A stretch of 64,000 nt of DNA from Candidatus Saccharimonadota bacterium (GTDB lineage Bacteria > Patescibacteriota > Saccharimonadia > Saccharimonadales > Saccharimonadaceae), in assembly GCA_017531585.1 (NCBI GenBank), contig JAFXKT010000001.1:124001-188000 (forward strand), written 5' to 3'. This document shows, piece after piece, positions 1 through 64,000 of the stretch. The notes beneath the pieces are model-generated. The model saw only the letters and a program-made list of their open reading frames with translations. It made no database searches and had not been told where the DNA came from. The position numbers were made by a program, and so were the translations under genes. Position 1 is the first letter of the stretch; every line of letters begins with the position of its first letter.

Positions 1-411
1 GCTATCAATATAGAAGCTAGCGTAGCCCTGCTTAGTTTCGTTATCTGTTCGGTAGACATATTCGCCATCCTTTTTCTCGCGCACAGTAAAGGTAGCTTTT
101 ACATTCTTGTTACCAGTGTTTAGAAGAACGATTTTATCAATCTCTTGCTGAGCGAGTGCCTGAGACGAAGAAGAGATATTACGCAGCTCGCCATTAAAAC
201 CTTCGACGTTCAGCTTCTTGAAATTAAAATTCGAGACAATACCAGCAAATAGACAGGAGACAATCAAAATTACACAGAAGATAGTAATTATCTTTTTAAG
301 TTTGCGAGGCATCGCAAAATGAGGCTTCTTTTCTTCTTCGGCCTTCGCCTGCTTCTCTTCCGAAGTCTTTTTTGCCGCCTGTTTGGAACTAGTTACCTTG
401 TTTTCCCACAT
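1..411 (-). CDS. Single-pass membrane protein, 3' end outside window
   Basis: The ATG is at 411-409 and the reading frame stays open to base 1, so only the first 137 residues are visible. The N-terminus is a lysine/glutamate/alanine-rich cytoplasmic tail of about 38 residues, followed by one hydrophobic segment (roughly residues 40-62, core IITIFCVILIVSCLFAGIV) and an extracytoplasmic part with many polar residues. It overlaps the end of the upstream cell-wall hydrolase gene by 23 bases in another frame, which suggests translational coupling in one operon. I do not recognise a family. The layout, a charged tail plus one membrane segment, resembles the small membrane proteins at 19941 and 24458, but no residue-level similarity is obvious. 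Confidence 0.7.
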   Translation of the reverse strand, partial: MWENKVTSSKQAAKKTSEEKQAKAEEEKKPHFAMPRKLKKIITIFCVILIVSCLFAGIVSNFNFKKLNVEGFNGELRNISSSSQALAQQEIDKIVLLNTGNKNVKATFTVREKKDGEYVYRTDNETKQGYASFYIDS

Positions 412-2212
412 TGAATTCTTCCTGGTTAATTTCCGACTCGAGATATACAAAAGTTACTCCATTGGCACTGTTTTCAAAATATGAGATAGGATGTTTTTTG
501 ATCTTTGCTGAAGTATTTGGGTAGTCCGCCTCGATTGTATAGACCAGGTTGTCCTTAAATCCAAGCACAATTCCTGTATGGCCACAGGAGTAATCTCCGC
601 ACTTAATACTGTCATCCGTAACACTAAAGACTGCGAGTGGTTTTACCTCTGTACCAGTGGAAAATTGAGGATAATCATCAGAGAGTTTCTTTGCTACGTC
701 GCGCGGCAAACCCCAATCGCGGTCAACTTTACCAAGATTCGTGAAGCGCTGAACAAAGTAGGCAACGAGACTCGTGTCGTTATTTTTAGTCCCGAGCGGC
801 AAATTCCAATCTTCCGCAGACACCGAGGAGGAATTATAGTGTTTGATAATTCGCTTCATTTCGCGCTCTTCTAGACCAGACTTTTTGGCGGTTTCAGTCA
901 TGCATTTATAAGTCTTAGTGATTTCGTCACTAAAGTTAGTCGTGACAATTTCTTGGAGCTTTGAGTTAGTAGTCTCGATTTTATCTTTCGTAATACCATA
1001 TTGCTCCGCAACACCCAGAACAATCTTCGAAGCATAGGAATAATCATTGAGCGCGGAGAGATTATTATCACCTAGATTCCATGCACTGCTATCAGAAAAA
1101 TCCCCGACAAGAGTAATATAAATCACACCATCACGATTCGAATCTTTCGAGAAGGCGGCAGACTTGTTAATTGGGAAGTGCTGCACCGTGCGTTTAGAAA
1201 ACAGATCTACCGTAATATGCGGATAATAGCCGTCATAGAGCTTACTATAATTCGAAATTTCGCCAATTATGTTGTCTTTTGGAGATATAACACTCACGAC
1301 AATTTTATATGCTTTTTTCTCGCCATTGGTTTTGTCCGAGGCTTTAAAAGTCATGCCATAGTCACTAACTTTTAGGGAGTATTCCCTGCTCGTACCCATG
1401 ACTTCTTCTCTATGGAAGCCATTTACACTATCGCCAACAATCCAGCCATCATTAAAGCGTGTACCAGAAGATTTTGAGCTGTCCGAGCAAGAGCAATCGT
1501 TGTTTAGAACCGTATTCTGGATATAGTTAACGTTATCTTTCGAGTAGCTATTCTGATTAGCATGTTCACTCATTCTCTCGTTGCTTTCCGCTAGTTCCGC
1601 AGAGCTGAGCCAGCCAAGTTGCATAGAGCGCGCAACGACATAATCAATGTAGCTCGACACCTTGGCAACATAATTTGGATCCGTCGCATAGCCAGCAGCC
1701 TTGATAGCCTCAAGATATTTATACGGGTCAGTCATAGCTTCTTTCGTAAAGACACCTTTGGCGCCATAGGTTTTATAGTTTTGCTGGATTAGTTCAAAAT
1801 AACCACGCCAACCAGCCTCTAGATTGTCGTAATAATAGGCATTGTCTGGATTCGAGTCGTAAGCGCCGAGGCCAAAAAAGTTGTTGCGCATCGTAGCGAA
1901 ATAGCTTGTACCGGCAGTAGATTCTACGATACTCTGAGCCATCACAGCTTCCCAAGGAATACCAAATTCTACAGATAGATTTTGTGCGATTCCATGGTTT
2001 TCGTCAATCCACTTTTTCTGGAGTGTAGATAGACCAATTAATTCCTCATCCATCGCACGTGAACGAATCAAGCTATCCTCAACATTACAGACAGCAGGAT
2101 CATAAAGCAAGACGTCGTTTTTAATTAAATCTTCTTCAGAGACAGCAATAATTGGACTCGTCACAAAGCTTGCTAATAGTAGAGACGCTGCACAGATTAC
2201 TATCTTTTTCAT
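389..2212 (-). CDS. Secreted glucosaminidase (GH73-like) with C-terminal CHAP-like domain
   Basis: This is a 607-residue exported protein with an N-terminal signal sequence (about residues 1-24). Residues about 75-195 resemble the FlgJ/LytD-type glucosaminidase fold that cuts the peptidoglycan glycan strand. The motif AQSIVESTAGTS carries the expected catalytic glutamate (about E97) and is followed by NNFFGLGAY. A serine/cysteine-rich linker (about 238-250, CSCSDSSKSSG) leads to a middle region of unknown fold. Residues about 455-595 look like a CHAP amidase domain, with the histidine motif CGHTGIVLG. The usual catalytic Cys-Thr pair before a Tyr-Val-x-x-Arg stretch appears as NDTSLVAYFVQRF, without cysteine, so this second domain may be inactive. 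The gene overlaps the upstream gene by 4 bases (ATGA). Confidence 0.8.
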   Translation of the reverse strand: MKKIVICAASLLLASFVTSPIIAVSEEDLIKNDVLLYDPAVCNVEDSLIRSRAMDEELIGLSTLQKKWIDENHGIAQNLSVEFGIPWEAVMAQSIVESTAGTSYFATMRNNFFGLGAYDSNPDNAYYYDNLEAGWRGYFELIQQNYKTYGAKGVFTKEAMTDPYKYLEAIKAAGYATDPNYVAKVSSYIDYVVARSMQLGWLSSAELAESNERMSEHANQNSYSKDNVNYIQNTVLNNDCSCSDSSKSSGTRFNDGWIVGDSVNGFHREEVMGTSREYSLKVSDYGMTFKASDKTNGEKKAYKIVVSVISPKDNIIGEISNYSKLYDGYYPHITVDLFSKRTVQHFPINKSAAFSKDSNRDGVIYITLVGDFSDSSAWNLGDNNLSALNDYSYASKIVLGVAEQYGITKDKIETTNSKLQEIVTTNFSDEITKTYKCMTETAKKSGLEEREMKRIIKHYNSSSVSAEDWNLPLGTKNNDTSLVAYFVQRFTNLGKVDRDWGLPRDVAKKLSDDYPQFSTGTEVKPLAVFSVTDDSIKCGDYSCGHTGIVLGFKDNLVYTIEADYPNTSAKIKKHPISYFENSANGVTFVYLESEINQEEFNVGKQGN

Positions 2213-2850
2213 TCTTCTTCCGCCTCAACTGTATCGATTCTTTCGTAGATTATTTCGTAATCGTCAGCGTTATATCCAAGGGATTTTATTTCTTCGCGCA
2301 TTTGCTTTTGCATGTCCGTATTTTCATCCGTTTCTTTGAGACAGAAAGCCTTCGAACATTTCGTACCGAGGCTCAAAGTTGCAGTTTTCCTGCCAGAATC
2401 ATAGCCAATCGTATAAGGAAGCAATTCTCTAATCGTAACAATATGACGAAGCTTGGAAACCGCCTCGGCAGTCTCGTCGCTATCCACGACTAGCGCCAAG
2501 TTTTCAATTTCATCTGGATAATATTTGTAATAATCAAAGCTATTGTTCTGACCTGTTAGATATAGGTTTAGAGATTTAGTTTCACCTTTAGAAATAGTAA
2601 AGCTCTGCTCTTTCGTCTCTAGACCGTCAGCGGATACGACAACTTTATGCTCGCCAGAGCGAATCGGAACGCGCCCATTTTTTACCTTGTGGCCATCAAT
2701 CTTAATTGTAGCCGTGCTCGGAGCAACCAAGACATAAAGCTCAGCGTCTTTTTTGAAGATTGTTGTAAAAAGCACAACGATTAATACTAGAAGCATGGCA
2801 GAGCCAGAAAGAATCAGGATTAGGTTTTTCTTGCTGAGCTTCTTAAGCAT
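2209..2850 (-). CDS. Membrane-anchored PEGA-domain protein
   Basis: This 213-residue protein has a short basic N-terminus, one membrane segment (about residues 9-31) and an extracytoplasmic PEGA-like domain (about residues 37-100). The PEGA domain is recognised by the pattern ATIKIDGHKVKNG, then RSGEHKVVVSADG and the strand KGETKSLNLYL. PEGA domains are beta-sandwich modules found on surface proteins and are thought to bind wall or protein partners. The rest of the protein has no recognised domain. The stop codon overlaps the start of the glucosaminidase gene as ATGA, so the two are probably translated together. A TATAAT lies 10 bases before the ATG, giving a very short leader. Confidence 0.7.
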   Translation of the reverse strand: MLKKLSKKNLILILSGSAMLLVLIVVLFTTIFKKDAELYVLVAPSTATIKIDGHKVKNGRVPIRSGEHKVVVSADGLETKEQSFTISKGETKSLNLYLTGQNNSFDYYKYYPDEIENLALVVDSDETAEAVSKLRHIVTIRELLPYTIGYDSGRKTATLSLGTKCSKAFCLKETDENTDMQKQMREEIKSLGYNADDYEIIYERIDTVEAEEE

Positions 2851-2882
2851 AATCTCTATAATTATACCATTCTATAAGATAC

Positions 2883-2913
2883 AAAAAAGAGTAGCTTTTG
2901 AGAGCTACTCTTT
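2883..2913 (-). terminator. Intrinsic terminator after 2923 gene
   Basis: The stem is GAGTAGCT/AGCTACTC with a 6-base loop, flanked by an A-run on the left and T-rich bases on the right. Read on the minus strand it gives a hairpin followed by a U-run, just after the stop at 2923. Confidence 0.85.
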
Positions 2914-2922
2914 GTTTTGGGG

Positions 2923-3678
2923 CTAATTTGTCTTTTCGGTCACCGTTACATCAGTCATAACACCAGACGCGTCGAAGGTAGCGCGGTAGACATAGTTTTT
3001 GCCGACACCATCTATGTCGTCTACATATACGATCTGTTCATAAATACCATCAGATACCTTAGTAAATCTGGAAGCATCCGTTGCATAAAGTGGAGCTATG
3101 CCGCCTAGCCCACCATAATATCTAACACAAAGAGAGCCATCACAGTTCTCGAATGTGTATGAATCAGATTCTAGGGTAGGATTGCTATTAATAATATTAT
3201 CTGCATAGGTTGCTTTTGCCTTAGCGACAAAATCATCATAGGAGACGCTACTATACTTATCGACTATAATAAGTGCGTTGTCGGTTTGTTCAGAAGAAAC
3301 TTGCTCAGACTTAGCGCCAGGAAAGAGATATTCTGGATATAAAATTTTGCCGACAATATTATATTTATAATCAATATAATTATTTAGAGCTTCATAAGCA
3401 TTGCGATCCTCTGCATATTTTTGGTCTTCTGCATTTGGGGCGCCATTTGGCTCTGCAGAATTATTATCACCAGACTTTGAGCTGTCACTACAGTTAGTCT
3501 TGCTTTCGCCGTTATCAATTAGCTTCATCGCGGCAAAAGTACCACCACAACCGACTAATAGTGCGAGGATTGCCGTAAGGGCGACCACTGCGCCTTTTGA
3601 TGATTTTTGAGATGCGTTATTTACCGTAACGCTTTGGGTAGGCTGAGCCGCCTGACCTAAATTATTTTGATCTTGCAT
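2923..3678 (-). CDS. Single-pass surface protein of unknown function
   Basis: The 251-residue product has a glutamine/asparagine-rich cytoplasmic start, one membrane segment (about residues 29-53, GAVVALTAILALLVGCGG) and a polar, probably disordered linker with a NCSDSSKSGD stretch. A globular extracytoplasmic region of about 170 residues follows, which I do not recognise. The closely spaced SD AAGGAG before the ATG marks a leadered mRNA, unlike many genes here. It is a single-gene transcript, separated from ftsH by one terminator and from the next operon by another. The serine-lysine linker recalls one in the glucosaminidase at 389-2212. Confidence 0.65.
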   Translation of the reverse strand: MQDQNNLGQAAQPTQSVTVNNASQKSSKGAVVALTAILALLVGCGGTFAAMKLIDNGESKTNCSDSSKSGDNNSAEPNGAPNAEDQKYAEDRNAYEALNNYIDYKYNIVGKILYPEYLFPGAKSEQVSSEQTDNALIIVDKYSSVSYDDFVAKAKATYADNIINSNPTLESDSYTFENCDGSLCVRYYGGLGGIAPLYATDASRFTKVSDGIYEQIVYVDDIDGVGKNYVYRATFDASGVMTDVTVTEKTN

Positions 3679-3715
3679 TTATACTCCTTATGCTTTTTAT
3701 TTTAACATTTTTTTA

Positions 3716-3750
3716 CAACAAAAAACTGGAGCTGTCTGTAGCTCCAGTTT
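3716..3750 (-). terminator. Intrinsic terminator after ftsH
   Basis: An 11-base-pair stem AAACTGGAGCT/AGCTCCAGTTT with loop GTCTGT lies directly after the ftsH stop. On the minus strand a T-rich tract follows it. Confidence 0.9.
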
Positions 3751-3757
3751 CTGTTTA

Positions 3758-5653
3758 CTATTCGTGAAGTTTTGCTTCTTCTGGAAGAGTTGCGCCTTTG
3801 AGCAATTTTACAACCTCGTCTTCTTCGAGCGTTTCTTTCTCTAGAAGAGCGTTCGCCAAGATATCTAGGCTCTTCATGTTTGCCTTTAGGACAACTTCTG
3901 CACGCTTGTCTGCTTCGGCGCCAAGATCAGCGATTTCCTGATCGATGACTTCTGCAGTTTTCTCAGAATAATTCCTTGCACGATCACCAAAGAAGTTTAC
4001 TTCGTCAGAATTAAATACCTGATCACGTAGCTTGTTACCAAGGCCCTCAGTCGTTACCATCTCGCGAGATAGCTCTGCAACATGCTGAAGATCAGAGCTT
4101 GCGCCAGTCGTTACGCCGTCTTTGCCAAACATGATACGTTCTGCAACACGACCGCCCATTGCGCGAGCGAGAATATCTTTTAGTTCATAAACATTCTTGT
4201 AGCTGCGGTCTTCTGGAGGTAGGAACCAAGTAACACCGCCAGCATGACCACGCGGAATGATTGTAATCTTGTGAACTGGGTCGGAATCTGGAAGGACGTG
4301 ACCAACGATTGCGTGACCAGCTTCATGATAAGCCGTTATCTTGCGCTCTTGGTCGTTCATGACCTTGGACTTGCGTTCTGGACCAATTGCGATACGTTCG
4401 AAGGCTTCCGTAATATCTGCATTTGTAATTTCTTCGCGACCTGCGCGCGCAGCGGCAATGGCAGCTTCGTTTGCAATGTTTGCAAGATCAGCACCACTCG
4501 AACCAGCAGTCTTCGCAGCAAGAGCATCAATCTTTACGTCCTTCGCCATTGGCTTGTTCTTGAAGTGAACCTTTAGAATCTCGACACGGTCTTTGCGCTC
4601 TGGAAGGGTTACATTGACGTGACGATCGAAGCGGCCTGGGCGTAGCAAAGCTTTATCAAGCATATCAATGCGGTTTGTTGCAGCGATAACAATAACACCT
4701 GTCTCATTTTCGAAACCATCCATCTCGACAAGAATCTGATTTAGAGTCTGCTCGTCTTCGCGACCAGCGCCACCTCTTGCATCACGCTTGTGCGCCACGG
4801 CATCAATCTCATCGATGAAGATAATACTTGGAGCATTCTTTTTAGCCTTATCAAAGAGGTCACGAACACGAGATGCACCAACACCGACGAACATTTCAGC
4901 AAATTCAGAACCAGAGATTGAGAAGAATGGAACGTTTGCCTCGCCAGCAACAGCACGAGCCATCAAAGTTTTACCAGTACCCGGATCACCAGCAAGAAGA
5001 ACACCGCGCGGAATCTTTGCACCAAGCTTTTCGTATTTCTTTGGACTCTTTAGAAAATCTACAATTTCGGACAAATCCTGCTTTGCAGCTTCATTACCAG
5101 CAACATCATTGAAAGTAACACGCTTCTTTTCGTTGCCATAGAGGCGAGCCTTAGCCTTGCCGAAGCCCATAGACTGGTTGTTCATGCTCTGAGCCTGACG
5201 CATCATATAACTCAAGAACAGTAGTACAAAGACAACAGGAAGAACAATCATACCGATATCTAGGATGGTGCCCATAACATCGACATTTTCTTCAATCTTA
5301 ATCTTAACCTTGCCAGAAGTGATTGCTTCTTCGAAGCCTTGCTCCTGAAGCGTACCAGAACCATCTTTTCTAGATACCATTCTTGGCAAATCTTGGCCAT
5401 CACGAGGAATAACATGAAGTTCGTTACCACGGACAATAATCGTGTCGAGCTTCTCTTCATTAGCGTAGCCAAGGACAGTAGTAATATCTTTTTCGGTCTC
5501 TGCGCCGCCTTCACCGCCCGAAAGAGTCATGAATAGGCCGCCACCAATACAAAGGATTATTAGCCAAAAAACAACAAGACGGAAACCGTTTGCTACTTTG
5601 TTCGTTTTCTTTTTGTTTGGCTTTTTGTTAGCCGTTTTCTTGTATTCTGGCAT
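3758..5653 (-). CDS. ftsH: ATP-dependent zinc metalloprotease FtsH
   Basis: FtsH is the membrane-bound AAA+ protease that pulls out and degrades membrane and short-lived cytosolic proteins. The 631-residue product has the full order of parts: a basic N-terminus, a first membrane segment (about 25-45), a periplasmic-type domain, a second membrane segment (about 131-150), Walker A GDPGTGKT, Walker B FIDEID, the second region of homology with RPGRFDRH, and the zinc site HEAGH with a downstream acidic ligand near GASSDL. The length matches the family. An SD (TTAGGAG) precedes the ATG. A proline tRNA ends only 24 bases upstream on the same strand, so the two are probably transcribed together. Confidence 0.98.
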
Positions 5654-5677
5654 TAAAACTCCTAAAAACTCATTAAA

Positions 5678-5753
5678 TGGTCGGGGCGACCCGACTTGAA
5701 CGGGCGACCTCGCAGTCCCGAACCGCGCGCGCTACCAACTGCGCCACGCCCCG
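5678..5753 (-). tRNA. tRNA-Pro (anticodon CGG)
   Basis: This is a 76-base cloverleaf with encoded CCA. The acceptor is CGGGGCG/CGCCCCG, the anticodon loop is TTCGGGA and the T-loop is TTCAAGT. A TATAAT lies 9 bases upstream, in the gap after the glycosyltransferase gene. It reads CCG codons and probably heads the ftsH transcript. Confidence 0.95.
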
Positions 5754-5776
5754 ATAAGGGTTATTATATCACGAAA

Positions 5777-7192
5777 CTACTTAGCAGATAGCTTGCGCAA
5801 GGAATAACTAGGGGAATATTTATCTAGATTTAAGGTAGCCTCCTCGACCACTTCTAGATTATCATTCGGGAAAGCATCTTCATTCATTGAGACGAACCAG
5901 AAATCGTCCATATCTTTCGTATCGTCGATTCGGTTCACGATCTGATTGCCTCCTAGCAAGTAGACTGGATGCGCCGAAGTTTCGTAAGCACTGAGCTCAA
6001 AATACAATTCTTCAGAAGACGTAACAATGGCTTCCTTGCCGTAGCTTAATGCTTCAATGTTTTTGTAGAGCAAGCTGACAGCTGGACGGGAATTTGATTC
6101 AAAATCAAAACTGCCCTTTTCAAAAACGTTGTATATGCCGAGGGCAGAAATCGAAACGAAGATAACACCACAGATGATAATTCTTAGATTTTTTCGGCTT
6201 TGATAGTTTTTCTTGACGCGTTTATTCATTTGAGCAGCCAAAGAGATTGCGATCAGTAGACAGGTAGATACCGGAACGACCGCTAGGTTTTCCGACGAAA
6301 ACGAGATAGCAGGGATAATAATAGACAAAACCGCGAGCAAAGATATCGACATAGCGATTAACAAGACTGGCGCAACTGCCTTTTTCTTTGTCTTTATAAA
6401 TAGATAAGTAAGCGAAACGATGCCAGCTAACAAAAGAAGTAACGAGAGTGCCTTGGTTTCGTTCGTAGAAGAATAGAGCGTCATCTCAGTAAGAGTTTCC
6501 ATTAGAGTATTTAAACTTGTTTCCGAGACAGAGCTAAAATTTAACATGAATAAGCAAGGCAAAAAAGTAAAAATCGGAACTACGAACAGGAGAAATAGCT
6601 TCCTATCAAAGAATTCTTTTTTATAGATCGAAGCGGCATAGATTAATTGAACAAGCCAGACCAAAACAAAAGATAGATGTGTCCAGAGCCCGAGCGAGAG
6701 AATAATTACATAGACTACCCACCATTTCTTCTCTTTTGTATCAATTGCAAGCTGCAAGAAATATAGCGAAGCGAAAGCCTCCAAAATAATTAGGATATTC
6801 GCCTGGATACTTTGACCAGAATGAATCATGAACGGACAGATACTCACAAAAAGTGCGCCAAGAATTGCGGCTTTTGCGCCATATTTGTATTTCGTCCACT
6901 TAAAAATAAAGAAGATTGCAGCCGCGCCGAGTACTGCAGATAGCAAGCGAAGCGAGTAAATATCTCGTCCAATAATCTTTAGGATAAGATAATAAAATGG
7001 CAAATTTGTGCTCTGCGGAGCGTTTTTTATGGCCTCAAAAGCACCAAAACGAGTCATGTAGACGTTTTGCGATTCGCTCAAATTAACAGATTGTTCCAGA
7101 TGAGTTACACATAAAAATAGATAAACAAGACCAAACAGCGCTGGAGCCAAAAGACAGAAAAGTCGACGTCTCTCAAGAAAGAACTGTTTCAT
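5777..7192 (-). CDS. GT-C type membrane glycosyltransferase (PMT/ArnT-like)
   Basis: This 471-residue polytopic protein has about ten to twelve hydrophobic segments. An N-terminal loop after the first segment is followed by a long run of helices, as in the PMT_2/ArnT class that moves sugars from lipid-linked donors to proteins or lipids on the outer face of the membrane. The stretch NLPFYYLILK, the following SLRLLSAVLG helix, and HSGQSIQANI are typical of that class. The acidic residues expected in the first outer loop are not clear (SESQNVY), so substrate and activity are open. A TAAAAT lies 7 bases before the ATG, suggesting a leaderless mRNA. The gene sits alone between two proline tRNAs. 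Confidence 0.7.
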   Translation of the reverse strand: MKQFFLERRRLFCLLAPALFGLVYLFLCVTHLEQSVNLSESQNVYMTRFGAFEAIKNAPQSTNLPFYYLILKIIGRDIYSLRLLSAVLGAAAIFFIFKWTKYKYGAKAAILGALFVSICPFMIHSGQSIQANILIILEAFASLYFLQLAIDTKEKKWWVVYVIILSLGLWTHLSFVLVWLVQLIYAASIYKKEFFDRKLFLLFVVPIFTFLPCLFMLNFSSVSETSLNTLMETLTEMTLYSSTNETKALSLLLLLAGIVSLTYLFIKTKKKAVAPVLLIAMSISLLAVLSIIIPAISFSSENLAVVPVSTCLLIAISLAAQMNKRVKKNYQSRKNLRIIICGVIFVSISALGIYNVFEKGSFDFESNSRPAVSLLYKNIEALSYGKEAIVTSSEELYFELSAYETSAHPVYLLGGNQIVNRIDDTKDMDDFWFVSMNEDAFPNDNLEVVEEATLNLDKYSPSYSLRKLSAK

Positions 7193-7234
7193 GCTTTATA
7201 TTTTAACATAGTTGTGATATAATACCTCTATTGA

Positions 7235-7310
7235 CGGGGTTTGGCGCAGTTGGTAGCGCGCGCGCTTTGGGAGCGCGAGGTCAGCAGTTCGAGCCTGCTA
7301 ACCCCGACCA
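7235..7310 (+). tRNA. tRNA-Pro (anticodon TGG)
   Basis: This 76-base cloverleaf has encoded CCA. The acceptor is CGGGGTT/AACCCCG, the anticodon loop is TTTGGGA and the T-loop is TTCGAGC. An extended -10 (TGATATAAT, 7215-7223) lies 11 bases upstream. The D-arm is identical to that of the tRNA-Pro at 5678, showing that the two isoacceptors are related. Confidence 0.95.
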
Positions 7311-7329
7311 TAATTTGAATTTTCACTAA

Positions 7330-7358
7330 AAATACCCTCGATTCGAGGATATTTTTTT
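7330..7358 (+). terminator. Terminator between tRNA-Pro and HAD gene
   Basis: The stem AATACCCTCG / CGAGGATATT has a 2-base loop plus a T-run (with one C-A mismatch). It lies between convergent genes and can stop both strands. Confidence 0.8.
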
Positions 7359-8130
7359 ATTTCTCTAGTAGTTTATCTATTAACTCTTCTGGACTATCTA
7401 CGATATGGTCTTCCGTTACTTCTTGAAGTAATTTCGGATGAGAATCTCGCATTGCGTAGCCATTAAAACACTTGATCATGGCAATATCATTAAGGTCATC
7501 ACCTAAGACAATCGTCTCACCCTGTAACTTTTCACTCTTAACTAGTCTAGAAATCGCCTCTTCTTTTCCAGATTCGAAAGGCATCACATTTATAAATGCG
7601 CTATATTCACTACCAACCCAAGAAAGACTAGATTTTACAGCATGGCGTTCGTGATGCATTTTTATCTTGTCACCACCAAGCTCAGAGCTAATCTTATCTA
7701 TTAGTGGATCGATTAGGCTATCACTAAGTAGCCATAAACGGACTTTTCCTATTGGAGCGATCGGAAAGCGATACTCCTGCGTATAGCCGTGATAAGAAAT
7801 CGCCATTCGATTATCTGGATAGAAACTCGTAGCAATATTTATAATCCTCTTGAGCTCGCTCGGTTCAAAAACAATCTCGCCAATTAGCTTGTCTTTTTTA
7901 ATATCTACAGCAAAGCTTCCGTTATCTACTACCAGATAATCTGCGTTTTCTATATAGTCTGGAAAATTCCGGAGCATACTAGGCCTGCCGCGGCCAGTTG
8001 CAAAGCCAAAGATATTTCCAGCAGCACGAAAGCGCTTTACAGCTTCGATATTTCTTTTGTACTGTACAAAGTCCGTATCGCTGTGCTGCCAAAAAGTACC
8101 ATCTACATCACAAAACAGATTCATATTCAC
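7357..8130 (-). CDS. HAD-family phosphatase (Cof-like)
   Basis: The 257-residue cytoplasmic phosphatase belongs to the haloacid dehalogenase superfamily. Motif I is DVDGTF near residues 8-13 (nucleophile Asp and acid/base Asp), motif II is in FATGRGR, and motif IV is GDDLNDIAMIK near the C-terminus. The cap position between motifs II and III fits the Cof (type IIB) subgroup that dephosphorylates sugar phosphates and related small molecules. The substrate cannot be told from sequence. The start is either a GTG at 8130, directly after the stop codon of the upstream gene, or the ATG two codons later at 8124. The coupling suggests that both genes form one transcript. Confidence 0.85.
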   Translation of the reverse strand: MNMNLFCDVDGTFWQHSDTDFVQYKRNIEAVKRFRAAGNIFGFATGRGRPSMLRNFPDYIENADYLVVDNGSFAVDIKKDKLIGEIVFEPSELKRIINIATSFYPDNRMAISYHGYTQEYRFPIAPIGKVRLWLLSDSLIDPLIDKISSELGGDKIKMHHERHAVKSSLSWVGSEYSAFINVMPFESGKEEAISRLVKSEKLQGETIVLGDDLNDIAMIKCFNGYAMRDSHPKLLQEVTEDHIVDSPEELIDKLLEK

Positions 8131-10140
8131 CTACATTCCAGGAATATGGAAGGCGCCAGGATCATCCTGAATCGTGCTTGGCGTAGGTGCTGGAGCTGGG
8201 GATGGAGCCGGAGCGGCGCTAGCAGAATTGGCACCAGGAACCGAAGCGGCAGAAATGGTAGGCGGAGTGCTTGGGCGTGGAGCCAAAGATGCGCCAGCTG
8301 GAGCCGAAGGAGCCGGAGTAGCTACAGGAGCCTGAGCGGCAGGAGTTGCTGGAGCACTCGTTGGAGCTGGAGCGGTTGGTTGACTCGGAATCTGCAGCTT
8401 TACGGCAGGCATAACCGGAACCTCGGTCGCCTTTTTCTGTTGCTCGGCTTTTTCTTTCTGAAGTTTTGCAACAATTTCATTTGCGGTCGGAATATGACCA
8501 ACTTCCTCTGCTGGAGCAGGAGTTGGTTCTGATGGAGTTGGAGCTTGAACTGGAGCCTCTTTAGTAGGAGCTTCCTTTGGAACAGACTTGCTCTCATCAA
8601 GAACAGATGGGGTTGGAATATAGCTTCCGGCTTCTTCAAATATATCCTTAGGTTCTTCTGGTTCAGGGTTTGATGGTGGCATCATTGCGGAGAGCGGAAC
8701 TGGCGGAGGCGGCAAAATGCCAGACGGGCCAATTTCTGCAGCCGGAACTTCAACATTTCTTGGCGGAGCCATTGGAGCTGGAGCTGGATCCGTACTCCTG
8801 AGCGTTGGAGAATCATCGACAGATGACGGAACATACATTTTATCCGCACCAGAAGCCTTGAGCTCAGTATCGAGCATCTGAGCATAATCTTTTGGCGGTT
8901 CAGGTGGCAACATAGCTTGTTCGAGTGGAGCAATATTGCGCTTTGCGCCACCATCGTCATCATCAAGCTTGATATCATTATTTTCCTCGGCTTGTTTGGT
9001 CGCAGCTTCATCTTCGTTGACTTTGTTTTCTAGGCGCTCTTCTAGCTCGGTTTTATGCTCTGGTTTCGGAATCGCAATATCTTTGTTATCTTCCTCTGCT
9101 GGAGATTCTGGAGCCTCAACTGGCTTTTCTTCTACAGGCGTTTCTGGAGCTGGAGCTTCAACTTTTTCTTCCTTCTTTTCGGCCCGATGAGAAATTGCAA
9201 AATCGGTTGGGTCTACTGGTTTAGCAGGCTCTTCTTTCTTTTCTGACTCTGGTTCGGATTTCTCTTCTGTTTTTTCTTCCGATTCAGTTTTTTCTTCTTT
9301 TGATTCTTCTTTCTTTTCTTCTGGTTCTTCCTCTTTTGGCTCTGGCTTTTGAGTCAAAATATCTACTGGAACATTCTTGGAGATAAGCTGCTGATCAGCG
9401 CCCTCTGCCATAAGAGCAGAAGCCGTAGCCAAAGTATCTGCAGTCGTGCGTTCGTTCGAGAAGCGATTTGTAGCAGAGATAATACCTGTAAGAAGAGTCG
9501 TCGCAATATTGTTATCCATTAGAGGATTATCTGGCTCGCGTAGCTCGTTCGAGAGGATGGAAATCATTTCAGAGATAGAGGAAGCCTCCGGACTACCCCA
9601 TTCAAGATCGGCAAACTTGCCAGGAGCGGCGGCAGAAATATTAATCGAGCTAGCATCGTGCATAATTCTGCCATACTCAGTTAGAGCACCATCAAGATCC
9701 TTGGCGCTTGCAACATTCAAAGAGATAACTAGGTCAACATTAAAGTCACCATGGCTAAATTCCATATCCTTTTCAGAGATGGTGGTTTTGTATGGAGTGA
9801 TATAGACCTTAACATAGTCGCCATCAATCTTGTAGCGAATATGGTCAGCCTTTTCCTTGTCTAGGGCAATAATGAAATCCTGAAGACTATTCGTGTTCTG
9901 CTCGAAGGTTTTTTCTGGTTGCAAAAACTCGATGATATTTGGGATATCTCCAGAGAAGATAGCAGTTGCACGCTTACCCATTTTATCTAGTACAAAAGTT
10001 AGACCAAGTGCGGCCGTTAATTCATCGATGCTTGGATTCTTTGAAAGGGCGACCAAGACATTGCTGCATTCGCGGATACGATTCGCGACTTGCGTCAAGA
10101 TATCAGGGGCGCCCTTACCCTTATTATTATCGTTTGCCAT
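8131..10140 (-). CDS. Catalytically degenerate DHH-type protein with long disordered tail
   Basis: Residues 1 to about 245 of this 669-residue protein resemble DHH phosphoesterases such as NrnA/RecJ, but the metal-binding motifs are broken. The usual His-x-Asn-Pro-Asp-Gly-Asp-Ala block reads LSKNPSIDELTA, and the Asp of the next block is Asn in DLVISLNVAS. The fold may therefore be kept for binding, not for hydrolysis. From about residue 250 the chain is rich in Glu/Lys (to about 390), then in Pro/Ala/Thr to the end, with no hydrophobic segment, so it is probably disordered. No partner is shown by the sequence. The HAD phosphatase follows directly after the stop codon. It has a leader of about 45 bases with a purine-rich SD-like stretch. 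Confidence 0.6.
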   Translation of the reverse strand: MANDNNKGKGAPDILTQVANRIRECSNVLVALSKNPSIDELTAALGLTFVLDKMGKRATAIFSGDIPNIIEFLQPEKTFEQNTNSLQDFIIALDKEKADHIRYKIDGDYVKVYITPYKTTISEKDMEFSHGDFNVDLVISLNVASAKDLDGALTEYGRIMHDASSINISAAAPGKFADLEWGSPEASSISEMISILSNELREPDNPLMDNNIATTLLTGIISATNRFSNERTTADTLATASALMAEGADQQLISKNVPVDILTQKPEPKEEEPEEKKEESKEEKTESEEKTEEKSEPESEKKEEPAKPVDPTDFAISHRAEKKEEKVEAPAPETPVEEKPVEAPESPAEEDNKDIAIPKPEHKTELEERLENKVNEDEAATKQAEENNDIKLDDDDGGAKRNIAPLEQAMLPPEPPKDYAQMLDTELKASGADKMYVPSSVDDSPTLRSTDPAPAPMAPPRNVEVPAAEIGPSGILPPPPVPLSAMMPPSNPEPEEPKDIFEEAGSYIPTPSVLDESKSVPKEAPTKEAPVQAPTPSEPTPAPAEEVGHIPTANEIVAKLQKEKAEQQKKATEVPVMPAVKLQIPSQPTAPAPTSAPATPAAQAPVATPAPSAPAGASLAPRPSTPPTISAASVPGANSASAAPAPSPAPAPTPSTIQDDPGAFHIPGM

Positions 10141-10255
10141 GTTTTCTCTTTTTATTTTTGACCTTTTATAAGCCTAGATTAGCATAAGCACAAGAGCTTT
10201 GCAAGGGGTACAACTAAGGTTTTAAGATAACAACAGAGTATAACAGGGGTTACCC

Positions 10256-10284
10256 TTTACTTTTAGAGAATTTTAGCTTATAAT
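10256..10284 (+). promoter_or_regulatory. Promoter of rpsT
   Basis: The -35 is TTTACT (10256-10261), followed by a 17-base spacer and -10 TATAAT (10279-10284). The predicted leader is about 37 bases. Confidence 0.75.
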
Positions 10285-10327
10285 ATGTAATTAATTGTAT
10301 AAATAATATTTAAAGGAATAGAATTTA

Positions 10328-10705
10328 ATGCCGATTATTAAATCTGCGAAGAAAGCTGCGCGCCAAGCTATCAAGCGCAAAGCTAAGAACGAAGCGATTA
10401 AGAAAGAGATCACAAGCACCCGCAAGGCTGTCGCAAAAGACCCAAGCGCAAAGAATCTTTCCGCCGCTCAGTCCGCTATCGACAAGGCTTACAAGAAGGG
10501 CCTTATCAAGAAAAATACCGCTAGCCGCCGCAAAGCTAAGCTTGCAAAACTAGCAAAGGCTCTATCTGGTGCAAAGCCAGCAAAGAAAGCAGCTGCTGAG
10601 AAAACTGCAACCAAGGCTACAACTGCAAAGAAAACTACCGCAGCAAAGAAGCCAGCAGCAAAGAAAACTACAACCAAAAAAGCTACAACAAAAGAAGCTA
10701 AATAG
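10328..10705 (+). CDS. rpsT: Ribosomal protein S20 with histone-H1-like tail
   Basis: Residues 1 to about 80 match bS20, a 16S rRNA-binding protein of the small subunit: the start MPIIKSAKKAARQ, then AIDKAYKKGLIKKNTASRRK and LAKLAKAL. The usual family length is about 85-90 residues. Here about 45 more residues follow, made of Lys, Ala, Thr and Pro in AKK/TTK units, like the tails of histone H1 or of actinobacterial HU proteins. The extra part is likely disordered and strongly basic, and may add RNA or DNA contacts. The gene has its own promoter (10256-10284) and terminator (10711-10739). It is a single-gene unit between minus-strand operons. Confidence 0.95.
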   Translation: MPIIKSAKKAARQAIKRKAKNEAIKKEITSTRKAVAKDPSAKNLSAAQSAIDKAYKKGLIKKNTASRRKAKLAKLAKALSGAKPAKKAAAEKTATKATTAKKTTAAKKPAAKKTTTKKATTKEAK

Positions 10706-10710
10706 TTTAT

Positions 10711-10739
10711 AAAAATCCCCAGTTCGTCTGGGGATTTTT
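10711..10739 (+). terminator. Terminator of rpsT
   Basis: The stem AAAAATCCCC(A)/(T)GGGGATTTTT with a short TTCG-containing loop works on both strands. It therefore also ends the convergent rnhA-CYTH operon. Confidence 0.92.
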
Positions 10740-10751
10740 GTTGCTTTTGGA

Positions 10752-11387
10752 TTATCTAATAGATAGGTGGCCTTCGCCCATCTGCGAGTTTGTGTCACTG
10801 AGGCTATTGTGGCCAGTTTCTGGAATGTCCTCGATATCGTGAGCAGCAGATTCTACTAGCTCACCATAAGTCTTGTTAATCGGCACAACATCTTCCACAC
10901 CAAGAACATGGAAGCTCTGGATCAAATCTTCGCGGGCCTCGTCTGGGGTTTCGTTTTTGTCTAGGATAGTCTCAATCTTCGCATAATAGCCATCAAGGCC
11001 GTCGATTTTATCTACATAAATACGAACCGTTTCGCCCATAGCAAGCTCGCTACGGCGACGGCTAACCTCGGCCTTGAATTCGTAGCCAAGGCTATAGAGA
11101 ATATGCGCAGCCTCGGTATAATCCCCAACAAGCGTGCGATTAATAATATCTAGGTTATTCTGAGTAAAATGCTGGCGCATGACGAGCGCATAGAGCGTTT
11201 CGCCGTCTTTTCGTACGACGGTACGAAGCGAGAGGCGCGGATAGGCGCGATTGCGATCGTAATTCTTTGGCACAAAAATACGATCATGCTGCCAATAATC
11301 TGGTTCAAAATTAAAACCAATACTATCTAGAGTTTCGAAAAAGCCCACACGGCTATGAATTTTCGTTTTAATTATTGCCTTTTTCAT
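10752..11387 (-). CDS. CYTH-domain-like protein with altered N-terminal motif
   Basis: The product is 211 residues long when started at the ATG at 11387, which has an AGAAAGAG SD. The open frame extends further up but would then overlap rnhA. The pattern of alternating charged beta-strands (RLSLRTVVRKDG, YALVMRQHF, ELAMGETVRIYVDKIDG, YYAKIE) fits the CYTH tunnel fold used by class IV adenylate cyclases and inorganic triphosphatases. The signature ExExK near the N-terminus is missing: the strand reads AIIKTKIH. Activity on triphosphates is therefore uncertain. It lies 14 bases after rnhA and is probably co-transcribed with it. The C-terminal 30 residues are polar and acidic. Confidence 0.6.
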   Translation of the reverse strand: MKKAIIKTKIHSRVGFFETLDSIGFNFEPDYWQHDRIFVPKNYDRNRAYPRLSLRTVVRKDGETLYALVMRQHFTQNNLDIINRTLVGDYTEAAHILYSLGYEFKAEVSRRRSELAMGETVRIYVDKIDGLDGYYAKIETILDKNETPDEAREDLIQSFHVLGVEDVVPINKTYGELVESAAHDIEDIPETGHNSLSDTNSQMGEGHLSIR

Positions 11388-11401
11388 AAACTCTTTCTTT
11401 A

Positions 11402-11842
11402 TTAACCCTCGATTACTTCCCCATTTACAATAGTTGCACCCGCACGAGCTTTGTTTGCCCACTCGTCAGCAAGTTCGTTACCATCAGTACCAACATGGCC
11501 GCGCGTCCACTGAAGCTTTACGCCTGGGTTGGCCTTATATACGGCAAATAGCTCTTGGACAAGATCTAGATTCTTAATCTCGCCACCTTTTTTCTTCCAG
11601 CCATTGCGCTCCCAAGTTGGAGCCCATTTTGTCACGACATTAATCCAGAATTCGCTGTCCGTGATAATCTCATCGCCAGCCTCAGCTAGACCAAATGCAG
11701 CAATTAGAGCTTTAGCCTCCATACGGATATTCGTAGAATTTTTCTCACTGCCAAGTGCAACTGGAGAACCATCAAGAATTACAGCAAAACCACCGTCGCC
11801 AGGGTTAGGAATTGCAGAACCATCCGTATAAAAGCGTTTCAT
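11402..11842 (-). CDS. rnhA: Ribonuclease HI
   Basis: This 146-residue RNase H1 cuts the RNA strand of RNA-DNA hybrids. The catalytic residues are in place: Asp in FYTDGSAIPNPG, Glu in RMEAKALIAAF, Asp in ITDSEFWIN, and the late His/Asp pair in WTRGHVGTDGNELAD. The length agrees with the family. A TATAAT (11849-11854) lies exactly 6 bases before the ATG, which implies a leaderless mRNA. The CYTH-like gene follows after 14 bases. A second RNase H (type HII, 46989) is also in the window. Confidence 0.96.
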   Translation of the reverse strand: MKRFYTDGSAIPNPGDGGFAVILDGSPVALGSEKNSTNIRMEAKALIAAFGLAEAGDEIITDSEFWINVVTKWAPTWERNGWKKKGGEIKNLDLVQELFAVYKANPGVKLQWTRGHVGTDGNELADEWANKARAGATIVNGEVIEG

Positions 11843-11914
11843 AGTTCAATTATACCATCTGGGACCATACTATGCATTCTCTATCCCCTTTAAGGGGTGA
11901 TATAATTATCTTAT

Positions 11915-12001
11915 CCCCGAGTGGCGGAATTGGCAGACGCGCTAGCTTCAGGTGCTAGTGTTAGCAATAACGTACAGGTTCAAGTCCTGCCTCGGGGACC
12001 A
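11915..12001 (+). tRNA. tRNA-Leu (anticodon CAG)
   Basis: This 87-base class II tRNA has a long variable arm (TGTTAGCAATAACGT), acceptor CCCCGAG/CTCGGGG, anticodon loop TTCAGGT and encoded CCA. The upstream TGATATAAT (11898-11906) is an extended -10 like that of tRNA-Pro(TGG). Confidence 0.93.
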
Positions 12002-12016
12002 TATTAGTTACAAAAC

Positions 12017-12044
12017 AAATCCCCAATGATTATTGGGGATTTTT
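12017..12044 (+). terminator. Terminator after tRNA-Leu
   Basis: An 11-bp stem AAATCCCCAAT/ATTGGGGATTT with a 4-base loop lies between the tRNA and the convergent pilin operon and is active in both directions. Confidence 0.9.
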
Positions 12045-12061
12045 GATAGTTATCCTAATGG

Positions 12062-13309
12062 TTAGTTCGTACCAGAGTCATCACACTTCGCTACGCCTTG
12101 AATACAGTTCTTTGTGACGTAGAAATTCTTCTTAATGCCGTCACTACCGCCAACGATAAGTTCTGCCGCAGGAAGTAGGTCAGCACCATTCTTCGTACCT
12201 AGGCGTGCCTCAACACGACGCATAAGGTCTCCAGCGCGGCCAGTAGCATCGACAATAGGCTGAATATTCCAGAATTTAATCTCTCCGTCATCACCGCGCA
12301 TCTCTACGGTAACGTCAAGGTCTGGATCAGAATAGATCTTGCTTAAGACCAAGAAGAAGTTCTGTGAATCACGCGGAAAACCGCCAGTAGGGGCCGGCAT
12401 CTTAATCTCTACTTCACAGTGAGAATCTTGACCCGTATAACAGTGAACTGGTATCGGTTGATTCATAGTTTTATCGGCAGATGCAACAACATCGGACGCA
12501 GCAATTGTATTATCGTAATTCGTCGTGCCATCTTCGTATGGAACCAATGTCAGATAACCCCTATCCGTATTCGTACCGTCAGAGGCATAATAATATGCAT
12601 CGGAATACTTTGATTTTTGAACCAACATTACGTTTAGAGCATTAAGATTAACCGCTGAATCATCATCTTTCATACCCTTTTTACCAAAGATACCTTCTGC
12701 TTTCTCAGTCAAGTTGTCTCCAGTAGCGTATCCATAACTATTAGGAATTTCGTTAGTGCTCGCACTACCAAAATTGCGCCAGACGATTCTAACGGCCTTA
12801 ATATCGTCAGCATCGCCATCAGCCTTCATGCTTTCTTTGCTTCTTAATGGCACAACAAGCGTAGGATCATCTTTTGTAATATAACCTTTAAAGTTGCCCT
12901 CAAGCGACATCGATACGCAAGTATAGGCCTGGTCAGTAATGTCTTTATCGATCGTATATTCGGAGGAGCCAGTACCACCTAACGCTTTACGAACTAAGTC
13001 ACAGTCGTTTTCGGGTTGATAGCCGTCAGGTTGACCTTTCGCTTCAAGAACGTCCTTAGCCTGTTTCGTCGCAGCACTATTATCTCCAGCCAAAGCTTTC
13101 TGATATAAGGAATATGCCGTTTTTGCATCCTCGATGCCAGCAAGAGCGGAGTTGTAGGCAGAATCAGAAAGAGTGTCTCTGGAAGTACGGCCAGATTCGG
13201 AAAGCATAATGCGCAAAAAGCTAAGCGTAATAATGCTAATTAACAAAGTCGTAAATACGACAATGTATATAGACGCCATACCTTGCTTAGTTTTGCTATT
13301 TTTCGACAT
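12062..13309 (-). CDS. PilX-like pilus accessory protein
   Basis: The 415-residue product begins with a short basic stretch, a glycine and a hydrophobic helix (about residues 11-35, KQGMASIYIVVFTTLLISII), followed by an amphipathic helix, as in minor pilins. The usual Glu at position +5 after the cleavage point is absent, as in several PilX/PilW-type proteins. The outer domain (residues about 45-415) has scattered cysteines, notably CYTGQDSHCEVE, and is not recognised. It is the last of four clustered prepilin-like genes transcribed together (gaps of 21 and 5 bases and one 13-base overlap). It probably belongs to the tip or priming complex of a type IV pilus. Confidence 0.7.
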   Translation of the reverse strand: MSKNSKTKQGMASIYIVVFTTLLISIITLSFLRIMLSESGRTSRDTLSDSAYNSALAGIEDAKTAYSLYQKALAGDNSAATKQAKDVLEAKGQPDGYQPENDCDLVRKALGGTGSSEYTIDKDITDQAYTCVSMSLEGNFKGYITKDDPTLVVPLRSKESMKADGDADDIKAVRIVWRNFGSASTNEIPNSYGYATGDNLTEKAEGIFGKKGMKDDDSAVNLNALNVMLVQKSKYSDAYYYASDGTNTDRGYLTLVPYEDGTTNYDNTIAASDVVASADKTMNQPIPVHCYTGQDSHCEVEIKMPAPTGGFPRDSQNFFLVLSKIYSDPDLDVTVEMRGDDGEIKFWNIQPIVDATGRAGDLMRRVEARLGTKNGADLLPAAELIVGGSDGIKKNFYVTKNCIQGVAKCDDSGTN

Positions 13310-13330
13310 TTTTACCTCCAGTTGTTCCTA

Positions 13331-14251
13331 TTATATACCAGCATTACCAGTTTGACGAACCGTTACTTCGAAGCGGTTTACCGCACAGTAACTCATGCCA
13401 ACATTAGCCATTTTTTCTTTAGCTTCTTTCGTAGCAACTTCGTCATCTGCATTTTCTTGAGCTTTCTGGCTGCAGTAGTTACTCGAACTCATGACGTTAA
13501 TACCACCGCGCATCGTACCAATCACGAAGCTAACATTGAACAAGGCTTGCCCCGTTAGACTATTTTTCGTTGCATGCATAACCGAAAAATCATAAAGTTC
13601 TAGATCAGAACCGTCATTACTATCATTACCATCAAGCAAGATCGTCAAATCCTTAGAATCAACTTGAATAATATGAGCATCTTTTACGTTTTTATACTTC
13701 TCATCATCTTTCCAGAAGAAGTCGGTCGTACTAGTACCATCCTTGTCGGCAGCTTTCGCAGAATTACATAAGGTTGCCGAAGGGTCTTTTACGCGAACTA
13801 ACCCATAAGGTTGCTGGATACTAGTATCGGTTTGAAGTATCGAAATGTAATCTTCAGTATCCGTGGTAACGGGCTGCTCACGGAATTTTAGCATTGCAGG
13901 CTGATAATTAAAGATATAGGTATAGCTGTTCGTACAGAATATGCCATAGCCTTTGTCGTTATAGGCATAATATTCTTTTTTTGCATCTTCAACTATATCC
14001 TTTGTGTAATACGTACCGCCATATTCTGGGTCGATAGAGTTACTCCACTTCGTAGAGGAAGTAATTGTTTGTTTTAGGTCGTCAGCAATATCTCCGCCAA
14101 TCGCATTTATGGAGCGCATAGCAACGCCCTTTGTATACATATTCACAAGTTGCATCGCTAGCATTGCGACAGAGAGAAGTAAGGTACCAATGAAGGCAAC
14201 CGCAAGCATTAATTCGATAAGAGTAAAAGCTTTCTTTTTGTTATTCTTCAT
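13331..14251 (-). CDS. Prepilin-like protein (PilW-type)
   Basis: The 306-residue product has a class III signal of the type IV pilin kind: basic start, then KKAFTLIELMLAVAFIG with the canonical Phe-Thr-Leu-Ile-Glu. Prepilin peptidase would cut after the small residue before Phe (here Ala instead of Gly) and the hydrophobic helix (about 8-30) would build the pilus core. The outer domain is unknown, rich in Asp and Ser, with a few cysteines. It is in an operon with two other prepilins upstream and a PilX-like gene downstream, which resembles minor-pilin clusters FimT-PilV-PilW-PilX. Confidence 0.82.
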   Translation of the reverse strand: MKNNKKKAFTLIELMLAVAFIGTLLLSVAMLAMQLVNMYTKGVAMRSINAIGGDIADDLKQTITSSTKWSNSIDPEYGGTYYTKDIVEDAKKEYYAYNDKGYGIFCTNSYTYIFNYQPAMLKFREQPVTTDTEDYISILQTDTSIQQPYGLVRVKDPSATLCNSAKAADKDGTSTTDFFWKDDEKYKNVKDAHIIQVDSKDLTILLDGNDSNDGSDLELYDFSVMHATKNSLTGQALFNVSFVIGTMRGGINVMSSSNYCSQKAQENADDEVATKEAKEKMANVGMSYCAVNRFEVTVRQTGNAGI

Positions 14252-14256
14252 ATCAA

Positions 14257-15186
14257 TTATTCTCCATACTCATAAAGACGGACTACTGTTGAAGTTGTCG
14301 ACGGAGCTTTAGCACCAACCGCATTCCAGCAAGTGCGAATATAAAAATCATAGCTAGTCTGATCAATATCAGAAGCAATATTGCGCTTCAAACCAAAAAC
14401 CCAAACGCCTTCGGAGCGTTGCAAAATATTAGACTGCAAATAAACAGTCGATTCTTCGGTGCCATCAGCATTCACAACACCGCTCTTGCCGCCATTGCCG
14501 GCTAGAATATCCATACCATAATCCGAGGCGACCATAGAACCATCTTCGGCCAACATAGTCTTGTAACTTAGTCTTGGGTATAGCGGTGTTGTAGTAATAT
14601 TCGAAGAAGGCGCACCTTCATAGCCTCCATTATCGAACACAACTACGTTATTGATCAAAGTACTTCTTAAAGCATCGGAGCCAAAACCATAGTAACCTTT
14701 AGTATGCCATTCGCTATTAGTCACAACAGAAGCAAGAGCGCGCGGATTCAAAACAAAAACTGGATACTTTTCGCGATCATTCTTAAGCGCTTCATCACAA
14801 GTAGCAGCTTCGTTAACATTACTTACTGAATCGCTCGCAACGGTATACATTGCTGGCAGAGCGCCCGCAGCGCCACTTCTTTTCGTATTCCAAACATCCC
14901 TAAAGAAATCACCTTCAGAAGAACGATCCCTCTTTAGGCCAGTAATATAAGCCTCGTATATATACCTTAAAGTGTCAGATTGTGAATCGATTGCAAGACG
15001 AGACATCGTGCTTTCAAGGTTTTTCTGAGCACGAGAAAGCCCACTGTTCATCATGCTAAGAGCAAGGACCGCGACAATAGAATAAATCGAAATAGCAATA
15101 ACAGCCTCAACAATAGTATCTCCATAGCGAGTCTTTTTGCTCGAGATATTACTATTATTTGCCTTTCGCTTTTTTAGTTGTTGCAT
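14257..15186 (-). CDS. Prepilin-like protein (PilV-type)
   Basis: This 309-residue protein has a pilin-type N-terminus after about 23 residues: YGDTIVEAVIAISIYSIVAV, where Gly-Asp is the expected cleavage point and Glu is at position +5. The helix spans about residues 24-48. The C-terminal domain has four cysteines and ends with a strand-rich segment. The ATG is inside the end of the previous prepilin gene (13-base overlap), so the two are coupled. Its position second in the cluster and the Val-Glu-Ala pattern fit PilV/GspI-type minor pilins. Confidence 0.8.
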   Translation of the reverse strand: MQQLKKRKANNSNISSKKTRYGDTIVEAVIAISIYSIVAVLALSMMNSGLSRAQKNLESTMSRLAIDSQSDTLRYIYEAYITGLKRDRSSEGDFFRDVWNTKRSGAAGALPAMYTVASDSVSNVNEAATCDEALKNDREKYPVFVLNPRALASVVTNSEWHTKGYYGFGSDALRSTLINNVVVFDNGGYEGAPSSNITTTPLYPRLSYKTMLAEDGSMVASDYGMDILAGNGGKSGVVNADGTEESTVYLQSNILQRSEGVWVFGLKRNIASDIDQTSYDFYIRTCWNAVGAKAPSTTSTVVRLYEYGE

Positions 15187-16115
15187 CTATTCTCCTCCGA
15201 ATCAGCCTCAATCAGGCGGACTGCGTTTTCGCCAGAAGCGTCACCATCAATTGTTACCATGCGCATACCACCAGAGCTACTCATACCATCACCCGGCTCG
15301 ATACAGAAAGAGACATCGCGATGTTTTAGTTTTGTCGCTTCTCCCGCTATGCCATCATCAAATTCGACAAGACTATCATTTGCATTAGTAGTAGAGGACT
15401 TACCAGCAATAGGATTAATAATACCATTCCCCGCATAACGAGCAAAACTTTCAATCGAACCGGTATTTGGAGAACGATAAACAATCATTTCTACGCCGAT
15501 ATTATCAGCAATATCATCCGTGCTCTTGCAAGAATCATATTTTCCCGAATCTACCATATCTTGGCTGCATAGCACATGAACCTTGGCACCCCAAAGAAGT
15601 TTTGATTTTACTTCGCCTTTTCTTTCCCATCTATAAGAAGGGCCAGCATCATAGGTAAAGAATTCGCTTACGCCAGCATGCTTTAAATAGAGCAAATCAT
15701 CATACGGACTACTATCAGTGCTTTTGAGATTTTCCTTCGTTTGAGCCTCATCAAAACCGCCCAGAAGAGACGACATGACATAGGATTCATTATTATTCGT
15801 ATAAATAGCTACGGCTAGACCATAAACAACACATCTACTTCTTCCGCGGGCACCGTTAACGTCGCTTATGTCAGAAGTCTTATTATTCCACCAACCACAT
15901 CTCGCCTGTTTGTTGCCATAGTCAGCAATCTCTATGTTTTCAGCACGAGAATACACATCACGCAAGCTATTCACAAAACTCTGGACCGTATCGCGATAAC
16001 GCTGGCTACGAAGACTGCCATTTGTACCAATAACTACGCCAGCAAAAACCAAGCCAGTGATTGCCAAAAATAGCATCGTCTCAATAATGGTAAAGCCAGA
16101 TTTTTGCTTAGACAT
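15174..16115 (-). CDS. Prepilin-like protein (FimT/GspH-type)
   Basis: The 313-residue product begins MSKQKSGFTIIETMLFLAIT, a textbook type IV prepilin cleavage site (Gly before Phe, Glu at +5), and the helix runs to about residue 31. The next part, with SLRSQRYRDTVQSFVNSLR, resembles the GspH/FimT start. The outer domain has about seven cysteines. It is the first gene of the four-prepilin cluster. A TATAAT-like element (near 16155) about 35 bases upstream of the ATG and a GGGTGCAAGG stretch suggest a leadered transcript starting after the giant secreted protein gene. Confidence 0.82.
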   Translation of the reverse strand: MSKQKSGFTIIETMLFLAITGLVFAGVVIGTNGSLRSQRYRDTVQSFVNSLRDVYSRAENIEIADYGNKQARCGWWNNKTSDISDVNGARGRSRCVVYGLAVAIYTNNNESYVMSSLLGGFDEAQTKENLKSTDSSPYDDLLYLKHAGVSEFFTYDAGPSYRWERKGEVKSKLLWGAKVHVLCSQDMVDSGKYDSCKSTDDIADNIGVEMIVYRSPNTGSIESFARYAGNGIINPIAGKSSTTNANDSLVEFDDGIAGEATKLKHRDVSFCIEPGDGMSSSGGMRMVTIDGDASGENAVRLIEADSEENRCNN

Positions 16116-16174
16116 AAAAGATTAGCCTTGCACCCTTTTATTCATAGTTATTATTATACATTAACTTAAGCATT

Positions 16175-19100
16175 TTAGTAACGTACGGCACGCTCTTTAA
16201 CGTACTGAATTTCGGTTTTAGATTCCTTCAAAGATTCTTTGTATGCCCATTGAACGCTTGAAGGATCGTAATTAAAGACTTCGCCACGGCGAATATTGCC
16301 ATTCGGATTACCGCCTTCCGACTCTGAACCATAAGTCCTATCCAGCTCAAGACTATCCGAGACAACAGCACCATTGATGATTAATTCATTATTGCAATCA
16401 TCTATAGTCAGGTCGCCAACGTCTTTTTCTGAGCAGGTATCAATATTGCCGTCAACCACTAACCATGCATCTATCTGCTTAACATTATTAGATATTTCGA
16501 TATCATCTGCAAAGATGATAATCTGGCGAGTCTTTGCGACGCCACTCTCTTTCTTAATGTCTTTGGTTAGCTTTAATGTTCCCTTATACGTAACCGCAAG
16601 AACATCGAAGCCGCCAGCGTTGTTCGTATATCCATTTATATAAGTCTCGAGATCTACCGCACTTGCGTTATCCCAAACCCTAAAGACACCGTTTTCGGTC
16701 CTGGAGCAGATCTTGCCATCCGCATCAGAAAGCATTCCTTCGCAGCTGTCTGATCTATACTTAGATAGATTATTTTTGAACTTAGCGATTTCATCAGAAA
16801 CCATAACGGATTCTGGCGTACCAGCCTTAGCGTTAGGATCTATATTACCAACACTTTCAATATCGTGACGTTTTACATTTGTAGTTTCGGATATCGGCAC
16901 GCCACCAGCACTATCTGTGCGGTTCGGCTCAAACTGTGGGCCAGCATAAGCCAAGGTTGCACCTGAAGCCATAGAAGAAGAACCCGCAATAATGCCATAT
17001 TCCGCCCAGCTACCAAATACATTACCATTTACAGGTGTTTTGGTTGTCTCGATATCACCCCTAACATGCAAGGCATTACCCTCCACGCTCATCGAAGGAT
17101 ATTTCGCAACCGTACGACAGCTTATAGAAACGCGCCAATAAGCACCGTCCCCAGCAGTGTCACCGCTTAGCGCGACACTCTGATTGGCATTCTTTTCAAT
17201 ATCGGTCGTTTCTGTATTGTGGCTATCGGCCGGATAGACAGCAACAGCCATGCAGTACTTTTGACCAATAGTATCTGCAAAGACCTTGTCTTTTGGCGTA
17301 TCTATAGTAGTACCAGAAGTGCCTATCGACTCATTCTTAACTTCATCATCAACATTCGGCACAGTGCTATGGTCAACTAGATCAGCAATTGTGGCATCCT
17401 GTCCTTTACCATGGACGTTAAACACTTTATATGTAGCCCCTGGTTCTCCCATAATATCTGCGATAGATTCATCAGGACCTACAGTAAAGACGTTAGCCTT
17501 AATAGTAGTAGTTTTTGTAGCCGTTTTATACTTGTCTTCCTGAACGTCTTTATTCTTTCTTCCCGACACCGCAATTTTTGCCTTGAAATTAATCGGCGTG
17601 CCTACAGTGACCGTAGTGAGATCCTGTCCCATACTACCCGTTGCCGGTTGCGGGTCAAGAATATAGTTATATGGCACATTTGTAGTTATTGAGTACACGT
17701 TACTAGAAACAGAACTTACGCCGTTTGTTTTAGCAATATAGCTCAAGTTACTCTTGCCTAGCAAAATATTAGATTTAAATGATTCAGTACTTTGCTTTAT
17801 AACGTAGCCATTATCAAGCCTACTTTTTATGCTGCCATCTTCAATTTCGTTTGCAAAGATATTTTTGTTTCCATCATCTTTTCTGCGGCCACTTGTTGGC
17901 TTACTACTAATCGCCGAGTCGCCATTATAGTAAGGGTCCTTACTAATCGACAATTTAGAAAGTTCCTCACTGTCAGTATTTAGCAAGAAGACATCATTTC
18001 CACTTCCACCATTAGCATCCTCGGCAATCTGAGCACCGAAGCAGGCTTCATAGTTCAGTGTCGCGTTATTATTATCACCCTTCAACCAAACAACATCGGT
18101 AGTTTTGTCGGAGCCATCGCCAACAATAGTACGACCTTTTGAAGAGTCAAGATAGAGACCCGCATAGTCATTTGCTGCACCCTCTACGCCTATGTAATAA
18201 GTAACGTCTTTGCCTTCTGGGCCAGTTAGCTTACACTCTGCATAATTAGCAACACCAGTTAGAGCTGCATGAGATTCCTTGTCGTTAAAGTTGCCATTGT
18301 ATGATTTACCGTCGCCATAAACCTCACTATCATGAAAAACATACTCTGAAACACTGTCGAGTTTTTGGCCTGGGAAGATGTTTCCGGTTTCAGAAATCTT
18401 GCCGTCTTTATACCTCGGTGGCAATGATGAATCCTTAAAGATACTCGAATCCCAGCTATTAATCGTACGCATAGAGTTTGGCGTAACGCTCTGGATTTGC
18501 TTATCTAGACCAGCAAGCGAACCGGTATCGGCAGGTCTGGCATGGAATTTTACTGGCGAATTATTGATGATGCTACCATAACCCGACCCAGATTCGAGTT
18601 TCGTATAGTATTGCTGTCCAGTAACTTTAAGAGTATGAGTCCAAGTAACGTTGAACTTATTAGAACCATACGCGATGCTTTTATTATATTCATCCGCATT
18701 TGGCTTCGCAGTCCCGAGATCCAAAACAGCATAAGAATCCCAGTCGGATTCAGCGCTTTTACCGGCGGCACTAATCTTAGTCTTGGACTGGATCTTTGAT
18801 ACGACTGGATCCCATTTAACTTTTATACAAGCTTTAGCTTCCGGATCAGAATCAGATACTTTTTTATTCTCCGTATCCGTAATTTTTACCGGATACTTAG
18901 TCGACGAACAGTAAGTGTACTCTTTATTTGGCTCCGAAAGAGTAATTTTCGTAGGCGAAGAAGCCGTGCCGCTAGTCGCAGATGCCGTAGCGGATTCAGC
19001 AGAATACGAAATTAGTGTACCGTCCCCACTCGGATAAGAACTATTCAAAGCACTTATTTTCGCATAGAAACTCATTGCATTGCTGCTGTCTTCCCTGGTA

Positions 19101-19954
19101 TATACATAAGACGACCAAAAATCTACTTTTGGCGAATTAACGATAATAAGTGGCGTCGAGCCAGAGCCGCTAGTATTAGAGCCCTCTCCGCCAGTGCCTT
19201 TTACATTGATTGTTACGGCAGCACTTTGCTCCGTACCTGGAGGCGGAAGCTGATCATAGGCACAGAAGGTCGTAACGCCCTTATCGCCATTCTTGGCGGC
19301 GCTGAGTTCATATTCCGATTCTCCCTGCCTTACTAGCGCTGCTTTCCAAGCAGCATTTGCTTCCGCATAAGTTACAATTCTACCAGTAGCAACACGATTG
19401 CTAACATAGTTATTATTAACATATGTCGGCCAAGTACCCCCTGTTATCGTAAATGCCGTATCATATGCATAGCTTAAAGACTTGCTCGTCGCGCCGACAT
19501 AATCGCTCGTACTTCCTCTGTGATACACGCCAAGCTGCTGCGTATTTCCATTGGCGCTATAAAAATCAGCGACAGCAGCATTCTTGCCCGTATCCCACGA
19601 AGGCCTTTTATATCCAACCGCGCCAGCACTATAGAACTTAGTTGAACCTTTAGCACAATCCGCCGGCACTGTAACACCCGGGGCCTTCAAACCGCTTCGG
19701 TTAAAGCCAGGCACACTAGCCTCTCCTTCGTAATTTGGATCATCGTATGTATACTCAAACCACGCGACTACCGTCGTCCAAAAATACGATACACCAACAT
19801 CTGTTGAGCCGTACCAGTTGCCACTATCGCCGCTACCAGAACCAGAGCCACTATCCGTCCAAATACCTCCAGCAAAAGCTTTTTCGCTAGACAAAACCGA
19901 CACAACAAGCAATAGCAAGACTGCTACTATTTTCGTAATATTACCTCGCCTCAT
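16175..19954 (-). CDS. Giant secreted protein, copy B (pilus-region adhesin candidate)
   Basis: This is a 1259-residue exported protein with a signal peptide (about residues 1-28, ending KAFAGG) and no C-terminal membrane segment. It is rich in Ser, Thr, Gly, Asp and Asn with few lysine clusters, as usual for surface beta-proteins. The C-terminal third pairs with the protein at 20704: GNVFGSWAEYGIIA, TLAYAGPQF, a run of short beta-strand units (IIIFADDIEIS, AWLVVDGNIDTC, LIINGAVVSDSLELDRTYG) and the ending FNYDPSSV...RAVRY. The first 14 bases overlap the small membrane protein gene upstream, so both are coupled. The family is not recognised. It lies directly before four prepilin genes, which suggests a pilus-linked tip or surface adhesin. 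Confidence 0.65.
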   Translation of the reverse strand: MRRGNITKIVAVLLLLVVSVLSSEKAFAGGIWTDSGSGSGSGDSGNWYGSTDVGVSYFWTTVVAWFEYTYDDPNYEGEASVPGFNRSGLKAPGVTVPADCAKGSTKFYSAGAVGYKRPSWDTGKNAAVADFYSANGNTQQLGVYHRGSTSDYVGATSKSLSYAYDTAFTITGGTWPTYVNNNYVSNRVATGRIVTYAEANAAWKAALVRQGESEYELSAAKNGDKGVTTFCAYDQLPPPGTEQSAAVTINVKGTGGEGSNTSGSGSTPLIIVNSPKVDFWSSYVYTREDSSNAMSFYAKISALNSSYPSGDGTLISYSAESATASATSGTASSPTKITLSEPNKEYTYCSSTKYPVKITDTENKKVSDSDPEAKACIKVKWDPVVSKIQSKTKISAAGKSAESDWDSYAVLDLGTAKPNADEYNKSIAYGSNKFNVTWTHTLKVTGQQYYTKLESGSGYGSIINNSPVKFHARPADTGSLAGLDKQIQSVTPNSMRTINSWDSSIFKDSSLPPRYKDGKISETGNIFPGQKLDSVSEYVFHDSEVYGDGKSYNGNFNDKESHAALTGVANYAECKLTGPEGKDVTYYIGVEGAANDYAGLYLDSSKGRTIVGDGSDKTTDVVWLKGDNNNATLNYEACFGAQIAEDANGGSGNDVFLLNTDSEELSKLSISKDPYYNGDSAISSKPTSGRRKDDGNKNIFANEIEDGSIKSRLDNGYVIKQSTESFKSNILLGKSNLSYIAKTNGVSSVSSNVYSITTNVPYNYILDPQPATGSMGQDLTTVTVGTPINFKAKIAVSGRKNKDVQEDKYKTATKTTTIKANVFTVGPDESIADIMGEPGATYKVFNVHGKGQDATIADLVDHSTVPNVDDEVKNESIGTSGTTIDTPKDKVFADTIGQKYCMAVAVYPADSHNTETTDIEKNANQSVALSGDTAGDGAYWRVSISCRTVAKYPSMSVEGNALHVRGDIETTKTPVNGNVFGSWAEYGIIAGSSSMASGATLAYAGPQFEPNRTDSAGGVPISETTNVKRHDIESVGNIDPNAKAGTPESVMVSDEIAKFKNNLSKYRSDSCEGMLSDADGKICSRTENGVFRVWDNASAVDLETYINGYTNNAGGFDVLAVTYKGTLKLTKDIKKESGVAKTRQIIIFADDIEISNNVKQIDAWLVVDGNIDTCSEKDVGDLTIDDCNNELIINGAVVSDSLELDRTYGSESEGGNPNGNIRRGEVFNYDPSSVQWAYKESLKESKTEIQYVKERAVRY

Positions 19955-20636
19955 CTGTCGTACACTCCGTTACGATATCTGGATTTTTACTAACCCATTC
20001 CTCGTCATTATTTCGATACATTAATTCGCTACACTTATACTCAATATCATTATCTTTGTACGTTAAACTATCTATTTGCTCCATAATACTCGCTATAGAT
20101 TCTTCATCATTCGTACATGTATATTTGAATGAGGCGTATTTCATCAAGATATAGTATTTCTCATAGTCATTCTTAGCATCGCTTAAGGACTGCTGAAACT
20201 TTTCTTCTATTTGATCGTATGCCTCATTTAGATTCTCTGCCCTAGTCTTTTCATCTACAAAAGAGCCAATCTCGCTAGCTTTATTCTTGGCTGCCGCGAT
20301 TTTTTCCTCGGTTGTTTGTTCTCGCGTGTTATTAAAGAAGATAAAAGCGCCAACGCCTAAGGCTATCAAAACTACAGCAGCACCAATGATAATTAGAGGC
20401 TTTTTGCTTCTTTTTTCGGCTTTTCTAAGCTCAATTACCTGCTCGATTTTTGCATCACGTGCGGCTTGTTGCTTTTTCTCGGCCTCTTTTTTCGCTCGCT
20501 CGGCGGCCGCTTTGCGTTCTTTTTCGCCAGCTATATTGGTAAATTGCTCAACTCTCTCTTTGTCGGCAATTTTCGCAGAATCAAAAGAGACGCGAGGCTC
20601 TCCTGATTGACCATTAACCTGATTATTTTCAGCCAT
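19941..20636 (-). CDS. Small membrane protein, copy B (partner of giant protein)
   Basis: This 231-residue protein has a long cytoplasmic N-terminal tail (about 1-88) with a conserved box VSFDSAKIADKERVEQFTNI followed by a Lys/Ala/Glu coiled-coil. One membrane segment (about 89-110) and an outer domain of about 120 residues with cysteines follow. It is a clear paralogue of the protein at 24458: same tail box, same coiled-coil and same membrane position. Its end overlaps the giant protein gene by 14 bases. A TGCTAAAAT extended -10 lies 9 bases before the ATG, so this gene starts the second copy of the module. The function is unknown; the arrangement suggests an assembly or anchoring partner. 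Confidence 0.7.
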   Translation of the reverse strand: MAENNQVNGQSGEPRVSFDSAKIADKERVEQFTNIAGEKERKAAAERAKKEAEKKQQAARDAKIEQVIELRKAEKRSKKPLIIIGAAVVLIALGVGAFIFFNNTREQTTEEKIAAAKNKASEIGSFVDEKTRAENLNEAYDQIEEKFQQSLSDAKNDYEKYYILMKYASFKYTCTNDEESIASIMEQIDSLTYKDNDIEYKCSELMYRNNDEEWVSKNPDIVTECTTDEAR

Positions 20637-20703
20637 ACTAATACTATTTTAGCATAAGCAAAATGAGCCAACGCATGATTGGCTCACTTTATTCGAGGCT
20701 AGA

Positions 20704-23700
20704 CTAGTAGCGAGATGGAAGTTCTTTAATATAAGTAGTCGTAATTGGGTCTTCCTCCATGGACTGCTTATAAACTTCCGAAACGTATGCTGGATCAAAG
20801 TTAAAGATTTCAGCGCGCTGAATTAAGCTTCGAGGCATTACACTATCCCCATAGCTACCCCCACCAAAGGTGCGATCAAGTGTAATGGTTTCTGCAAATA
20901 CTGCGCCATTTACAACAAGCTGCTTGTCACATAGATCTTTAAGACCAGAGTTGCCCTCGGTTCCACCTTGCGTAGTCTCGTTTTGCTTGTCTTCTAAGTA
21001 ACAGGTATCTAGATTGCCATCAGCAATAAGAATTGCATTTATCTCCGTAACATCTGGATGAATTTTGATATTATCCGCATAGATTATCGGGGTTGAGCCG
21101 TCAGCGTTTTTGTTAACATTACTATTAATAATCAGGGTTCCATTATGTTTAGTAGTGCCACTTTTACCAACAATTTGGTTTTTGACGCTATAAGCCCTGG
21201 AAGCATAGGAGTACGCTTCGCCCGAATCTAGGCCTACTTGGTTTCTACAGTTTATATTTCCAACCGTTTCAATGCCTATACATTTAGCATCCTTTTTTAG
21301 ACCAGCTTCAGATGAATCAGCCTGCTCATTAACGAAAAACTGTGGACCATGGTACGCAAGGCTCGCGCCAGTACCAAAGTTAACCGAAGTACTATTATCC
21401 GCAATTAGGCCATATTCAGACCAAGAACCAAAGATATTCCCGCCATAATTTGTGGTCGAAGTAATTACGCCACCACCAGATACAATACCAGAGCCTTCTA
21501 CACTTACAGTTGGCTTCTTGCCTAGCGTTCTACAGCTAATCTCGAAGCGCCAATATGCTCCAGAACCTGGGTTATCCCCCATCAAAGCGTTCGTCTGCGG
21601 ATCGCCAGATACGATTACGGAATCACCTGTATTATTCATATTGTTATGGCTATCTGCAGGCCAGACAGCAGCAACGGCACAGTATTTTGTACCTACACTA
21701 ACCGTAACGCCTTCACCGACCTTCGTAGTGGCAGTACCGTCCTTCTCTGTTGTTGACGAAACTACTGTACCATCAATCCTGTCGTTTAGAATACTTTCAA
21801 ATTCTTCATCGGATTGAATATAGAAATCTCTTGTTTCATTTCCAAAACTATCCTTCATACGAGTTGCACCGCTGGCAGATATATTATCCAGAAGATCTTT
21901 GAGGTTTTTACCCGCATCAAGAGTAAAGATAGCGGTATAATACTTGCTTGTTTTTGTAAGCGTAGGAACATCCGTAGCCGTAGCGCCCGTATCTTCGTTT
22001 ACTCGTCCGTTCACTTTTACGTTAGAGACTGCACTAATATCTTCGCCATAATAGATTGAGCTGCCATCAAACTGATCGAAACCCGGATCTATAATGTAGT
22101 TGTACGGAACCTTTGTCGTGATTGAGTACTTTTTTACGGTAGTATCATTATTGCTTGTCTGAAAGCTAATGCTATGCTCGATAGTTTGACCTAGCTGATA
22201 ACTTGCTTCCGTAGCAGCAACCGTATCCTGATCTTCAAGTTGATAACCAGCATCAACGCGAGCCTGAAGATATTTATTGTCTCCGATTTCATCAGCTCGA
22301 ATGTTTTTACCATCTGGACCAGATAGTTTGATACTAGATGCCGGAGTTCGTCCGTTAGAGTTCGTATTGTATAACCTTCCGTTAAGGCTATTGTTCAGAG
22401 GGTTCATCGAAATCTCGAATTTATCAAGATTAGTAACGCTTGCGCTCGTCCAATCCGTGACCGAAGAATTGCTATCTAACCAAGCTCTATCCTTCGCAAT
22501 CTGAGCACCGTCACAGATACTATAGCTAAACTTTTTAATCTTATCATTACCCTTCAACCAAACAGTTGAACTGCTAGGGTATGGATTGCCGCTATCATCG
22601 ACACCGTCACCTACAGTACGAGACTTATAAGATTCACTGATAGACATAGACATTTTGGCATAGTTGTCTGGATTGTTTACGCCAATATCTTTGCCGTTAA
22701 TAGCGCACTTTACAGTATCGGCAGTTAAGGTTACCTTTAGCGAGGACGATTCATTGCCCTCAGATGTTGCAGCCGAGTCGTTTTTGACCGTTTTAGGATG
22801 AGTAATACCTTTTAGCAGCTCTTTTCTATCCCCTGGAAGGAGCTTTACATTGTCCGTTTCGTAGAGGTTATCTACGTTAAAGTTATCTAGACCGCTGTTA
22901 TACGTGCCACTACTAAGCTCTTTCGACAAACCACTCGTCGCCCATGATTCGCCAAGTTTTGCGTACTTTACTCTAAATTTACCCATTAGAGGATTGAGAG
23001 CAACATGTTTACCGTCATCTTTTTCGACCCTCTTGATACCCAAAGAGTGTTTCCAGTTTACAGTAACATTCTTGCCATACGGAACATTCGCATCGATACC
23101 AGGATTGCCGGCATCGCCATTGTCTATGTCACTTACTCCAGATTTTGATCCTTCACTGACTACAGCACTAGTCTTAGAATTGATTTCGTTAGCGATTAGG
23201 GGGACATATTTTACCTTAGCACATGCTTTCAATTCTTGAGCACTACTATCGTTCTGTTTTTCTTTATAATCAAGCGCTATACAGATTGTATTATCTCCAC
23301 TTTCCAGCACAAAGCTAGGGCTCGTAGACGACGTAACGGTCGAACTAGTCGTTTTATCGATTGCCTGATCCTTGCTAGTCCAATTCGAGCCATCAAAGGC
23401 ATATTTAGTTGCACCGTTTAAGGTCATAATTGCAGAATAGTTGGTTTTTCCAGTCTTATCGTTAGCCTTACTAACCTGCATCAATAGATAGCCTGGCGTG
23501 TAGTTATAATCGTTAACTACGCCTAAATCTATAGTATTATCATTGTTGACTTTAGAGCCGTTTTTATATGTGCCTTGCTCTTTGCTTTCGCCATGTTTTT
23601 TGCTATTGAACGCATAATTTGATCCGTCACTGCCAATCTTAACCACGCCATCAAATGGAGATATGTCGGAGTAACAGAAAAGAACCGTAGCGTTACTCGA

Positions 23701-24480
23701 ATCATCATCACCATATTTTTTCTTATCATAGTCGCTTAAGAAATAGTCGCCGTAGTCTAATGTCTCAGGATTACTAGAATCAGCAAATTCATTAAGTTTG
23801 CTCTGAGCCTGAGCATCATCTATCATCCCAGCGCTTGTGTCCATTTTGGCCCAAACCTGTTTACTATCGCTCTTATACAATGTCTGTTCACCAAGTTTAA
23901 ACTCCTCATACCATTCCCCTACACTGTGGTCGGAATCATTATGGCCGACTTCATTAGCACTACTAATGTTATTGCTAGATCTACCTGTAAAGCCTACTGG
24001 CGCAACACCGTTCTGCGTTGCACCAAAAGTCAAGCCTTTATACTGCCTTTCCTGATAGATATTATCTTTCTTCTGAAAGTATCCTCTCCTCCAAAAACCA
24101 CCGTTCTCAACAATACAATCTGACATAGCCGGCTCTACCACAAGCCATCCATCCACACCACTATCAGCAATACCGTTACCACTGTTAGCTATACCAATCG
24201 GAGGTATATATTTTTTGCCATTTTCAGTAGGAAGATTGTCTGTATTTACCGTATAGTAAACCCACCTAGAAAACCTATAATCCGTTCCCGTGTCCGATTG
24301 ACATACATTGGACGAATTCGGAGCATAATCAATACTAGAACCATTACAGTTCTCTGAATTACCATCAGCATTCTGAGTTTCACCAAAAACTAACGACGAA
24401 CAGACAAGCACCCCAGCAAAAGATAACGCAAGGGCAACCGTCATCCTTATATTAGTTCTAGAGTTCACAATCTTTTGCAT
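20704..24480 (-). CDS. Giant secreted protein, copy A (paralogue of 16175)
   Basis: With the ATG at 24480 the product has 1258 residues. The longer frame would begin with an unlikely extension before the signal peptide MQKIVNSRTN...SLVFGE. Like its paralogue it is exported, Ser/Thr/Asn/Gly-rich and without a membrane anchor. Shared blocks include a CxGAQIA sequence with a preceding TVWLKG strand, TTKVPYNYIIDP, YCAVAAVWPADSHN, GAYWRFEISCRTLGKKP, GNIFGSWSEYGLIA and the ending FNFDPAYV...LPSRY. Nearly every block has a counterpart in the same order in copy B, so the two arose by tandem duplication and then diverged. It overlaps the upstream membrane protein gene by 23 bases. Confidence 0.65.
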   Translation of the reverse strand: MQKIVNSRTNIRMTVALALSFAGVLVCSSLVFGETQNADGNSENCNGSSIDYAPNSSNVCQSDTGTDYRFSRWVYYTVNTDNLPTENGKKYIPPIGIANSGNGIADSGVDGWLVVEPAMSDCIVENGGFWRRGYFQKKDNIYQERQYKGLTFGATQNGVAPVGFTGRSSNNISSANEVGHNDSDHSVGEWYEEFKLGEQTLYKSDSKQVWAKMDTSAGMIDDAQAQSKLNEFADSSNPETLDYGDYFLSDYDKKKYGDDDSSNATVLFCYSDISPFDGVVKIGSDGSNYAFNSKKHGESKEQGTYKNGSKVNNDNTIDLGVVNDYNYTPGYLLMQVSKANDKTGKTNYSAIMTLNGATKYAFDGSNWTSKDQAIDKTTSSTVTSSTSPSFVLESGDNTICIALDYKEKQNDSSAQELKACAKVKYVPLIANEINSKTSAVVSEGSKSGVSDIDNGDAGNPGIDANVPYGKNVTVNWKHSLGIKRVEKDDGKHVALNPLMGKFRVKYAKLGESWATSGLSKELSSGTYNSGLDNFNVDNLYETDNVKLLPGDRKELLKGITHPKTVKNDSAATSEGNESSSLKVTLTADTVKCAINGKDIGVNNPDNYAKMSMSISESYKSRTVGDGVDDSGNPYPSSSTVWLKGNDKIKKFSYSICDGAQIAKDRAWLDSNSSVTDWTSASVTNLDKFEISMNPLNNSLNGRLYNTNSNGRTPASSIKLSGPDGKNIRADEIGDNKYLQARVDAGYQLEDQDTVAATEASYQLGQTIEHSISFQTSNNDTTVKKYSITTKVPYNYIIDPGFDQFDGSSIYYGEDISAVSNVKVNGRVNEDTGATATDVPTLTKTSKYYTAIFTLDAGKNLKDLLDNISASGATRMKDSFGNETRDFYIQSDEEFESILNDRIDGTVVSSTTEKDGTATTKVGEGVTVSVGTKYCAVAAVWPADSHNNMNNTGDSVIVSGDPQTNALMGDNPGSGAYWRFEISCRTLGKKPTVSVEGSGIVSGGGVITSTTNYGGNIFGSWSEYGLIADNSTSVNFGTGASLAYHGPQFFVNEQADSSEAGLKKDAKCIGIETVGNINCRNQVGLDSGEAYSYASRAYSVKNQIVGKSGTTKHNGTLIINSNVNKNADGSTPIIYADNIKIHPDVTEINAILIADGNLDTCYLEDKQNETTQGGTEGNSGLKDLCDKQLVVNGAVFAETITLDRTFGGGSYGDSVMPRSLIQRAEIFNFDPAYVSEVYKQSMEEDPITTTYIKELPSRY

Positions 24481-25171
24481 ATTCCTCCCAGTTGTCCGAT
24501 TCATAATATAGATTACTATATACATCACAAAGCGTTTGTCTGTTCTGGTCGCTTAATTTTTCTGGAATATTTCTATCCAAAAACGCTTTTACTCTTCCAG
24601 CATCGCCGAACTCTGACATAACATATTCTTCATAGTTTTTTAGTAATTCGGTTTTTGCATCTTGATCGTTTTCATTTTCTATGTAATTTTCAATGTCATC
24701 AATAGAGCTGAAGCAAAAACCGTTTTCCTGTTTTTCGCTTTCGCAAGAGCTTTTAAATGCTTCCACTTTTTCGCTCGCTCGCTCTACGGCAGTTCTCCTG
24801 TCTTTCAAGAAATAGAATGCGACGATAACCAATAAGAGAGCAATAAGAATCACAGCGACAAACACCCACTTACGCCATCCGCCAAAGAAAAATTCTAGAA
24901 ACTTATTCTTTTTCTTGCCATCGTAATTCTTAGACTCTTTCTCTGCTTTCTTGAGTTTTTCGTCGAGCTTCTTTGAGTCTTCTACTTCTTTGGCTTTTTC
25001 TTTAATATCTTTTTCGTGCTTGGATTTTGCCGCTCTCTCTGCGGCTGCTTTCCTAGCTTCTTCGCCCTCGATTTTTGTGAAGAGTTCGCTTTTATCTTTA
25101 TCTTCAATCTCCGAGGAATCAAAAGAAATGTTTGTGTCTTTGACCTTATTCTCACCCTCTAATTCTGACAT
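24458..25171 (-). CDS. Small membrane protein, copy A (paralogue of 19941)
   Basis: The 237-residue protein has a charged cytoplasmic tail starting with the conserved box ISFDSSEIEDKDKSELFTKI and a Lys/Glu/Ala coiled-coil (about 40-85). One membrane segment (about 97-121, WVFVAVILIALLLVIVAF) and an outer domain with several cysteines follow. It is the paralogue of 19941. The ATG is preceded by TGCTAAAAT about 9 bases upstream. It overlaps the giant secreted protein gene by 23 bases. It is the first gene of the 13-kb pilus and adhesin region. Confidence 0.7.
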   Translation of the reverse strand: MSELEGENKVKDTNISFDSSEIEDKDKSELFTKIEGEEARKAAAERAAKSKHEKDIKEKAKEVEDSKKLDEKLKKAEKESKNYDGKKKNKFLEFFFGGWRKWVFVAVILIALLLVIVAFYFLKDRRTAVERASEKVEAFKSSCESEKQENGFCFSSIDDIENYIENENDQDAKTELLKNYEEYVMSEFGDAGRVKAFLDRNIPEKLSDQNRQTLCDVYSNLYYESDNWEEYAKDCEL

Positions 25172-25233
25172 CTTATATCAATTTTAGCATAAGCGCTACC
25201 ATTTATAAAGCCGAGAGCCGGCCTGACGGAACA

Positions 25234-25266
25234 ACAAAAAATCCCACATTTCTGCAGGATTTTCTG
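25234..25266 (-). terminator. Terminator of rny
   Basis: On the minus strand the stem AAAATCCTGCA pairs with TGTGGGATTTT across a GAAA tetraloop (two G-U pairs), followed by a U-run. Confidence 0.82.
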
Positions 25267-25276
25267 ATTCGTAGTG

Positions 25277-26794
25277 CTACTTTGCGTATTCGATTGCTCT
25301 GGTTTCGCGAATAACGTTAACCTTAACAACGCCTGGATATTGCATCGTTGCTTCGATCTTGTTTGCAATATCTCTTGCAAGCTTCAAAGCGGTTAGATCA
25401 TCAACCGTCTTTGGCTCGACAATAACACGGATTTCGCGACCAGCAGAGATAGCATAGGCCTTCTCGATACCTGGGAAGCTCGTAGCAACGTTTTCTAGAC
25501 CACGCATACGTTCTGCGAAGTTCTCCGCGGAAACGTTACGGGCGCCTGGACGAGCAGCGGAAACGGCATCACAAATCTTAACAATGACAGCTTCCGGAGT
25601 AGTTGGCTCGATATCGTCATGGTGGGCAGCAATCGCATGGACAACTTTCTCGTTCATGCCATATTTTCTTGCTAGCTCGGCACCGATATCTGCGTGTTTG
25701 CCTTCAATCTTGTGCGTAACAGATTTACCCATATCGTGAAGAAGAGTTGCAGTCTTTGCGATGTTAACATCTGCGCCGATTTCTTCTGCAATCATACCGG
25801 CCATATGCGCCATCTCGACAGAGTGAAGCAAAACGTTCTGACCATAGCTTGTACGGAACTTCAGTTCACCAAGTAGGTGCAAGATTTCACTCGGAATACC
25901 AACAACGCCAACTTCACGAGCAGCGTCTTCGCCAGCGCGAACGACTTCTTTTTCGATTTCGCGTTCTGCTTTTGCAACTGCCTCTTCGATGCTTGCTGGA
26001 TTGATACGACCATCCTTCATCAAACGCTCAAGCGCATAGCGAGCAACCTGACGACGGATTGGATCGAAGGAGCTAAGCACGACCATGCCTGGAGTATCGT
26101 CGACGAGGACGTCGACACCAGTAGCATGCTGGAGAGCCTGAATATTGCGGCCTTCCTTACCAATGATACGACCCTTCATGTCGTCATCTGGAAGCTTGAG
26201 GCTAGTAACCGTACGGTCAGCCGTAACTTCGCTACTCATACGCTCCATGGCGGTTAGAAGAATAGCTTCGGCGGTCTCGTCAGCATGGTCACTGATAGCT
26301 TTTTGTTCTTTTACAACAAGATCAACAAGGTCTTTCTTTGTATCGCGCTCAACCATCTGCATGAGCTTGTCGTGAGCTTCCTGCTTGCTTAGGCCGGCGA
26401 TTTTTTCTAGCTTTTGCTGAGCTTTGTCGCGGATTTCGCGGATTTCACCCTTTAGCTCTTCGAGCTCATCCTCTTGTTTGCGAAGCTTTTCGGACTTCTT
26501 GTCTAGCTGATCGAGCTTTTTGTCTAGAGAGTCTTCGCGTTCGACAAGGCGATTCTCGGTCTTCTGCCACTCTTTACGACGGTTAGCTTCTTCACGATTT
26601 GCCTGCTCGGTAATTTTAGTCGATTCCTTCTTAGCGTTTAGGACCAATTCTGAAGCTTCGTGCTTTGCTTTGCGTACAATTTCGTCTGCTTTATTCTGGC
26701 CGCCACGCTCTTTGCTCTTGTTGTAGAATGCAAAAATTCCCGCACCAAGTGCGACACCAACAACAAGCGCGACTATACATAATAGTACTGGCAT
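25277..26794 (-). CDS. rny: Ribonuclease Y
   Basis: RNase Y is the membrane-anchored endonuclease that starts mRNA decay in Gram-positive bacteria. The 505-residue product has the full set: an N-terminal membrane helix (about 3-25), a long coiled-coil (about 30-190), a KH domain with GRIIGKEGRNIQAL, and an HD domain with LLHDMGK and HHDDIEPTTPEA. The length agrees with the family. The SD GAGGGAC precedes the ATG and the leader is long, in contrast to the many leaderless genes here. Its promoter -10 seems to lie within the loop of the preceding terminator (26843-26871). Confidence 0.97.
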   Translation of the reverse strand: MPVLLCIVALVVGVALGAGIFAFYNKSKERGGQNKADEIVRKAKHEASELVLNAKKESTKITEQANREEANRRKEWQKTENRLVEREDSLDKKLDQLDKKSEKLRKQEDELEELKGEIREIRDKAQQKLEKIAGLSKQEAHDKLMQMVERDTKKDLVDLVVKEQKAISDHADETAEAILLTAMERMSSEVTADRTVTSLKLPDDDMKGRIIGKEGRNIQALQHATGVDVLVDDTPGMVVLSSFDPIRRQVARYALERLMKDGRINPASIEEAVAKAEREIEKEVVRAGEDAAREVGVVGIPSEILHLLGELKFRTSYGQNVLLHSVEMAHMAGMIAEEIGADVNIAKTATLLHDMGKSVTHKIEGKHADIGAELARKYGMNEKVVHAIAAHHDDIEPTTPEAVIVKICDAVSAARPGARNVSAENFAERMRGLENVATSFPGIEKAYAISAGREIRVIVEPKTVDDLTALKLARDIANKIEATMQYPGVVKVNVIRETRAIEYAK

Positions 26795-26842
26795 GTCCCT
26801 CTTTTCTAAATTGTTTTAAATAAATCAATTGGTTAATAAAAT

Positions 26843-26871
26843 CCCCCTTGTGAAGATTATATCACAGGGGG
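26843..26871 (-). terminator. Hairpin after ltaS-like gene with -10 box in its loop
   Basis: The arms CCCCC(T)TGTGA and TCACAGGGGG enclose an 8-base loop AGATTATA. On the minus strand the hairpin is followed by ATTTTATT and fits a terminator, yet the loop also reads TATAAT on that strand, a possible -10 for rny. Confidence 0.65.
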
Positions 26872-26887
26872 TAAAGATATCTATCTT

Positions 26888-28828
26888 TTATTCTAACCAG
26901 TAACGCTCACCGCCAAGGACGTCATAAATCGTAAGCTCGTATTCTTTTAAGATGTCCGTTTCTGGCGCACCATCTTCTAGATAGGTTGGCGCAAGAATTG
27001 GCGCTTCACTACAGACAGAGTCCAGCATGTAATATCTTGCAGATTTTTGCCAGTTCAAGATATTTAGAGCAGTATTTACCATGCAGTTCGGCGAGGTAGT
27101 CGGGAGTTTCTTATTTTCTACTCCCATATCGAAGTTTGCATAGACGAAATATGGGGTTACATGCGCGAGGTCGACCAATTTTTTATCGTCGCTGTTTGCG
27201 AGTTTTTCGAACAGGCCAGCGGAATGATCGCCAAAATACAGAACGACGACTTTTTCATCCATTTTATCTAGCGAGTCGATAAATTCACCAAGATATTTGT
27301 CTGAACTGTGTAGACTCTGGAAGTAGGTTTCGATTTGTTTTCGAGTTTCTTCATCGATAGATTCGTCAGTGATTTTGTACTTATTTTCTTCATAGGTCCA
27401 ATCATTGTATGGCGTATGATTCTGCATTGTGATAAGTGCTACGAATTGTCTATCGCCGCTCTCTTTGAGGTTTTTAAGGAGTTCATTATAGGCAGACTTA
27501 TCGTTGATGTACTCGGATTCACCATCATGCTCCGTATAGGTCATCTCCGACTCGGTAATGAAGTTATTGATACCTTCTTTTCCGAGCGAGATATTGCGCT
27601 TATACATGCCACCATTGAATGGGTGGATTGCGGTCGTATTATAGCCATCTTCTTTCAAATCATTCGCAATCGACGGAACGAATTTTAGCTTCGGAATGAT
27701 TGCAGTATACGGAACAGAGGCGAGCCAGTAGTTTGAATAGCCAGTCAAAGTTTCAAACTCGACATTCGCCGTACCACCACCATAATCAATAGAATACATC
27801 TTGCCGCTTGGGTATTTTTGCTGGATTTTATGAAGGTTAGGAGTTACATCGCCGCCAATATATGGATAATAATCAGAGAATTTAATGCCATTAAATTCTA
27901 CTGAAGGATCATAGAATGATTCGTTTAGGATAACAACAAAATTTACATTCTCTTTTGCTGGATCTTTGCGATCGAGATTCTTTTCTTCTGCGATTGCGGT
28001 ATATTTCTCGGCAACTTCTTCAATATATTCTTCATTGTAACCATCAGGAGCATTTAGGCTGAGCTTTTGAATGTTATACAAAAAGCCAACAATGCAACCA
28101 TTCTCGTCGTAGTTGCGATTCTGATTCCAGGCCGTAAAGTAGGTTCCGATTGGAGTTTCTTCGTATTTATCACCAGAGTTGTGCCTTGCAAATTCAGTAA
28201 CATACATAAAGCTCGTTACAGCAATCAGCATAACTAGTGCGCGAGATGCAATCTGGTGTCTTCCGAGGAATGTTTTGCCTTCTTTAGGATTCTTTAGATG
28301 AAGCTTCTTTTCGAAGAAATGCGCAAAAAGAAGAACAATTACGATCATTAGGATGCAGGATAGAATTAGACGAACGAGGCCACCGATATTGATGAACTTT
28401 GCTAAACTACCAGCCTGCTCTGCAAGCTGAAAATCCTCAGGAAGAAGCGGATAGCCTCTGGTATTGAACTTATTAACGTGGATATAGCCAAGAATATTCT
28501 CGAGCACCCAAACAACAGCCACAACAGCAAGCGGTCGGTTTATGATTGCCCAGAGAGCTAACAAAACAGTAAATACAATTAGCGCATTACAAAAGAAAGC
28601 AAGCGGCGCAGTAAGTGCGAAACTCCAGGCACGATACATATCGTTAATAAAGTAGCGGTATTCAAGGAACCATGTTAGAAACAATGAAGAAATAAGCAGC
28701 GCAATGATACTACAGAAATAATAGCGCTTCGTTTCGCTTTGCTCAGAAAACCACTTCTTGATTCGGGTAACAAAAGAAGCATCGGAGTTTTGAACCTTTT
28801 TTCTCCCAAGCTTTTGAAGCTTTTTCAT
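26888..28828 (-). CDS. LTA synthase-family membrane sulfatase/phosphotransferase
   Basis: This 646-residue enzyme has about five N-terminal membrane segments (residues up to about 220) and an outer alkaline-phosphatase/sulfatase-type domain. The motifs are LNESFYD (metal), the nucleophile block GGGTANVEFETLTG, HPFNGGMYKRN, MQNHTPY and the metal site FGDHSAG. LtaS-family enzymes build polyglycerolphosphate from phosphatidylglycerol or move phosphoglycerol onto glycans. Which one cannot be told. The ATG at 28837 overlaps a TATAAT box (28836-28841), so transcription should begin downstream and the third codon after it (ATG at 28828) is the better start, 7 bases from the -10. Confidence 0.85.
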   Translation of the reverse strand: MKKLQKLGRKKVQNSDASFVTRIKKWFSEQSETKRYYFCSIIALLISSLFLTWFLEYRYFINDMYRAWSFALTAPLAFFCNALIVFTVLLALWAIINRPLAVVAVVWVLENILGYIHVNKFNTRGYPLLPEDFQLAEQAGSLAKFINIGGLVRLILSCILMIVIVLLFAHFFEKKLHLKNPKEGKTFLGRHQIASRALVMLIAVTSFMYVTEFARHNSGDKYEETPIGTYFTAWNQNRNYDENGCIVGFLYNIQKLSLNAPDGYNEEYIEEVAEKYTAIAEEKNLDRKDPAKENVNFVVILNESFYDPSVEFNGIKFSDYYPYIGGDVTPNLHKIQQKYPSGKMYSIDYGGGTANVEFETLTGYSNYWLASVPYTAIIPKLKFVPSIANDLKEDGYNTTAIHPFNGGMYKRNISLGKEGINNFITESEMTYTEHDGESEYINDKSAYNELLKNLKESGDRQFVALITMQNHTPYNDWTYEENKYKITDESIDEETRKQIETYFQSLHSSDKYLGEFIDSLDKMDEKVVVLYFGDHSAGLFEKLANSDDKKLVDLAHVTPYFVYANFDMGVENKKLPTTSPNCMVNTALNILNWQKSARYYMLDSVCSEAPILAPTYLEDGAPETDILKEYELTIYDVLGGERYWLE

Positions 28829-28989
28829 ATAGCTCATTATAGCACGCTAGAGCTTACTCTATCCTTGGCTAGAAATTTGTAAAATTTTAACTTTTTGATT
28901 TGTAAATTGTTTTTATAGTTTTTAGTCCTTACAGATTAAGAAAAAGCTTATGCTTGATAATTGCAATTTGTAAGTTTTATGAACTTAAC

Positions 28990-30480
28990 ATGAAGAAAAA
29001 TAGCAAAACAATTCATTATTCCGCCATCCCAATCGCGTGTTGTATTGGCATGATTTTTGCTTTTGTCTTTCTTTTGATTTTCGGAGTTTTTAAGATTGAT
29101 AGTATTGCTCTTATCCTGCTCATTCCGATTTTTGTCTTATTTTCTTTGATATTTAAGGGATTCTTTCGCTTGTTATTCTCATTTTTACTAGGCGTGAGCC
29201 TTGGGTACATCCGTGGACAGGCATACTATCTTGGAATTAGCTCTGCGAGTTTGCCGCAGAAACAGGAAGTAACTGTTGAGGCAAAAGTAGATAGCGATCC
29301 GACCATCAAAAACGGAACCCTTCGTTTCGAGAGTTCCAATCTAAAACTCAATAACACGACAATAAATTGCCCTACATATTTCAGCTTAGCTCCGAGTGAT
29401 ATAAATATTAGTAAATCCGACTTGGTTTTAGTTAAAGGTAAAAATTCTGGTGCTTTCGGTAAGTATTGCGCATTCTTTAATAAGCCAGAGGTCCTTATAA
29501 TATCCAAGCCAGACCCACCGGATTTGTTTATAGAGTTTAGAGATTGGTTTAGTATGAGACTGATTGAGATTATTGACGGGAAGGATTCCAGAGTGTCAGA
29601 AATGAGCGCTCTCGGGCTTGGCTATTTGACTGGTCAAAAAAGATACATATCTGAAGATTTTAACGAATCATTACGTCGCGCGGGTCTTTCGCATATTGTC
29701 GTAGCATCCGGTTTTCATCTCGCGATTGTTGCAGGACTAGCACGAAAGTACTTTTATAAGATTTCTCGTTTTGCAACTCTGCTTGGAGCGGGACTTTTAA
29801 TCTTTGCTTTTGTTTCAATTACAGGACTGACCGCCAGTATGTTCCGTGCAGCGTTTTTGACGCTCATTTCTCTGTTTGCTTGGTATTTTGGCAGAAAAAT
29901 ACACCCGATGAGAGCGGTTTTATATGTCGCAGCGCTTTCGCTACTTATTAATCCTGGATACATTTCAGATTTGGCTTGGCAATTATCTTTTAGCTCATAT
30001 CTTGGAATAATCTTTTTAACGCCACTACTTCTCGACTATTTTTATGGTAAAGATTCACCGAATTTTATAGCTAGTACCTGCATTCAATCCGTTTCGGCAC
30101 AACTACTCTGTTTGCCGATTAGTATTTATAATTTTGGCGCGTTTTCAATCGTGGGCCTAGTTTCAAATCTCTTGATCCCATCAACAATCCCAGTCGCAAT
30201 GCTGCTTTCTCTGCTTAGCGTTTTCTTTTCCTGGATACCAATTATTTCGCAAGCCCTAGCTTTCTTTACAAAAGTAATCCTGGGCCTACATGTTTATATT
30301 ATTGAAACACTTAGCAAGATTAGTTGGAGTAGCACCGAGACAGAATCTGGAAATCCAAAAGTATTTCTTTTATATCTTGTGCCTCTGGCTATATTTCTAC
30401 TACTAAGGCTTATTACGAAGCACAGTTTTCATCCATACAGACCAGCAAAGCTAGCAAGTACTCAACTGGAAAAATCCTAG
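28990..30480 (+). CDS. comEC: ComEC/Rec2-type DNA uptake channel, core form
   Basis: ComEC forms the inner membrane channel through which single-stranded DNA enters during natural transformation. The product (496 residues from the ATG at 28990; a TTG at 28954 would add 12) has early membrane segments, a small OB-like outer domain (about 85-165) and the polytopic competence domain with the signature HIVVASGFHLAI. The C-terminal metallo-beta-lactamase-like domain of full ComEC (about 750 residues) is absent, and the chain ends after the last membrane segments in a short basic tail. tsaE follows after 20 bases, probably from its own promoter. Confidence 0.9.
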   Translation: MKKNSKTIHYSAIPIACCIGMIFAFVFLLIFGVFKIDSIALILLIPIFVLFSLIFKGFFRLLFSFLLGVSLGYIRGQAYYLGISSASLPQKQEVTVEAKVDSDPTIKNGTLRFESSNLKLNNTTINCPTYFSLAPSDINISKSDLVLVKGKNSGAFGKYCAFFNKPEVLIISKPDPPDLFIEFRDWFSMRLIEIIDGKDSRVSEMSALGLGYLTGQKRYISEDFNESLRRAGLSHIVVASGFHLAIVAGLARKYFYKISRFATLLGAGLLIFAFVSITGLTASMFRAAFLTLISLFAWYFGRKIHPMRAVLYVAALSLLINPGYISDLAWQLSFSSYLGIIFLTPLLLDYFYGKDSPNFIASTCIQSVSAQLLCLPISIYNFGAFSIVGLVSNLLIPSTIPVAMLLSLLSVFFSWIPIISQALAFFTKVILGLHVYIIETLSKISWSSTETESGNPKVFLLYLVPLAIFLLLRLITKHSFHPYRPAKLASTQLEKS

Positions 30481-30488
30481 AATTATGG

Positions 30489-30494
30489 TAGAAT
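30489..30494 (+). promoter_or_regulatory. -10 of tsaE, leaderless geometry
   Basis: TAGAAT is followed by exactly 6 bases and the ATG of tsaE, so the mRNA would start at or next to the start codon. Confidence 0.6.
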
Positions 30495-30500
30495 ATATTT

Positions 30501-30905
30501 ATGTTAATTCGCTCCGAACAAGAGATGCTAGACTTTGGCAAAAAGATTGGCGAAGAACTTGATTCTTCGGTAGTTTTTGAACTTCTTGGAGATGTCGGAG
30601 CAGGAAAAACTACTCTTACGCGCGGCATTGCCGAAGGGCTCGGAATCGAAGAAGACGTCACGTCACCTTCATTCACAATTTCCAAGGAATACCAAGGAAA
30701 GAAACTTCGCCTAGTCCACTTTGACTTTTATCGTCTAGAGGATCCTGGAATTATAGCGGACGATTTGGCCGAAGAAATCAATGCACCAGATACGGTCGTA
30801 ATCGTCGAGTGGGGACAAAGCGTTGCCGAACTCCTGCCAGAATCACACCGCAAGATCGAAGTAAAATACATTGACGAAAATACCAGAGAGGTTAATGAAC
30901 TATGA
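30501..30905 (+). CDS. tsaE: tRNA threonylcarbamoyladenosine biosynthesis ATPase TsaE
   Basis: TsaE is the ATPase that drives the TsaB-TsaD complex in making t6A at position 37 of ANN-decoding tRNAs. The 134-residue product has the P-loop GDVGAGKTT, the switch segment VTSPSFTISKEY, and HFDFYRLEDP and WGQSVAELLP as in the family, at normal length. The TGA stop overlaps the ATG of the TsaB-like gene (ATGA), so both are co-translated. This gene is one of those showing that TGA is a stop codon here. Confidence 0.96.
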   Translation: MLIRSEQEMLDFGKKIGEELDSSVVFELLGDVGAGKTTLTRGIAEGLGIEEDVTSPSFTISKEYQGKKLRLVHFDFYRLEDPGIIADDLAEEINAPDTVVIVEWGQSVAELLPESHRKIEVKYIDENTREVNEL

Positions 30906-31234
30906 AACTATACCTAGATACCTCAGACGGAACCACAATCATGCGCCTCGACGGCAAAGAATATGTTTGGGAATCCGGCCGCAACCTAGCACGAGACCTT
31001 CTAAAATACATTCACGACAAGCTCGAAGAGAACAATGCCGACTGGAAAGATTTGACCGAGATTCAATTCTTTTCTGGGCCAGGCAGCTTTACTGGACTAA
31101 GAATTGGCGCCTGCGTAGTTAATGCGCTCGCAGAACAACTAAATATTCCGTTGTTTGACCAAAATGGCGAGAAGCACGAAGTTATCATGCCAAACTACGG
31201 TCGCGAAGCAAATGTTTCAAAGCCTAAAAAATAG
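30902..31234 (+). CDS. tsaB: TsaB-like protein, short form
   Basis: This 110-residue protein matches the N-terminal half of TsaB, the scaffold partner of TsaD in t6A synthesis: the start LYLDTSDG and the hallmark SGPGSFTGLRIG. Normal TsaB has about 220 residues with two ASKHA-type lobes. Here the chain ends soon after the first lobe, at a stop followed by a clear terminator, so this is the natural end and not an obvious frameshift remnant. It overlaps tsaE by 4 bases. The short form may still hold the dimer surface. TsaD is not in this window. Confidence 0.85.
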   Translation: MKLYLDTSDGTTIMRLDGKEYVWESGRNLARDLLKYIHDKLEENNADWKDLTEIQFFSGPGSFTGLRIGACVVNALAEQLNIPLFDQNGEKHEVIMPNYGREANVSKPKK

Positions 31235-31258
31235 ACCCCGTGATTGGGGCCTATTTTT
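31226..31258 (+). terminator. Terminator between tsaB-like gene and metG
   Basis: The stem is AAAATAG-CCCC/GGGG-CTATTTT with an A/C mismatch and a 6-base loop. It lies between convergent genes, has A- and T-runs on either side, and works on both strands. Confidence 0.85.
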
Positions 31259-31259
31259 A

Positions 31260-32669
31260 TTAGTTCTTTGGGAAGAGTGGCGTTTTTGGCGCACCAATTT
31301 CTTCGGCAGTAAAGATTTCGACAATCTTCTTTGCTGTGTCAGGAATAAAGATTTCGAGACGTGGGCAAATATTTACAAGATCCTGAACTAGAGAGCGAAG
31401 AATTTCTTTAGCTTTCTCTGGGTCTTCTTTTGCGGCTGACCAAGGTTTTTCTTCATCAATACGCTTGTTCAAATCCTGGATTTGACCCCAAAGGATATCG
31501 AAGCCAAAGTTAAACTCGAACTTCTCCATGCGTTCGTCAAATTCTTTGTTCTCTGTTTCTTCGACTTTGATGCCATTAACACCATTTTTGCCACAGAGAG
31601 TCGCAAGTCTCTGAACAAGGTTACCTAGGTCGTTTGCAAGCTCGTTGTATGCAGCTTCGTACTTTTCCCAGGTAAAGTCTACATCGTCAGTGGTCGAACC
31701 ATGGCGTAGGAAGTAGTAACGGAATGGGATTAGGCCATGTTTCTCGATAATTTCTTCTGGTGGAATAGCATTACCAAGGCTCTTGCCCATCTTCTGGCCA
31801 CCAACAGTAACAAAGCCGTGAACTAGGATATTCTTTGGCATTGGAAGATCAAGCGCAAATAGCATTGCTGGCCAAATACCGGCGTGGAAGCGCAAGATAT
31901 CTTTACCAACAATCTCAACATCTGCTGGCCAGCTATCCGTAATATCTTTTTCTGGATAACCAAGAACCGTAATATAGTTTGCTAGCGCATCAATCCAGAC
32001 ATACATAACCTGAGATTCATCACCAGGAACTGGAATACCCCAGATAACCTGCTCTTTTGGACGAGAGATAGAAACATCTGGCATATCGTCAAGGAGATTC
32101 AAGAATTCCTTCTTGCGGAAAGCTGGGCAAATATTCAATTCGTCCTTTTCGATTACCTCACGAATCTGATCCTTGAAATCTGCAATGCGAAGATAATAGT
32201 TTTCTTCGCTTAGCTTCTGGTATGGTTTGTTGTGATCTGGGCAGTTGCCGCCATTTTCGTCGTATTCTTTATCTGTTACGAAACGTTCGCAACCTTCACA
32301 GTACCAGCCCTCATAGCTATCTTTATAGATATGATCGCTGAGTTTTTTCCAAATCAATTGGCAGCGGCGGACATGATCCTCGTCGGTAGTCCTGACATAA
32401 TCTGTATATTCTGCATCTAGAGAATGGATAAAATCCTGGAAGCTCTTTGCGTTTTTGTCGACAAATTCCTGAACAGGAATGTTCTGCTCGGCAGCTTTCT
32501 TGTAAATCTTGCTACCGTGCTCATCAGTACCAGCCTGAACACGAACATCTTTGCCGCGCATCATCATATATCGCCTCAGCACATCAGCCAGGAGATAATC
32601 CATAGCATGGCCTAGGTGCGGGTTACCGTTTACATAGGGGATTGCTGTAGTGATATAGTATTTTTTCAT
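31260..32669 (-). CDS. metG: Methionyl-tRNA synthetase
   Basis: MetG charges tRNA-Met. The 469-residue product has the class I motifs: the HIGH variant NPHLGHAMDY and the KMSKS variant GGQKMGKSLGN, with a knuckle-like metal site CEGCERFV...CPDH. It has only the catalytic and anticodon-binding parts. The C-terminal EMAP/Trbp111-like domain is missing, as in many short MetRS. The ATG is preceded by TATAAT (32676-32681) and exactly 6 bases, a leaderless arrangement. Downstream is a bidirectional terminator. The neighbours rsmA and the Rpf-like gene are typical partners of metG in Actinobacteria and Firmicutes. Confidence 0.97.
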   Translation of the reverse strand: MKKYYITTAIPYVNGNPHLGHAMDYLLADVLRRYMMMRGKDVRVQAGTDEHGSKIYKKAAEQNIPVQEFVDKNAKSFQDFIHSLDAEYTDYVRTTDEDHVRRCQLIWKKLSDHIYKDSYEGWYCEGCERFVTDKEYDENGGNCPDHNKPYQKLSEENYYLRIADFKDQIREVIEKDELNICPAFRKKEFLNLLDDMPDVSISRPKEQVIWGIPVPGDESQVMYVWIDALANYITVLGYPEKDITDSWPADVEIVGKDILRFHAGIWPAMLFALDLPMPKNILVHGFVTVGGQKMGKSLGNAIPPEEIIEKHGLIPFRYYFLRHGSTTDDVDFTWEKYEAAYNELANDLGNLVQRLATLCGKNGVNGIKVEETENKEFDERMEKFEFNFGFDILWGQIQDLNKRIDEEKPWSAAKEDPEKAKEILRSLVQDLVNICPRLEIFIPDTAKKIVEIFTAEEIGAPKTPLFPKN

Positions 32670-32675
32670 GCGTAT

Positions 32676-32681
32676 ATTATA
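32676..32681 (-). promoter_or_regulatory. -10 of metG, leaderless geometry
   Basis: TATAAT on the minus strand is followed by ATACGC and then the ATG. There is no Shine-Dalgarno sequence. Confidence 0.65.
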
Positions 32682-32737
32682 CCATCAAAATCATAGCCTC
32701 GCTAGCATCGAAATCGTAGCCCGAGTTTTGTCAATGC

Positions 32738-33505
32738 TTAAGCTTTGAGTTCTTTCTCAATAGCACACCAGTTTTCGATTGTTAGATCTGCTGGGCGCGC
32801 GTTTTCATTGAGATTTAGCTTTGCAAAAATAGCCTTAATCTCGTCACGAGATTTATGAAGGCCGATAGCCAAGTTAGCAATAAGTTTCTTGCGCGGCGCA
32901 ATAAAGCCAAGCTTAATAAGAGACATCGTCGTTTCGCTAGCAAGAGGCGTTTCGAGAGGTTCGAGAATCACAACCTGAGAATCTACCTTTGGCGGCGGAG
33001 TGAAGAACTCTTTCTTTACAAGCGGGCCAAGAGTAACCTTGGCATAAATCTGAGCCGAAAGGCCAAGGATAGAATAATCGCCAGGCTTGGCGGCTAGACG
33101 TTCTGCAACCTCTTTCTGAATCAAGATAACAATCTTCTCTGGGCGATGCTCAGCATGCAAGAATTTCTGAATAATTGGAGATGTGATATAGTACGGAATA
33201 TTTCCTGCTACAACATATTTTTCTGGCAAATCTAGAGTGCTTAGGTCCAATTTTAGAACATCTTCATGGACAACCTGCAAGTTTTTGCCTGGGAAAGATT
33301 TTGGAAGATTGTTTGCAAGATTATCATCAAGCTCAATTGCGGTAACTTTATCAAAAAACTGGAAGAGCGCAGAAGTTAGCGTTCCAAGGCCTGGACCGAT
33401 TTCCAAAACATCATTAACGCCTTCAACGCTCGCAGAATCGGCGATATCTAGCAAGATATCCCTATCTTTGAGCCAGTGCTGACCAAGTGATTTTCTATTC
33501 TTCAT
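32738..33505 (-). CDS. rsmA: 16S rRNA dimethyladenosine transferase RsmA (KsgA)
   Basis: RsmA dimethylates two adjacent adenosines in helix 45 of 16S rRNA. The 255-residue product has the family start SLGQHWLKD, the SAM motif EIGPGLGTLT, the acidic ExxD position in IELDDNL, the catalytic motif NIPYYI, and the PPPKVDSQVV segment. It follows the Rpf-like gene with 15 bases between them and an SD (GGAAAAG), so the two are in one operon. The same neighbour pair (rpfB-ksgA or yabE-ksgA) is kept in Actinobacteria and Firmicutes. Confidence 0.97.
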   Translation of the reverse strand: MKNRKSLGQHWLKDRDILLDIADSASVEGVNDVLEIGPGLGTLTSALFQFFDKVTAIELDDNLANNLPKSFPGKNLQVVHEDVLKLDLSTLDLPEKYVVAGNIPYYITSPIIQKFLHAEHRPEKIVILIQKEVAERLAAKPGDYSILGLSAQIYAKVTLGPLVKKEFFTPPPKVDSQVVILEPLETPLASETTMSLIKLGFIAPRKKLIANLAIGLHKSRDEIKAIFAKLNLNENARPADLTIENWCAIEKELKA

Positions 33506-33520
33506 TTAATCTTTTCCAAA

Positions 33521-34711
33521 TTACCACCAACGATGACTCTGCCAGAATTCATAAGCGCCAGCCCAGCTACCATAACGGCCAACAGCGTAGCCATTGCACC
33601 ATCTTAGCTGAGTGATTGGGTTGATCTGCCAGTCATCGCCAGCGCTTGCCATCTTCGTACCCGGCAAAGCCTGACAGAGACCATAAGCGCCGCTATATGC
33701 GTTCTGTGCGTTATAGCGCCAGTGAGATTCATGCTCAATAATGAAGTTTACATAACCATAGTCGCTAGCTGCAATACCGGCCTGAGCCATCCAGTCCTCA
33801 TGAGAGCCAGCAGGAAGATTAACTTTTCTACCAATAATCTTAACTTGCTCGACAGGTTCTTCAGTTACAATCTCAGAGAGCTTCTCGCGAGAAACCTCTT
33901 GGCCATTGTGCATATCGATCTCGTAAGTAACAGTCTTTTTACCATTCTTACCAACCTGAGAAATCTTCTCGGTACCATAATCTAGGTCATAGTCGTAATC
34001 TTCACGCGTAGTATAGGCGATAGTTTCGTCAACCGAGATAGTTTGCTTACCCTGGCGATAAATCGAAAGATTATTAGCCTTGGCTAGCTCAGTATCGAGT
34101 GGCAAGGAAATCCAGTTTTCTTCTTCATTGACAGAAATACCCTGTTCGGCCAAAAATTCGCCGATCGTATTAGTCTGAGTACGAACTGTTAGCTTCTTGC
34201 CATAATAATCAAAGCTGACCTCTTTGGCACGCTTAATATAGTAGGCGTTCATCGAGCCACTCTCTAGAAGGTCATCGTATTTTACAAGTTTAACCAAATC
34301 TTTGTCTTTTAGCTTAATGCCAGCAGCTTCAGCAACCGCTTCTGGGCTCATCGCAGCCGTGTCGATGTATTTCTTTTTACCTTCATCGACAACCAAGACC
34401 TGGCGAGAGCGATAAATATTAATATTGTAATCACGACCATCAATCTTCTCCGCAAGACCAGGCTCAACAATATCTGCATTATCGTATTTTACGCCTGCGC
34501 GAGAAAGCGCATCCGCAACAGTATCGGCATCGCTACGAATAGTAATATGCTCGCCACCATCATAGATATTAATATAGTGGTCAGTACTGTTAGCTTTTTC
34601 AGAGTCAGCAAAAATAGAATGATCTTTAGCGATAAATCCTAGTGCCAGTAGAGCCAAGACCAGTCCGAGTAGTAATAGCGAGGTTTTTACCCGCTTGTTA
34701 CGTATTCTCAT
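33521..34711 (-). CDS. Resuscitation-promoting factor-like wall hydrolase (DUF348-G5-transglycosylase)
   Basis: The product (396 residues from the ATG at 34711) has one N-terminal membrane anchor (about 8-30). Ubiquitin-like DUF348 repeats follow (three segments beginning near HYINIYDGG, YNINIYRSRQ and VSFDYYGKK), then a G5-like domain (TIAYTTREDYD to NGKKTVTYEI), and finally a lysozyme-like transglycosylase domain (about 320-396) with EHESHWRYNAQN containing the catalytic Glu, and GAYGLCQALPGTKM. Such RpfB/YabE proteins cleave peptidoglycan at sites of growth. A longer start at 34729 is less likely because a TAAAAT box covers it, 8 bases before the chosen ATG. The gene is co-transcribed with rsmA. 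Confidence 0.85.
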   Translation of the reverse strand: MRIRNKRVKTSLLLLGLVLALLALGFIAKDHSIFADSEKANSTDHYINIYDGGEHITIRSDADTVADALSRAGVKYDNADIVEPGLAEKIDGRDYNINIYRSRQVLVVDEGKKKYIDTAAMSPEAVAEAAGIKLKDKDLVKLVKYDDLLESGSMNAYYIKRAKEVSFDYYGKKLTVRTQTNTIGEFLAEQGISVNEEENWISLPLDTELAKANNLSIYRQGKQTISVDETIAYTTREDYDYDLDYGTEKISQVGKNGKKTVTYEIDMHNGQEVSREKLSEIVTEEPVEQVKIIGRKVNLPAGSHEDWMAQAGIAASDYGYVNFIIEHESHWRYNAQNAYSGAYGLCQALPGTKMASAGDDWQINPITQLRWCNGYAVGRYGSWAGAYEFWQSHRWW

Positions 34712-34759
34712 ATCTGTCCATTTTAACATAATTTCTTTAATTTGTAAAAACTACCCCTG

Positions 34760-35590
34760 TTATTCAGATTCAAAGCTAAAATAATAACGCTCGATTTTTA
34801 GGAACTTTCCAGTCGTCAAACTAAAGCGTTTCCCCGGCGCGAAGCTTCGAATTGCGTCCAAAGCACGCAATAATTGCGGCCTAGTAAGGCTTGCAAAATC
34901 CGACAAAAGATATTTTAAAATCTCTAGAGCAAGCAAATCTTCCATATCCTCAAACATTGCACGCCTATATCTATTATCTTTCTCGAAAGTCGTTTCAAGA
35001 ACATCATCAATCTCGTCAGCAATCTGGCGCTGTTTAATAATGATCTCTTTTAACTTGTCGAGATTCTCGACATTTTGCTCCTTCAAAGCCCTTCTAACAC
35101 GATTCCTTAAATACTTGTCTTCATTATTGGTTTGATCAAGACGAAAAACTAATCGGTTTTCCGCAGCATAGCGATAAATGTCCGACTTAGTCCAAGATAG
35201 TAGCGGGCGTTCTAGCTTCTTAGAACGAAGTGGCGCTAGTCCTCTCCAGCCCGTACCGCGAAGAAGATTAATAACAGCAGATTCTAACATATCGTCAGCA
35301 TGATGAGCGGTATAAATTTTATCTCCAGGACTCTCTAGCAAAGATTCAAGAAAGCCGTAACGCATCTCGCGTGCGTGTTCCTCAGAACAATCTTCACCGA
35401 GCTCGACACGCTTCGAAACAAACTCTAATCCGTAATCCTTAACCAGTTTCCCAACAAAAGCACAGTCATCAGCAGAGCTACCCCTAATACCGTGATCAAA
35501 ATGCGCAACCACAACGTCTGGGTCGTTTCGAAAAAGATGGAGTAGACAAACCGAGTCGATGCCTCCCGACACCGCTAAGACCTTCTTCAT
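34760..35590 (-). CDS. tilS: tRNA(Ile)-lysidine synthase TilS, core form
   Basis: TilS converts C34 of the CAU-anticodon tRNA-Ile2 to lysidine so that it reads AUA. The 276-residue product has the N-type ATP pyrophosphatase domain: the PP-loop SGGIDSVCLLH, FDHGIRG, and HHADDMLESAVINLLRGTGWRGL. The longer C-terminal domains of E. coli TilS (432 residues) are absent. The upstream region is shared with the divergent PRC-barrel gene (both -10 boxes lie within about 35590-35600). A CAU tRNA, a possible substrate, is at 41052. Confidence 0.93.
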   Translation of the reverse strand: MKKVLAVSGGIDSVCLLHLFRNDPDVVVAHFDHGIRGSSADDCAFVGKLVKDYGLEFVSKRVELGEDCSEEHAREMRYGFLESLLESPGDKIYTAHHADDMLESAVINLLRGTGWRGLAPLRSKKLERPLLSWTKSDIYRYAAENRLVFRLDQTNNEDKYLRNRVRRALKEQNVENLDKLKEIIIKQRQIADEIDDVLETTFEKDNRYRRAMFEDMEDLLALEILKYLLSDFASLTRPQLLRALDAIRSFAPGKRFSLTTGKFLKIERYYFSFESE

Positions 35591-35627
35591 ATGCTATAAT
35601 TATTCCATAAGCGGAGTTTAAAGAAAA

Positions 35628-36242
35628 ATGCTAGTGGTCGGTTCTAACCTAATTAATTTCCCTGTACTCAGCCTCCATGTTGGTGGCGAGATTGCTTTTA
35701 CTGACTCTCCGGTCATTGATCCAGAAGATCTTAGCGTAATTGCCTACGAGCTAGATGGCGCTGCGACCAAAGATCCAGAAAACGGCAACATCTTGATGAT
35801 TCGCGACGTGCGCGAGTTCAGCGAAGACGGCCTAATTATTGATTCTGCTGACAGATTGGTAAACCGCGAAGACGTCGTCCATCTAGACGAAACTATGGAT
35901 TTAGGCTTCAAGCTTATTGGTCTTAAAGTTGTCACCAAAGACGGCAAGAAGCTTGGCAAGGTCATCGATTACACAATCGACTCCGGAACATTCTCTATCT
36001 ACCAGTTAATCGTTCAGCGCCCATTCTTCGAAGCTTTCGTCGATCCAGAACTCACAATCAACCGTTCACAGATTACCGAAATAGACGACGAAAAAATTAC
36101 TGTCAAGCACAGCAAGCAGCAAATCAAGCTACCAAAAAAGAATAGCGGAAAAGATTTCGTACCAAATTACGTCAATCCGTTCAGAAATCCAAACTATTCT
36201 GGCGAGAAGAAATCCAGAAGCTCCTCTAAAACATCCGAATAA
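35628..36242 (+). CDS. PRC-barrel domain protein
   Basis: This 204-residue cytoplasmic protein has a PRC-barrel-like segment, clearest at residues about 85-150 (GFKLIGLKVVTKDGKKLGKV and following strands). A similar first half (about 1-80) suggests two barrels. PRC-barrel modules act in RNA processing (RimM) and as adaptor domains; the function here is unknown. The C-terminal 25 residues are Ser/Lys-rich and disordered. The gene has a leader with GCGGAG as SD and a TGCTATAAT promoter element (35591-35599). Its 3' end overlaps recX on the other strand by 49 bases. Confidence 0.8.
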   Translation: MLVVGSNLINFPVLSLHVGGEIAFTDSPVIDPEDLSVIAYELDGAATKDPENGNILMIRDVREFSEDGLIIDSADRLVNREDVVHLDETMDLGFKLIGLKVVTKDGKKLGKVIDYTIDSGTFSIYQLIVQRPFFEAFVDPELTINRSQITEIDDEKITVKHSKQQIKLPKKNSGKDFVPNYVNPFRNPNYSGEKKSRSSSKTSE

Positions 36243-36937
36243 TTAAAGCCTTGGCGAACTAGATATTGTGTAAATTTCTGTTTATCCTGATATCGGTTCG
36301 CCTTTTTTGCGATTACTTTTCTAAGTTCTTCGCGTTCGTCTCGAGAGTTATCTTCTAGAACCTGCTCAATAATACTACTAGAAATCCCCTTTTGTTGCAG
36401 CTCTAGCTTCAGCTTCTTTTTGCTAATACCTTTAGAGACATTGCGATTCTCGACCCACAACCTCGCAAAGCGCTCATCATCGACATAGCCATGTTTTTCT
36501 AGGCGCTCAAAAACTAGCGGAACCAAACTCGCATCATAGCCTTCTTTTTGCTTCGTTTGATACTCACCAGTCTTACGATTCTTGACGCGAACCGTGCGAT
36601 TCAGTGTCTTTTTCTTGAGGTAGTCCCGAATTTCTTTTGCAGAATGCGGTCGAGACAATACATACTCAAGAGCCCTAGAATAGAACTTACCAAAATCTGA
36701 GGCGCGTCGAATATCTTGCAACTCTTCCTCGGTTAAAACCTTACCGATCTTCAGATGGTAATCTACAACCTGAGAAATATCCAAGGAGCAGAAAAACTTG
36801 TTATCTATATAGATATTCACACGATTCTCGTCTCGGACCGCCTGTTTTATATCCGTAATACTCCGCTTTGGGGCCGGCTTATCTCCAGACTTTTTCACTG
36901 GTCCGAGATCATCAAAAATCGTGTTTATTTCGAGCAT
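36194..36937 (-). CDS. recX: Regulatory protein RecX
   Basis: RecX binds RecA filaments and modulates their growth. The 247-residue product has the typical series of three-helix repeats, seen in RALEYVLSRPHSAKEIRDYL, GYVDDERFARLWVENR and GISKKKLKLELQQKGI. It is longer than the E. coli form (166) because of a strand-rich N-terminal extension of about 60 residues (VNIYIDNKFFCSLD), usual in Firmicutes. It starts 6 bases after recA and belongs to the same operon. Its last 49 bases overlap the convergent PRC-barrel gene. Confidence 0.95.
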   Translation of the reverse strand: MLEINTIFDDLGPVKKSGDKPAPKRSITDIKQAVRDENRVNIYIDNKFFCSLDISQVVDYHLKIGKVLTEEELQDIRRASDFGKFYSRALEYVLSRPHSAKEIRDYLKKKTLNRTVRVKNRKTGEYQTKQKEGYDASLVPLVFERLEKHGYVDDERFARLWVENRNVSKGISKKKLKLELQQKGISSSIIEQVLEDNSRDEREELRKVIAKKANRYQDKQKFTQYLVRQGFNYSDVLEELLDFFSPE

Positions 36938-36943
36938 TTGTTA

Positions 36944-38029
36944 CTACAATTCTTCAGCTTGCTTGGCAGCTTCGCGAACCTTAGCTTCGATTTCTTCCAT
37001 AAGCTCTGGCTTTTCTTTGAAGAGCTTCTTTACAGCTTCGCGGCCCTGACCCAAAGTCTCGCCATTATATTTCAAGAATGCGCCAGCCTTGTCCATGACA
37101 CCGTATTTAACAGCCAAATCCAAAACATCGCCAACCTTGCTAATACCTTCGTTATACATGATATCGAACTCAGCAGTACGGAATGGAGCAGCAATCTTGT
37201 TCTTTACAATCTTAATCTTGGTGCGGTTACCAGAAATATCTTCACCGTTCTTAATCTGACCAATGCGGCGAATATCCATACGAACAGAGGCATAGAACTT
37301 CAAAGCGTTACCACCAGTCGTAGTCTCTGGGTTACCAAACATAACACCAATCTTCATGCGAATCTGGTTAATAAAGATAACTGTAGCCTTTGTCTTGCTG
37401 ATAATACCGGTTAGCTTGCGCATAGCCTGGCTCATAAGACGAGCCTGAAGGCCCATCTGAGCATCGCCCATGTCGCCATCAATTTCGGCCTGTGGGACAA
37501 GTGCAGCAACAGAGTCGACAACGATCAAGTCGACAGCGCCACTACGAACCAAGGTTTCGCAGATTTCTAGTGCCTGTTCACCATTGTCTGGCTGAGAAAT
37601 AAGCAAGTTACCAGTATCTACACCAATCCTTCTTGCGTAAGCTGGATCTAGAGCGTGCTCAGCATCGATAAATGCCGCCTGGCCGCCCTGTTTCTGAATC
37701 TCAGAAATAGCATGAAGGGCAAGAGTAGTCTTACCAGAAGATTCTGGACCATAAATCTCAATGATGCGGCCTTTTGGATAACCACCGCCAAGAGCCAAAT
37801 CTAGAGACAAGGAACCGCTCGAGAATAGCTCAACATCAATCTTGGACTTTTCGCCAAGCTTCATAATAGAGCCATCACCAAACTGTTTCGTAATCTGAGA
37901 TAGAGCTAGACTTAGAGCCTGCTTTTTACCTTCGTCCATTGCTGGTTTTTCCGCTTTTTTGTTTGTAGTTTTAGAAGTCTGCTCTGCCGCCCCAGCCACT
38001 TCTGCATTTTCCTGACTTTTCTTAGCCAC
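36944..38029 (-). CDS. recA: Recombinase RecA
   Basis: RecA forms the DNA strand-exchange filament and triggers repair. The 361-residue product has Walker [11 protein letters not shown], Walker [11 protein letters not shown], loop motifs around [17 protein letters not shown] and [17 protein letters not shown], and the acidic C-terminus. An unusual Ala/Lys-rich extension of about 25 residues precedes the core. The start is a GTG at 38029 with a perfect SD (AGGAGG) 5 bases before it. The operon continues with recX. No SOS box was seen upstream. Confidence 0.98.
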
Positions 38030-38078
38030 AATTACCTCCTGTTAATAGCTATATTTTAACCGATAGCATCTCTAAAAT

Positions 38079-38483
38079 CTAGTCGACCGATAGAGCCGAA
38101 ATTAAATGCTTACGCGAATATTTTGGCAGCGCCGCCTCTGCGCTAAAGATTGGCAAGTTGCCAAAGAAATACTCAATCTGCTTCATTATCTTATTCTTTG
38201 TATCCGAACTTATTTCTCCATTGAAGCCAACCTTTGGATTACGACGGTTAAATGTCTTTAGATAATTTACCTCGCCCGTTCGCATATTTAGTCCAGCACA
38301 ATAAACATCGTCAACGCGGCCGCGACGGGCTAGAATAGCATCACGCAAATCCCCAATATAAATATCTCCGGCACTCAAAATACAACGGCGAAGATCCAAT
38401 GCGAGCCAAATATAATCATCAAGCTCCGCACGAATGCGTTCTAGTTCCGTTGCAGATAGCTGCATTCTTCGAAAAATTTTCAT
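38079..38483 (-). CDS. Small protein, possibly DUF5674-like
   Basis: This is a 134-residue cytoplasmic protein without membrane segment. A central pattern (WLALDLRRCILSAGDIYIGD, followed by a long polar stretch with DVYCAGLNMRTGE and, near the end, an IMKQIEYFF helix) recalls the small DUF5674 family as I remember it, but this is not certain. It has a strong SD (AAGGAGG) before the ATG and a hairpin-forming leader (GTGCT/AGCAC). It diverges from yebC across a 146-base gap. No function is known. Confidence 0.6.
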   Translation of the reverse strand: MKIFRRMQLSATELERIRAELDDYIWLALDLRRCILSAGDIYIGDLRDAILARRGRVDDVYCAGLNMRTGEVNYLKTFNRRNPKVGFNGEISSDTKNKIMKQIEYFFGNLPIFSAEAALPKYSRKHLISALSVD

Positions 38484-38560
38484 ATTTTTACCTCCTTTTT
38501 TATTCGTGTGCTTAAAATAGCACTCACATTCAAAATAAAAAAGCGGAAGCTTAATGTTTT

Positions 38561-38588
38561 TTGCATTTTTTTAATTTTAGGGGATAAT
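38561..38588 (+). promoter_or_regulatory. Promoter of yebC
   Basis: TTGCAT (38561-38566), a 16-base spacer and GATAAT (38583-38588). A strong SD (AAGGAG) lies before the ATG at 38630. Confidence 0.65.
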
Positions 38589-38629
38589 ATGTTAAGATAT
38601 TAACAGATATAAATAACTAAGGAGAAGAG

Positions 38630-39331
38630 ATGAGCGGACACTCAAAGTGGGCAACCACAAAACGCCAAAAAGCGGTCGTCGATGCGAAGCGCGGTGCCTT
38701 GTTTACAAAGATTGGCAACCAAATCGCAATCGCTGCACGCGGCGGCACAGATCCTGCCATGAACCCTTCCCTAGCCATGGTCCTCGAAAAGGCTCGCCTG
38801 GCAAACATGCCGAAAGCCAATATTGAACGCGCAATTGCACGCGTCGCAGACAAGAGCGCAGCTGCTCTTATCGAAGAAACATACGAGGCTTACGGTCCGG
38901 GAGGTATCGGAATCATTATCGAAGTAGCAACAGATAACAAGAACCGTACAATGCCAGAAGTACGCCACACCCTAGAAAAGAATGGTGGCCGTATGGCAGA
39001 TCCAGGTTCAGTCATGTTCCAGTTCTCTCGCAAAGGCGTAATCTTTACTGAGAGCAAGGGCGATGAAGTTATGATGGCAGCCCTAGACGCTGGCGCAGAA
39101 GACGTCCTTGACGAAGAAGATGGCACAACTATCTACACTGCATCTGGCGACTTAGCAAAGGTTCGCGAAGCATTGATTGCTGCTGGCTACGAGATTAAGG
39201 AAGCCGAACTCAAGTATATTCCGAACAACGAAGTTGCTGTCGAAGGCGAAACTGCTGAAAAGGTCGAGAAGATTCTCGATGCTATCGACGACCTAGACGA
39301 CGTTGTCGCAGTTCATACAAACGCAGCCTAA
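38630..39331 (+). CDS. yebC: YebC/PmpR-family translation or transcription factor
   Basis: The 233-residue product starts with MSGHSKWATTKRQKAVVDAK and has the typical ARGG and YEAYGPGGIGIIIE blocks of the YebC family. Members have been described as DNA-binding regulators and, more recently, as helpers of translation through proline stretches. Two proline tRNAs in the window are not evidence for either. The length is close to the usual 240-250. It is a single-gene unit with its own promoter, SD and terminator. Confidence 0.95.
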   Translation: MSGHSKWATTKRQKAVVDAKRGALFTKIGNQIAIAARGGTDPAMNPSLAMVLEKARLANMPKANIERAIARVADKSAAALIEETYEAYGPGGIGIIIEVATDNKNRTMPEVRHTLEKNGGRMADPGSVMFQFSRKGVIFTESKGDEVMMAALDAGAEDVLDEEDGTTIYTASGDLAKVREALIAAGYEIKEAELKYIPNNEVAVEGETAEKVEKILDAIDDLDDVVAVHTNAA

Positions 39332-39335
39332 TTCC

Positions 39336-39365
39336 AAAAGAGACCCTATAACCAGGGTCTTTTTT
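39336..39365 (+). terminator. Terminator of yebC
   Basis: AGACCCT/AGGGTCT stem with a 6-base loop and a T6 run. The T-run merges with the -35 box of the next gene. Confidence 0.88.
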
Positions 39366-39392
39366 GACGTTTCTAGCTTTTTATAGCATAAT
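39364..39392 (+). promoter_or_regulatory. Promoter of 39467 gene
   Basis: -35 TTGACG (39364-39369), a 17-base spacer and -10 CATAAT (39387-39392). The predicted mRNA has a leader of about 68 bases. Confidence 0.7.
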
Positions 39393-39414
39393 ATACATAT
39401 CGTTCTTTACTATC

Positions 39415-39453
39415 CTAGAGTGCGGAAAACCGCTCAAATTCTTACAGCTCTAG
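39415..39453 (+). ncRNA. Structured 5' leader, copy 1
   Basis: An outer 6-bp stem CTAGAG (39415-39420)/CTCTAG (39448-39453) encloses the hairpin GCGG-AAAA-CCGC (39422-39433) and a single-stranded stretch containing AAA and TTAC. The SD lies just after the outer stem. The core from 39421 to 39449 matches copy 2 (39963-39990) at 24 of 29 aligned positions (one gap), while the outer stem differs in sequence. It could be a riboswitch-like or protein-binding element. No known class was recognised. Confidence 0.55.
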
Positions 39454-39466
39454 AAGAGGAGATAGC

Positions 39467-39835
39467 ATGAATACGTTCTTAGATCATATTCACGTCGCCA
39501 CTGCAAGCCTTCGCACCCCGAGTAGCGTAAATAAGAACTATAGCGCAGACATGGTCGGCATCGAACTGGGCATTTTTATGCGTGCCAATAACGCTTGCAT
39601 TCAGTCCGGCATCGAAATCGTAGTCTCAGACAGCAGAAAAGTAGCCGCTTCCTGCAACGAGAGCGCCGCAATTACGATTAGTTCAACTTTTACTGCTACT
39701 GTTGTCGAAGACAATGATTATACCCAGTGGTTTCAGGCTTTCGAAGAAGTCGTGATCTTTCTTCTGAAAGAGTTCAATGCCGAAAACGAGGCGGTCGTTG
39801 TCCTTGATGACTTAGGATATCTTGTTACTCTCTAA
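39467..39835 (+). CDS. Small protein of unknown function with structured leader
   Basis: The 122-residue product is probably soluble, with no signal or membrane segment. It has two Cys residues and a mix of strand-like segments (IEIVVSD, ITISSTFTATVVED) and a C-terminal helix (QWFQAFEEVVIFLLKEF). I do not recognise the family. It has a complete private expression unit: near-consensus promoter, leader with folded RNA core (39415-39453), AGAGGAG SD and strong terminator (39842-39867). The next gene at 40013 has the same design and a related leader, so they are probably controlled together although the proteins do not look related. Confidence 0.7.
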   Translation: MNTFLDHIHVATASLRTPSSVNKNYSADMVGIELGIFMRANNACIQSGIEIVVSDSRKVAASCNESAAITISSTFTATVVEDNDYTQWFQAFEEVVIFLLKEFNAENEAVVVLDDLGYLVTL

Positions 39836-39841
39836 AAAACA

Positions 39842-39867
39842 GCGGGCTCTTCTGAGCCCGCCTTTTC
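39842..39867 (+). terminator. Terminator of 39467 gene
   Basis: GCGGGCTC/GAGCCCGC, 8 GC-rich base pairs, loop TTCT, T-rich tail. Confidence 0.9.
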
Positions 39868-39897
39868 TTGACTTTTTACCGTTTTGATGCAGCTATA

Positions 39898-39926
39898 TTG
39901 ACTTCTTAATACGCTTATGCTATAAT
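39898..39926 (+). promoter_or_regulatory. Promoter of 40013 gene
   Basis: -35 TTGACT, a 17-base spacer and -10 TATAAT preceded by TGC (extended -10). Close to the sigma70 consensus. Confidence 0.82.
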
Positions 39927-39933
39927 ATATATT

Positions 39934-39997
39934 GTCTCGTTGAGCGGAGACAAAAGTGGAGTTGCGGAATACCGCTGAAAGTTTACCGCTTCACTTT
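39934..39997 (+). ncRNA. Structured 5' leader, copy 2
   Basis: A first hairpin GTCTC (39934-39938)/GAGAC (39947-39951) is followed by a 9-bp outer stem AAAGTGGAG (39953-39961)/CTTCACTTT (39989-39997, one G-U pair). The outer stem encloses GCGG-AATA-CCGC (39964-39975) and a single-stranded tract with AAA and TTAC. The core matches copy 1; the outer stem pairs with different bases, which looks like compensatory change. The SD CGGAGG begins 4 bases after the stem. Confidence 0.58.
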
Positions 39998-40012
39998 AAT
40001 TCGGAGGTTATT

Positions 40013-40366
40013 ATGGGTAACTCAGAACTTTTTACAAAAAACAGAATGTGGGCTTTTACCACAATCAGCATCATGTGCGGCGACTTCGAATACGAAGGTC
40101 AGCCTGACCTGAAGGGCATTGAGGACGTAATCCTCGAGCTTATTGGCGGCGAGATGATTTACGCAACCGTTACCAACGCACGCTGCTGTGGCCGCCCGGC
40201 TGTCAAGGTCGACTTCGATTCTCCCGCCTTGCTGGACGAAAATCGCATCAACGCCTGGAAAATCGCCGTAGCACGCATAGTGTCAAGACTCGAAACTATC
40301 CTCGCTGGTGGAAGCAATTGCGTTCACTACTCTGACGGCACATCCTGCGCCCACAATCTGGACTAA
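40013..40366 (+). CDS. Small cysteine-containing protein with structured leader
   Basis: The 117-residue product starts at the ATG at 40013, which has the SD CGGAGG; an in-frame upstream start at 39956 would lie within the folded leader and is rejected. Six cysteines (MCGDFEY, RCCGRP, NCVHYSDGTSC) could bind a metal or form a disulfide. A mid-protein helix (NAWKIAVARIVSRLETIL) is visible. There is no signal peptide or membrane segment and no recognised family. It is a single-gene unit between strong promoter and terminator, paired with the 39467 unit by its related leader RNA. Confidence 0.68.
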   Translation: MGNSELFTKNRMWAFTTISIMCGDFEYEGQPDLKGIEDVILELIGGEMIYATVTNARCCGRPAVKVDFDSPALLDENRINAWKIAVARIVSRLETILAGGSNCVHYSDGTSCAHNLD

Positions 40367-40373
40367 TGCTCAT

Positions 40374-40401
40374 AAAGGCGGGTCATCGCGACCCGCCTTT
40401 T
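40374..40401 (+). terminator. Terminator of 40013 gene
   Basis: An 11-bp stem AAAGGCGGGTC/GACCCGCCTTT with a 5-base loop. It can also stop the convergent dut transcript. Confidence 0.92.
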
Positions 40402-40416
40402 CCACGCCCTATTTTT

Positions 40417-40854
40417 CTAGACTCCGGTAGAACCGAAGCCTTTTTTGCCTCTTTTTGTTTCAGAAAATTCTTCGTCAGTTAGCTCAAACTCTGCTTGATC
40501 GACTCTTTCGAATAAGCCCTGAGCAATACGCATACCAGGCTCAATTACAAAATCTTCTTCGCCACGGTTTGTAAGCAAAACGTGAACCTCGCCCCTGTAA
40601 TCCGAATCAATCGTACCGACGCCGTTCATCATAGTGATACCATTGCGAGCAGCAAGACCTGAGCGAGCGCGAATCTGCAATTCGTAGCCCTCTGGAATCT
40701 CAAAAATTAGACCAGTTGGCACAGCGTAGCGCTTGTTAACCTTCAAGACATAAGGCTCTTTGATGTAGGCATGAAAATCAAAACCAGCCGCACCTGGCGT
40801 CTCGTATTGTGGCAAAATAACATCTTCAGCAATTTTCTTGATTCTAACTTTCAT
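40417..40854 (-). CDS. dut: dUTP diphosphatase
   Basis: Dut hydrolyses dUTP to dUMP, keeping uracil out of DNA. The 145-residue trimeric-type enzyme has all five motifs: AGFDFHAY, RARSGLA, GVGTIDSDYRGE, the RIAQGLFERV segment and the C-terminal GFGSTG loop that closes the active site. The ATG at 40854 sits behind an AAGGAG SD and is preferred to the GTG one codon upstream. It is a single-gene unit converging with the 40013 gene. Confidence 0.97.
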   Translation of the reverse strand: MKVRIKKIAEDVILPQYETPGAAGFDFHAYIKEPYVLKVNKRYAVPTGLIFEIPEGYELQIRARSGLAARNGITMMNGVGTIDSDYRGEVHVLLTNRGEEDFVIEPGMRIAQGLFERVDQAEFELTDEEFSETKRGKKGFGSTGV

Positions 40855-40923
40855 CACGCTCCTTTTTTCTTATATTATGTCATGTTTTGCCAGAGGGGTA
40901 AAATTATGATAAGATAGCGGAGT

Positions 40924-41012
40924 GGAAGGATGACCGAGTGGTTTATGGTACTGGTCTTGAAAACCAGCGAGTGTAAAAAGCTCCGTGAGTTCGAATCTCA
41001 CTCCTTCCGCCA
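40924..41012 (+). tRNA. tRNA-Ser (anticodon TGA)
   Basis: This 89-base class II tRNA has the acceptor GGAAGGA/TCCTTCC, anticodon loop CTTGAAA, a long variable arm, T-loop TTCGAAT and encoded CCA. An upstream TATGATAAGAT probably holds the -10. It reads UCA codons. Confidence 0.94.
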
Positions 41013-41051
41013 TTCAGAGATTTATGTTATAATAAATCTATTCTTAGGTAT

Positions 41052-41128
41052 GGCACCATAGCTCAGCTGGTTAGAGCGTAGGACTCATAAGCCTAAGGTC
41101 ACTGGTTCGATCCCAGTTGGTGCTACCA
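41052..41128 (+). tRNA. tRNA with CAT anticodon (elongator Met or Ile2)
   Basis: A 77-base cloverleaf with encoded CCA. The acceptor is GGCACCA/TGGTGCT (G-T at the end), the anticodon loop is CTCATAA and the T-loop is TTCGATC. Body features resemble Gram-positive elongator tRNA-Met. A lysidine-modified tRNA-Ile2, the substrate of TilS, cannot be excluded by eye. It follows the tRNA-Ser by 39 bases, which include a TATAAT-like box. Confidence 0.85.
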
Positions 41129-41139
41129 TTATCGAATTT

Positions 41140-41170
41140 AAACCCCAAGTCGAGAGATTTGGGGATTTTT
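41140..41170 (+). terminator. Terminator after the CAT tRNA
   Basis: CCCCAAGTC/GATTTGGGG (one G-U pair) with GAGA tetraloop, followed by ATTTTT. Confidence 0.85.
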
Positions 41171-41215
41171 AGTGCCAGTAGCTCAGCCTAGAAAATATGT
41201 TAAAATAACTACAGA

Positions 41216-41611
41216 ATGAAGAATAAGCGTGGCTTTACTGTTTTAGAAATTATTATTTGTATTGTAATTGCTGGCATTTTTGTAGTGCTATTTTTCCTAC
41301 AAAAGCAAGACGCCGCCAAGATGGACCGCGATAAACAGCGTAAAATCGCCATCAATGCAATCTATTACGCTCTCGAAGAAGGCTTTTACAAAGATAACGG
41401 CTATTATCCAGAATCTATCACGGCCGCCGAAGAACTTCCTTGGATTGACCCAAACCTCTTCACCGACCCGAACGGCATTAACCTCTGGGTAGAAGGTGGC
41501 GATTATAGCTACGAAGCCGAGAACTGCGACGAAGATAATCACTGCAAGAAATACAAGCTTCGCGCCGTAATGGAAAAAGAAGAAGATTACGTCAAAACCA
41601 ATCGCAACTAA
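41216..41611 (+). CDS. Type IV pseudopilin (GspG/PilA-like, short)
   Basis: The 131-residue protein begins MKNKRGFTVLEIIICIVIAG, a clear prepilin signal with Gly-Phe cleavage point and Glu at +5, and has a helix to about residue 28. It then has a short helical part and a small outer domain with DPNGINLWVEGGDY, which resembles the calcium-loop end of GspG-type pseudopilins, and one Cys pair (CDEDNHC). It stands alone, far from the four-prepilin cluster at 12062-16115, but 3.3 kb from the PilB-type ATPase. A TAAAAT box lies 9 bases before the ATG. Confidence 0.85.
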   Translation: MKNKRGFTVLEIIICIVIAGIFVVLFFLQKQDAAKMDRDKQRKIAINAIYYALEEGFYKDNGYYPESITAAEELPWIDPNLFTDPNGINLWVEGGDYSYEAENCDEDNHCKKYKLRAVMEKEEDYVKTNRN

Positions 41612-41620
41612 TTAGAGATA

Positions 41621-41655
41621 AAAAATAAGCCAGGAATGAAACCTGACTTATTTTT
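41621..41655 (+). terminator. Bidirectional terminator between pseudopilin and rimK
   Basis: AAAAATAAG-CAGG/CCTG-CTTATTTTT with one mismatch and a 7-base loop, lying between convergent genes. Confidence 0.87.
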
Positions 41656-41664
41656 ATTGTTTTG

Positions 41665-42576
41665 TTAAGCACCAACTTTGTCGCGGCGGATAGTATGCTT
41701 TGCATTACGCTCGACATACTCGATAATCTTGCCGGCAACGTTGCGGCCAGTAACTTTCTCGATACCAAATCCAGGGGAAGCATTAACCTCGAGTACGAGT
41801 GGACCGCGTGCGGAGCGCATAATATCTACACCAGCAACGCTTAGACCCATAGCCTTGGCAGCCTTTACGGCTACCTTTTCCTCTTCTGGAGTTAGCTTGA
41901 TTGGAGTACCAGTACCACCTTTATGAAGGTTGGAGCGGAAGTCGTCATCAAGACTCTGGCGCTTCATACTAGCAACAACTTTCTGACCAACGACGAAGGC
42001 GCGAATATCTGTACCTGCGGATTCCTTTACGAATTCCTGCAAGAGAATGTTAACACCATCATCATTTGTAAGATAGAAAGCCTGAAGAACGGATTTAGCA
42101 GCTTTCTTGGTTTCTGCTAGAACAACACCGTTACCGTGGGTGCCGCTTGCAAGCTTGATGATAACTGGCATTTCGCCTAGCTGATCAAGAAGCTCATCGA
42201 TATCTGCAGTGTTACGAGATACGACAGTCTTTGGAATATCGATATTAGCCTTAGCTAGAAGCTGCATAGAACGAAGCTTGTTTCTAGCACGAGTAATAGC
42301 GATAGACCTAGAAAGCACATAATCACCCTGCATTTCTAGCTGACGTACGATTGTCGTACCATATTTTGTCATGTAACTAGCAATACGAGGAATAACTGCA
42401 TCGTATTTATCTAGCGGTTTACCCTTATAGAAAACGGCATTTTGGCCCTTAGCGATAGATACATAACAGTTCTTGTACTTTACGATATCTACTTCGTGGC
42501 CACGAGCCTTGGCCTCTTCTACTAATCGCTGAGTAGAATAGTTCTTGTCTCCGTTGGATAGAATAGCGATTTTCAT
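41665..42576 (-). CDS. rimK: RimK-family ATP-grasp ligase
   Basis: RimK-type enzymes add glutamate residues to the C-terminus of ribosomal protein S6 or to other acceptors. The 303-residue product has the ATP-grasp order: the N-terminal Rossmann-like part with VIPRIASYMTKYG, the central block KLASGTHGNGVVLAET, LLQEFVKES, and the metal-binding VLEVNASPGFGIEKV. It begins 1 base after the stop of the RimB-like protease gene and shares its promoter. The two-gene order RimB-RimK is a known pairing in other bacteria. Confidence 0.9.
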   Translation of the reverse strand: MKIAILSNGDKNYSTQRLVEEAKARGHEVDIVKYKNCYVSIAKGQNAVFYKGKPLDKYDAVIPRIASYMTKYGTTIVRQLEMQGDYVLSRSIAITRARNKLRSMQLLAKANIDIPKTVVSRNTADIDELLDQLGEMPVIIKLASGTHGNGVVLAETKKAAKSVLQAFYLTNDDGVNILLQEFVKESAGTDIRAFVVGQKVVASMKRQSLDDDFRSNLHKGGTGTPIKLTPEEEKVAVKAAKAMGLSVAGVDIMRSARGPLVLEVNASPGFGIEKVTGRNVAGKIIEYVERNAKHTIRRDKVGA

Positions 42577-42577
42577 T

Positions 42578-43081
42578 TTACTCGTCCTCTTTTAGATAAT
42601 ATTCTTTATAAAATTTGTATGGATTTTCTTTTAATTTCTTGCGTAAGTTTCTGGTTCTTTCGTGTCTGGATACAATGAGTCCTTCATCTTTGCTAACATC
42701 TACTAGAAACTTTTCAGATAGTGTGCGTCTTCCGATTAATATTGGGTATTTATGAGTCGAACGATCGCTTAGACCGAATCTTACCATCATTGTGACGCCC
42801 GCTATAGTAATCGAGAAACGCGGACAGAACTTTAGTTTAAGGTGTCCAGATGCGCTTTTTACCTCGGCCACAGAGAAATCTTTTGTGCGGATTTCTTCAC
42901 CGGTGTAAAAATCGGATTTTTTATCAAAAAGACAGAAGCAGAGTTCGTTATCTTTATTGACATGAATATTGCTTGCCCATATTGCAGAGCCGTCGGCGCC
43001 GGTGTCAATCTTCGCAGGAACACCTTTGGCGTAACCTTCGATATCTACCTTGGCTTCGCGACCTATGATTAGCTTTTTCAT
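42578..43081 (-). CDS. rimB: RimB-like (retropepsin-type) protease, partner of RimK
   Basis: The 167-residue product starts with MKKLIIGREAKVDIEG and has the aspartic protease signature KIDTGADGSAI (Asp-Thr-Gly), followed by IRTKDFSVAEV and PILIGRRTLSEKFLVDV. It belongs to the family often named putative ATP-dependent zinc protease (PF05618), now known as RimB, which processes the glutamate tails made by RimK. A longer frame starting at 43141 is rejected because it would include the promoter (-35 TTGACA at 43136-43141). It is co-transcribed with rimK. Confidence 0.9.
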   Translation of the reverse strand: MKKLIIGREAKVDIEGYAKGVPAKIDTGADGSAIWASNIHVNKDNELCFCLFDKKSDFYTGEEIRTKDFSVAEVKSASGHLKLKFCPRFSITIAGVTMMVRFGLSDRSTHKYPILIGRRTLSEKFLVDVSKDEGLIVSRHERTRNLRKKLKENPYKFYKEYYLKEDE

Positions 43082-43112
43082 AACAAATATACTTCTAAAA
43101 AAATACAGGCTT

Positions 43113-43141
43113 ATTATACCAAAAAAGTGCGAAAATGTCAA
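43113..43141 (-). promoter_or_regulatory. Consensus promoter of rimB-rimK
   Basis: TTGACA, a 17-base spacer and TATAAT on the minus strand: a perfect sigma70 consensus. The leader is about 25 bases. Confidence 0.9.
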
Positions 43142-43167
43142 TGGTTAAATCACCGAAATGACCAGAT

Positions 43168-43196
43168 TTAACAGGTGTAGGCTGCCATGATATAAT
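43168..43196 (+). promoter_or_regulatory. Promoter of 43203 gene, leaderless
   Basis: TTAACA, a 17-base spacer and TATAAT preceded by TGA (extended -10). The ATG follows 6 bases later. Confidence 0.8.
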
Positions 43197-43202
43197 AGCA
43201 GT

Positions 43203-43853
43203 ATGAAAGCCGACCTCGAGAAACTACGCCACGCTCGTAGTGCAAAAGATTTTCCAAATATCAAACTCAACGATGATGAGCATGTTGAGCTTTCGATGAG
43301 GCGCTCCATGCTTGGCATTATTGCCATTTGGCTTATTTCTGCCATCCTTATCGTTGCGATTACTACTATTCTTATTATTGTCTTTAGCGATCAAAACGTA
43401 AAAGATATGATGAACAAGCTTCAAGATAACGCCCGCAATTGCCTCTATATCATTATCGCGATTCTATATATCTTGGCTCTATTTATTCCATTTGTTCTTC
43501 ATATGATCTACAAGTCGAATACCATGCTGATTACAAACCAGCGCGCAATTCAGGTTGTTCGCACTTCTCTCTTTAATACATCTACAAATATTATTGAATT
43601 GCAGAAAATCGAGGATGTTTCTTTCCATAAAAACGGCCTTCTAGATACCCTTTTCAATATTGGTACACTAAGGATGTCTACAGTCGGCGACGAGACAACT
43701 TACACCTTTACAATGCTCGATACTCCGCATGATGAGGTCGAAAGGATTTCCGAGCTAGTCAAGGCTAGCCACCATCGCAAGGCCCGCGAAGAAGCGAAAG
43801 CCGCTGCAGAGGTCGCGAAAGAGATGGCTTCCGAAGAAGCAAAAGAAGCTTAA
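43203..43853 (+). CDS. Membrane protein with bacterial PH-like (YdbS/YdbT) domain
   Basis: This 216-residue protein has two membrane segments (about 41-64 and 81-103) and a bPH2-type domain (about 104-190) with LITNQRAIQVV, IIELQKIEDVSF and GTLRMSTVGDE. The end is an Ala/Glu/Lys helix. Bacterial PH-like proteins of this sort are membrane-associated and poorly understood; some influence envelope stress. The expression signal is very clear: an extended -10 promoter with the ATG 6 bases downstream, so a leaderless mRNA is expected. A terminator follows. Confidence 0.85.
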   Translation: MKADLEKLRHARSAKDFPNIKLNDDEHVELSMRRSMLGIIAIWLISAILIVAITTILIIVFSDQNVKDMMNKLQDNARNCLYIIIAILYILALFIPFVLHMIYKSNTMLITNQRAIQVVRTSLFNTSTNIIELQKIEDVSFHKNGLLDTLFNIGTLRMSTVGDETTYTFTMLDTPHDEVERISELVKASHHRKAREEAKAAAEVAKEMASEEAKEA

Positions 43854-43855
43854 AT

Positions 43856-43886
43856 AAATACCCCGCCAACAAGCGCGGGGTATTTT
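43856..43886 (+). terminator. Terminator of 43203 gene
   Basis: An 11-bp stem AAATACCCCGC/GCGGGGTATTT with a T tail. Its end overlaps the next -35 box. Confidence 0.9.
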
Positions 43887-43913
43887 GATGCAAATCAAAA
43901 ATTGTTTTATAAT
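43885..43913 (+). promoter_or_regulatory. Promoter of 43920 gene, leaderless
   Basis: TTGATG (43885-43890), a 17-base spacer and TATAAT (43908-43913), then 6 bases and ATG. Transcription would start at the A of the start codon. Confidence 0.8.
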
Positions 43914-43919
43914 ACGCTT

Positions 43920-44378
43920 ATGGCTTTAGCAATGATATTAGCCGCGTTGCTGCTTTGTTTTCTGATTTTTAGACACCATGTGGGCATCCCTTTTCTCGCC
44001 ATGATTGCCGGCGTTACGGTTTATGATGCCTTTGGCGCTTCTTTTGCTGAGGTAATTCACACCTGGATTCCAGCTATCGATACCTGGATTGCGCAACAGG
44101 TGCTTTATGGATTATTTGTCGCAATTATTCCGATTGTTCTCTATTTCCGCGTCGGCAGGAGTGGACTATTTGGGATTCTTCGCATTGTAGAGTCAGCAAT
44201 TTTTGCCCTAATGCTCACGATTTTGTTATCTGGCCTCGCCGCAACAATCTTTAGCTACGATTCTATGACCGTCAAGCTAGCCGATTGGATTAATGGCGTT
44301 AAGGGAGTTTTGATGGTTGGTGGCGTTATATTTGCGTACGTAGATGTTTTCTTTTATCGTTCAGGTCCGTCTTTCTAA
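43920..44378 (+). CDS. Small polytopic membrane protein
   Basis: The product (152 residues from the ATG at 43920; a TTG six codons earlier would lie within the promoter) has about five hydrophobic segments with short loops, such as MALAMILAALLLCFLIF and LYGLFVAIIPIVLYF. There are no conserved catalytic motifs and I do not recognise a family. The last 53 bases overlap the end of the convergent SpoU-type methyltransferase gene. The leaderless promoter arrangement is very clear. No neighbour suggests a function. Confidence 0.7.
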   Translation: MALAMILAALLLCFLIFRHHVGIPFLAMIAGVTVYDAFGASFAEVIHTWIPAIDTWIAQQVLYGLFVAIIPIVLYFRVGRSGLFGILRIVESAIFALMLTILLSGLAATIFSYDSMTVKLADWINGVKGVLMVGGVIFAYVDVFFYRSGPSF

Positions 44379-44850
44379 GCTCCCAGAGAGCAATTCCAGT
44401 CGCAACTGACACGTTGAACGATTCTTTTGAGCCACACATCGGAATCTCGAGCAGATTATCACACTGGTCGAGAATCTCTTTTGGAATACCGTGGACTTCT
44501 TCGCCTAAGATCAGAGCGATATCTTTATCAAAATCCTGAGGCTCGGCAAGATTTAGAGATTTCTCACCCTGCTCCAAAGCACAGACACTATAGCCTGCTT
44601 TTTTGAGGCTTTCGATTTCTTCAAAAATATCTGCACAGCGATGGAATTTTATCGTTTCTTCGGCACCAAGAGCGGTTTTATGAATCTGCTTTCGTAGCTT
44701 TTCCTGTTCATGTGGCAATCCCTTGTCTATAAAAGGCGTATAGCCAGCAAAAACCGCTTCGCCAACACCCAAACAGTCGCAGGTGCGAAGAATTGCGCCA
44801 ACATTGTAGGTTGAGCGGATATTATAGAGAATAATGATAAGCTTTTTCAT
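44326..44850 (-). CDS. SpoU/TrmH-family RNA methyltransferase
   Basis: This 174-residue SPOUT enzyme probably methylates a ribose 2'-OH in tRNA or rRNA. The three motifs are present: NVGAILRTCDCLGV, LILGEEVHGIP, and PMCGSKESFNVSVATGIALWEL, which together form the SAM-binding trefoil knot. The size suggests a TrmH/TrmL-like core without added RNA-binding domain, but the substrate cannot be named. The 3' end overlaps the membrane protein gene on the other strand by 53 bases. It diverges from pilB with only 14 bases between the two start codons. Confidence 0.9.
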   Translation of the reverse strand: MKKLIIILYNIRSTYNVGAILRTCDCLGVGEAVFAGYTPFIDKGLPHEQEKLRKQIHKTALGAEETIKFHRCADIFEEIESLKKAGYSVCALEQGEKSLNLAEPQDFDKDIALILGEEVHGIPKEILDQCDNLLEIPMCGSKESFNVSVATGIALWELRKTDLNDKRKHLRTQI

Positions 44851-44852
44851 GC

Positions 44853-44858
44853 TACAAT
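44853..44858 (+). promoter_or_regulatory. -10 of pilB, leaderless geometry
   Basis: TGCTACAAT (44850-44858): an extended -10 with 6 bases to the ATG. No clear -35 box. Confidence 0.6.
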
Positions 44859-44864
44859 TAGATT

Positions 44865-46475
44865 ATGGACGAAGGTGAGATACAGCGCAAGCGCAGGCAG
44901 AATGAAGAAGAAAATACTGAACGAAGATCGAGGATTCTTGGTCTTCCATATCTAGATACTCGTGATTTCGAAGAGACGACCCCATTAGTTCCTAACTTGC
45001 TCTCTAAAGAAGAGATGCATCAGGATCATATGGTTCCTTTGCGCGCAGGCGAGAACGGTAGCCCTTACCAGTTTTTGGTTACCAGCCAGACACCACGCAG
45101 CGCCATTAATCGTTTAGGCGACAGCTACAACGAGCAAGGCCAGCGCATCGAGTTCTATCTTATCTCTGAGTCTGCTTTTCGCGTCTTGATGCTTCGCTAT
45201 GACCCACCAGTACAGGTCACTTATGACGATATCGAAATCGCAAAAGAAGGCGACAGCGAAACAATCCAGCAGGTTTCCGAGCTTTTAAATACTGTCGCCA
45301 CAGATAAGGTTTTTGATTATCTTCTCGATCAGGCAGATAGGCTTGGCGCCAGCGATATCCACATCGAGAATATGCGCAAAGAGATTCGCATTCGTATGCG
45401 CGTCGACGGTATTTTGCACCCAGTCGCAGAGATTTCTCGCGATCGTTACCGCATTTTCATGGGCGAGCTTAGTAGTCGCGCCAATATCTCTACCGCAAGC
45501 AACAAGCCACAATCTGGCCACATGCAGAAAGATATTACAAGAAATGGCGCAACTCACCTTCTAAACCTTCGTGTCGAGATGGTTCCTACTATGTATGGCC
45601 AGGACGCCGTTCTCCGTCTTTTCAACTTCGACGAAAGCCTTTTGAATCTTGACCTTCTTGGTATCACCAAAGAAGAGCGTGCCGCTATTTCCGAGGTCGT
45701 TTCCCACCCACGCGGTTTGCTCTTGATGGTTGGTCCTACCGGTTCTGGTAAGTCTACAACGCTTTATTCTATCCTTAACGCGCTCAACACTACCGACCGC
45801 AAGATTATTACCCTTGAGGATCCGATCGAGTATGGCATTGGTGGTATTTCTCAGATTCCGATTGTTACAAATGACGGCGGCTCGTTTGCTGAAGGCCTTC
45901 GCTCCGTTCTCCGTCTCGACCCTGACGTAGTTATGGTTGGCGAGATTCGCGATGCCGACACTGCAAAGACCGCAATTCAGGCCTCTATCACTGGTCACTT
46001 AGTGCTTTCATCTTTCCACGCCAACTCTACTAGCGCAGCCTTTGCCCGCATGATTGATTTGATTGGCGTAAACCCTATCTTCTCGACTTCGGTTCGCCTC
46101 TTGATTGCACAGCGCCTCGTAAGGAAGCTCGATAGTCACAAGCAGGCTTACAAGCCAGACCAGACCACGATTAACTACATCAAAAGAGTTCTTGATGGCG
46201 TTCAGACTGATTACAATCTTGACGACATCACGCTCTACAAAGCTGTTCCAAATCAGGAACATCCATTTGGCTTCAATGGACGCACAGCTATCATGGAACA
46301 GATGGTTGTTTCTGAGCCAATTCAGGCCTTCCTACGTGGCGAAAAGGAGACATTCGACACTAAGGCCATCGAGAAAACCGCTCGCGCAAACGGCATGCTA
46401 ACCCTCGAACAAAAGGGCGTTTTGGCCGCGCTTCGTGGCGACACAACTATCGAAGAGGTCGGAAGAGTTATCTAA
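44865..46475 (+). CDS. pilB: Type IV pilus assembly ATPase (PilB/GspE family)
   Basis: PilB powers pilin polymerisation at the inner membrane. The 536-residue product has the N2-like domain start LGASDIHIENMRKEIRIRMR, Walker A GPTGSGKSTTLYS, the Asp box LEDPIEYGI, Walker B LDPDVVMVGEIRD and the His box TGHLVLSSFHANS. The full-length MshEN N-domain of longer PilB proteins is absent, with only about 130 residues before the catalytic part. The tetracysteine zinc site is also missing. A retraction role (PilT) is less likely because of the ASDIHIE pattern. No pilC, pilD or pilM homologue is adjacent. Confidence 0.92.
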   Translation: MDEGEIQRKRRQNEEENTERRSRILGLPYLDTRDFEETTPLVPNLLSKEEMHQDHMVPLRAGENGSPYQFLVTSQTPRSAINRLGDSYNEQGQRIEFYLISESAFRVLMLRYDPPVQVTYDDIEIAKEGDSETIQQVSELLNTVATDKVFDYLLDQADRLGASDIHIENMRKEIRIRMRVDGILHPVAEISRDRYRIFMGELSSRANISTASNKPQSGHMQKDITRNGATHLLNLRVEMVPTMYGQDAVLRLFNFDESLLNLDLLGITKEERAAISEVVSHPRGLLLMVGPTGSGKSTTLYSILNALNTTDRKIITLEDPIEYGIGGISQIPIVTNDGGSFAEGLRSVLRLDPDVVMVGEIRDADTAKTAIQASITGHLVLSSFHANSTSAAFARMIDLIGVNPIFSTSVRLLIAQRLVRKLDSHKQAYKPDQTTINYIKRVLDGVQTDYNLDDITLYKAVPNQEHPFGFNGRTAIMEQMVVSEPIQAFLRGEKETFDTKAIEKTARANGMLTLEQKGVLAALRGDTTIEEVGRVI

Positions 46476-46521
46476 ACGGCGCTTATCTTATTTACCCCTT
46501 TTCAATCCCACAAAAATATGC

Positions 46522-46527
46522 TAAAAT
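46522..46527 (+). promoter_or_regulatory. Promoter -10 of rplS operon
   Basis: TATGCTAAAAT, an extended -10, with a weak -35 TTTTCA (46499-46504) 17 bases upstream. The leader is about 26 bases with SD AAAGG. Confidence 0.65.
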
Positions 46528-46559
46528 AAGACAAGTTTTAATTATTAAAAGGTAAGAAT

Positions 46560-46988
46560 ATGTCGTTTGAACTACTAAAAATGGTGGGAGATGCCCAAAA
46601 GAAGAACGCCGTTGTTGATGTGCGTTCTGGCGACACAGTGCGTGTGTCACAGAAAATTAAGGAAGGTGACAAGTTCCGTATTCAGGTTTTTGAAGGTACT
46701 GTTATCCGTGTAGATCGCAAAGCTTCTCATACTGAGCGCTTTGTTGTTCGCAAAGTTACTAGTGGTGTTGGCGTTGAGAAATCTTTCTTGATCCACAGCC
46801 CACTCGTAGAAAAAATTGAAATCGTTCGCCGTGGTAAGGTTCGCCGCAACAACTTGCGCTACCTACGTGAACGCTCTGGTAAGTCCGCTCGCTTGATCGG
46901 TAAAGATTTTGACCGCAAAGCAGTTAACGCTCTACCAGTAGAAGAAGCTGCTGAAGAAAAAGCTGAAGAAGCAAAGGCAGAAGCCTAA
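46560..46988 (+). CDS. rplS: Ribosomal protein L19
   Basis: bL19 sits at the subunit interface of the 50S particle. Residues 1 to about 118 match the family: DVRSGDTVRVSQKIKEG, RIQVFEGTVIRV, FVVRKVTSGVGVEKSF and LRYLRERSGKSARL. About 25 extra residues form an Ala/Glu-rich acidic tail (VEEAAEEKAEEAKAEA), the opposite in charge to the basic tail of S20 at 10328. The SD AAAGG lies before the ATG. The RNase HII gene follows without a gap: its TTG start immediately follows the TAA stop. Confidence 0.97.
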   Translation: MSFELLKMVGDAQKKNAVVDVRSGDTVRVSQKIKEGDKFRIQVFEGTVIRVDRKASHTERFVVRKVTSGVGVEKSFLIHSPLVEKIEIVRRGKVRRNNLRYLRERSGKSARLIGKDFDRKAVNALPVEEAAEEKAEEAKAEA

Positions 46989-47927
46989 TTGACTATTCTT
47001 GGAATAGATGAAGTTGGAAGAGGTCCTTGGGCAGGGCCTCTTGTTGTTGGCGCGTGCTTTTTGCCAACTCCAATCGAAGGTTTAACCGACAGTAAAAAAC
47101 TAAGCGTCAAGAAACGCGAGGAGCTCGCAGAAGAAATACGTGAGAAGGCTATTTTTGGGCTTGGCTGGGTCTCGGCCGAGGAACTGGATAGTCTTGGTCT
47201 TACTGAAGCTTTATGCAAGGCCGCCAGAGACGCCGTCAGCCAGATTAATGCCGAGTTTGACGAGGTTATTATTGACGGCACGATAAACTTTTTGCGCGGT
47301 ACAGAGCATGAGAATATTTGCCAGATAAAGCCAAAGGCAGATTTGCTCGTGCCTGAGGTTTCCGCGGCTTCTATTATCGCTAAGGTTTCCCGAGACCACT
47401 ACATGTATGAGCTGGCTGAAAAATATCCTAACTATGGCTTCGAAAAACACGTAGGCTATGGCACTGCCGCTCATAAAAAGGCAATTGAGGATTTTGGTCT
47501 TTGCCCAGAGCATCGCAGAAGTTTTAGACCAATCGCGCAGTTCGCTAAGCTAGAAAAAGATCCAAAAGTCCAGAAGAAACACAAAGAAAAAGCTGCCGAG
47601 GCTGGCAAGCATGCCGAAGATATCGTGGCCGAAGCTTTGCGTAGGCGTGGCCATAATATTATTGCGCGTAACTGGCGCACGAAGTTCTGCGAGATTGATA
47701 TCGTTAGCTCTTACAACAATACTGTTTATTTTACAGAGGTGAAGTATTGCAGAAATACAGCAAAATCTAGCGGTTTGGACCGCATAGATGATAAAAAGCT
47801 TGAACAGATGCGTTTTTCGGCCGAAGCCTACGTTGCTTCGAGCACGCTTAAATGCCAGGTAAAACTGGCTGCCGCCGAAGTCTCTGGCGATAACTTTAGG
47901 ATTACAAAGTTTGTAATACTAGACTAA
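46989..47927 (+). CDS. rnhB: Fusion of ribonuclease HII and YraN/UPF0102 nuclease-like domain
   Basis: Residues 1 to about 190 are RNase HII, which removes single ribonucleotides and RNA primers from DNA: the acidic pair is in GIDEVGRGPWAGPL, the third Asp in IIDGTINF and the last in KADLLVPEVSAASIIAKV. Residues about 205-312 are a YraN (UPF0102) domain of the restriction-endonuclease-like fold: KHAEDIVAEALRRRGHNI, NWRTKFCEIDIV and FTEVKYC. The two are separate, often adjacent, genes (rplS-rnhB-yraN) in many bacteria, so this is a gene fusion. The start codon is TTG, right behind the L19 stop. The gene converges on the HNH nuclease with a 4-base overlap. Confidence 0.95.
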   Translation: MTILGIDEVGRGPWAGPLVVGACFLPTPIEGLTDSKKLSVKKREELAEEIREKAIFGLGWVSAEELDSLGLTEALCKAARDAVSQINAEFDEVIIDGTINFLRGTEHENICQIKPKADLLVPEVSAASIIAKVSRDHYMYELAEKYPNYGFEKHVGYGTAAHKKAIEDFGLCPEHRRSFRPIAQFAKLEKDPKVQKKHKEKAAEAGKHAEDIVAEALRRRGHNIIARNWRTKFCEIDIVSSYNNTVYFTEVKYCRNTAKSSGLDRIDDKKLEQMRFSAEAYVASSTLKCQVKLAAAEVSGDNFRITKFVILD

Positions 47928-48682
47928 TCTTCTAGACCAACCGTCGGCTCGGTCGGACAATTAACGAGCACAGCCTGCATGGCGTGTTTTTCTTCTGGGG
48001 TTACCCAAAGTTGGTACTTGTATTTTACAGATATCTGACGCGCGACATATTCGCATCGGAAGCTTTCGTTTGATGGAAGCCACGTAGCTGCATCGCCGTC
48101 AGATTTTTCTTGGTTCGCTGGGCCATCTACGGCAAGAAGATTTAATGGATCCTGGCTAATTTCATAGCGAGTTTCCTCATCCATTAAATATGCGCCTGTC
48201 GACCAGGCATTGCTTAGAGCAACAACATGGTCAATCTGAACTTCGCTAGACGTTTCCTGACCACGCGTAAATTCGATTGTTTTGCCGGTATACGGATCCT
48301 CAAGTGTTCCAGATTGAACCTTGCAGCCCTTTGAGACAACATTCTTTAGGTCCCGAGCTAAAACTACCTCGCGCGTATTACAGCCAGAGGCAGTCATACC
48401 CCAGTTATCGTAAAAGAGTTTACGATAGTATTTCTCGGTCGTGTTCTTTTCTTTTACGGCCAAATCCTCTAGAACATCGCGCGCCAAAAAGGAATCGGCG
48501 GTCGTCTGAAACTCTTTCATTTCCGGCAAATCTACTTGAGAGGCGCCAAAAAAGTTGTAGTTTTCGCCTGGGATAAAATTCTTGTACATATCTGGATTCA
48601 TAACCAGATACGCCACAAAGGCAGCCAAGCCGCCTACGACCGCCAAAACTCGCCTAAGTCTCCTCTTGGCCTTGCTTGCCAT
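47924..48682 (-). CDS. Secreted or membrane-anchored HNH nuclease (DUF1524-like)
   Basis: The 252-residue product has a basic start and one hydrophobic segment (about 13-27), which acts as signal or anchor, and an outer domain. Residues about 140-250 match the secreted HNH/DUF1524 family common in Actinobacteria: QIDHVVALSNAWSTGA with the catalytic His, LNLLAVDGPANQEKSD, ATWLPSNESF and KYKYQLWVTPEE. Such enzymes digest DNA outside the cell. With ComEC and pilus genes in the same window it may feed nucleotide scavenging or DNA uptake. It is 3 bases from the rubrerythrin gene upstream and probably shares its transcript. Confidence 0.85.
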   Translation of the reverse strand: MASKAKRRLRRVLAVVGGLAAFVAYLVMNPDMYKNFIPGENYNFFGASQVDLPEMKEFQTTADSFLARDVLEDLAVKEKNTTEKYYRKLFYDNWGMTASGCNTREVVLARDLKNVVSKGCKVQSGTLEDPYTGKTIEFTRGQETSSEVQIDHVVALSNAWSTGAYLMDEETRYEISQDPLNLLAVDGPANQEKSDGDAATWLPSNESFRCEYVARQISVKYKYQLWVTPEEKHAMQAVLVNCPTEPTVGLED

Positions 48683-48685
48683 GGA

Positions 48686-49225
48686 CTAGTAATTCTCAGC
48701 GCTAATTTCGAAGTAAGCCTGAGGATGCTTGCAGACTGGGCATTCTTTTGGAGCTTCTTTGCCAATATGGATATATCCGCAGTTGCGGCACTTCCAGACT
48801 GCAACACCATCACTTTTGAAGACGATGCCCTTCTCTATCTTTTCTAGGACACGACGATAGCGCTCTTCGTGATTGGCCTCGATCTTGCCAACCTTTTCGA
48901 AGAGTTCTGCAATCTCGTCAAAACCTTCTTCGCGAGCTTCAGCTGCGAACTTTACATACATCTCGGTTTCTTCGTAGTTCTCGCTCTCAATAGCCTCGTT
49001 AAGGTTAGAGATTGTATCCTTTACCTCGCCACCTTTGAGCAATTTGTACCAGATTTTGGCATGCTCTTTTTCGTTGTCGCTAGTTTCTTCGAAGATAGCA
49101 GCTAGCTGTTCGTAACCATCTTTCTTGGCCTTGCTTGCAAAGTAGCCGTATTTTACACGCGCCTGGCATTCGCCAGCAAAAGCAGCATTCAAGTTAGCCT
49201 CGGTCTTAGTTCCACTTAAATTCAT
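48686..49225 (-). CDS. Rubrerythrin
   Basis: Rubrerythrin reduces hydrogen peroxide in oxygen-sensitive cells, using a di-iron centre and a rubredoxin-like iron site. The 179-residue product has the four-helix ferritin-like part with ECQARVKYGYFA, ETSDNEKEHAKIWY and ANHEERYRR, and the C-terminal CRNCGYIHIG...CPVC centre. The length is normal. A strong SD (GGAGGTGAT) is close to the ATG. It seems to head a two-gene transcript with the secreted nuclease. Confidence 0.96.
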   Translation of the reverse strand: MNLSGTKTEANLNAAFAGECQARVKYGYFASKAKKDGYEQLAAIFEETSDNEKEHAKIWYKLLKGGEVKDTISNLNEAIESENYEETEMYVKFAAEAREEGFDEIAELFEKVGKIEANHEERYRRVLEKIEKGIVFKSDGVAVWKCRNCGYIHIGKEAPKECPVCKHPQAYFEISAENY

Positions 49226-49299
49226 ATCACCTCCATGTTTATTCCTCTATTTTATCATGCTATTAGTTTAAGACTTCCAGCATAAGCGTTATACTCTGT

Positions 49300-49305
49300 T
49301 ATACT
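49300..49305 (+). promoter_or_regulatory. -10 of ruvB, leaderless geometry
   Basis: TATACT followed by 6 bases and ATG. A second TATACT lies 10 bases upstream (49290-49295). Confidence 0.6.
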
Positions 49306-49311
49306 AGTGAT

Positions 49312-50313
49312 ATGGGAATTGAGAGGGTAATAGATACCAGTATTCATGAGGATGATCCAGAGGAAAAAGCCGTAGAGTTTTCCCTCCGTCCGACCACTTT
49401 TGATGAATACATTGGTCAGACCAGACTCAAGACTAATCTCAAACTCGCCATTGATGCTGCCAAGAAACGTGGTGACGTTCTGGATCACGTTCTATTGTTT
49501 GGCCCTCCAGGTCTTGGCAAGACTACGATGGCAGGCGTTATTGCACACGAGATGAACGCGAACCTCCGTGTTACTTCTGGCCCTAGTATTGAGAAAGCCG
49601 GAGATTTGGCAAGTATTCTTACTAACCTTGCCGATGGCGATGTTTTGTTTATTGACGAAATTCACCGCCTTCGCCGCGCCGTAGAAGAAATCTTGTATTC
49701 TGCGATGGAAGACTACAAGCTAGATATTGTGATTGGTAAAGGCCCTGCCGCCAGAAGTGTTCGCTTAGATTTACCAAAGTTTACTATTATTGGCGCTACA
49801 ACTAGAACTGGCGCGCTTGCTGCCCCACTTCGCGATCGTTTTGGGCATCAGTTTAGGCTGGAATACTATCAAGAAAAAGACATCCAGAAGATTATCGAGC
49901 GCTCCGCGGGACTACTAGAAACCAAGATTGAGCCAGATGCCTCCAAGATGCTTTCGACCCGTTCTCGCTTAACTCCACGCATCGCAAACAGATTATTGAA
50001 GCGCGTAAGAGATTATGCCGATGTTAACTCTGATGGAATTATCGACACTGCTACCGCGACGGCTGCATTAAAGATGCTAGAAGTCGACGAATTAGGCCTA
50101 GATCCAGGCGACAGAAACATGCTCAAGCTCATGATTGAGAAATATGGCGACAAGCCAGTCGGCCTCAATACAATCGCTGCCCTTACAGGCGACGAAGCTA
50201 GCACAATCGAAGATTTCTACGAGCCTTATCTCATGCAGCTTGGTTTTATTCAGCGCACACCAAAAGGTCGCGTCGTAACGCAGGCCGCAAAAGATTTTAT
50301 CTTGAGAAGTTAA
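49312..50313 (+). CDS. ruvB: Holliday junction helicase motor RuvB
   Basis: RuvB is the hexameric motor that, with RuvA, drives Holliday junction migration. The 333-residue product has [19 protein letters not shown], Walker [10 protein letters not shown], Walker B FIDEIHRL, sensor GATTRTGAL and the C-terminal winged-helix ([18 protein letters not shown]). It is a single gene on the plus strand, 4 kb away from ruvA and ruvC. A short terminator follows. The TATACT box 6 bases from the ATG suggests a leaderless mRNA. Confidence 0.98.
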
Positions 50314-50343
50314 AAATATCCCCTAGTCAAGGGGATATTTTTT
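50313..50343 (+). terminator. Terminator of ruvB
   Basis: AAATATCCCCT/AGGGGATATTT stem plus T-run, shared with the convergent J-domain gene. Confidence 0.9.
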
Positions 50344-51232
50344 AGGCAAATAGACCGCGCTTTTTGCTATCTCGGAATTGTTCCATGAGATCTTTTTGCT
50401 TCTTCGAAAGCTTCTTTGGAATCTCGATATTGATTGTAACAATCTGAGGACCGCGTTCTTCGGAGCCGACGCGCGGAGCGCCATGGCCATTAAGTTTGAA
50501 GTTTGTGCCTGGCTGAGTACCAGCTGGGACTTTCATTGTAACCGTACCATCAACAGTCTCGACATCAACTTCTGTACCAAGAACTGCATCAACCATAGGA
50601 ATTGTAACTTCAGATAGAATAAGGTTACCCTCGCGAGTCAAAGTCTTGTGCGCGCGAACGCGAATCTCAACATAAAGATCGCCACGCTGACCACCTTCTT
50701 GTGGAGCTGGGCCGCCACGACCGTTCAAGCGAATACTCTGACCATCGTAGATACCGGCAGGGATTTTAAGAGAGATTTCTTTACCATCAATGCTGACTTT
50801 CTTCGTAACACCAAAGATTGCTTCGTCGAAGTCGATTGTGCAGGTGGTTCTATAATCGCGACCACGGCGAGCACCACGGAAACCGCCACCCATGCCAAAG
50901 AGAGAACCAAGGATATCTTCGAAGCCGCCGCCACCAAAGTCAAAGTTGAAGCTTTGTCCGCCATAATTAAAACCTTCAAATGGATTACCGCTAGCGGAAC
51001 CTGCACCGCCCATGCCAGCATGACCGAACTGATCATAGCGAGCACGTTTTTGCTTATCGCTAAGAACAGAATAGGCTTCGTTTGCCTCTTTGAATTTTTC
51101 TTCAGCTTCTTTATTGCCAGGGTTTTTGTCTGGATGATATTTTACGGCAAGTTTACGAAATGCCTTCTTTATTTCATCGTCAGAAGCGCCTTTCGAAACA
51201 CCAAGAACCTCGTAGTAATCTCTCTTACTCAT
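50342..51232 (-). CDS. DnaJ-family co-chaperone without zinc finger (CbpA-like)
   Basis: This Hsp40 stimulates DnaK. The 296-residue product has an N-terminal J domain (1-68, with YHPDKNPG), a Gly/Phe region (about 75-125, [14 protein letters not shown]) and the two C-terminal beta domains ([18 protein letters not shown] onward). The four CxxCxGxG zinc-binding repeats of classic DnaJ are absent. A CIRCE-like operator (51251-51278) lies just behind the -10 (TATAAT at 51241-51246), so repression by HrcA and heat induction are expected. The ATG is 8 bases from the -10. Confidence 0.94.
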
Positions 51233-51240
51233 ATCAACAG

Positions 51241-51278
51241 ATTATAGCATTTAGCACTCTATGGTGCAAGAGTGCTAA
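51241..51278 (-). promoter_or_regulatory. dnaJ-like gene promoter with CIRCE-like HrcA operator
   Basis: The inverted repeat TTAGCACTCT (51251-51260)/AGAGTGCTAA (51269-51278) has 10-base perfect arms and an 8-base centre. Classic CIRCE is TTAGCACTC-N9-GAGTGCTAA, so the centre here is one base longer when measured that way. The -10 is TATAAT on the minus strand at 51241-51246. The operator overlaps the -35/spacer region. Confidence 0.88.
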
Positions 51279-51297
51279 TGTTCGACAAGCTACCGCT

Positions 51298-52245
51298 TTA
51301 GACCATCACAATAATGCCGACAACGATCAGAATCGCCGACAGCATATATCTAAAAACAGCCTGCTTCGACATCTTTTTGATCCTGATGAGTCTTGGGAAC
51401 ATCTTTGAAATCGCGAAGGTAATAAAGAGCGACACAAACAGGCCAGAGGCGCGACCAACAGCGCTAAAGAGTGCAACTACTGGCGTCAAGATTAGGCCGA
51501 GTTTCGCCAAGGAATCGGCTATACCCCAGGTAATATTCTCTATCATCGCAAGACCATAGTTCATCTTCTTTTTCTTGCCATGAATAAACACCCTGCCAAG
51601 CGCACTGCGCCAACCTTCAAACAATACCGCGGCAACAATCATAGCAACCAAGCTACCAATCTGGAAGAAGAAGAAAGTTTGGCCAAACAAAACAAGGTTT
51701 GTTGTGCCGCCACGATTTAAGAAGTAGACATAGACAACATCAGAAAGCATCGAAAAGAAAACGGAGATTAGCGTGATTCCTGCCACTCTAAAATCTGGAG
51801 TATGCTTCTTCTTGCCATCACTCATTAGAGCCACAACACAGGCGCCAGCCATAATAAAGAGGAAGCCGAGCGACTGGCTAGAATTAATCTTTTCATTTAG
51901 CATCACAACGCCAAGACCAAGCGAAATCAGAGGCCCAACCTGGCTAAAGATCGTAATATCAACCGTATCGCCTTCTCTTAGGGCTTTCAGATAAAAGACA
52001 CTGCCAATGACATTTATGACGCCCGCTAGCATCAAGCCAAGAGCATCCATTGGAGTGACCATAAAGACAGAGCGGCCAAAAATCAGAAGGAGTACGATTA
52101 GCGAAATACAGAAAATTGGAATGCGCGACAAAATAAACGCGCCCGCCTTTTTGCGCTGAAATTCATTATCTACGACATGGTTTTCGACATAGCTACCAAT
52201 TCCGTAGAAGATAGCCGCCACAACTGGCAAAAGTACCCACAGCAT
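51298..52245 (-). CDS. EamA/DMT-family transporter
   Basis: This 315-residue membrane protein has about ten hydrophobic helices in two halves. The second half repeats the first, as in the drug/metabolite transporter superfamily (EamA). The helix GPLISLGLGVVMLNEKINSS is typical for the end of the first half. The substrate is unknown. TGCTAAAAT and the ATG 6 bases later form a leaderless extended -10 promoter (52252-52257 for the hexamer). It is a single gene. Confidence 0.8.
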   Translation of the reverse strand: MLWVLLPVVAAIFYGIGSYVENHVVDNEFQRKKAGAFILSRIPIFCISLIVLLLIFGRSVFMVTPMDALGLMLAGVINVIGSVFYLKALREGDTVDITIFSQVGPLISLGLGVVMLNEKINSSQSLGFLFIMAGACVVALMSDGKKKHTPDFRVAGITLISVFFSMLSDVVYVYFLNRGGTTNLVLFGQTFFFFQIGSLVAMIVAAVLFEGWRSALGRVFIHGKKKKMNYGLAMIENITWGIADSLAKLGLILTPVVALFSAVGRASGLFVSLFITFAISKMFPRLIRIKKMSKQAVFRYMLSAILIVVGIIVMV

Positions 52246-52288
52246 AAGAATATTTTAGCATAAGCGCTACCAGTTTTGCCAGGAAGGA

Positions 52289-52924
52289 CTATATGCCCCG
52301 AGCAACCGCGTCAGGATTAAAATCATCGCAAAAGTCCGTGCTCGCCTTAAAATCGAAAAGCTGAGCAAATAACCTCTCTAGCGACAAACAGCCAACAAGT
52401 TTCTTTTTACTATCTATTACGAGCGCATAATTCTTTTCGCTTCTTAGGAAGGCCGAGAAGATTTCTTCGACAGAATAGTCATCGCGAATGAACAAGATGT
52501 CTTTGTCGAGATACGGATCAATAGTACTATTCTCCGCTACCTTCTCGATATCGAAGACGTTCGAATGAATTAGGCCGTCAATCTCGCCAGTTTTTAGAAG
52601 CACTGGAAAAGTTTTTGCGCCAGTCAAAAAGAGATGATTAAGAGTAAAGAGGCTAAGCTCATCGGTCTCGTGCAGGATAGTCATTTTCGCCTTTGGCTGC
52701 ATCAAATCACGAGCCGTAAAATCTTTGAAAGATAGAATCGTTAGAAAGATTAGCTGCTGTTGCTCGCTAAGAATATTATCTGGGGTACGCTTTAAGATGG
52801 ATTCAAGATCGCGCTTGTTTTTAGGAGTATAGGGGATTGTCTTTTTTGGCGCACGGAATCTTTCCAGCTTGGGATCAAGCGCGCGAACAAGCTTAGACAT
52901 TATCCTATAAAACAGTGGCGGCAT
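52289..52924 (-). CDS. CBS-pair protein related to CNNM/CorC transporters, lacking the membrane domain
   Basis: The 211-residue cytoplasmic protein has two CBS motifs (about 75-195). The part before them (LTILSFKDFTARDLMQPKAK) resembles the junction between the DUF21 membrane domain and the CBS pair in CNNM/CorB magnesium transporters. No membrane helices are present, so it is a stand-alone form, perhaps a sensor for adenosine nucleotides or magnesium. It diverges from the DsbA-like gene with 16 bases between their starts. No DUF21 protein is present in the window. Confidence 0.75.
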   Translation of the reverse strand: MPPLFYRIMSKLVRALDPKLERFRAPKKTIPYTPKNKRDLESILKRTPDNILSEQQQLIFLTILSFKDFTARDLMQPKAKMTILHETDELSLFTLNHLFLTGAKTFPVLLKTGEIDGLIHSNVFDIEKVAENSTIDPYLDKDILFIRDDYSVEEIFSAFLRSEKNYALVIDSKKKLVGCLSLERLFAQLFDFKASTDFCDDFNPDAVARGI

Positions 52925-52928
52925 TTGT

Positions 52929-52934
52929 TATAAT
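52929..52934 (+). promoter_or_regulatory. -10 of 52941 gene, leaderless geometry
   Basis: TATAAT followed by TTTAGC and ATG. Confidence 0.65.
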
Positions 52935-52940
52935 TTTAGC

Positions 52941-53687
52941 ATGAATAAGTTTACTGCACTCATCATCATTCTCGTACTAGGCGCATTTGGTGGATTTGTA
53001 GCTTGGTCAACCATTAACGCTCAGAAAAATACAGCTCCGGACTATAGCATCTATGATACGAGCAAGATTATTGCCGGCAACGATGACGAGAACGGTAACG
53101 GCGGGATCGCAGACCACGTTCGCGGCAAAGAAGATTCCAAGGTCGTAGTTATAGAATACGCAGATTTCCAGTGCCCAGGATGCGCCGGAATGATGTCCCA
53201 TGTCGACAATCTTTACAAGAAATATGGCGATCGCGTCGCATTCGTATTTAGAAACTTCCCTCTTACTATGCACGCAAACGCTCGCGCAGCATCCGCAGCA
53301 GCAGAAGCCGCAGGTTTCCAGGGTTACTACTGGGAAATGTACGAAACTTTGTTTGCTAACCAAAACTCTTGGAGCGAAAAGACTGGCGAAGCTCGCACAA
53401 GCGCATTCGTAGAGTTATTTGCAGGCATCGCAAAAGATGGCGACGCCGAGAAATTCCGCAATGACCTATCCAATGAGAACATCAAGAAAAAGATTGATTT
53501 TGACTACAATCTAGGCAAAGAAATCGACAAGGTTAGCGCAACACCTTCCATTTACGTCAACGGCGAGCTCGTAGAGCTTACAAGCGGCATGACTTTTGAT
53601 GATGTCGAAGATGCGGCCAGTCAGCTTATTGAAGAAAAGCTAGCAAAAACCAGCGAAGAAGCTACCAAAGAAACCAGCGAAGAATAA
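52941..53687 (+). CDS. Membrane-anchored DsbA-like thioredoxin-fold protein
   Basis: The 248-residue protein has one N-terminal anchor (about 4-26) and an outer thioredoxin-fold domain of the DsbA/DsbG type. The redox site is CPGC in EYADFQCPGCAGM, followed by FRNFPLTMHANARAAS, with the cis-proline segment SATPSIYVNGE near the C-terminus. Such proteins form or shuffle disulfides in exported proteins, and the many Cys-containing surface proteins in this window would be fitting clients. A DsbB or VKOR partner was not seen here. The end is a Glu/Lys/Thr tail. A terminator follows. Confidence 0.9.
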   Translation: MNKFTALIIILVLGAFGGFVAWSTINAQKNTAPDYSIYDTSKIIAGNDDENGNGGIADHVRGKEDSKVVVIEYADFQCPGCAGMMSHVDNLYKKYGDRVAFVFRNFPLTMHANARAASAAAEAAGFQGYYWEMYETLFANQNSWSEKTGEARTSAFVELFAGIAKDGDAEKFRNDLSNENIKKKIDFDYNLGKEIDKVSATPSIYVNGELVELTSGMTFDDVEDAASQLIEEKLAKTSEEATKETSEE

Positions 53688-53694
53688 CTCTTTT

Positions 53695-53724
53695 AAAACA
53701 CCGAGCAAAACGTTCGGTGTTTTT
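53695..53724 (+). terminator. Terminator of DsbA-like gene
   Basis: AAAACACCGA/TCGGTGTTTT stem with a 9-base loop and T tail. Confidence 0.87.
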
Positions 53725-53744
53725 TGATGTTTTTTTAGAACAAC

Positions 53745-53770
53745 AAAAAAGAGCTCGAATGAGCTCTTTG
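53745..53770 (-). terminator. Terminator of the mini-gene at 53773
   Basis: A 9-bp perfect stem AAAGAGCTC/GAGCTCTTT with loop GAAT. On the minus strand it is followed by TTTGTTG. Confidence 0.85.
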
Positions 53771-53772
53771 GA

Positions 53773-53847
53773 CTACATTTCGATGTATTCGTTCCAGCGA
53801 AGTGCGTCCTCCACTCGCAGCGTCCCCTTACGGCTACGCTTCTTCAT
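53773..53847 (-). CDS. 24-residue basic mini-protein
   Basis: The ATG at 53847-53845 follows the SD AAGGAG with 8 bases between them. The frame encodes 24 residues, beginning MKKRSRKGTL and ending RWNEYIEM, with a TAG stop at 53775-53773. The first half is strongly basic and the second acidic. A perfect-spacing promoter (TTGACA-17-TATACT), a folded leader and a strong terminator 3 bases after the stop surround it, so this is a complete expression unit of about 180 bases. It is too short for usual gene finders. Alternatives: a leader peptide or a regulatory RNA with incidental ORF. I know of no similar protein. Confidence 0.6.
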   Translation of the reverse strand: MKKRSRKGTLRVEDALRWNEYIEM

Positions 53848-53868
53848 GGTTCATTCTCCTTATTAATG

Positions 53869-53922
53869 TATGCTCTAAAACGACCTTTGTCCCCTTAATT
53901 CCGATATTCGGAAATGAGCATA
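53869..53922 (-). ncRNA. Structured leader of the mini-gene
   Basis: At the predicted start of the transcript the segment TATGCTC (53922-53916) can pair with GAGCATA (53875-53869). The 7-bp stem encloses a hairpin TTCCGA-ATA-TCGGAA (53913-53899) and a G-rich single-stranded part (AAGGGGACAAAGG). The SD lies 7-8 bases downstream. The architecture resembles the leaders at 39415 and 39934 but the core sequence differs. Confidence 0.4.
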
Positions 53923-53928
53923 ACTAAG

Positions 53929-53957
53929 AGTATATCAAAGATTTGATTTTTTGTCAA
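53929..53957 (-). promoter_or_regulatory. Near-consensus promoter of the mini-gene
   Basis: -35 TTGACA (53957-53952), a 17-base spacer and -10 TATACT (53934-53929). Confidence 0.88.
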
Positions 53958-54052
53958 TACTTATGCTTATTTATAGCATTTTCACCCCTGTTATGTCGTA
54001 ATATGCTTTTGCTTTGTTTTGGTGTGATTTTTGACGGATTTTTGGGCAATTT

Positions 54053-54631
54053 TTAGCGATTTTTCAAAGCCAAACGAATACGCTCTTCGACAGACAAATT
54101 CTGGTCAATTCCTTCAAGTGCCCTAGTAGCATCTGCGAGCTGAAAACCAAGCGCCATAAGTGCTTCTAGAGCCTCGTCGTTGGCTGGTAGAGTATTAGTC
54201 TCTGGATCACTCTTTCTGCCGTAATAGGTAGGCAAACCAACCTTCTCCTTTAGATCAACAATGACACGTTCGGCGGATTTCTTACCTACGCCGCTCGCCT
54301 TAGAAATATAACCCGCATCCTGATTTGCAATAGCATTACGGACTTCTTCGTAGCTACCAAGCGAAAGAATCGCCATGGCAGCTTTTGGACCAATGCCCTG
54401 GACGGTTATTAATAGTTCAAAAAGCTTCTTTCCAGCTAGCGCCGTAAAACCGAACAGCTCTTCGGACTGCTCGCGAACATGGTGATAAGTATAGAGTTTT
54501 ACTTCGTCATTTAGAAGCAAAGAGTCAAAATCTGGAACAGTTAGAGTAACTTCATAGCCAACGCCATGAACATCAATAATTACCGAATTTGCAAACTTCT
54601 CTGCAACGCTTCCTTTAATGTGTGCAATCAT
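54053..54631 (-). CDS. ruvA: Holliday junction-binding protein RuvA
   Basis: RuvA holds the four-way DNA junction for RuvB. The 192-residue product has the OB-fold (MIAHIKGSVAEKFANSVIID), two helix-hairpin-helix motifs (VQGIGPKAAMAILSL, ASGVGKKSAERVIVDL) and the flexible linker and C-terminal domain III (EALMALGFQLADATRAL). TAGAAT (54638-54643) is 6 bases before the ATG and lies in the 14-base gap behind ruvC, so ruvA can be transcribed alone as a leaderless mRNA as well as with ruvC. Confidence 0.97.
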   Translation of the reverse strand: MIAHIKGSVAEKFANSVIIDVHGVGYEVTLTVPDFDSLLLNDEVKLYTYHHVREQSEELFGFTALAGKKLFELLITVQGIGPKAAMAILSLGSYEEVRNAIANQDAGYISKASGVGKKSAERVIVDLKEKVGLPTYYGRKSDPETNTLPANDEALEALMALGFQLADATRALEGIDQNLSVEERIRLALKNR

Positions 54632-54645
54632 AGTTTTATTCTACA

Positions 54646-55140
54646 CTAGAGATAGCCAGCGCGGGTCATCATTGCATGAGTAATTGCGGCCGCCAAAGCA
54701 TCAGCTGCATCATCTGGACGAACAATATCTTTCATGTTTAGAAATTGGCGCACCATTTCCTGCATCTGCTTCTTGTTTGCCCTTCCGTAGCCAGTCATGG
54801 TCTGTTTAATCTGAAGCGGAGTATATTCAAAGGTTGGCAAGTTATGCTGTTTCATAACCAAAAGAACTACGCCGCGAGCCTCAGCAACACTAATACCAGT
54901 CGTAATGTTTTGATTAAAGTAGAGTTTCTCAATTGAGACTTCATCTGGCTTCGTCTCTTCGATAATCTGATTAAGCGAATCGTAGATATCCAGAAGCCTG
55001 TCTCCAAGAGGAGTATGTGGCGGCGTAGCGATAACACCAGCAGTAACCATTCTAGGCTTTTTATGTGTTGTAAAAGATACAACACCAAAACCACAGATGC
55101 CCGTTCCTGGATCAATGCCTAAGATTCGTTTGGTCGACAT
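54646..55140 (-). CDS. ruvC: Holliday junction resolvase RuvC
   Basis: RuvC cuts the junction symmetrically. The 164-residue dimeric nuclease has its acidic residues in GIDPGTGICGFG, VSIEKLYFNQN and the C-terminal DAADALAAAITHA, and matches the normal length. TATAAT (55147-55152) stands 6 bases before the ATG, within the last codons of the upstream lamin-tail gene, so a private leaderless promoter is likely. ruvC-ruvA order is usual; ruvB is elsewhere (49312). Confidence 0.97.
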   Translation of the reverse strand: MSTKRILGIDPGTGICGFGVVSFTTHKKPRMVTAGVIATPPHTPLGDRLLDIYDSLNQIIEETKPDEVSIEKLYFNQNITTGISVAEARGVVLLVMKQHNLPTFEYTPLQIKQTMTGYGRANKKQMQEMVRQFLNMKDIVRPDDAADALAAAITHAMMTRAGYL

Positions 55141-55143
55141 GCT

Positions 55144-56658
55144 TTAATTATAGACTATATCTGTTTGAAGTTTCTTTGGACGGGGTTTTCCTCTTTTAGA
55201 TTTAGCTAAGATTTTCTTGATTAGTTTCAGGATTTCTTTACGGTATTGAAAGATTACATATATAAGCCCAGCAACAATCGTGATTATTACCATGCCATAA
55301 GCGATGAATCTTTTTGGGGCCGAGTAGCTTTCTTTGCTAACGCTGGTTGCTGGAGCATATTCGCTTGCGTCCGTAGTTTGAATCTTTCGACAGCGATTAG
55401 TCTCTGGATTGCGTTCGTAGCCTTCGGCACATTCAGCAAGCGCAGTTTCTTGCTCTTCTTTCTTGCATCGATTTGTCTCGGGGTTTAGGAAATATCCCTC
55501 AGCGCATGTTTTCGTAGTGGCCGTCTCGATATTTTTGCAGCGACCAGTTTCGGGATTTAGATATTTTCCTTCGGGACAAGTCGTCTCAGCTTCTTCTTCC
55601 GCATTGACACAGTTACCAGTATCTGGATTAATAACTTTCCCTTCTGGGCAACTCTGGAACTCCTGATAGACATTCTCTGCGCCGGGTGTCCTATTATAGC
55701 TAAACTTCCATTCGTCACCTATTTTCGCATAGCTAAGTCCTGCCTTTTGACCATGAGGATAATCCACGCTATCTATCAGCGTACCCTCGGCATCTATAAG
55801 TTCAATCAGGTTGCTAGTTGTTGGATTTTTAGTTAGGACTAGATTATCGTTTTTGTAGACAAAATATGCGCCTGGCAAAACTTCGCCCTCTAGAGCATAG
55901 TTCTTGTTTTTGTAGCGGAGTAAGCAGCCCGAAGTATCGCTTATCTCATCGCTCGTGTTCTTCAGCTCAATAAACTGCTCACTAGAAGAAGTTTCGTAGT
56001 AGCTATAGAGCTCGGTAAATTCTAGGTCACGACAAGTTAGTTCTACAGCTTCAGGCTCGTCTTCCTTGATGGCGTTTTCGGCTATTTCTGGATAGTATTT
56101 CTCGGATACGAATTCGCCATCCACAAGCTTCGCGGAACAGTTATCTTCTTCAGTAGCTGAGAATTTGGGCAGATTTTTATCGCACATGATTTTACCCCAG
56201 CAAATTTCATCAATCAGTTCGCCCGATTGATAGAGGCCCAATTTGCCAGCCGTAGAGGCTAGGCCAGAAGAAGAGAAAGCATAGAGATATTTACCACCAC
56301 TATTCTCGTATTGAGGGCTTTTTGCGAAGCCAAAAACCAGCGATTCCTCGACCATTGATTCGGAATCTGCAAAAGAAATCCTGCCCGCTTCATTGCCATT
56401 GCTGTTCGTATAGACAATTTCATAGTCTAATAGGCGAAGCTTGGAGTCGTCACTTTTCCTGAGCTCGAAAAAGTCGTAATTCTGTGAAGAGTTATCATTC
56501 TTGTAGCCCACATTTATGGCATAGAAATAGAGACTGGGAGGGTCGGATTTTTCCGACAACTCGTCTGCAAATGCCGGCAAAAAGCTCGCCGCCGCCAGCA
56601 CAATCACGGCCATTATTTTTGATACTAATTGCTTAAAATTTTTCCAAAAATCTTTCAT
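55144..56658 (-). CDS. Surface protein with lamin-tail domains and four C-x12-C repeats
   Basis: This 504-residue exported protein has a signal peptide (about 10-32) and two beta-sandwich regions that resemble lamin-tail domains (about 42-160 and 208-330; the latter has FTELYSYYETSSSEQFIELKN and DSVDYPHGQ). Four short repeats follow, each Cys-x-Glu-Gly, Asn-Pro-Asp/Glu-Thr and a second Cys exactly 13 positions after the first (C337/350, 361/374, 385/398, 410/423). A C-terminal membrane helix (about 451-472) and a basic tail complete it. The repeats probably form four small disulfide loops on a stalk near the membrane. No function is known. ruvC begins 3 bases after its stop. Confidence 0.75.
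   Translation of the reverse strand: MKDFWKNFKQLVSKIMAVIVLAAASFLPAFADELSEKSDPPSLYFYAINVGYKNDNSSQNYDFFELRKSDDSKLRLLDYEIVYTNSNGNEAGRISFADSESMVEESLVFGFAKSPQYENSGGKYLYAFSSSGLASTAGKLGLYQSGELIDEICWGKIMCDKNLPKFSATEEDNCSAKLVDGEFVSEKYYPEIAENAIKEDEPEAVELTCRDLEFTELYSYYETSSSEQFIELKNTSDEISDTSGCLLRYKNKNYALEGEVLPGAYFVYKNDNLVLTKNPTTSNLIELIDAEGTLIDSVDYPHGQKAGLSYAKIGDEWKFSYNRTPGAENVYQEFQSCPEGKVINPDTGNCVNAEEEAETTCPEGKYLNPETGRCKNIETATTKTCAEGYFLNPETNRCKKEEQETALAECAEGYERNPETNRCRKIQTTDASEYAPATSVSKESYSAPKRFIAYGMVIITIVAGLIYVIFQYRKEILKLIKKILAKSKRGKPRPKKLQTDIVYN
55390..55650 (-). repeat. Four tandem C-x12-C coding repeats
   Basis: Four units of about 24 codons within the 55144-56658 gene, each with the pattern Cys-Pro/Ala-Glu-Gly, Asn-Pro-Asp/Glu-Thr, Cys. 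Confidence 0.85.
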
Positions 56659-56721
56659 GCCGACATCGTATTAATAAGGCACATTTTTGACAAGCTTTAG
56701 CACAATGTTTCTATCTTATGC

Positions 56722-56727
56722 TAGAAT
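56722..56727 (+). promoter_or_regulatory. -10 of 56734 operon, leaderless geometry
   Basis: TTATGCTAGAAT: extended -10 with TGC, 6 bases before the ATG. Confidence 0.6.
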
Positions 56728-56733
56728 ATAATC

Positions 56734-57423
56734 ATGAGCGATTTAATGAATATCGCGATCATCTTTCTGGCTGGTCTTATACAATCTTCTCTCCAGCTTA
56801 GTTTTGGCGCTCTAATTTTGCTTTACCATTCCAGCATTTCGAAGCACTATAAAAAGACCACGCGTAGGCTTTCCAGGAGCTATGTTATTGGCTGTGGCGT
56901 TATGAGTTTCCTAGCCGTAGGCTGCACCGCTTTTCTAATCTCGGTTTTTAACCAAGGCGCCATGAACACACAAACGTTGATTGTTCTAATCGGAGCATTG
57001 CTCGCAAGTGCGCTTATCATGTGGTTCTTCTATTTCAGAAAAGGCGATCGTACTGAGCTTTGGCTACCACGCTCGTTTGCTAGATTTATCTCCGGAAGAG
57101 CCAGAAAAACCAACGATCCGATCGAAGCATTCTCTCTTGGCGTAGTCAGCTCTTTTGCCGAGATGCCGATTAGTCTTGCGCTATATATCACGTCCGCAAA
57201 TGCGATTTTGCAGCTTAACGGCTCACTACAGGTTGCTGGACTTATAGTATTTGCGGCGCTCGCAATCTTGCCGCTAGTCGTTCTTAAGATTCGTATGAAG
57301 ACCGGTCGCAATGTCGTAGATGCGCAGCGTTGGCGCGTACAAAATAAAGCGTTTCTAAAGATCATTTCTGGTATTGGTTTTATTACCTTGGCCGCAACAA
57401 TTTTTAGTTTTTGGGTAATCTAA
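56734..57423 (+). CDS. Polytopic membrane protein, first gene of a flavoprotein operon
   Basis: The 229-residue protein has about six hydrophobic helices (for example IAIIFLAGLIQSSLQLSFGALILLY split over the first two, and TLIVLIGALLASALIMWFF). A charged loop (about 110-135, RSFARFISGRARK) lies in the middle. No motif of a known transporter family was recognised. It is followed after 1 base by a small gene and then by an NAD/FAD-binding protein, so it may serve the same process, perhaps electron or metabolite transfer at the membrane. An extended -10 promoter lies 6 bases from the ATG. Confidence 0.65.
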   Translation: MSDLMNIAIIFLAGLIQSSLQLSFGALILLYHSSISKHYKKTTRRLSRSYVIGCGVMSFLAVGCTAFLISVFNQGAMNTQTLIVLIGALLASALIMWFFYFRKGDRTELWLPRSFARFISGRARKTNDPIEAFSLGVVSSFAEMPISLALYITSANAILQLNGSLQVAGLIVFAALAILPLVVLKIRMKTGRNVVDAQRWRVQNKAFLKIISGIGFITLAATIFSFWVI

Positions 57424-57424
57424 A

Positions 57425-57682
57425 ATGGAAGAGGAAAGAGAGTTTTACGATTATACCCACGAGGGTATTAGACAGAGCGTTTTAAACTGCGGCCTCGGCC
57501 TCGGATTAGCCGAAGGCTGGGTTGAACTCATTGCCGAAAAAGTTGCACAGGCGATGGACGAATGGGCAAGCACTAAAGACGTTGTCACAGAGACAGATAT
57601 TAGAAAACATATAGTAAATGAGCTGACGACCTACAATGCAGACATTGCTTATGCTTATGAAAATCATGATAAAATAATATAG
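57425..57682 (+). CDS. Small ATP-cone-like protein
   Basis: This 85-residue soluble protein has an N-terminal YDYTHEGIRQSV segment and a C-terminal half (TDIRKHIVNELTTYNADIAYAYENHDK) that resembles the end of an ATP-cone domain. Such domains sense ATP/dATP in ribonucleotide reductases and NrdR. The similarity is by eye and short. It lies 1 base after a membrane protein gene and 8 bases before the flavoprotein gene, so it is in one operon with them. Confidence 0.6.
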   Translation: MEEEREFYDYTHEGIRQSVLNCGLGLGLAEGWVELIAEKVAQAMDEWASTKDVVTETDIRKHIVNELTTYNADIAYAYENHDKII

Positions 57683-57690
57683 AGAAAGTT

Positions 57691-59055
57691 ATGGCAAGAT
57701 TTGATTACGATTTAGCAGTTCTAGGAAGTGGCGACGCTGGTAGCGAGGCCGCATTTTTGGCGAACGAAGCAGGTCTTAGTGTCGTAATTATCGAGAATGA
57801 CAAGTGGGGCGGCTCTAGCTTGAACTATAGCGACATCCCAATGGGGGCACTTCGCTACACTTCTCAGCTTCTCTATAATGCCAGAAAAGGCGCAAAACTT
57901 GGTCTTTCTAGCGCAAACCTTCGCTATAACTACCCTACGATGAATAACTGGAAAAACTTCGCCATGAAGCGCGCTGGCGCAGACGACGAGACAGTTTATA
58001 CCGAAGACAAGATTGATTGTATGCGCGGCGAGGCTCGCCTTCTTTCTGCCCACGAAATTAGCGTTGGCGAAGAAACGATCCGCGTCAAAAAGATTTTGCT
58101 AGCTACTGGAGCTTCTACGCTCGATACTGGTATCAAAATACCACAGAACGTTGATTATCTATTACCAGAAAATGTTCCATATATCCTAAGACCACCGAAG
58201 AGCATTTGTATCGTTGGCGCTGGCGCAACTGGTTGCGAAATGGCTCAATATTTTGCTAGCCTCGGCACCGAAGTTACTCTTGTCGATCTTGCTGTTCGTG
58301 TTTTGCCTCGCGAGGACGAGGAAGCCGGTCAGGTGCTTGAAGAATTGTTTACAAAGGACGGAATTCGCGTTCTAACCCAGTCCAGAGCAATCGCCCTAGA
58401 AAAGGATGGTTCTGCCGGCAAGCGTATTGTTATCCTACGCGGCGGCGAAGAAAAAACTATCAAGGCCGAGGAAGTTCTTCTTTGTACTGGCTATGCACCG
58501 AACGTTGATTTGGGTCTAGAAAATGCAAAGGTCAAATTCTCGAGCGATGGCGTTAAAGTGGACGCTTCTATGCAGACTAATGTTAAGGGTATTTATGCTT
58601 GTGGTGATATAATTGGCGGCTATAGTAGTAGCGCAAAAGCCAAAATGGAAGCTCGCATCGCAGCCCTTCATATTATTGGCAAGTCCAAGGAAACCGTAGA
58701 TTATACCGGCCTAGTCCACGTTACAAAGATTTATCCAGAAATCGCTAGCGTTGGCATGACCGAGGACGATTGCATTAAGCGTGATCGCAAGATTAAAAAA
58801 GTTATTAAGCCAATTTATTGTAACGCATCGATTACGACCAATTTCCGCTCTGGATTTATCAAGATGATTTGCAGCAAGAACGGCATCTTCATGGGCGCAA
58901 CTATCATGGCTCCAAATGCTGGTCTAATCGCGCAAGAGCTAGCTATGGCACTCAAATACAATATGAGTATCTTCGAGATTTTCCAGGTGCCACATCCAGA
59001 AAGCGAGTGGTCCATGATTATCCAAAACTGTTGCTCAGATTTGCTAAAGTCTTAA
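57691..59055 (+). CDS. Pyridine nucleotide-disulfide oxidoreductase-like flavoprotein without redox cysteines
   Basis: The 454-residue product has the full architecture of dihydrolipoamide dehydrogenase/mercuric reductase: FAD site LGSGDAGSEAAFLA, NAD site IVGAGATGCEMAQYF, second FAD site GIYACGDIIGG, and the dimer domain with HPESEW. The active disulfide motif, normally Gly-Gly-Thr-Cys-Leu-Asn-x-Gly-Cys-Ile-Pro, reads GGSSLNYSDIPMG, with both cysteines replaced (Ser and Asp). It cannot perform thiol-disulfide exchange in the usual way, but the flavin and NAD sites look intact. The His/Glu pair near the C-terminus is kept. It ends its operon with a terminator. Confidence 0.85.
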   Translation: MARFDYDLAVLGSGDAGSEAAFLANEAGLSVVIIENDKWGGSSLNYSDIPMGALRYTSQLLYNARKGAKLGLSSANLRYNYPTMNNWKNFAMKRAGADDETVYTEDKIDCMRGEARLLSAHEISVGEETIRVKKILLATGASTLDTGIKIPQNVDYLLPENVPYILRPPKSICIVGAGATGCEMAQYFASLGTEVTLVDLAVRVLPREDEEAGQVLEELFTKDGIRVLTQSRAIALEKDGSAGKRIVILRGGEEKTIKAEEVLLCTGYAPNVDLGLENAKVKFSSDGVKVDASMQTNVKGIYACGDIIGGYSSSAKAKMEARIAALHIIGKSKETVDYTGLVHVTKIYPEIASVGMTEDDCIKRDRKIKKVIKPIYCNASITTNFRSGFIKMICSKNGIFMGATIMAPNAGLIAQELAMALKYNMSIFEIFQVPHPESEWSMIIQNCCSDLLKS

Positions 59056-59060
59056 GAATA

Positions 59061-59095
59061 AAAAAACATCCGCCAATTATTAGCGGGTGTTTTTA
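59061..59095 (+). terminator. Terminator between flavoprotein and FtsB-like genes
   Basis: A 10-bp stem AAACATCCGC/GCGGGTGTTT (one T-G pair) with T tail, lying between convergent genes. Confidence 0.85.
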
Positions 59096-59512
59096 TTTAA
59101 ATAGCAAGTCCATCCATTGCTCGAAGTTCGACTTCTCTTCCTGAGTATAGAGACCCGTATCTTTGTGGGCATTCTTGGCTTCATTCGAGTTCCTTGGCAA
59201 AACTACCATCGTCTCGCCTTCGGCCATTTTGCCACCCTTGGAGCGAGCTAGTAACTCCTTATATTCGTCGGTTTTATAATACTCCTGTTCGAGCTGAAGT
59301 TTTTCGACTTCGAGTTTTACCTTTGCGAGCTGAACGTATTTTTCTTGAAGTTTCTGCTTGAGCTCCCAGTTCCTAGACATCGAACTAACGGCACCAATCG
59401 TAAACCAAAGACAGGTAATAATTGCGACAGCATTTACAATATTATTGGCCGTCAAAAAGTCATGTTGCAAGTGATAGAAAAATCTCCTGAGATTAGTCTC
59501 AAGCTTATGCAT
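59093..59512 (-). CDS. FtsB/DivIC-like septum formation protein
   Basis: This 139-residue bitopic protein has a short cytoplasmic start, one membrane helix (about 23-44) and a coiled-coil (about 46-90, ELKQKLQEKYVQLAKVKLEVEK split), followed by the EYKELLARSKGGKMAEGET segment that resembles the short Leu-Ala-Arg-x-x-x-Gly motif of FtsB/DivIC. These proteins link the early and late division machinery. A TATAAT lies 8 bases before the ATG. It is a single gene converging with the flavoprotein operon. Confidence 0.82.
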   Translation of the reverse strand: MHKLETNLRRFFYHLQHDFLTANNIVNAVAIITCLWFTIGAVSSMSRNWELKQKLQEKYVQLAKVKLEVEKLQLEQEYYKTDEYKELLARSKGGKMAEGETMVVLPRNSNEAKNAHKDTGLYTQEEKSNFEQWMDLLFK

Positions 59513-59577
59513 ACATAGCTATTATAGCATTTATAGCCACGAGCGTTTTGTGCTGCGATGCTATAATTAACTTATCT

Positions 59578-60678
59578 ATGAAGAAATCTAAGTTGAAGGT
59601 TTTTCTTGTTATCTTTTTTGTTATTCTTCTTGCACTCGGAGCAGGCTTCGGAATTCCTTTCGGGATAAAATGCGCCAAAAGAAATGAGCTAGTAGGGCTA
59701 GGCTACAGCCGGGAGGTTGCCGATTATATTCTTACTAATGACTACTATGAGAAGTTCACCGAGATTGGTTACAACGAAACTCTAAATCATATTCTTTTAC
59801 AGAGCGACTACAAGACAGAGTATCTAGATAGTTACACGCAGATTAGTTATGTCGATTCCGAAGATTTCCTAGCGCTTACTAATGCTTTTCTAGACAAAAA
59901 TTATTCTACTGATGATATAAATTTCATCTTTAAACGCTTCGAACATGAAGATATCGTCAAACTTTCCGAGCGGGATTATTTTGCCGAGTTACAAAAATAC
60001 TACTCCATAGACTACGCAAAACTCAGAGATCTAGATAGATATGTAAGCTACAAAGAAAAAACTAACAAAGACTACGAGCAAACGGTTTTAGACGTTTCAC
60101 TCAATCTAGATTTAGGAGAATACGAGGCAGATTACGAGAACACCGAGTTTTCCGTAGATATGCTCGTTAACAAGAATTTCTCCGTTAGCAAAGATTTTGA
60201 GCCAAAAGATTTAGTCGATGCAGGTAATGGTTTTTATCTGAATAAGGAAGCATATGAGGCGTTCACGGAAATGCAATCAGCGGCAAGATCAGAAGGCTTA
60301 GAAATTGAAATTAATTCTGCATACAGAAGCGTTTCAGAACAGGAAGCTATTATGAACAATCAGTGCAGGACTTATGGGGACGATTATTGTAAATCTCATG
60401 TCGCAACTCCTGGTTTCTCGGAGCATCATACAGGCCTAGCGCTAGATATTAAATCCAAACATAGCGCCGTTTTTGAACACTCCAAGGAGTTTAACTGGGT
60501 TGTCGAGCATGCGGCAGATTATGGCTTTATTTTGCGCTATCCAAAAGACAAAGAAAACATTACGCGCTATAGCTATGAGGCTTGGCATTTTCGCTATCTT
60601 GGCAAAGATCTAGCGAAGAAAGTCACTGATTCTGGCCTTAGCTACGAAGAATATTACGTCAAGAATATCGAGAAATAA
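59578..60678 (+). CDS. D-alanyl-D-alanine carboxypeptidase, VanY/M15B family
   Basis: The product (366 residues from the ATG at 59578; a TTG at 59548 lies before the promoter) has one N-terminal membrane helix (about 7-30), an alpha-helical linker (about 35-200) and a peptidase domain (about 215-366). Zinc ligands and catalytic residues are in SEHHTGLALDIK and AWHFRYLG, with INSAYRSVSEQEAI before them. The enzyme trims the terminal D-Ala of peptidoglycan stems. The long helical linker is unusual and may place the enzyme at a distance from the membrane. TATAAT is 10 bases from the ATG. Confidence 0.93.
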   Translation: MKKSKLKVFLVIFFVILLALGAGFGIPFGIKCAKRNELVGLGYSREVADYILTNDYYEKFTEIGYNETLNHILLQSDYKTEYLDSYTQISYVDSEDFLALTNAFLDKNYSTDDINFIFKRFEHEDIVKLSERDYFAELQKYYSIDYAKLRDLDRYVSYKEKTNKDYEQTVLDVSLNLDLGEYEADYENTEFSVDMLVNKNFSVSKDFEPKDLVDAGNGFYLNKEAYEAFTEMQSAARSEGLEIEINSAYRSVSEQEAIMNNQCRTYGDDYCKSHVATPGFSEHHTGLALDIKSKHSAVFEHSKEFNWVVEHAADYGFILRYPKDKENITRYSYEAWHFRYLGKDLAKKVTDSGLSYEEYYVKNIEK

Positions 60679-60697
60679 AAATAGGCCGCTTGACCTT
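60678..60697 (-). terminator. Weak hairpin after the initiator tRNA
   Basis: On the minus strand AGGTC-AAGC-GGCCT (5 bp, one T-G pair) is followed by ATTTTTATTT. Confidence 0.45.
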
Positions 60698-60705
60698 CTT
60701 AAACA

Positions 60706-60782
60706 TGGTGGCGGGGGTTGGATTTGAACCAACGACCTTCTGGTTATGGGCCAGACGAGCTACCAGGCTGCTCTACCCCGCG
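60706..60782 (-). tRNA. Initiator tRNA-fMet (anticodon CAT) with unusual anticodon arm
   Basis: This 77-base tRNA with encoded CCA is highly similar to E. coli tRNA-fMet: it starts CGCGGGGTAGAGCAGCCTGG and carries the unpaired first position typical of initiators (here C1 opposite C72). Two anomalies are seen: the loop is CCCATAA, so the near-universal U33 is C, and the three G-C pairs of the anticodon stem are reduced to two (29-41 is T-A). Confidence 0.95.
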
Positions 60783-60851
60783 ATATGTTTTATATATTAA
60801 GGCATTTATTTATTTTTGTCAAGCGCTAAAGAGTTCTAGTCCTTAGTCCCT

Positions 60852-60882
60852 AAAAAACACTCTCGGATTGAGAGTGTTTTTA
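60852..60882 (-). terminator. Terminator of the beta-helix protein gene
   Basis: An 11-bp stem AAAACACTCTC/GAGAGTGTTTT with loop GGATT, just after the stop. Confidence 0.92.
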
Positions 60883-60888
60883 GTTATC

Positions 60889-63800
60889 TTAAGCGCCGTC
60901 ACCATCTGGCAAGAAGCGTAGGATCGAGTACTCGTAACCATCAGAGTCGATACCTTCGATTACGTCGCACCAGTATTCAGTTTCGGAGACCTCGGACTGG
61001 CGAGAATGCGTGCTACCAACAATCTTACCATCATAGAAGTTGAAGTAGCCGTTTATCTTTGTCATACCGATACCCGTTGCGCCAGAGACAGCCTCATTAC
61101 TAATAGCCTTAATTAGCGGCCAGGACTTGCTCGAAGTATCCGTCTGCGTACCTTCTCTTACACCCATTACGAACTTACCCTGTTTGACATATACGCCATA
61201 AGCCTTAGGAGCCGAGACATCAATCGTACTTTCGCCGTCAAGATAGATACCTTTATCTTCATCAGTGCTACTGTTATCTGCATAGATGCCATAGGTTTCG
61301 CCCGTCATATTTGTGTCGATATCTATTAAGCTCTTGTTCTTGATATATAGCGATGAGCTGCTGCCGTAGTTATAAATACCGTACCTACTGTAGCTTCTGC
61401 TATTTGGGCTAGAAGTATTAATCGTAATAGTCGACCCATCCACCGTCATAGTACCAGAGTTAACAATACCAACTGACGCACTTTCGTTATGCTCCCTCGT
61501 ATCAGAGATAATCTTAACCTTCGAATTGTTCGTAATATTAAATACGCCTTTATTGCGAATCGTAGCGTCACTGTAATTATTATCAAAGTTACCAGCAGGC
61601 ACTAGGTTAAATGTACTATTCGAAAGAGTCATCGAACCGTCAGCCGCAATTTCTATACTCTTAGACTTTACCGTATGGTTATTAGTGTAGGTACTATTCT
61701 TGATTTCAATAGTGCCGCTCGTAATATCAAAGTTGCCGTTTTCCATAGTACTACCCGTAATCGTAGTCGTTGCATTAGTCTGATCGATTATCCTTTCGGC
61801 ACGGTTGAAGTCTCTTGTCGTATCTGCAACTTCTAGTACCGATTGATCGATTTCTACTTCACAATTCTTTGCGAGAATCATGTAGTATAAAGTACTCGAC
61901 GTGTCTTCCGTATCTAATTCAGATGATTTTACGGTCAATTTGCCGCCTAGTTGTTCAATAACACCTTCGTTCGAACTCAAAACAGAACCATTCTTAACCT
62001 CAACATCACCATATCCGGTAATCAAGAAGCTCTTGTTAGCACTATGATCTGCATGATTAACATTCATGCCGTCCAAGACAAGGCTAGAGCCTGCCTCATT
62101 CGAGACAAAGTTATCAGTAGTAATATCGAAGCCCTTCATAGTCAACTCTGCATTGGCCTTATTAATAAAGAAGAAGTTGTTTTCGTGATAATCAAGGACT
62201 GGTCTTGTGGACGAAGTATTCTGAATAGTCGTTTTGCCGTAGTTTGTAATTTTTGCGCCTGTAACAATCGTATGGCCATCAAGCTCGATTGTAATCTTCT
62301 TTTCTGCCGGAATAGTAATATATTCAAAGACATAATTATCCTTGAGAAGCGTAATTGTATCGTTTTCGCCAGCAGCAGTAATTGCGGTTTGCAAGGATGG
62401 GAAACATGTAACATTGTCTATTGCTGGACAACTACCACTACCAATCTTTGCCAAAGCTTCAGTCACAGAGACATATTTCACATCATCGTAGCCGGTTTCT
62501 TGAGTACCATGCATGTATGAATCAGTAGCAATTGTCTTAATATTACGATCAAAGTATGCTGAAACATTACCACGAATACGTCCATCAAAGAGGTAAACTA
62601 TACCACCGTAAGCACCAAACTGCCCGCCACTAATAACTGGGGTGGCTAGTGAATTATCTACGCCGTTATAAATCGTTCCATCATCTACACCAATCGTCTG
62701 AATATCATCCGACCTGCCAGATTCGTTATAGATGCCATAATCGCCACCATTTATCTCGCCGCCAGTAATTAGACTAGAGGTATATTCATTCGTATAGTAA
62801 CCATAAGCCAGCTTGCCGTCACCTTCAGTCGTAGCAGTAACCGTGCCTCCAAGAATCTTCATATTTCTACTCCAATAGGAAGATGAACTACTAGAGTAAT
62901 AGCCGTATGCATTGTTATTCGTGCTCTTAACCGTAGTCGTACCGCTATTGATCACGAAATTGCGACCACGCACGCCATACGAAGCATTACGCCCAGTAAC
63001 CACAACCGTGTTCGAAGTCAATTCCTTAGCATAATCGACACCATATGCAGCTCCGCTCGTACTCGTTACCGTAATCGTATTACCCTCAACTTCACCAGCA
63101 TCCTCAACGCCAGTAGCGCTACCCGAACCAGTTGTAACATCGATAATAGCATCGTAGATATTGGAGTTATCTGAATCAGTATCAATACCGTCTGCGCTCT
63201 TACCTGTAACAGTTACCTTGGTTGGATTATTAGTTACCGTAGATTTCTTTACGGTAGCCTTACCGCCACTAATGCCAAATGCACTGCTGTTTTCTGAGTT
63301 TGCCGTAAGAATACTGCCATATACTCCTACCGAAAGAGGAGCAACATTAGAATGATCCTCACGAATACAATCAGCATCACCAGTGCTATTATCGGTTGCA
63401 ATAGTCGAGTCGGTAACCGTAACTGTTCCGTTGGTAAAGTAGATACCATATATCGTATGCGATGTAGAGGTGCCATTTTCTGCAGTAACTGTGGCATTTG
63501 TCACTTCTACGGAGCCACCCTTGCTATAAATCGCCGCATTAGATTTCTCGCCAGAAACCTTTACGGTACCTCCAGTTTGGTTTAGTGTGCCATTGTTATT
63601 AATCGCATTATAAGCACCGACAATCGTACCAGCCTGAACATTTAGAGTGCCCGTATTATCGATTGCAGGAGTCGAGCTAGTTGGATTGACGCCCTGGAGA
63701 ATACCACCACCAATTGAATCTCTAACGGTAAGCGTGCCGCTATTCTTGATTGGCTGGGTATTAGAGACCGTATGCCCCATTAGATCGAGCGTATAGGTAT

Positions 63801-64000
63801 GAGTATTATTGTCGATAATGGCTTCGGAAGTACTGTCTTCAAGGACATCAATAATATCACCATCGCGGAAGTCTATATCTTCGTAGACGGCGTTAAATGA
63901 TCTATATTTGCGATCAAGACGTTCGTTGTATAGGAATTCGCTGCCCAAAACGAGCCAGCACTTTGTCTTGCCGTCTTCTTTTACGATGTTATAGGTTGCG
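60889..64000 (-). CDS. Repetitive beta-helix surface protein, 5' end outside window
   Basis: The frame is open to the right edge and at least 1036 residues are visible. A TTG at 63948 is not the true start, because coding sequence of the same style (KEDGKTKCWLVLGSEF) continues upstream. Throughout there are short units of about 20-25 residues alternating a T-V-T/N-N-G-T-L pattern, such as NSGTLTVRDS, NNGTLNQTGGTVKV and NKGVFNITNNSKVKI, which fit a right-handed parallel beta-helix (pectate-lyase-like). Asn, Thr, Ser and Gly dominate, with few Cys. There is no C-terminal anchor. It is probably an adhesin or envelope polymer-binding protein. The upstream part may hold its signal peptide and binding domain. 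Confidence 0.75.
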   Translation of the reverse strand, partial: ATYNIVKEDGKTKCWLVLGSEFLYNERLDRKYRSFNAVYEDIDFRDGDIIDVLEDSTSEAIIDNNTHTYTLDLMGHTVSNTQPIKNSGTLTVRDSIGGGILQGVNPTSSTPAIDNTGTLNVQAGTIVGAYNAINNNGTLNQTGGTVKVSGEKSNAAIYSKGGSVEVTNATVTAENGTSTSHTIYGIYFTNGTVTVTDSTIATDNSTGDADCIREDHSNVAPLSVGVYGSILTANSENSSAFGISGGKATVKKSTVTNNPTKVTVTGKSADGIDTDSDNSNIYDAIIDVTTGSGSATGVEDAGEVEGNTITVTSTSGAAYGVDYAKELTSNTVVVTGRNASYGVRGRNFVINSGTTTVKSTNNNAYGYYSSSSSSYWSRNMKILGGTVTATTEGDGKLAYGYYTNEYTSSLITGGEINGGDYGIYNESGRSDDIQTIGVDDGTIYNGVDNSLATPVISGGQFGAYGGIVYLFDGRIRGNVSAYFDRNIKTIATDSYMHGTQETGYDDVKYVSVTEALAKIGSGSCPAIDNVTCFPSLQTAITAAGENDTITLLKDNYVFEYITIPAEKKITIELDGHTIVTGAKITNYGKTTIQNTSSTRPVLDYHENNFFFINKANAELTMKGFDITTDNFVSNEAGSSLVLDGMNVNHADHSANKSFLITGYGDVEVKNGSVLSSNEGVIEQLGGKLTVKSSELDTEDTSSTLYYMILAKNCEVEIDQSVLEVADTTRDFNRAERIIDQTNATTTITGSTMENGNFDITSGTIEIKNSTYTNNHTVKSKSIEIAADGSMTLSNSTFNLVPAGNFDNNYSDATIRNKGVFNITNNSKVKIISDTREHNESASVGIVNSGTMTVDGSTITINTSSPNSRSYSRYGIYNYGSSSSLYIKNKSLIDIDTNMTGETYGIYADNSSTDEDKGIYLDGESTIDVSAPKAYGVYVKQGKFVMGVREGTQTDTSSKSWPLIKAISNEAVSGATGIGMTKINGYFNFYDGKIVGSTHSRQSEVSETEYWCDVIEGIDSDGYEYSILRFLPDGDGA

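Follow-up and report, generated by a model that had tools for sequence, protein, structure and literature searches.

What is the function of two tandem gene pairs, each encoding a small membrane protein (S) and a giant secreted protein (G), that lie next to a set of prepilin genes, and how closely are they tied to type IV pili (T4P)? We analyzed these pairs in a window of 64,000 nucleotides (the whole stretch of DNA under study) from a Saccharibacteria genome of 1.01 Mb that is 99.6% complete. A reading of this DNA made from its letters had proposed a dedicated surface or pilus-tip system in which the membrane protein is the partner of the giant. Our results showed that the S-G module is real and wider than this sequence-only reading held; it is most likely a T4P tip adhesin system, with a plausible case for more.

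Two S-G pairs and four minor pilin genes in the window

The genes S2, G2, S1, and G1 and then four prepilin-like genes run from 25171 to 12062 on the minus strand (Table 1). The sequence-only reading had spanned the two pairs only, and the operon extends to 12062. As it had described, the pairs lie head to tail, with all ORFs found in their expected places, and the overlaps of 14 and 23 bases are both present when G2 is taken from the ATG at 24480. This start codon has a good ribosome-binding site (GGGAGG) 5 nt before it; for the alternative, longer GTG ORF of G2, the overlap with S2 would be 71 nt. The four announced prepilin-like genes are also there: three carry the motif G/A-[FD]-T-[IL]-[IV]-E and the fourth is PilX/GspK-like.

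Table 1. Coordinates of the features discussed in the text (positions refer to the window unless another locus of its genome is named)
Feature	Position	Strand	Remarks
S2, small bitopic membrane protein, 237 aa	24458..25171	-	cytoplasmic SFDS box, TM ~103-121, ~115 aa outside
G2, secreted giant, 1258 aa	20704..24480	-	N-terminal signal peptide; 23-nt overlap with S2
C-terminal family domain of G2	20707..21777	-	profile match
S1, small bitopic membrane protein, 231 aa	19941..20636	-	predicted helical-hairpin (TPR-like) outer domain, residues ~129-225
G1, secreted giant, 1259 aa	16175..19954	-	N-terminal signal peptide; 14-nt overlap with S1
C-terminal family domain of G1	16178..17347	-	profile match
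FimU/GspH-position minor prepilin	15174..16115	-	GFTIIETMLFLA
PilV/GspI-position minor prepilin	14257..15186	-	GDTIVEAVIAIS
PilW/GspJ-position minor prepilin	13331..14251	-	AFTLIELMLAVA
PilX/GspK-like minor pilin	12062..13309	-	GMASIYIVVF, no Glu5
Terminator-like hairpin after the PilX-like gene	12017..12042	-	11-bp stem; consensus match only
GCTTATGCTAAAAT, extended -10-like element	25181..25194	-	just before S2
GCTTATGCTAAAAT	20646..20659	-	just before S1
GCTTATGCTAAAAT, third exact copy	52252..52265	-	just before gene 51298-52245
PilA-like pilins with FTIIEVVLVLAIAGLIFLMVFIALPALQRSQRN	L154 9892-11028, L155 8233-8748, L156 2204-2773, L157 8419-9746		

BLASTP of G1 against G2 gave 256 bits (E=1e-73, 29% over 961 columns), which rules out a chance likeness and, by this alignment, makes the two giants true paralogues. 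The aligned part spans from about residue 360 to the end, and since the first ~360 residues could not be aligned, the earlier description of giants alike over their whole length, right as to paralogy, was slightly too strong. S1 and S2 resemble each other at E=9e-7, with the cytoplasmic SFDS box at the center of the similarity. The conservation claimed for this box stands for S1 and S2, but the box is confined to the window's genus and a near relative, while the outward-facing TPR domain (see below) is shared more widely.

We compared the four genes with those of L009, a relative with the same S-G arrangement. dN/dS was 0.12 for both S1 and S2, 0.24 for G1, and 0.20 for G2, and no stops were found. 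All four genes are intact and under purifying selection; the possibility of pseudogenes was rejected on the absence of stops and the dN/dS of ~0.2 for the giants. Over much of the giants, dS in this comparison is ~0.1-0.25 (background about 0.15), and it rises to 0.6-0.87 at residues 561-840 of G1 and to 0.7-0.75 at residues 841-1120 of G2. These patches suggest imported segments, and gene conversion or recombination inside the giants may lie behind them.

In a maximum-likelihood tree of the family domain, G1 and G2 of the window species (together with 90%-identical relatives) are sisters with support of 100/99, and the two giants of G109, another species of the same genus, are mutual sisters (100/100). 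Tandem duplication therefore occurred at least twice independently within the genus. On the same tree, members linked to pilM cluster far more than do shuffled labels. G109 carries two S-G pairs and prepilins and gave no full-length PilM match, which is either a gap or a real loss.

The 14-mer GCTTATGCTAAAAT lies 5-10 nt upstream of the start codons of S1 and S2. It occurs in 64 kb as three exact copies and one with a mismatch, for a chance expectation of 0.13 (at most one mismatch), and was found again before S genes of the window's genus. It looks like the extended -10 element of a leaderless promoter and is probably a general leaderless promoter of the window's organism. As the same element precedes S1 and S2, each S-G pair seems to have its own promoter. 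At the other end, the hairpin that follows the PilX-like gene likely marks the end of the operon, judging from its match to the consensus.

A family of giants and its membrane partner

Used as a query against the same GTDB family, G1 found a match in 101 of 151 genomes, mostly over residues ~935-1259 only. Iterated profiles over the fetched loci defined the family by a C-terminal domain of ~350 residues with an ELPPRY-like end, conserved cysteines, and the blocks GSW-EY, iDAWL, NGPV, and PAE-FN. According to these profiles, what is conserved in the giants is these ~350 C-terminal residues and not the full length. No Pfam or NCBIfam model scored above its cut-off with this domain and no match was obtained among PDB sequences, in agreement with the earlier statement that no named family is known for this system. 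DUF7305 (PF23981) shows a weak likeness to distant members: of 20 distant C-terminal domains, 5 matched it below threshold (best E=2.3e-4); the first of them scored 20.8 bits against a curated cut-off of 27, and the window's genome had no match to this model even at E=1. The AlphaFold2 model of the domain, built from a 4-row alignment of window and L009 sequences, has a mean pLDDT of 36 and gives no usable fold to set against the beta-propeller of PilY1. A scan of IMG/VR retrieved no relatives of the family and a PHROGs search gave one weak match. In one class-level relative, the domain match (G243:C2:316066-316821) lies inside one uninterrupted reading frame of 25,343 residues.

The profile detected the family in 265 of 295 genomes of the GTDB family (198/206 of high quality) and in 106 of 117 genomes of the class (99/108 of high quality). 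In a phylum-wide draw, 128 of 380 genomes were positive (120/338 of high quality), often with only the domain core matched. When 14 apparently negative genomes were inspected for pilM, the contig was seen to stop inside a giant directly before pilM in G049, G044, G665, and G076, where the remaining giant ends in IELPPRF, EAPARY, EYQPRF, and ELPARY, respectively, each followed by the stop codon. G654, G663, and G042 have no full PilM, and other negatives, e.g., G142, G528, and G693, fall under neither case. Apparent absences of the family are thus partly assembly breaks. Such breaks within the giant just before pilM, in the assemblies of four relatives (contig starts in L182, L183, and L184, a contig end in L187), look as if strain variation or repeats were concentrated in the giant gene.

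Across the family, the giants measure ~560-1830 aa and their N-terminal part varies widely. Among 50 of them, VWA was recognized in 4, CBM60 in 1, and DUF11 in 1, and a MIDAS-like DxSxS follows soon after the signal peptide in three giants; no N-terminal domain was recognized in G1 or G2. A simple scan found an N-terminal hydrophobic segment in 81 of 88 giants. G was rejected as a pilin, as it has no prepilin motif. Two other large proteins were encountered in the window's genome. A 1019-residue ORF with a TTG start (window 60889-63948, minus strand) has a repeat-like, beta-rich sequence and no Pfam match, and a secreted giant of 2797 aa without the C-terminal family domain (L153 6637-15030, minus strand) lies downstream of a gene for a 247-aa single-TM protein (L153 15142-15885, minus strand).

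A partner was defined as a gene of 100-480 residues on the same strand, with a single TM, within -110..+130 nt of the giant. Such a gene is present just upstream of 68 of the 81 family genes whose upstream side was readable in the first loci studied, versus 11 of 78 other long genes of the same loci, and it mostly overlaps or abuts the giant. These figures bear out the membrane protein as the dedicated partner of the giant. At the 13 loci without a recognized partner, some of the absences come from gene-calling limits; outside the class, often no S partner was seen.

The S partners have one TM and an extramembrane part of ~115-170 aa. In 24-26 pilM-linked partners, the outer part forms one sequence family with a TPR-like pattern. 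TPR_2 of Pfam matched 16 of 52 partners, other TPR models match many, and a profile built from the 52 partners finds solved TPR structures, designed as well as natural, with E down to 7.7e-81. By these profile matches, the pilM-linked partners are outward-facing TPR proteins. S1 and S2 gave no direct TPR match in Pfam. HHalign of the pilM-linked against the window-genus partners gave 97%; as this was a one-to-one comparison, its E-value does not equal one from a database search. The AlphaFold2 model of S1 contains helical hairpins at residues 129-225 (pLDDT ~70-85); Foldseek with this model returned nothing at E<=0.001, and VIA-align gave Z up to 9.4 to helical-repeat proteins, a range common for helical models. 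The assignment of S1 and S2 as putative TPR proteins rests on the profile comparison and on this medium-confidence model.

Genes next to the S-G unit

Most family members lie directly upstream of pilM-pilN-pilO-pilB-pilT-pilC. pilM occurs within three genes after the giant in 46 of 81 cases, pilM or a prepilin/PilX-like gene follows in 60, and prepilins or PilX-like genes follow in only about 14; as these counts come from related genomes, they are not independent events. The order S-G-pilM-pilN-pilO is found in other families of the order (L133, L134, L136, and L135, the last with a transposase-like insertion) and elsewhere in the class (L138; L139 is similar). In other classes, G-pilM occurs with S in L145 and mostly without a recognized S in L166, L167, L168, L171, and L172. 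The S-G unit precedes minor-pilin genes in the window and in further loci of the genus or family (L061, L062, L065, L071, and L149), abuts a lone PilX-like gene in L045, L051, L054, L055, and L150, and stands alone, with no pilin or pilM nearby, in L063, L064, L066, L067, and L148. In the pilM locus of L042, L044, L072, and L073, two giants in tandem follow one small protein; in three of these, both giants are short (about 353-361 and 563-568 aa).

In the window's genome, pilM-N-O-P-B comes directly after ychF and S-G is absent from the interval (L152), so that S-G goes with the minor pilins here and not with pilM. Lying beside minor pilins makes the window's genus an exception. The suggested test of whether the pair and the prepilin cluster always occur together fails on the counts given above, and the cluster was rejected as an obligatory partner. 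Of the surface or pilus-tip system first proposed, the pilus link was retained, and it is stronger and far wider than the prepilin association on which it was based; the usual companion is the T4P assembly operon, not the prepilin cluster.

Other pilus genes are dispersed in this genome. Apart from the pilM locus, pilT-pilC-pilA-pilA-pilD are grouped together (L154), and six PilA-like pilins with nearly identical N-termini (FTIIEVVLVLAIAGLIFLMVFIALPALQRSQRN) are scattered over the genome, two of them adjoining pilC. The window itself contains a separate PilB-like ATPase (44865-46475, plus strand) and an orphan prepilin (41216-41611, plus strand), with no second pilM-N-O set nearby. One full PilM was found in the window's genome; most of the other family genomes inspected have two.

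Proposed role of S-G and comparison with known systems

We lean toward S-G being a T4P tip/priming module of Patescibacteria, composed of a PilY1-like adhesin and a TPR membrane partner. G, which has an ordinary signal peptide and lacks a prepilin site, would be a soluble adhesin exported by Sec. Its C-terminal domain would dock on the pilus, where the simplest docking site would be the PilX-like minor pilin topping a FimU-PilV-PilW-PilX stack, and its variable N-terminal part, sometimes VWA/MIDAS or carbohydrate-binding, would bind the host bacterium or another surface. S would be co-translated with G, its one TM helix serving as anchor and its TPR-like domain lying outside. It may catch and hold (or fold) G at the membrane near the PilM-N-O platform until G is built into a new pilus; as a receptor or assembly factor bound to the membrane, it would pass G on to the pilus under assembly. 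In the window's genus, the tandem-duplicated S-G unit beside the minor pilins could provide two alternative tips. In short, the S-G gene pair of these small parasitic bacteria travels with their pili across much of the group and probably makes a sticky tip for recognizing host bacteria. A further-reaching proposal, which we put forward tentatively and find somewhat short of probable, makes S-G an overlooked T4P component that evolved separately to replace PilY1 and has a TPR assembly factor of its own. Under this proposal, the component, which occurs in almost all Saccharimonadia and can be traced into other classes of the phylum, would be the chief variable element deciding which host an epibiont can grip.

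Among the points against the tip, most genomes have S-G by pilM and not by the minor pilins, a location that suits an envelope role too. G could be a short-range host binder at the cell surface, off the pilus, with S as its permanent anchor and the T4P linkage reflecting co-regulation (the pilus tethers, S-G locks). S is indeed an integral membrane protein, S-G pairing is strict in the five loci that lack a nearby pilin or pilM, and essential non-pilus envelope adhesins are reported, in the available part of the study, for Southlakia epibionticum (PMC10633639). We nevertheless regard such a surface adhesin as unlikely, given that the T4P assembly operon is the dominant neighbor in the class and beyond. 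Outside the class, pilM linkage is often kept with no partner seen (L166-L168 and L172), which means that anchoring by S is not invariant.

The position of S-G directly upstream of pilM-N-O would also fit an envelope part of the pilus machine, such as a wall or S-layer collar or an exit port replacing secretin and pilotin, in which G is structural. TPR pilotins such as PilF/PilW offer an analogy, and PilQ was not found in CPR genomes according to the accessible part of a protein-family study (PMC6744442). This idea seems to us less likely again, as S begins in the cytoplasm and carries a TM, with no lipobox in all but two partners, and as G is highly variable in length and N-terminus, carries VWA or CBM in some cases, and is tandemly duplicated, traits of G that are more in keeping with a binding tip than with a fixed pore. 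Finally, G might be cargo secreted and released by the pilus machine, like a T2SS substrate, with S as the membrane docking factor. The ordinary signal peptide, the lack of an anchor in G itself, the adjoining minor pilins in GspH-I-J-K order, and the description of PilY1 as an analogue of T2SS substrates (PMC7541494) are consistent with this, but the giants contain no recognized enzymatic domain and the N-terminal domains seen are all of adhesion type, which makes released cargo very improbable.

Patescibacteria live attached to other microbes, and T4P genes are among their few known essential host-related genes. For the tip that recognizes the host, a direct candidate is a secreted protein that is almost universal yet variable and comes with a dedicated membrane partner next to pilM. 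If S-G is that tip, it fills a part missing from the published Patescibacteria pilus parts lists, as far as their available portions go, and represents a T4P tip protein whose C-terminal module differs from that of PilY1. Host specificity then becomes testable, because G can be deleted or tagged in genetically tractable Saccharibacteria.

The T4P loci of Nanosynbacter lyticus TM7x (PMC12206443) and Southlakia (PMC10633639) are from the same class and, in the parts of these papers at hand, locus one is pilM-N-O-B-T-C, accompanied by minor pilins and by PilX with large C-terminal domains proposed as adhesins. In the same parts, the TM7x study names 24 T4P genes, with PilX1 and PilX2 as candidate adhesins, and Tn-seq of Southlakia epibionticum finds the T4P loci essential. 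Neither account, within these limits, names an S- or G-type gene; PilX2 is a pilin with an RCC1 propeller, and this proposed pilin is the only T4P tip adhesin encountered in the accessible Patescibacteria literature. According to the consulted portion of the CPR study, PilA, B/T, C, D, M, N, and O are widespread in CPR and PilQ is lacking; a PilY1-like or TPR component beside pilM is not named there (PMC6744442). More generally, the sections seen of published Patescibacteria T4P accounts do not mention a giant with a TPR partner, although supplementary tables may hold such an annotation. A literature search for locus tags flanking the TM7x and Southlakia T4P loci returned none.

TPR proteins serve as secretin pilotins (PilF/PilW). 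Like PilF/PilW/Tgl, S would be an extracytoplasmic TPR protein tied to T4P; unlike them, it has a TM anchor and an N-terminal cytoplasmic part, and a lipobox-like motif is present in only 2 partners, neither of which is S1 or S2. Pilotins also partner a secretin, whereas CPR genomes are reported, in the excerpted text, to be without PilQ (PMC6744442).

The closest comparison is with PilY1, a soluble, Sec-exported protein with a type I signal peptide, a variable N-terminus, vWFA in a third of published cases, and a conserved C-terminus; it is encoded in an operon with fimU-pilV-pilW-pilX and sits at the pilus tip with FimU-PilV-PilW-PilX (PMC7541494, PMC13190605). The giants likewise combine a Sec-type signal peptide with a variable N-terminus and a conserved C-terminus. 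PF05567 (T4P_PilY1) gave no match for G1 or G2 at E<=1 and none among 50 giants at E<=0.01. A canonical PilY1 in these genomes was rejected on 0 matches to PF05567 in 101 related genomes, the positive-control genomes giving no match either. The PilY1-type calcium motif DxDxDGxxD occurs in 2 of 88 giants, neither of them G1 or G2. With no PF05567 and so few calcium motifs, homology to PilY1 is not supported, and the C-terminal module of G is most likely a non-PilY1 one. The layout fits while the domain and the calcium motif do not, so the likeness of G to PilY1 that we propose is one of function. G resembles PilY1/PilC1 in its type I signal peptide, its size of ~600-1800 residues, the VWA in some N-termini, the conserved C-terminal part, and the multiple copies with different N-termini. 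The FimU-PilV-PilW-PilX-like minor-pilin operon is a further likeness, and coding beside these genes is found in the window and several related loci, elsewhere mostly giving way to pilM. G differs from PilY1 in having a dedicated TPR membrane partner and in its usual site, upstream of pilM and not in the minor-pilin operon.

Follow-up and report, generated by a model that had tools for sequence, protein, structure and literature searches.

A compact structured RNA leader shared by unrelated genes in Saccharibacteria

Two neighbouring small genes of a Candidatus Saccharimonadota bacterium lie within the 64,000 nucleotides analysed here (denoted the window, meaning the whole of that stretch), and a first-pass annotation noticed that they carry similar leaders. 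What is conserved in these leaders, how far does it extend beyond this pair, and what could it do immediately upstream of a Shine-Dalgarno sequence (SD)?

Two similar leaders ahead of unrelated genes

The core of element 1, at 39421-39449, reads TGCGGAAAACCGCTCAAATTCTTACAGCT, and that of element 2, at 39963-39990, reads TGCGGAATACCGCTGAAAGTTTACCGCT. The sequence and a hand count confirmed the location of both cores and their reported identity at 24 of 29 positions, with one gap. Each core is enclosed by an outer stem (P1) and contains an inner hairpin (P2) followed by a one-sided strand (J2/1). That the outer stems pair in both leaders despite their differing sequence was borne out by the sequence and by RNAfold, which returned the noted two-helix fold for both elements. 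RNAfold z-scores of the trimmed elements 1 and 2 were -2.64 and -3.00, respectively, and those of the longer leaders only -1.47 and -1.43. The pattern TGCGGAAWACCGCTN{4,14}TTAC occurred twice in the window and in none of 100 shuffles, and the strict core pattern occurred twice in the whole 1.01 Mb genome. Both elements indeed lie between a strong promoter and the SD. The annotated terminator of each gene was found by terminator scan for gene 1 only; 3' of gene 2 a terminator-like hairpin is seen in the sequence, below the T-run threshold of the scan.

Table. Features of the paired leaders and their genes in the window
Feature	Position	Strand	Evidence
Sigma-70-type promoter, gene 1 (TTGACG, 17 nt, CATAAT)	39364-39392	+	promoter scan
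Element 1, P1, 5' strand CTAGAG	39415-39420	+	sequence, RNAfold
Element 1, P2, GCGG-AAAA-CCGC	39422-39433	+	sequence, RNAfold
Element 1, J2/1, TCAAATTCTTACAG	39434-39447	+	sequence; conserved across family
Element 1, P1, 3' strand CTCTAG	39448-39453	+	sequence, RNAfold
SD AGGAG, gene 1	39457-39461	+	sequence
Gene 1, 122-aa protein P0001, without family	39467-39835	+	ORF, family searches
Intrinsic terminator, gene 1	39842-39861	+	terminator scan
Promoter, gene 2 (TTGACT, 17 nt, TATAAT, TG before it)	39898-39926	+	promoter scan
Extra 5' hairpin ahead of element 2, GTCTC-GTTGAGCG-GAGAC	39934-39951	+	sequence
Element 2, P1, 5' strand AAAGTGGAG	39953-39961	+	sequence, RNAfold
Element 2, P2, GCGG-AATA-CCGC	39964-39975	+	sequence, RNAfold
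Element 2, J2/1, TGAAAGTTTACCG	39976-39988	+	sequence
Element 2, P1, 3' strand CTTCACTTT	39989-39997	+	sequence, RNAfold
SD GGAGG, gene 2	40003-40007	+	sequence
Gene 2, 117-aa protein P0002, without family	40013-40366	+	ORF, family searches

As annotated, the encoded proteins have no detectable relation to each other, by either BLASTP or hhalign. For P0001-P0003 neither Pfam nor NCBIfam gave a family above cutoff, and P0001 and P0002 had no credible score with any NCBIfam or PHROG family. The AlphaFold2 model of P0001 is poor (pLDDT 36.7); that of P0002 (pLDDT 59.5, pTM 0.54) appears to bear a weak resemblance to PII-like and SAM-lyase ferredoxin-like folds (best E 3.6e-3). P0001 was found in 3 of 45 genomes of the genus and P0002 in 4 of 45, and no relative of P0002 was found in viral contigs. 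In one of these relatives (G008) P0002 has a 40% identical counterpart that sits by itself behind yebC and has kept its leader: the outer stem is altered yet paired and the core is nearly identical, as selection acting on the RNA predicts. At the place of the extra 5' hairpin this leader has a different hairpin. The copy of element 2 in another genome (G035) carries changes in J2/1.

Two observations concern the surroundings of the pair. A 134-amino-acid ORF beside yebC (window 38079-38483, minus strand) has a clear relative in the corresponding position of G008 (L009, 2688-3263). In addition, the window pair lies less than 2 kb from recA (36944-38029), and on a Desulfurellales contig (L044, 1771-4945) both elements lie less than 3 kb from recA, a nearness that is possibly coincidence.

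A scattered and covarying RNA family

A covariance model, R1, was built from four leaders and later extended (R2, R3). R1 detected a third copy in the window's own genome, in which GGGG/CCCC replaces the inner stem GCGG/CCGC, and R3 a fourth; the four own-genome matches at E<=0.05 are all the leaders themselves, so that no rRNA look-alike was reported. R2 matched 17 of 394 genomes of the family at E<=0.1, three of which were rejected (G039, G241, G300). In an order-wide sample 13 of 392 genomes matched at E<=0.05, all within the window organism's family and including the rejected G039 and G300. R3 matched 21 of the 394 genomes of the family, distributed over 4 of 61 genera, at E<=0.005; 17 of 174 genomes of one other genus at E<=0.05, two being rejected (G305, G105); and 2 of 379 genomes in a phylum-wide sample, one being the genome of the window and the other closely related to it. 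Counts from the large samples are lower bounds because stricter filters were applied there. Doubtful model matches lying inside or across coding sequence, or with partial stems (L014, L015, L029, L031, L040, L041), were dropped before counting.

A degenerate core pattern matched 12 stretches in a genome contig collection, of which R3 with the full outer stem backs nine: five from Saccharibacteria MAGs already found, two from Desulfurellales, one from Patescibacteria and one from Parcubacteria. The other three (L048, L049, L051) have the core only and were dropped. Searching the whole genome of the Patescibacteria MAG brought its copies to two. The Desulfurellales assignment should be taken with care, since MAG contigs can be misbinned. 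Viral contigs yielded one real match (L056), on a Mu-like phage contig whose ORF list was read as including a terminase, a portal-like gene and others of phage type; here the element precedes a RadC-like gene (PF04002, E 2.1e-37). Viral pattern matches were otherwise dropped, 14 of 15 in one search and 13 of 13 in another, and a further viral-contig pattern gave no match. One core had no match in a phage collection, and another had only one, at chance level (E 4), in a plasmid collection.

The accepted set comprises 35 instances, 34 of them distinct, and reaches beyond the Saccharibacteria family in two Desulfurellales, two other Patescibacteria MAGs and the phage contig. The copies sought in related genomes were thus found upstream of genes, in unrelated genomes as well, and the window pair almost certainly belongs to a scattered family of structured RNA. 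Even closely related genomes carry the element only rarely and sporadically.

The consensus is compact, about 39 nucleotides: an outer stem of 6-7 bp, 1-2 nt, an inner stem of 4 bp and a one-sided strand of 12-14 nt, followed by the SD. The inner stem is GNGG/CCNC, rarely GGCG/CGCC, with an A-rich loop. Among the 34 distinct cores P2 is GAGG/CCTC in 11, GGGG/CCCC in 10, GCGG/CCGC in four and GGCG/CGCC in three, the rest being single; two cores depart from the 4-bp pattern, G343b with a longer stem and G275 with three pairs. AAAA is the loop of 14 cores. J2/1 opens U-U-A-A, with T in 34, T in 31, A in 34 and A in 34 of the 34 cores, then A or T. A pseudoknot between the AAAA loop and J2/1 was discarded, the loop changes AATA, ATGA and ACAA being unmatched in J2/1 by eye, and pairing of J2/1 with one small RNA is unlikely, as the four own-genome copies differ there.

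Alignment A5 (39 rows, 34 distinct) showed that 97.6% of 329 cells are paired, with 98 two-sided changes against 27.0 in shuffles. Its covariation was 0.741, compared with 0.188 when shuffled and at most 0.174 when slid, a control that preserves relatedness. A structure-free MAFFT alignment of 15 sequences gave 97.2% paired, 34 two-sided changes against 8.8, and covariation of 0.644 against 0.143. Fitting to the model was used for alignments A3 and A5 but not for A4, and the two kinds agree. The outer stems therefore compensate, and the first-pass proposal that conservation is in the RNA holds: the stems covary and the copies precede genes in related and unrelated genomes.

Eight leaders have a further 5' hairpin, itself covarying. 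Four leaders, all ahead of one protein family, have the start of the core 8-10 nt downstream of the -10 box (TATAAT), indicating that in them the element is nearly the whole leader and that the extra 5' hairpin is optional. The long covarying hairpin (GAGCAGCGT...ACGCTGCTC) stands ahead of the core in the leaders of L034-L039, L042 and L078; most of these have another hairpin between core and SD, and five of the eight precede one protein family of at least 475 amino acids.

Placement in 5' UTRs and comparison with known systems

An ATG follows 13-37 nt downstream in all 35 accepted instances, whose acceptance took coding context into account. Without that filter, the family-search matches at E<=0.005 were likewise all sense and ahead of an ORF (27 of 27, L016 and L017 being judged from identical leaders), as were the matches outside R3's training: all nine in the family search and all seven from beyond the family. 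The gap between core and SD is 3-25 nt (median 7), and an exact TATAAT lies upstream in 28 of the 35. Compensatory stems and sense placement in the 5' UTR, as expected of a cis-regulatory RNA, were both found, and the element very probably acts in cis, in 5' UTRs.

The proteins below the copies form 24 unrelated clusters by BLASTP at E 0.01, a level at which deeper kinship may remain. Their ORFs measure 73-491 amino acids, a minimum for the five of 490-491 that run off the locus end. Only one of 15 proteins scanned matched a Pfam family above cutoff, the RadC-like protein, and a defence-family scan of 10 yielded nothing credible. The downstream protein of the Patescibacteria MAG had no paralogue beyond itself in six genomes. 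The downstream genes are nearly all orphans, with no common pathway.

Such accessory, sporadic genes with their own promoter and terminator, together with tRNA genes near elements 1-3, could suggest a DNA-level tag, such as a recombination site or cassette site that mobile orphan genes carry with them and whose fold would act as single-stranded DNA. We regard this as highly improbable: the element is always just upstream of the SD, in sense only and at that narrow distance from the ATG; it is not at cassette ends; and flanks are not shared in the leaders read, close relatives excepted.

The annotation knew no class that fits, and Rfam 15 agreed: neither a gathering scan of the window nor scans at E<=5 to 10 of 17 loci and two short stretches gave a match at the element. 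Chance-level matches touching element 2 (mir-1175, 15 bits; rpsL_pseudo, 14 bits) are far below gathering scores. The L10_leader match in L028 (1616-1764, plus strand; 47.9 against a gathering score of 44 bits) lies beside an element on the other strand. The radC RNA motif precedes several kinds of gene, including radC. That motif (RF01754) is listed by Weinberg et al. 2010 (PMC2864571), for Proteobacteria, as certainly an RNA and probably cis-regulatory, with a riboswitch role uncertain. One of our 35 instances likewise precedes a RadC gene, the sole annotated one, which would suit a diverged member of a known Rfam class. However, the RF01754 covariance model did not match the elements, the motif is listed there in Proteobacteria only, and a cmscan run at the laxest filter settings, covering the phage leader and the two window leaders, turned up neither radC nor any riboswitch at E values up to 10, which makes such membership very hard to credit.

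Ribosomal-protein leaders are also structured 5'-UTR RNAs controlling translation, as is predicted for the element, but none of 10 and none of two scanned downstream proteins matched a ribosomal protein family. The yjdF and NMT1 motifs were small orphan riboswitch candidates before their ligands were found. The element resembles them in having a compact structure in the 5' UTR, with unpaired nucleotides that are conserved and stems that covary, close to the SD; those motifs are associated with recognisable genes, whereas the element precedes unrelated orphans and has no Rfam match. A literature search found no description of the motif; the supplementary motif list of PMC8040213 was outside its reach. 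The motif could be among the 3161 human-microbiome candidates that this paper places in its supplements, and its main text names neither Saccharibacteria nor TM7. The family is thus apparently undescribed, and its novelty is provisional.

A different short leader seems to be common to two small genes (L093, 2593-2690 and 3340-3430) that neighbour each other just upstream of element 4 of the window's own genome: a hairpin is followed by TAGTA(C/T)TTTTT and then by GAAAG.

A possible receptor at translation initiation

No terminator was seen between core and SD in the leaders read, and no conserved alternative fold sequestering the SD was found. In a crude test the SD was unpaired at a mean of 0.60 in the full leader versus 0.52 in its 3' part, varying by leader without consistent difference. 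In element 1 CTCT could pair with AGAG of its own SD; by eye, other leaders do not do so convincingly. These results weigh against a classical two-state switch, and since SD pairing is not conserved we propose occupancy of the core beside the SD instead.

The best reading of the sequences, to which we give an even chance, is that of a compact cis-regulatory RNA receptor that works at the step of translation initiation. Its A-rich loop, together with the UUAA strand, would fold back into a receptor site, whose occupant is more probably a small molecule or ion that many bacteria share than a protein dedicated to the task; the reach across phyla and into phage suits a widely available cue. The occupied receptor would stabilise the outer stem close to the SD and alter 30S access, tuning translation without a terminator or separate anti-SD helix; for the direction, repression by steric hindrance is a guess. 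Against the receptor stand its rare and scattered occurrence in closely related genomes, which would be odd for a housekeeping riboswitch, the apparent lack of a conserved expression platform and downstream genes without a shared pathway. As these genes are nearly all orphans, they give no pathway hint to a ligand.

The main rival is a binding site for an RNA-binding protein, a regulator or ribosomal protein, that holds accessory genes in a post-transcriptional regulon. A small hairpin with invariant loop and strand, common to unrelated genes and adjacent to the SD where a repressor would act, is what such a site would look like; yet the protein would need a very wide spread (Saccharibacteria, other Patescibacteria, Desulfurellales and phage), the element is sporadic among congeners, and the own-genome matches include no rRNA look-alike, leaving this explanation rather unlikely. 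The strong promoters ahead, the good SDs after and the lack of a conserved anti-SD fold would suit a non-sensing element that accessory genes have borrowed to stabilise the 5' end of their mRNA or to enhance translation (standby site), but the near-invariant start of J2/1 and the A-rich loop exceed the needs of a generic stabilising hairpin, and we consider it improbable.

Returning to the receptor, we tentatively suggest that the family may be a new, Saccharibacteria-centred riboswitch-like class: a portable translational module of about 39 nt that would place unrelated, recently acquired orphan genes under one host-wide signal and that may have moved between phyla and by phage. Post-transcriptional control is little explored in Patescibacteria. 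Portable regulated leaders are wanted as genetic tools for these bacteria, with riboswitches named as candidates in PMC11665869. A short transferable leader on unrelated orphan genes offers a way to learn what those genes respond to, and, if the element does sense a metabolite or ion, the ligand would be directly testable with a 39-nt RNA.
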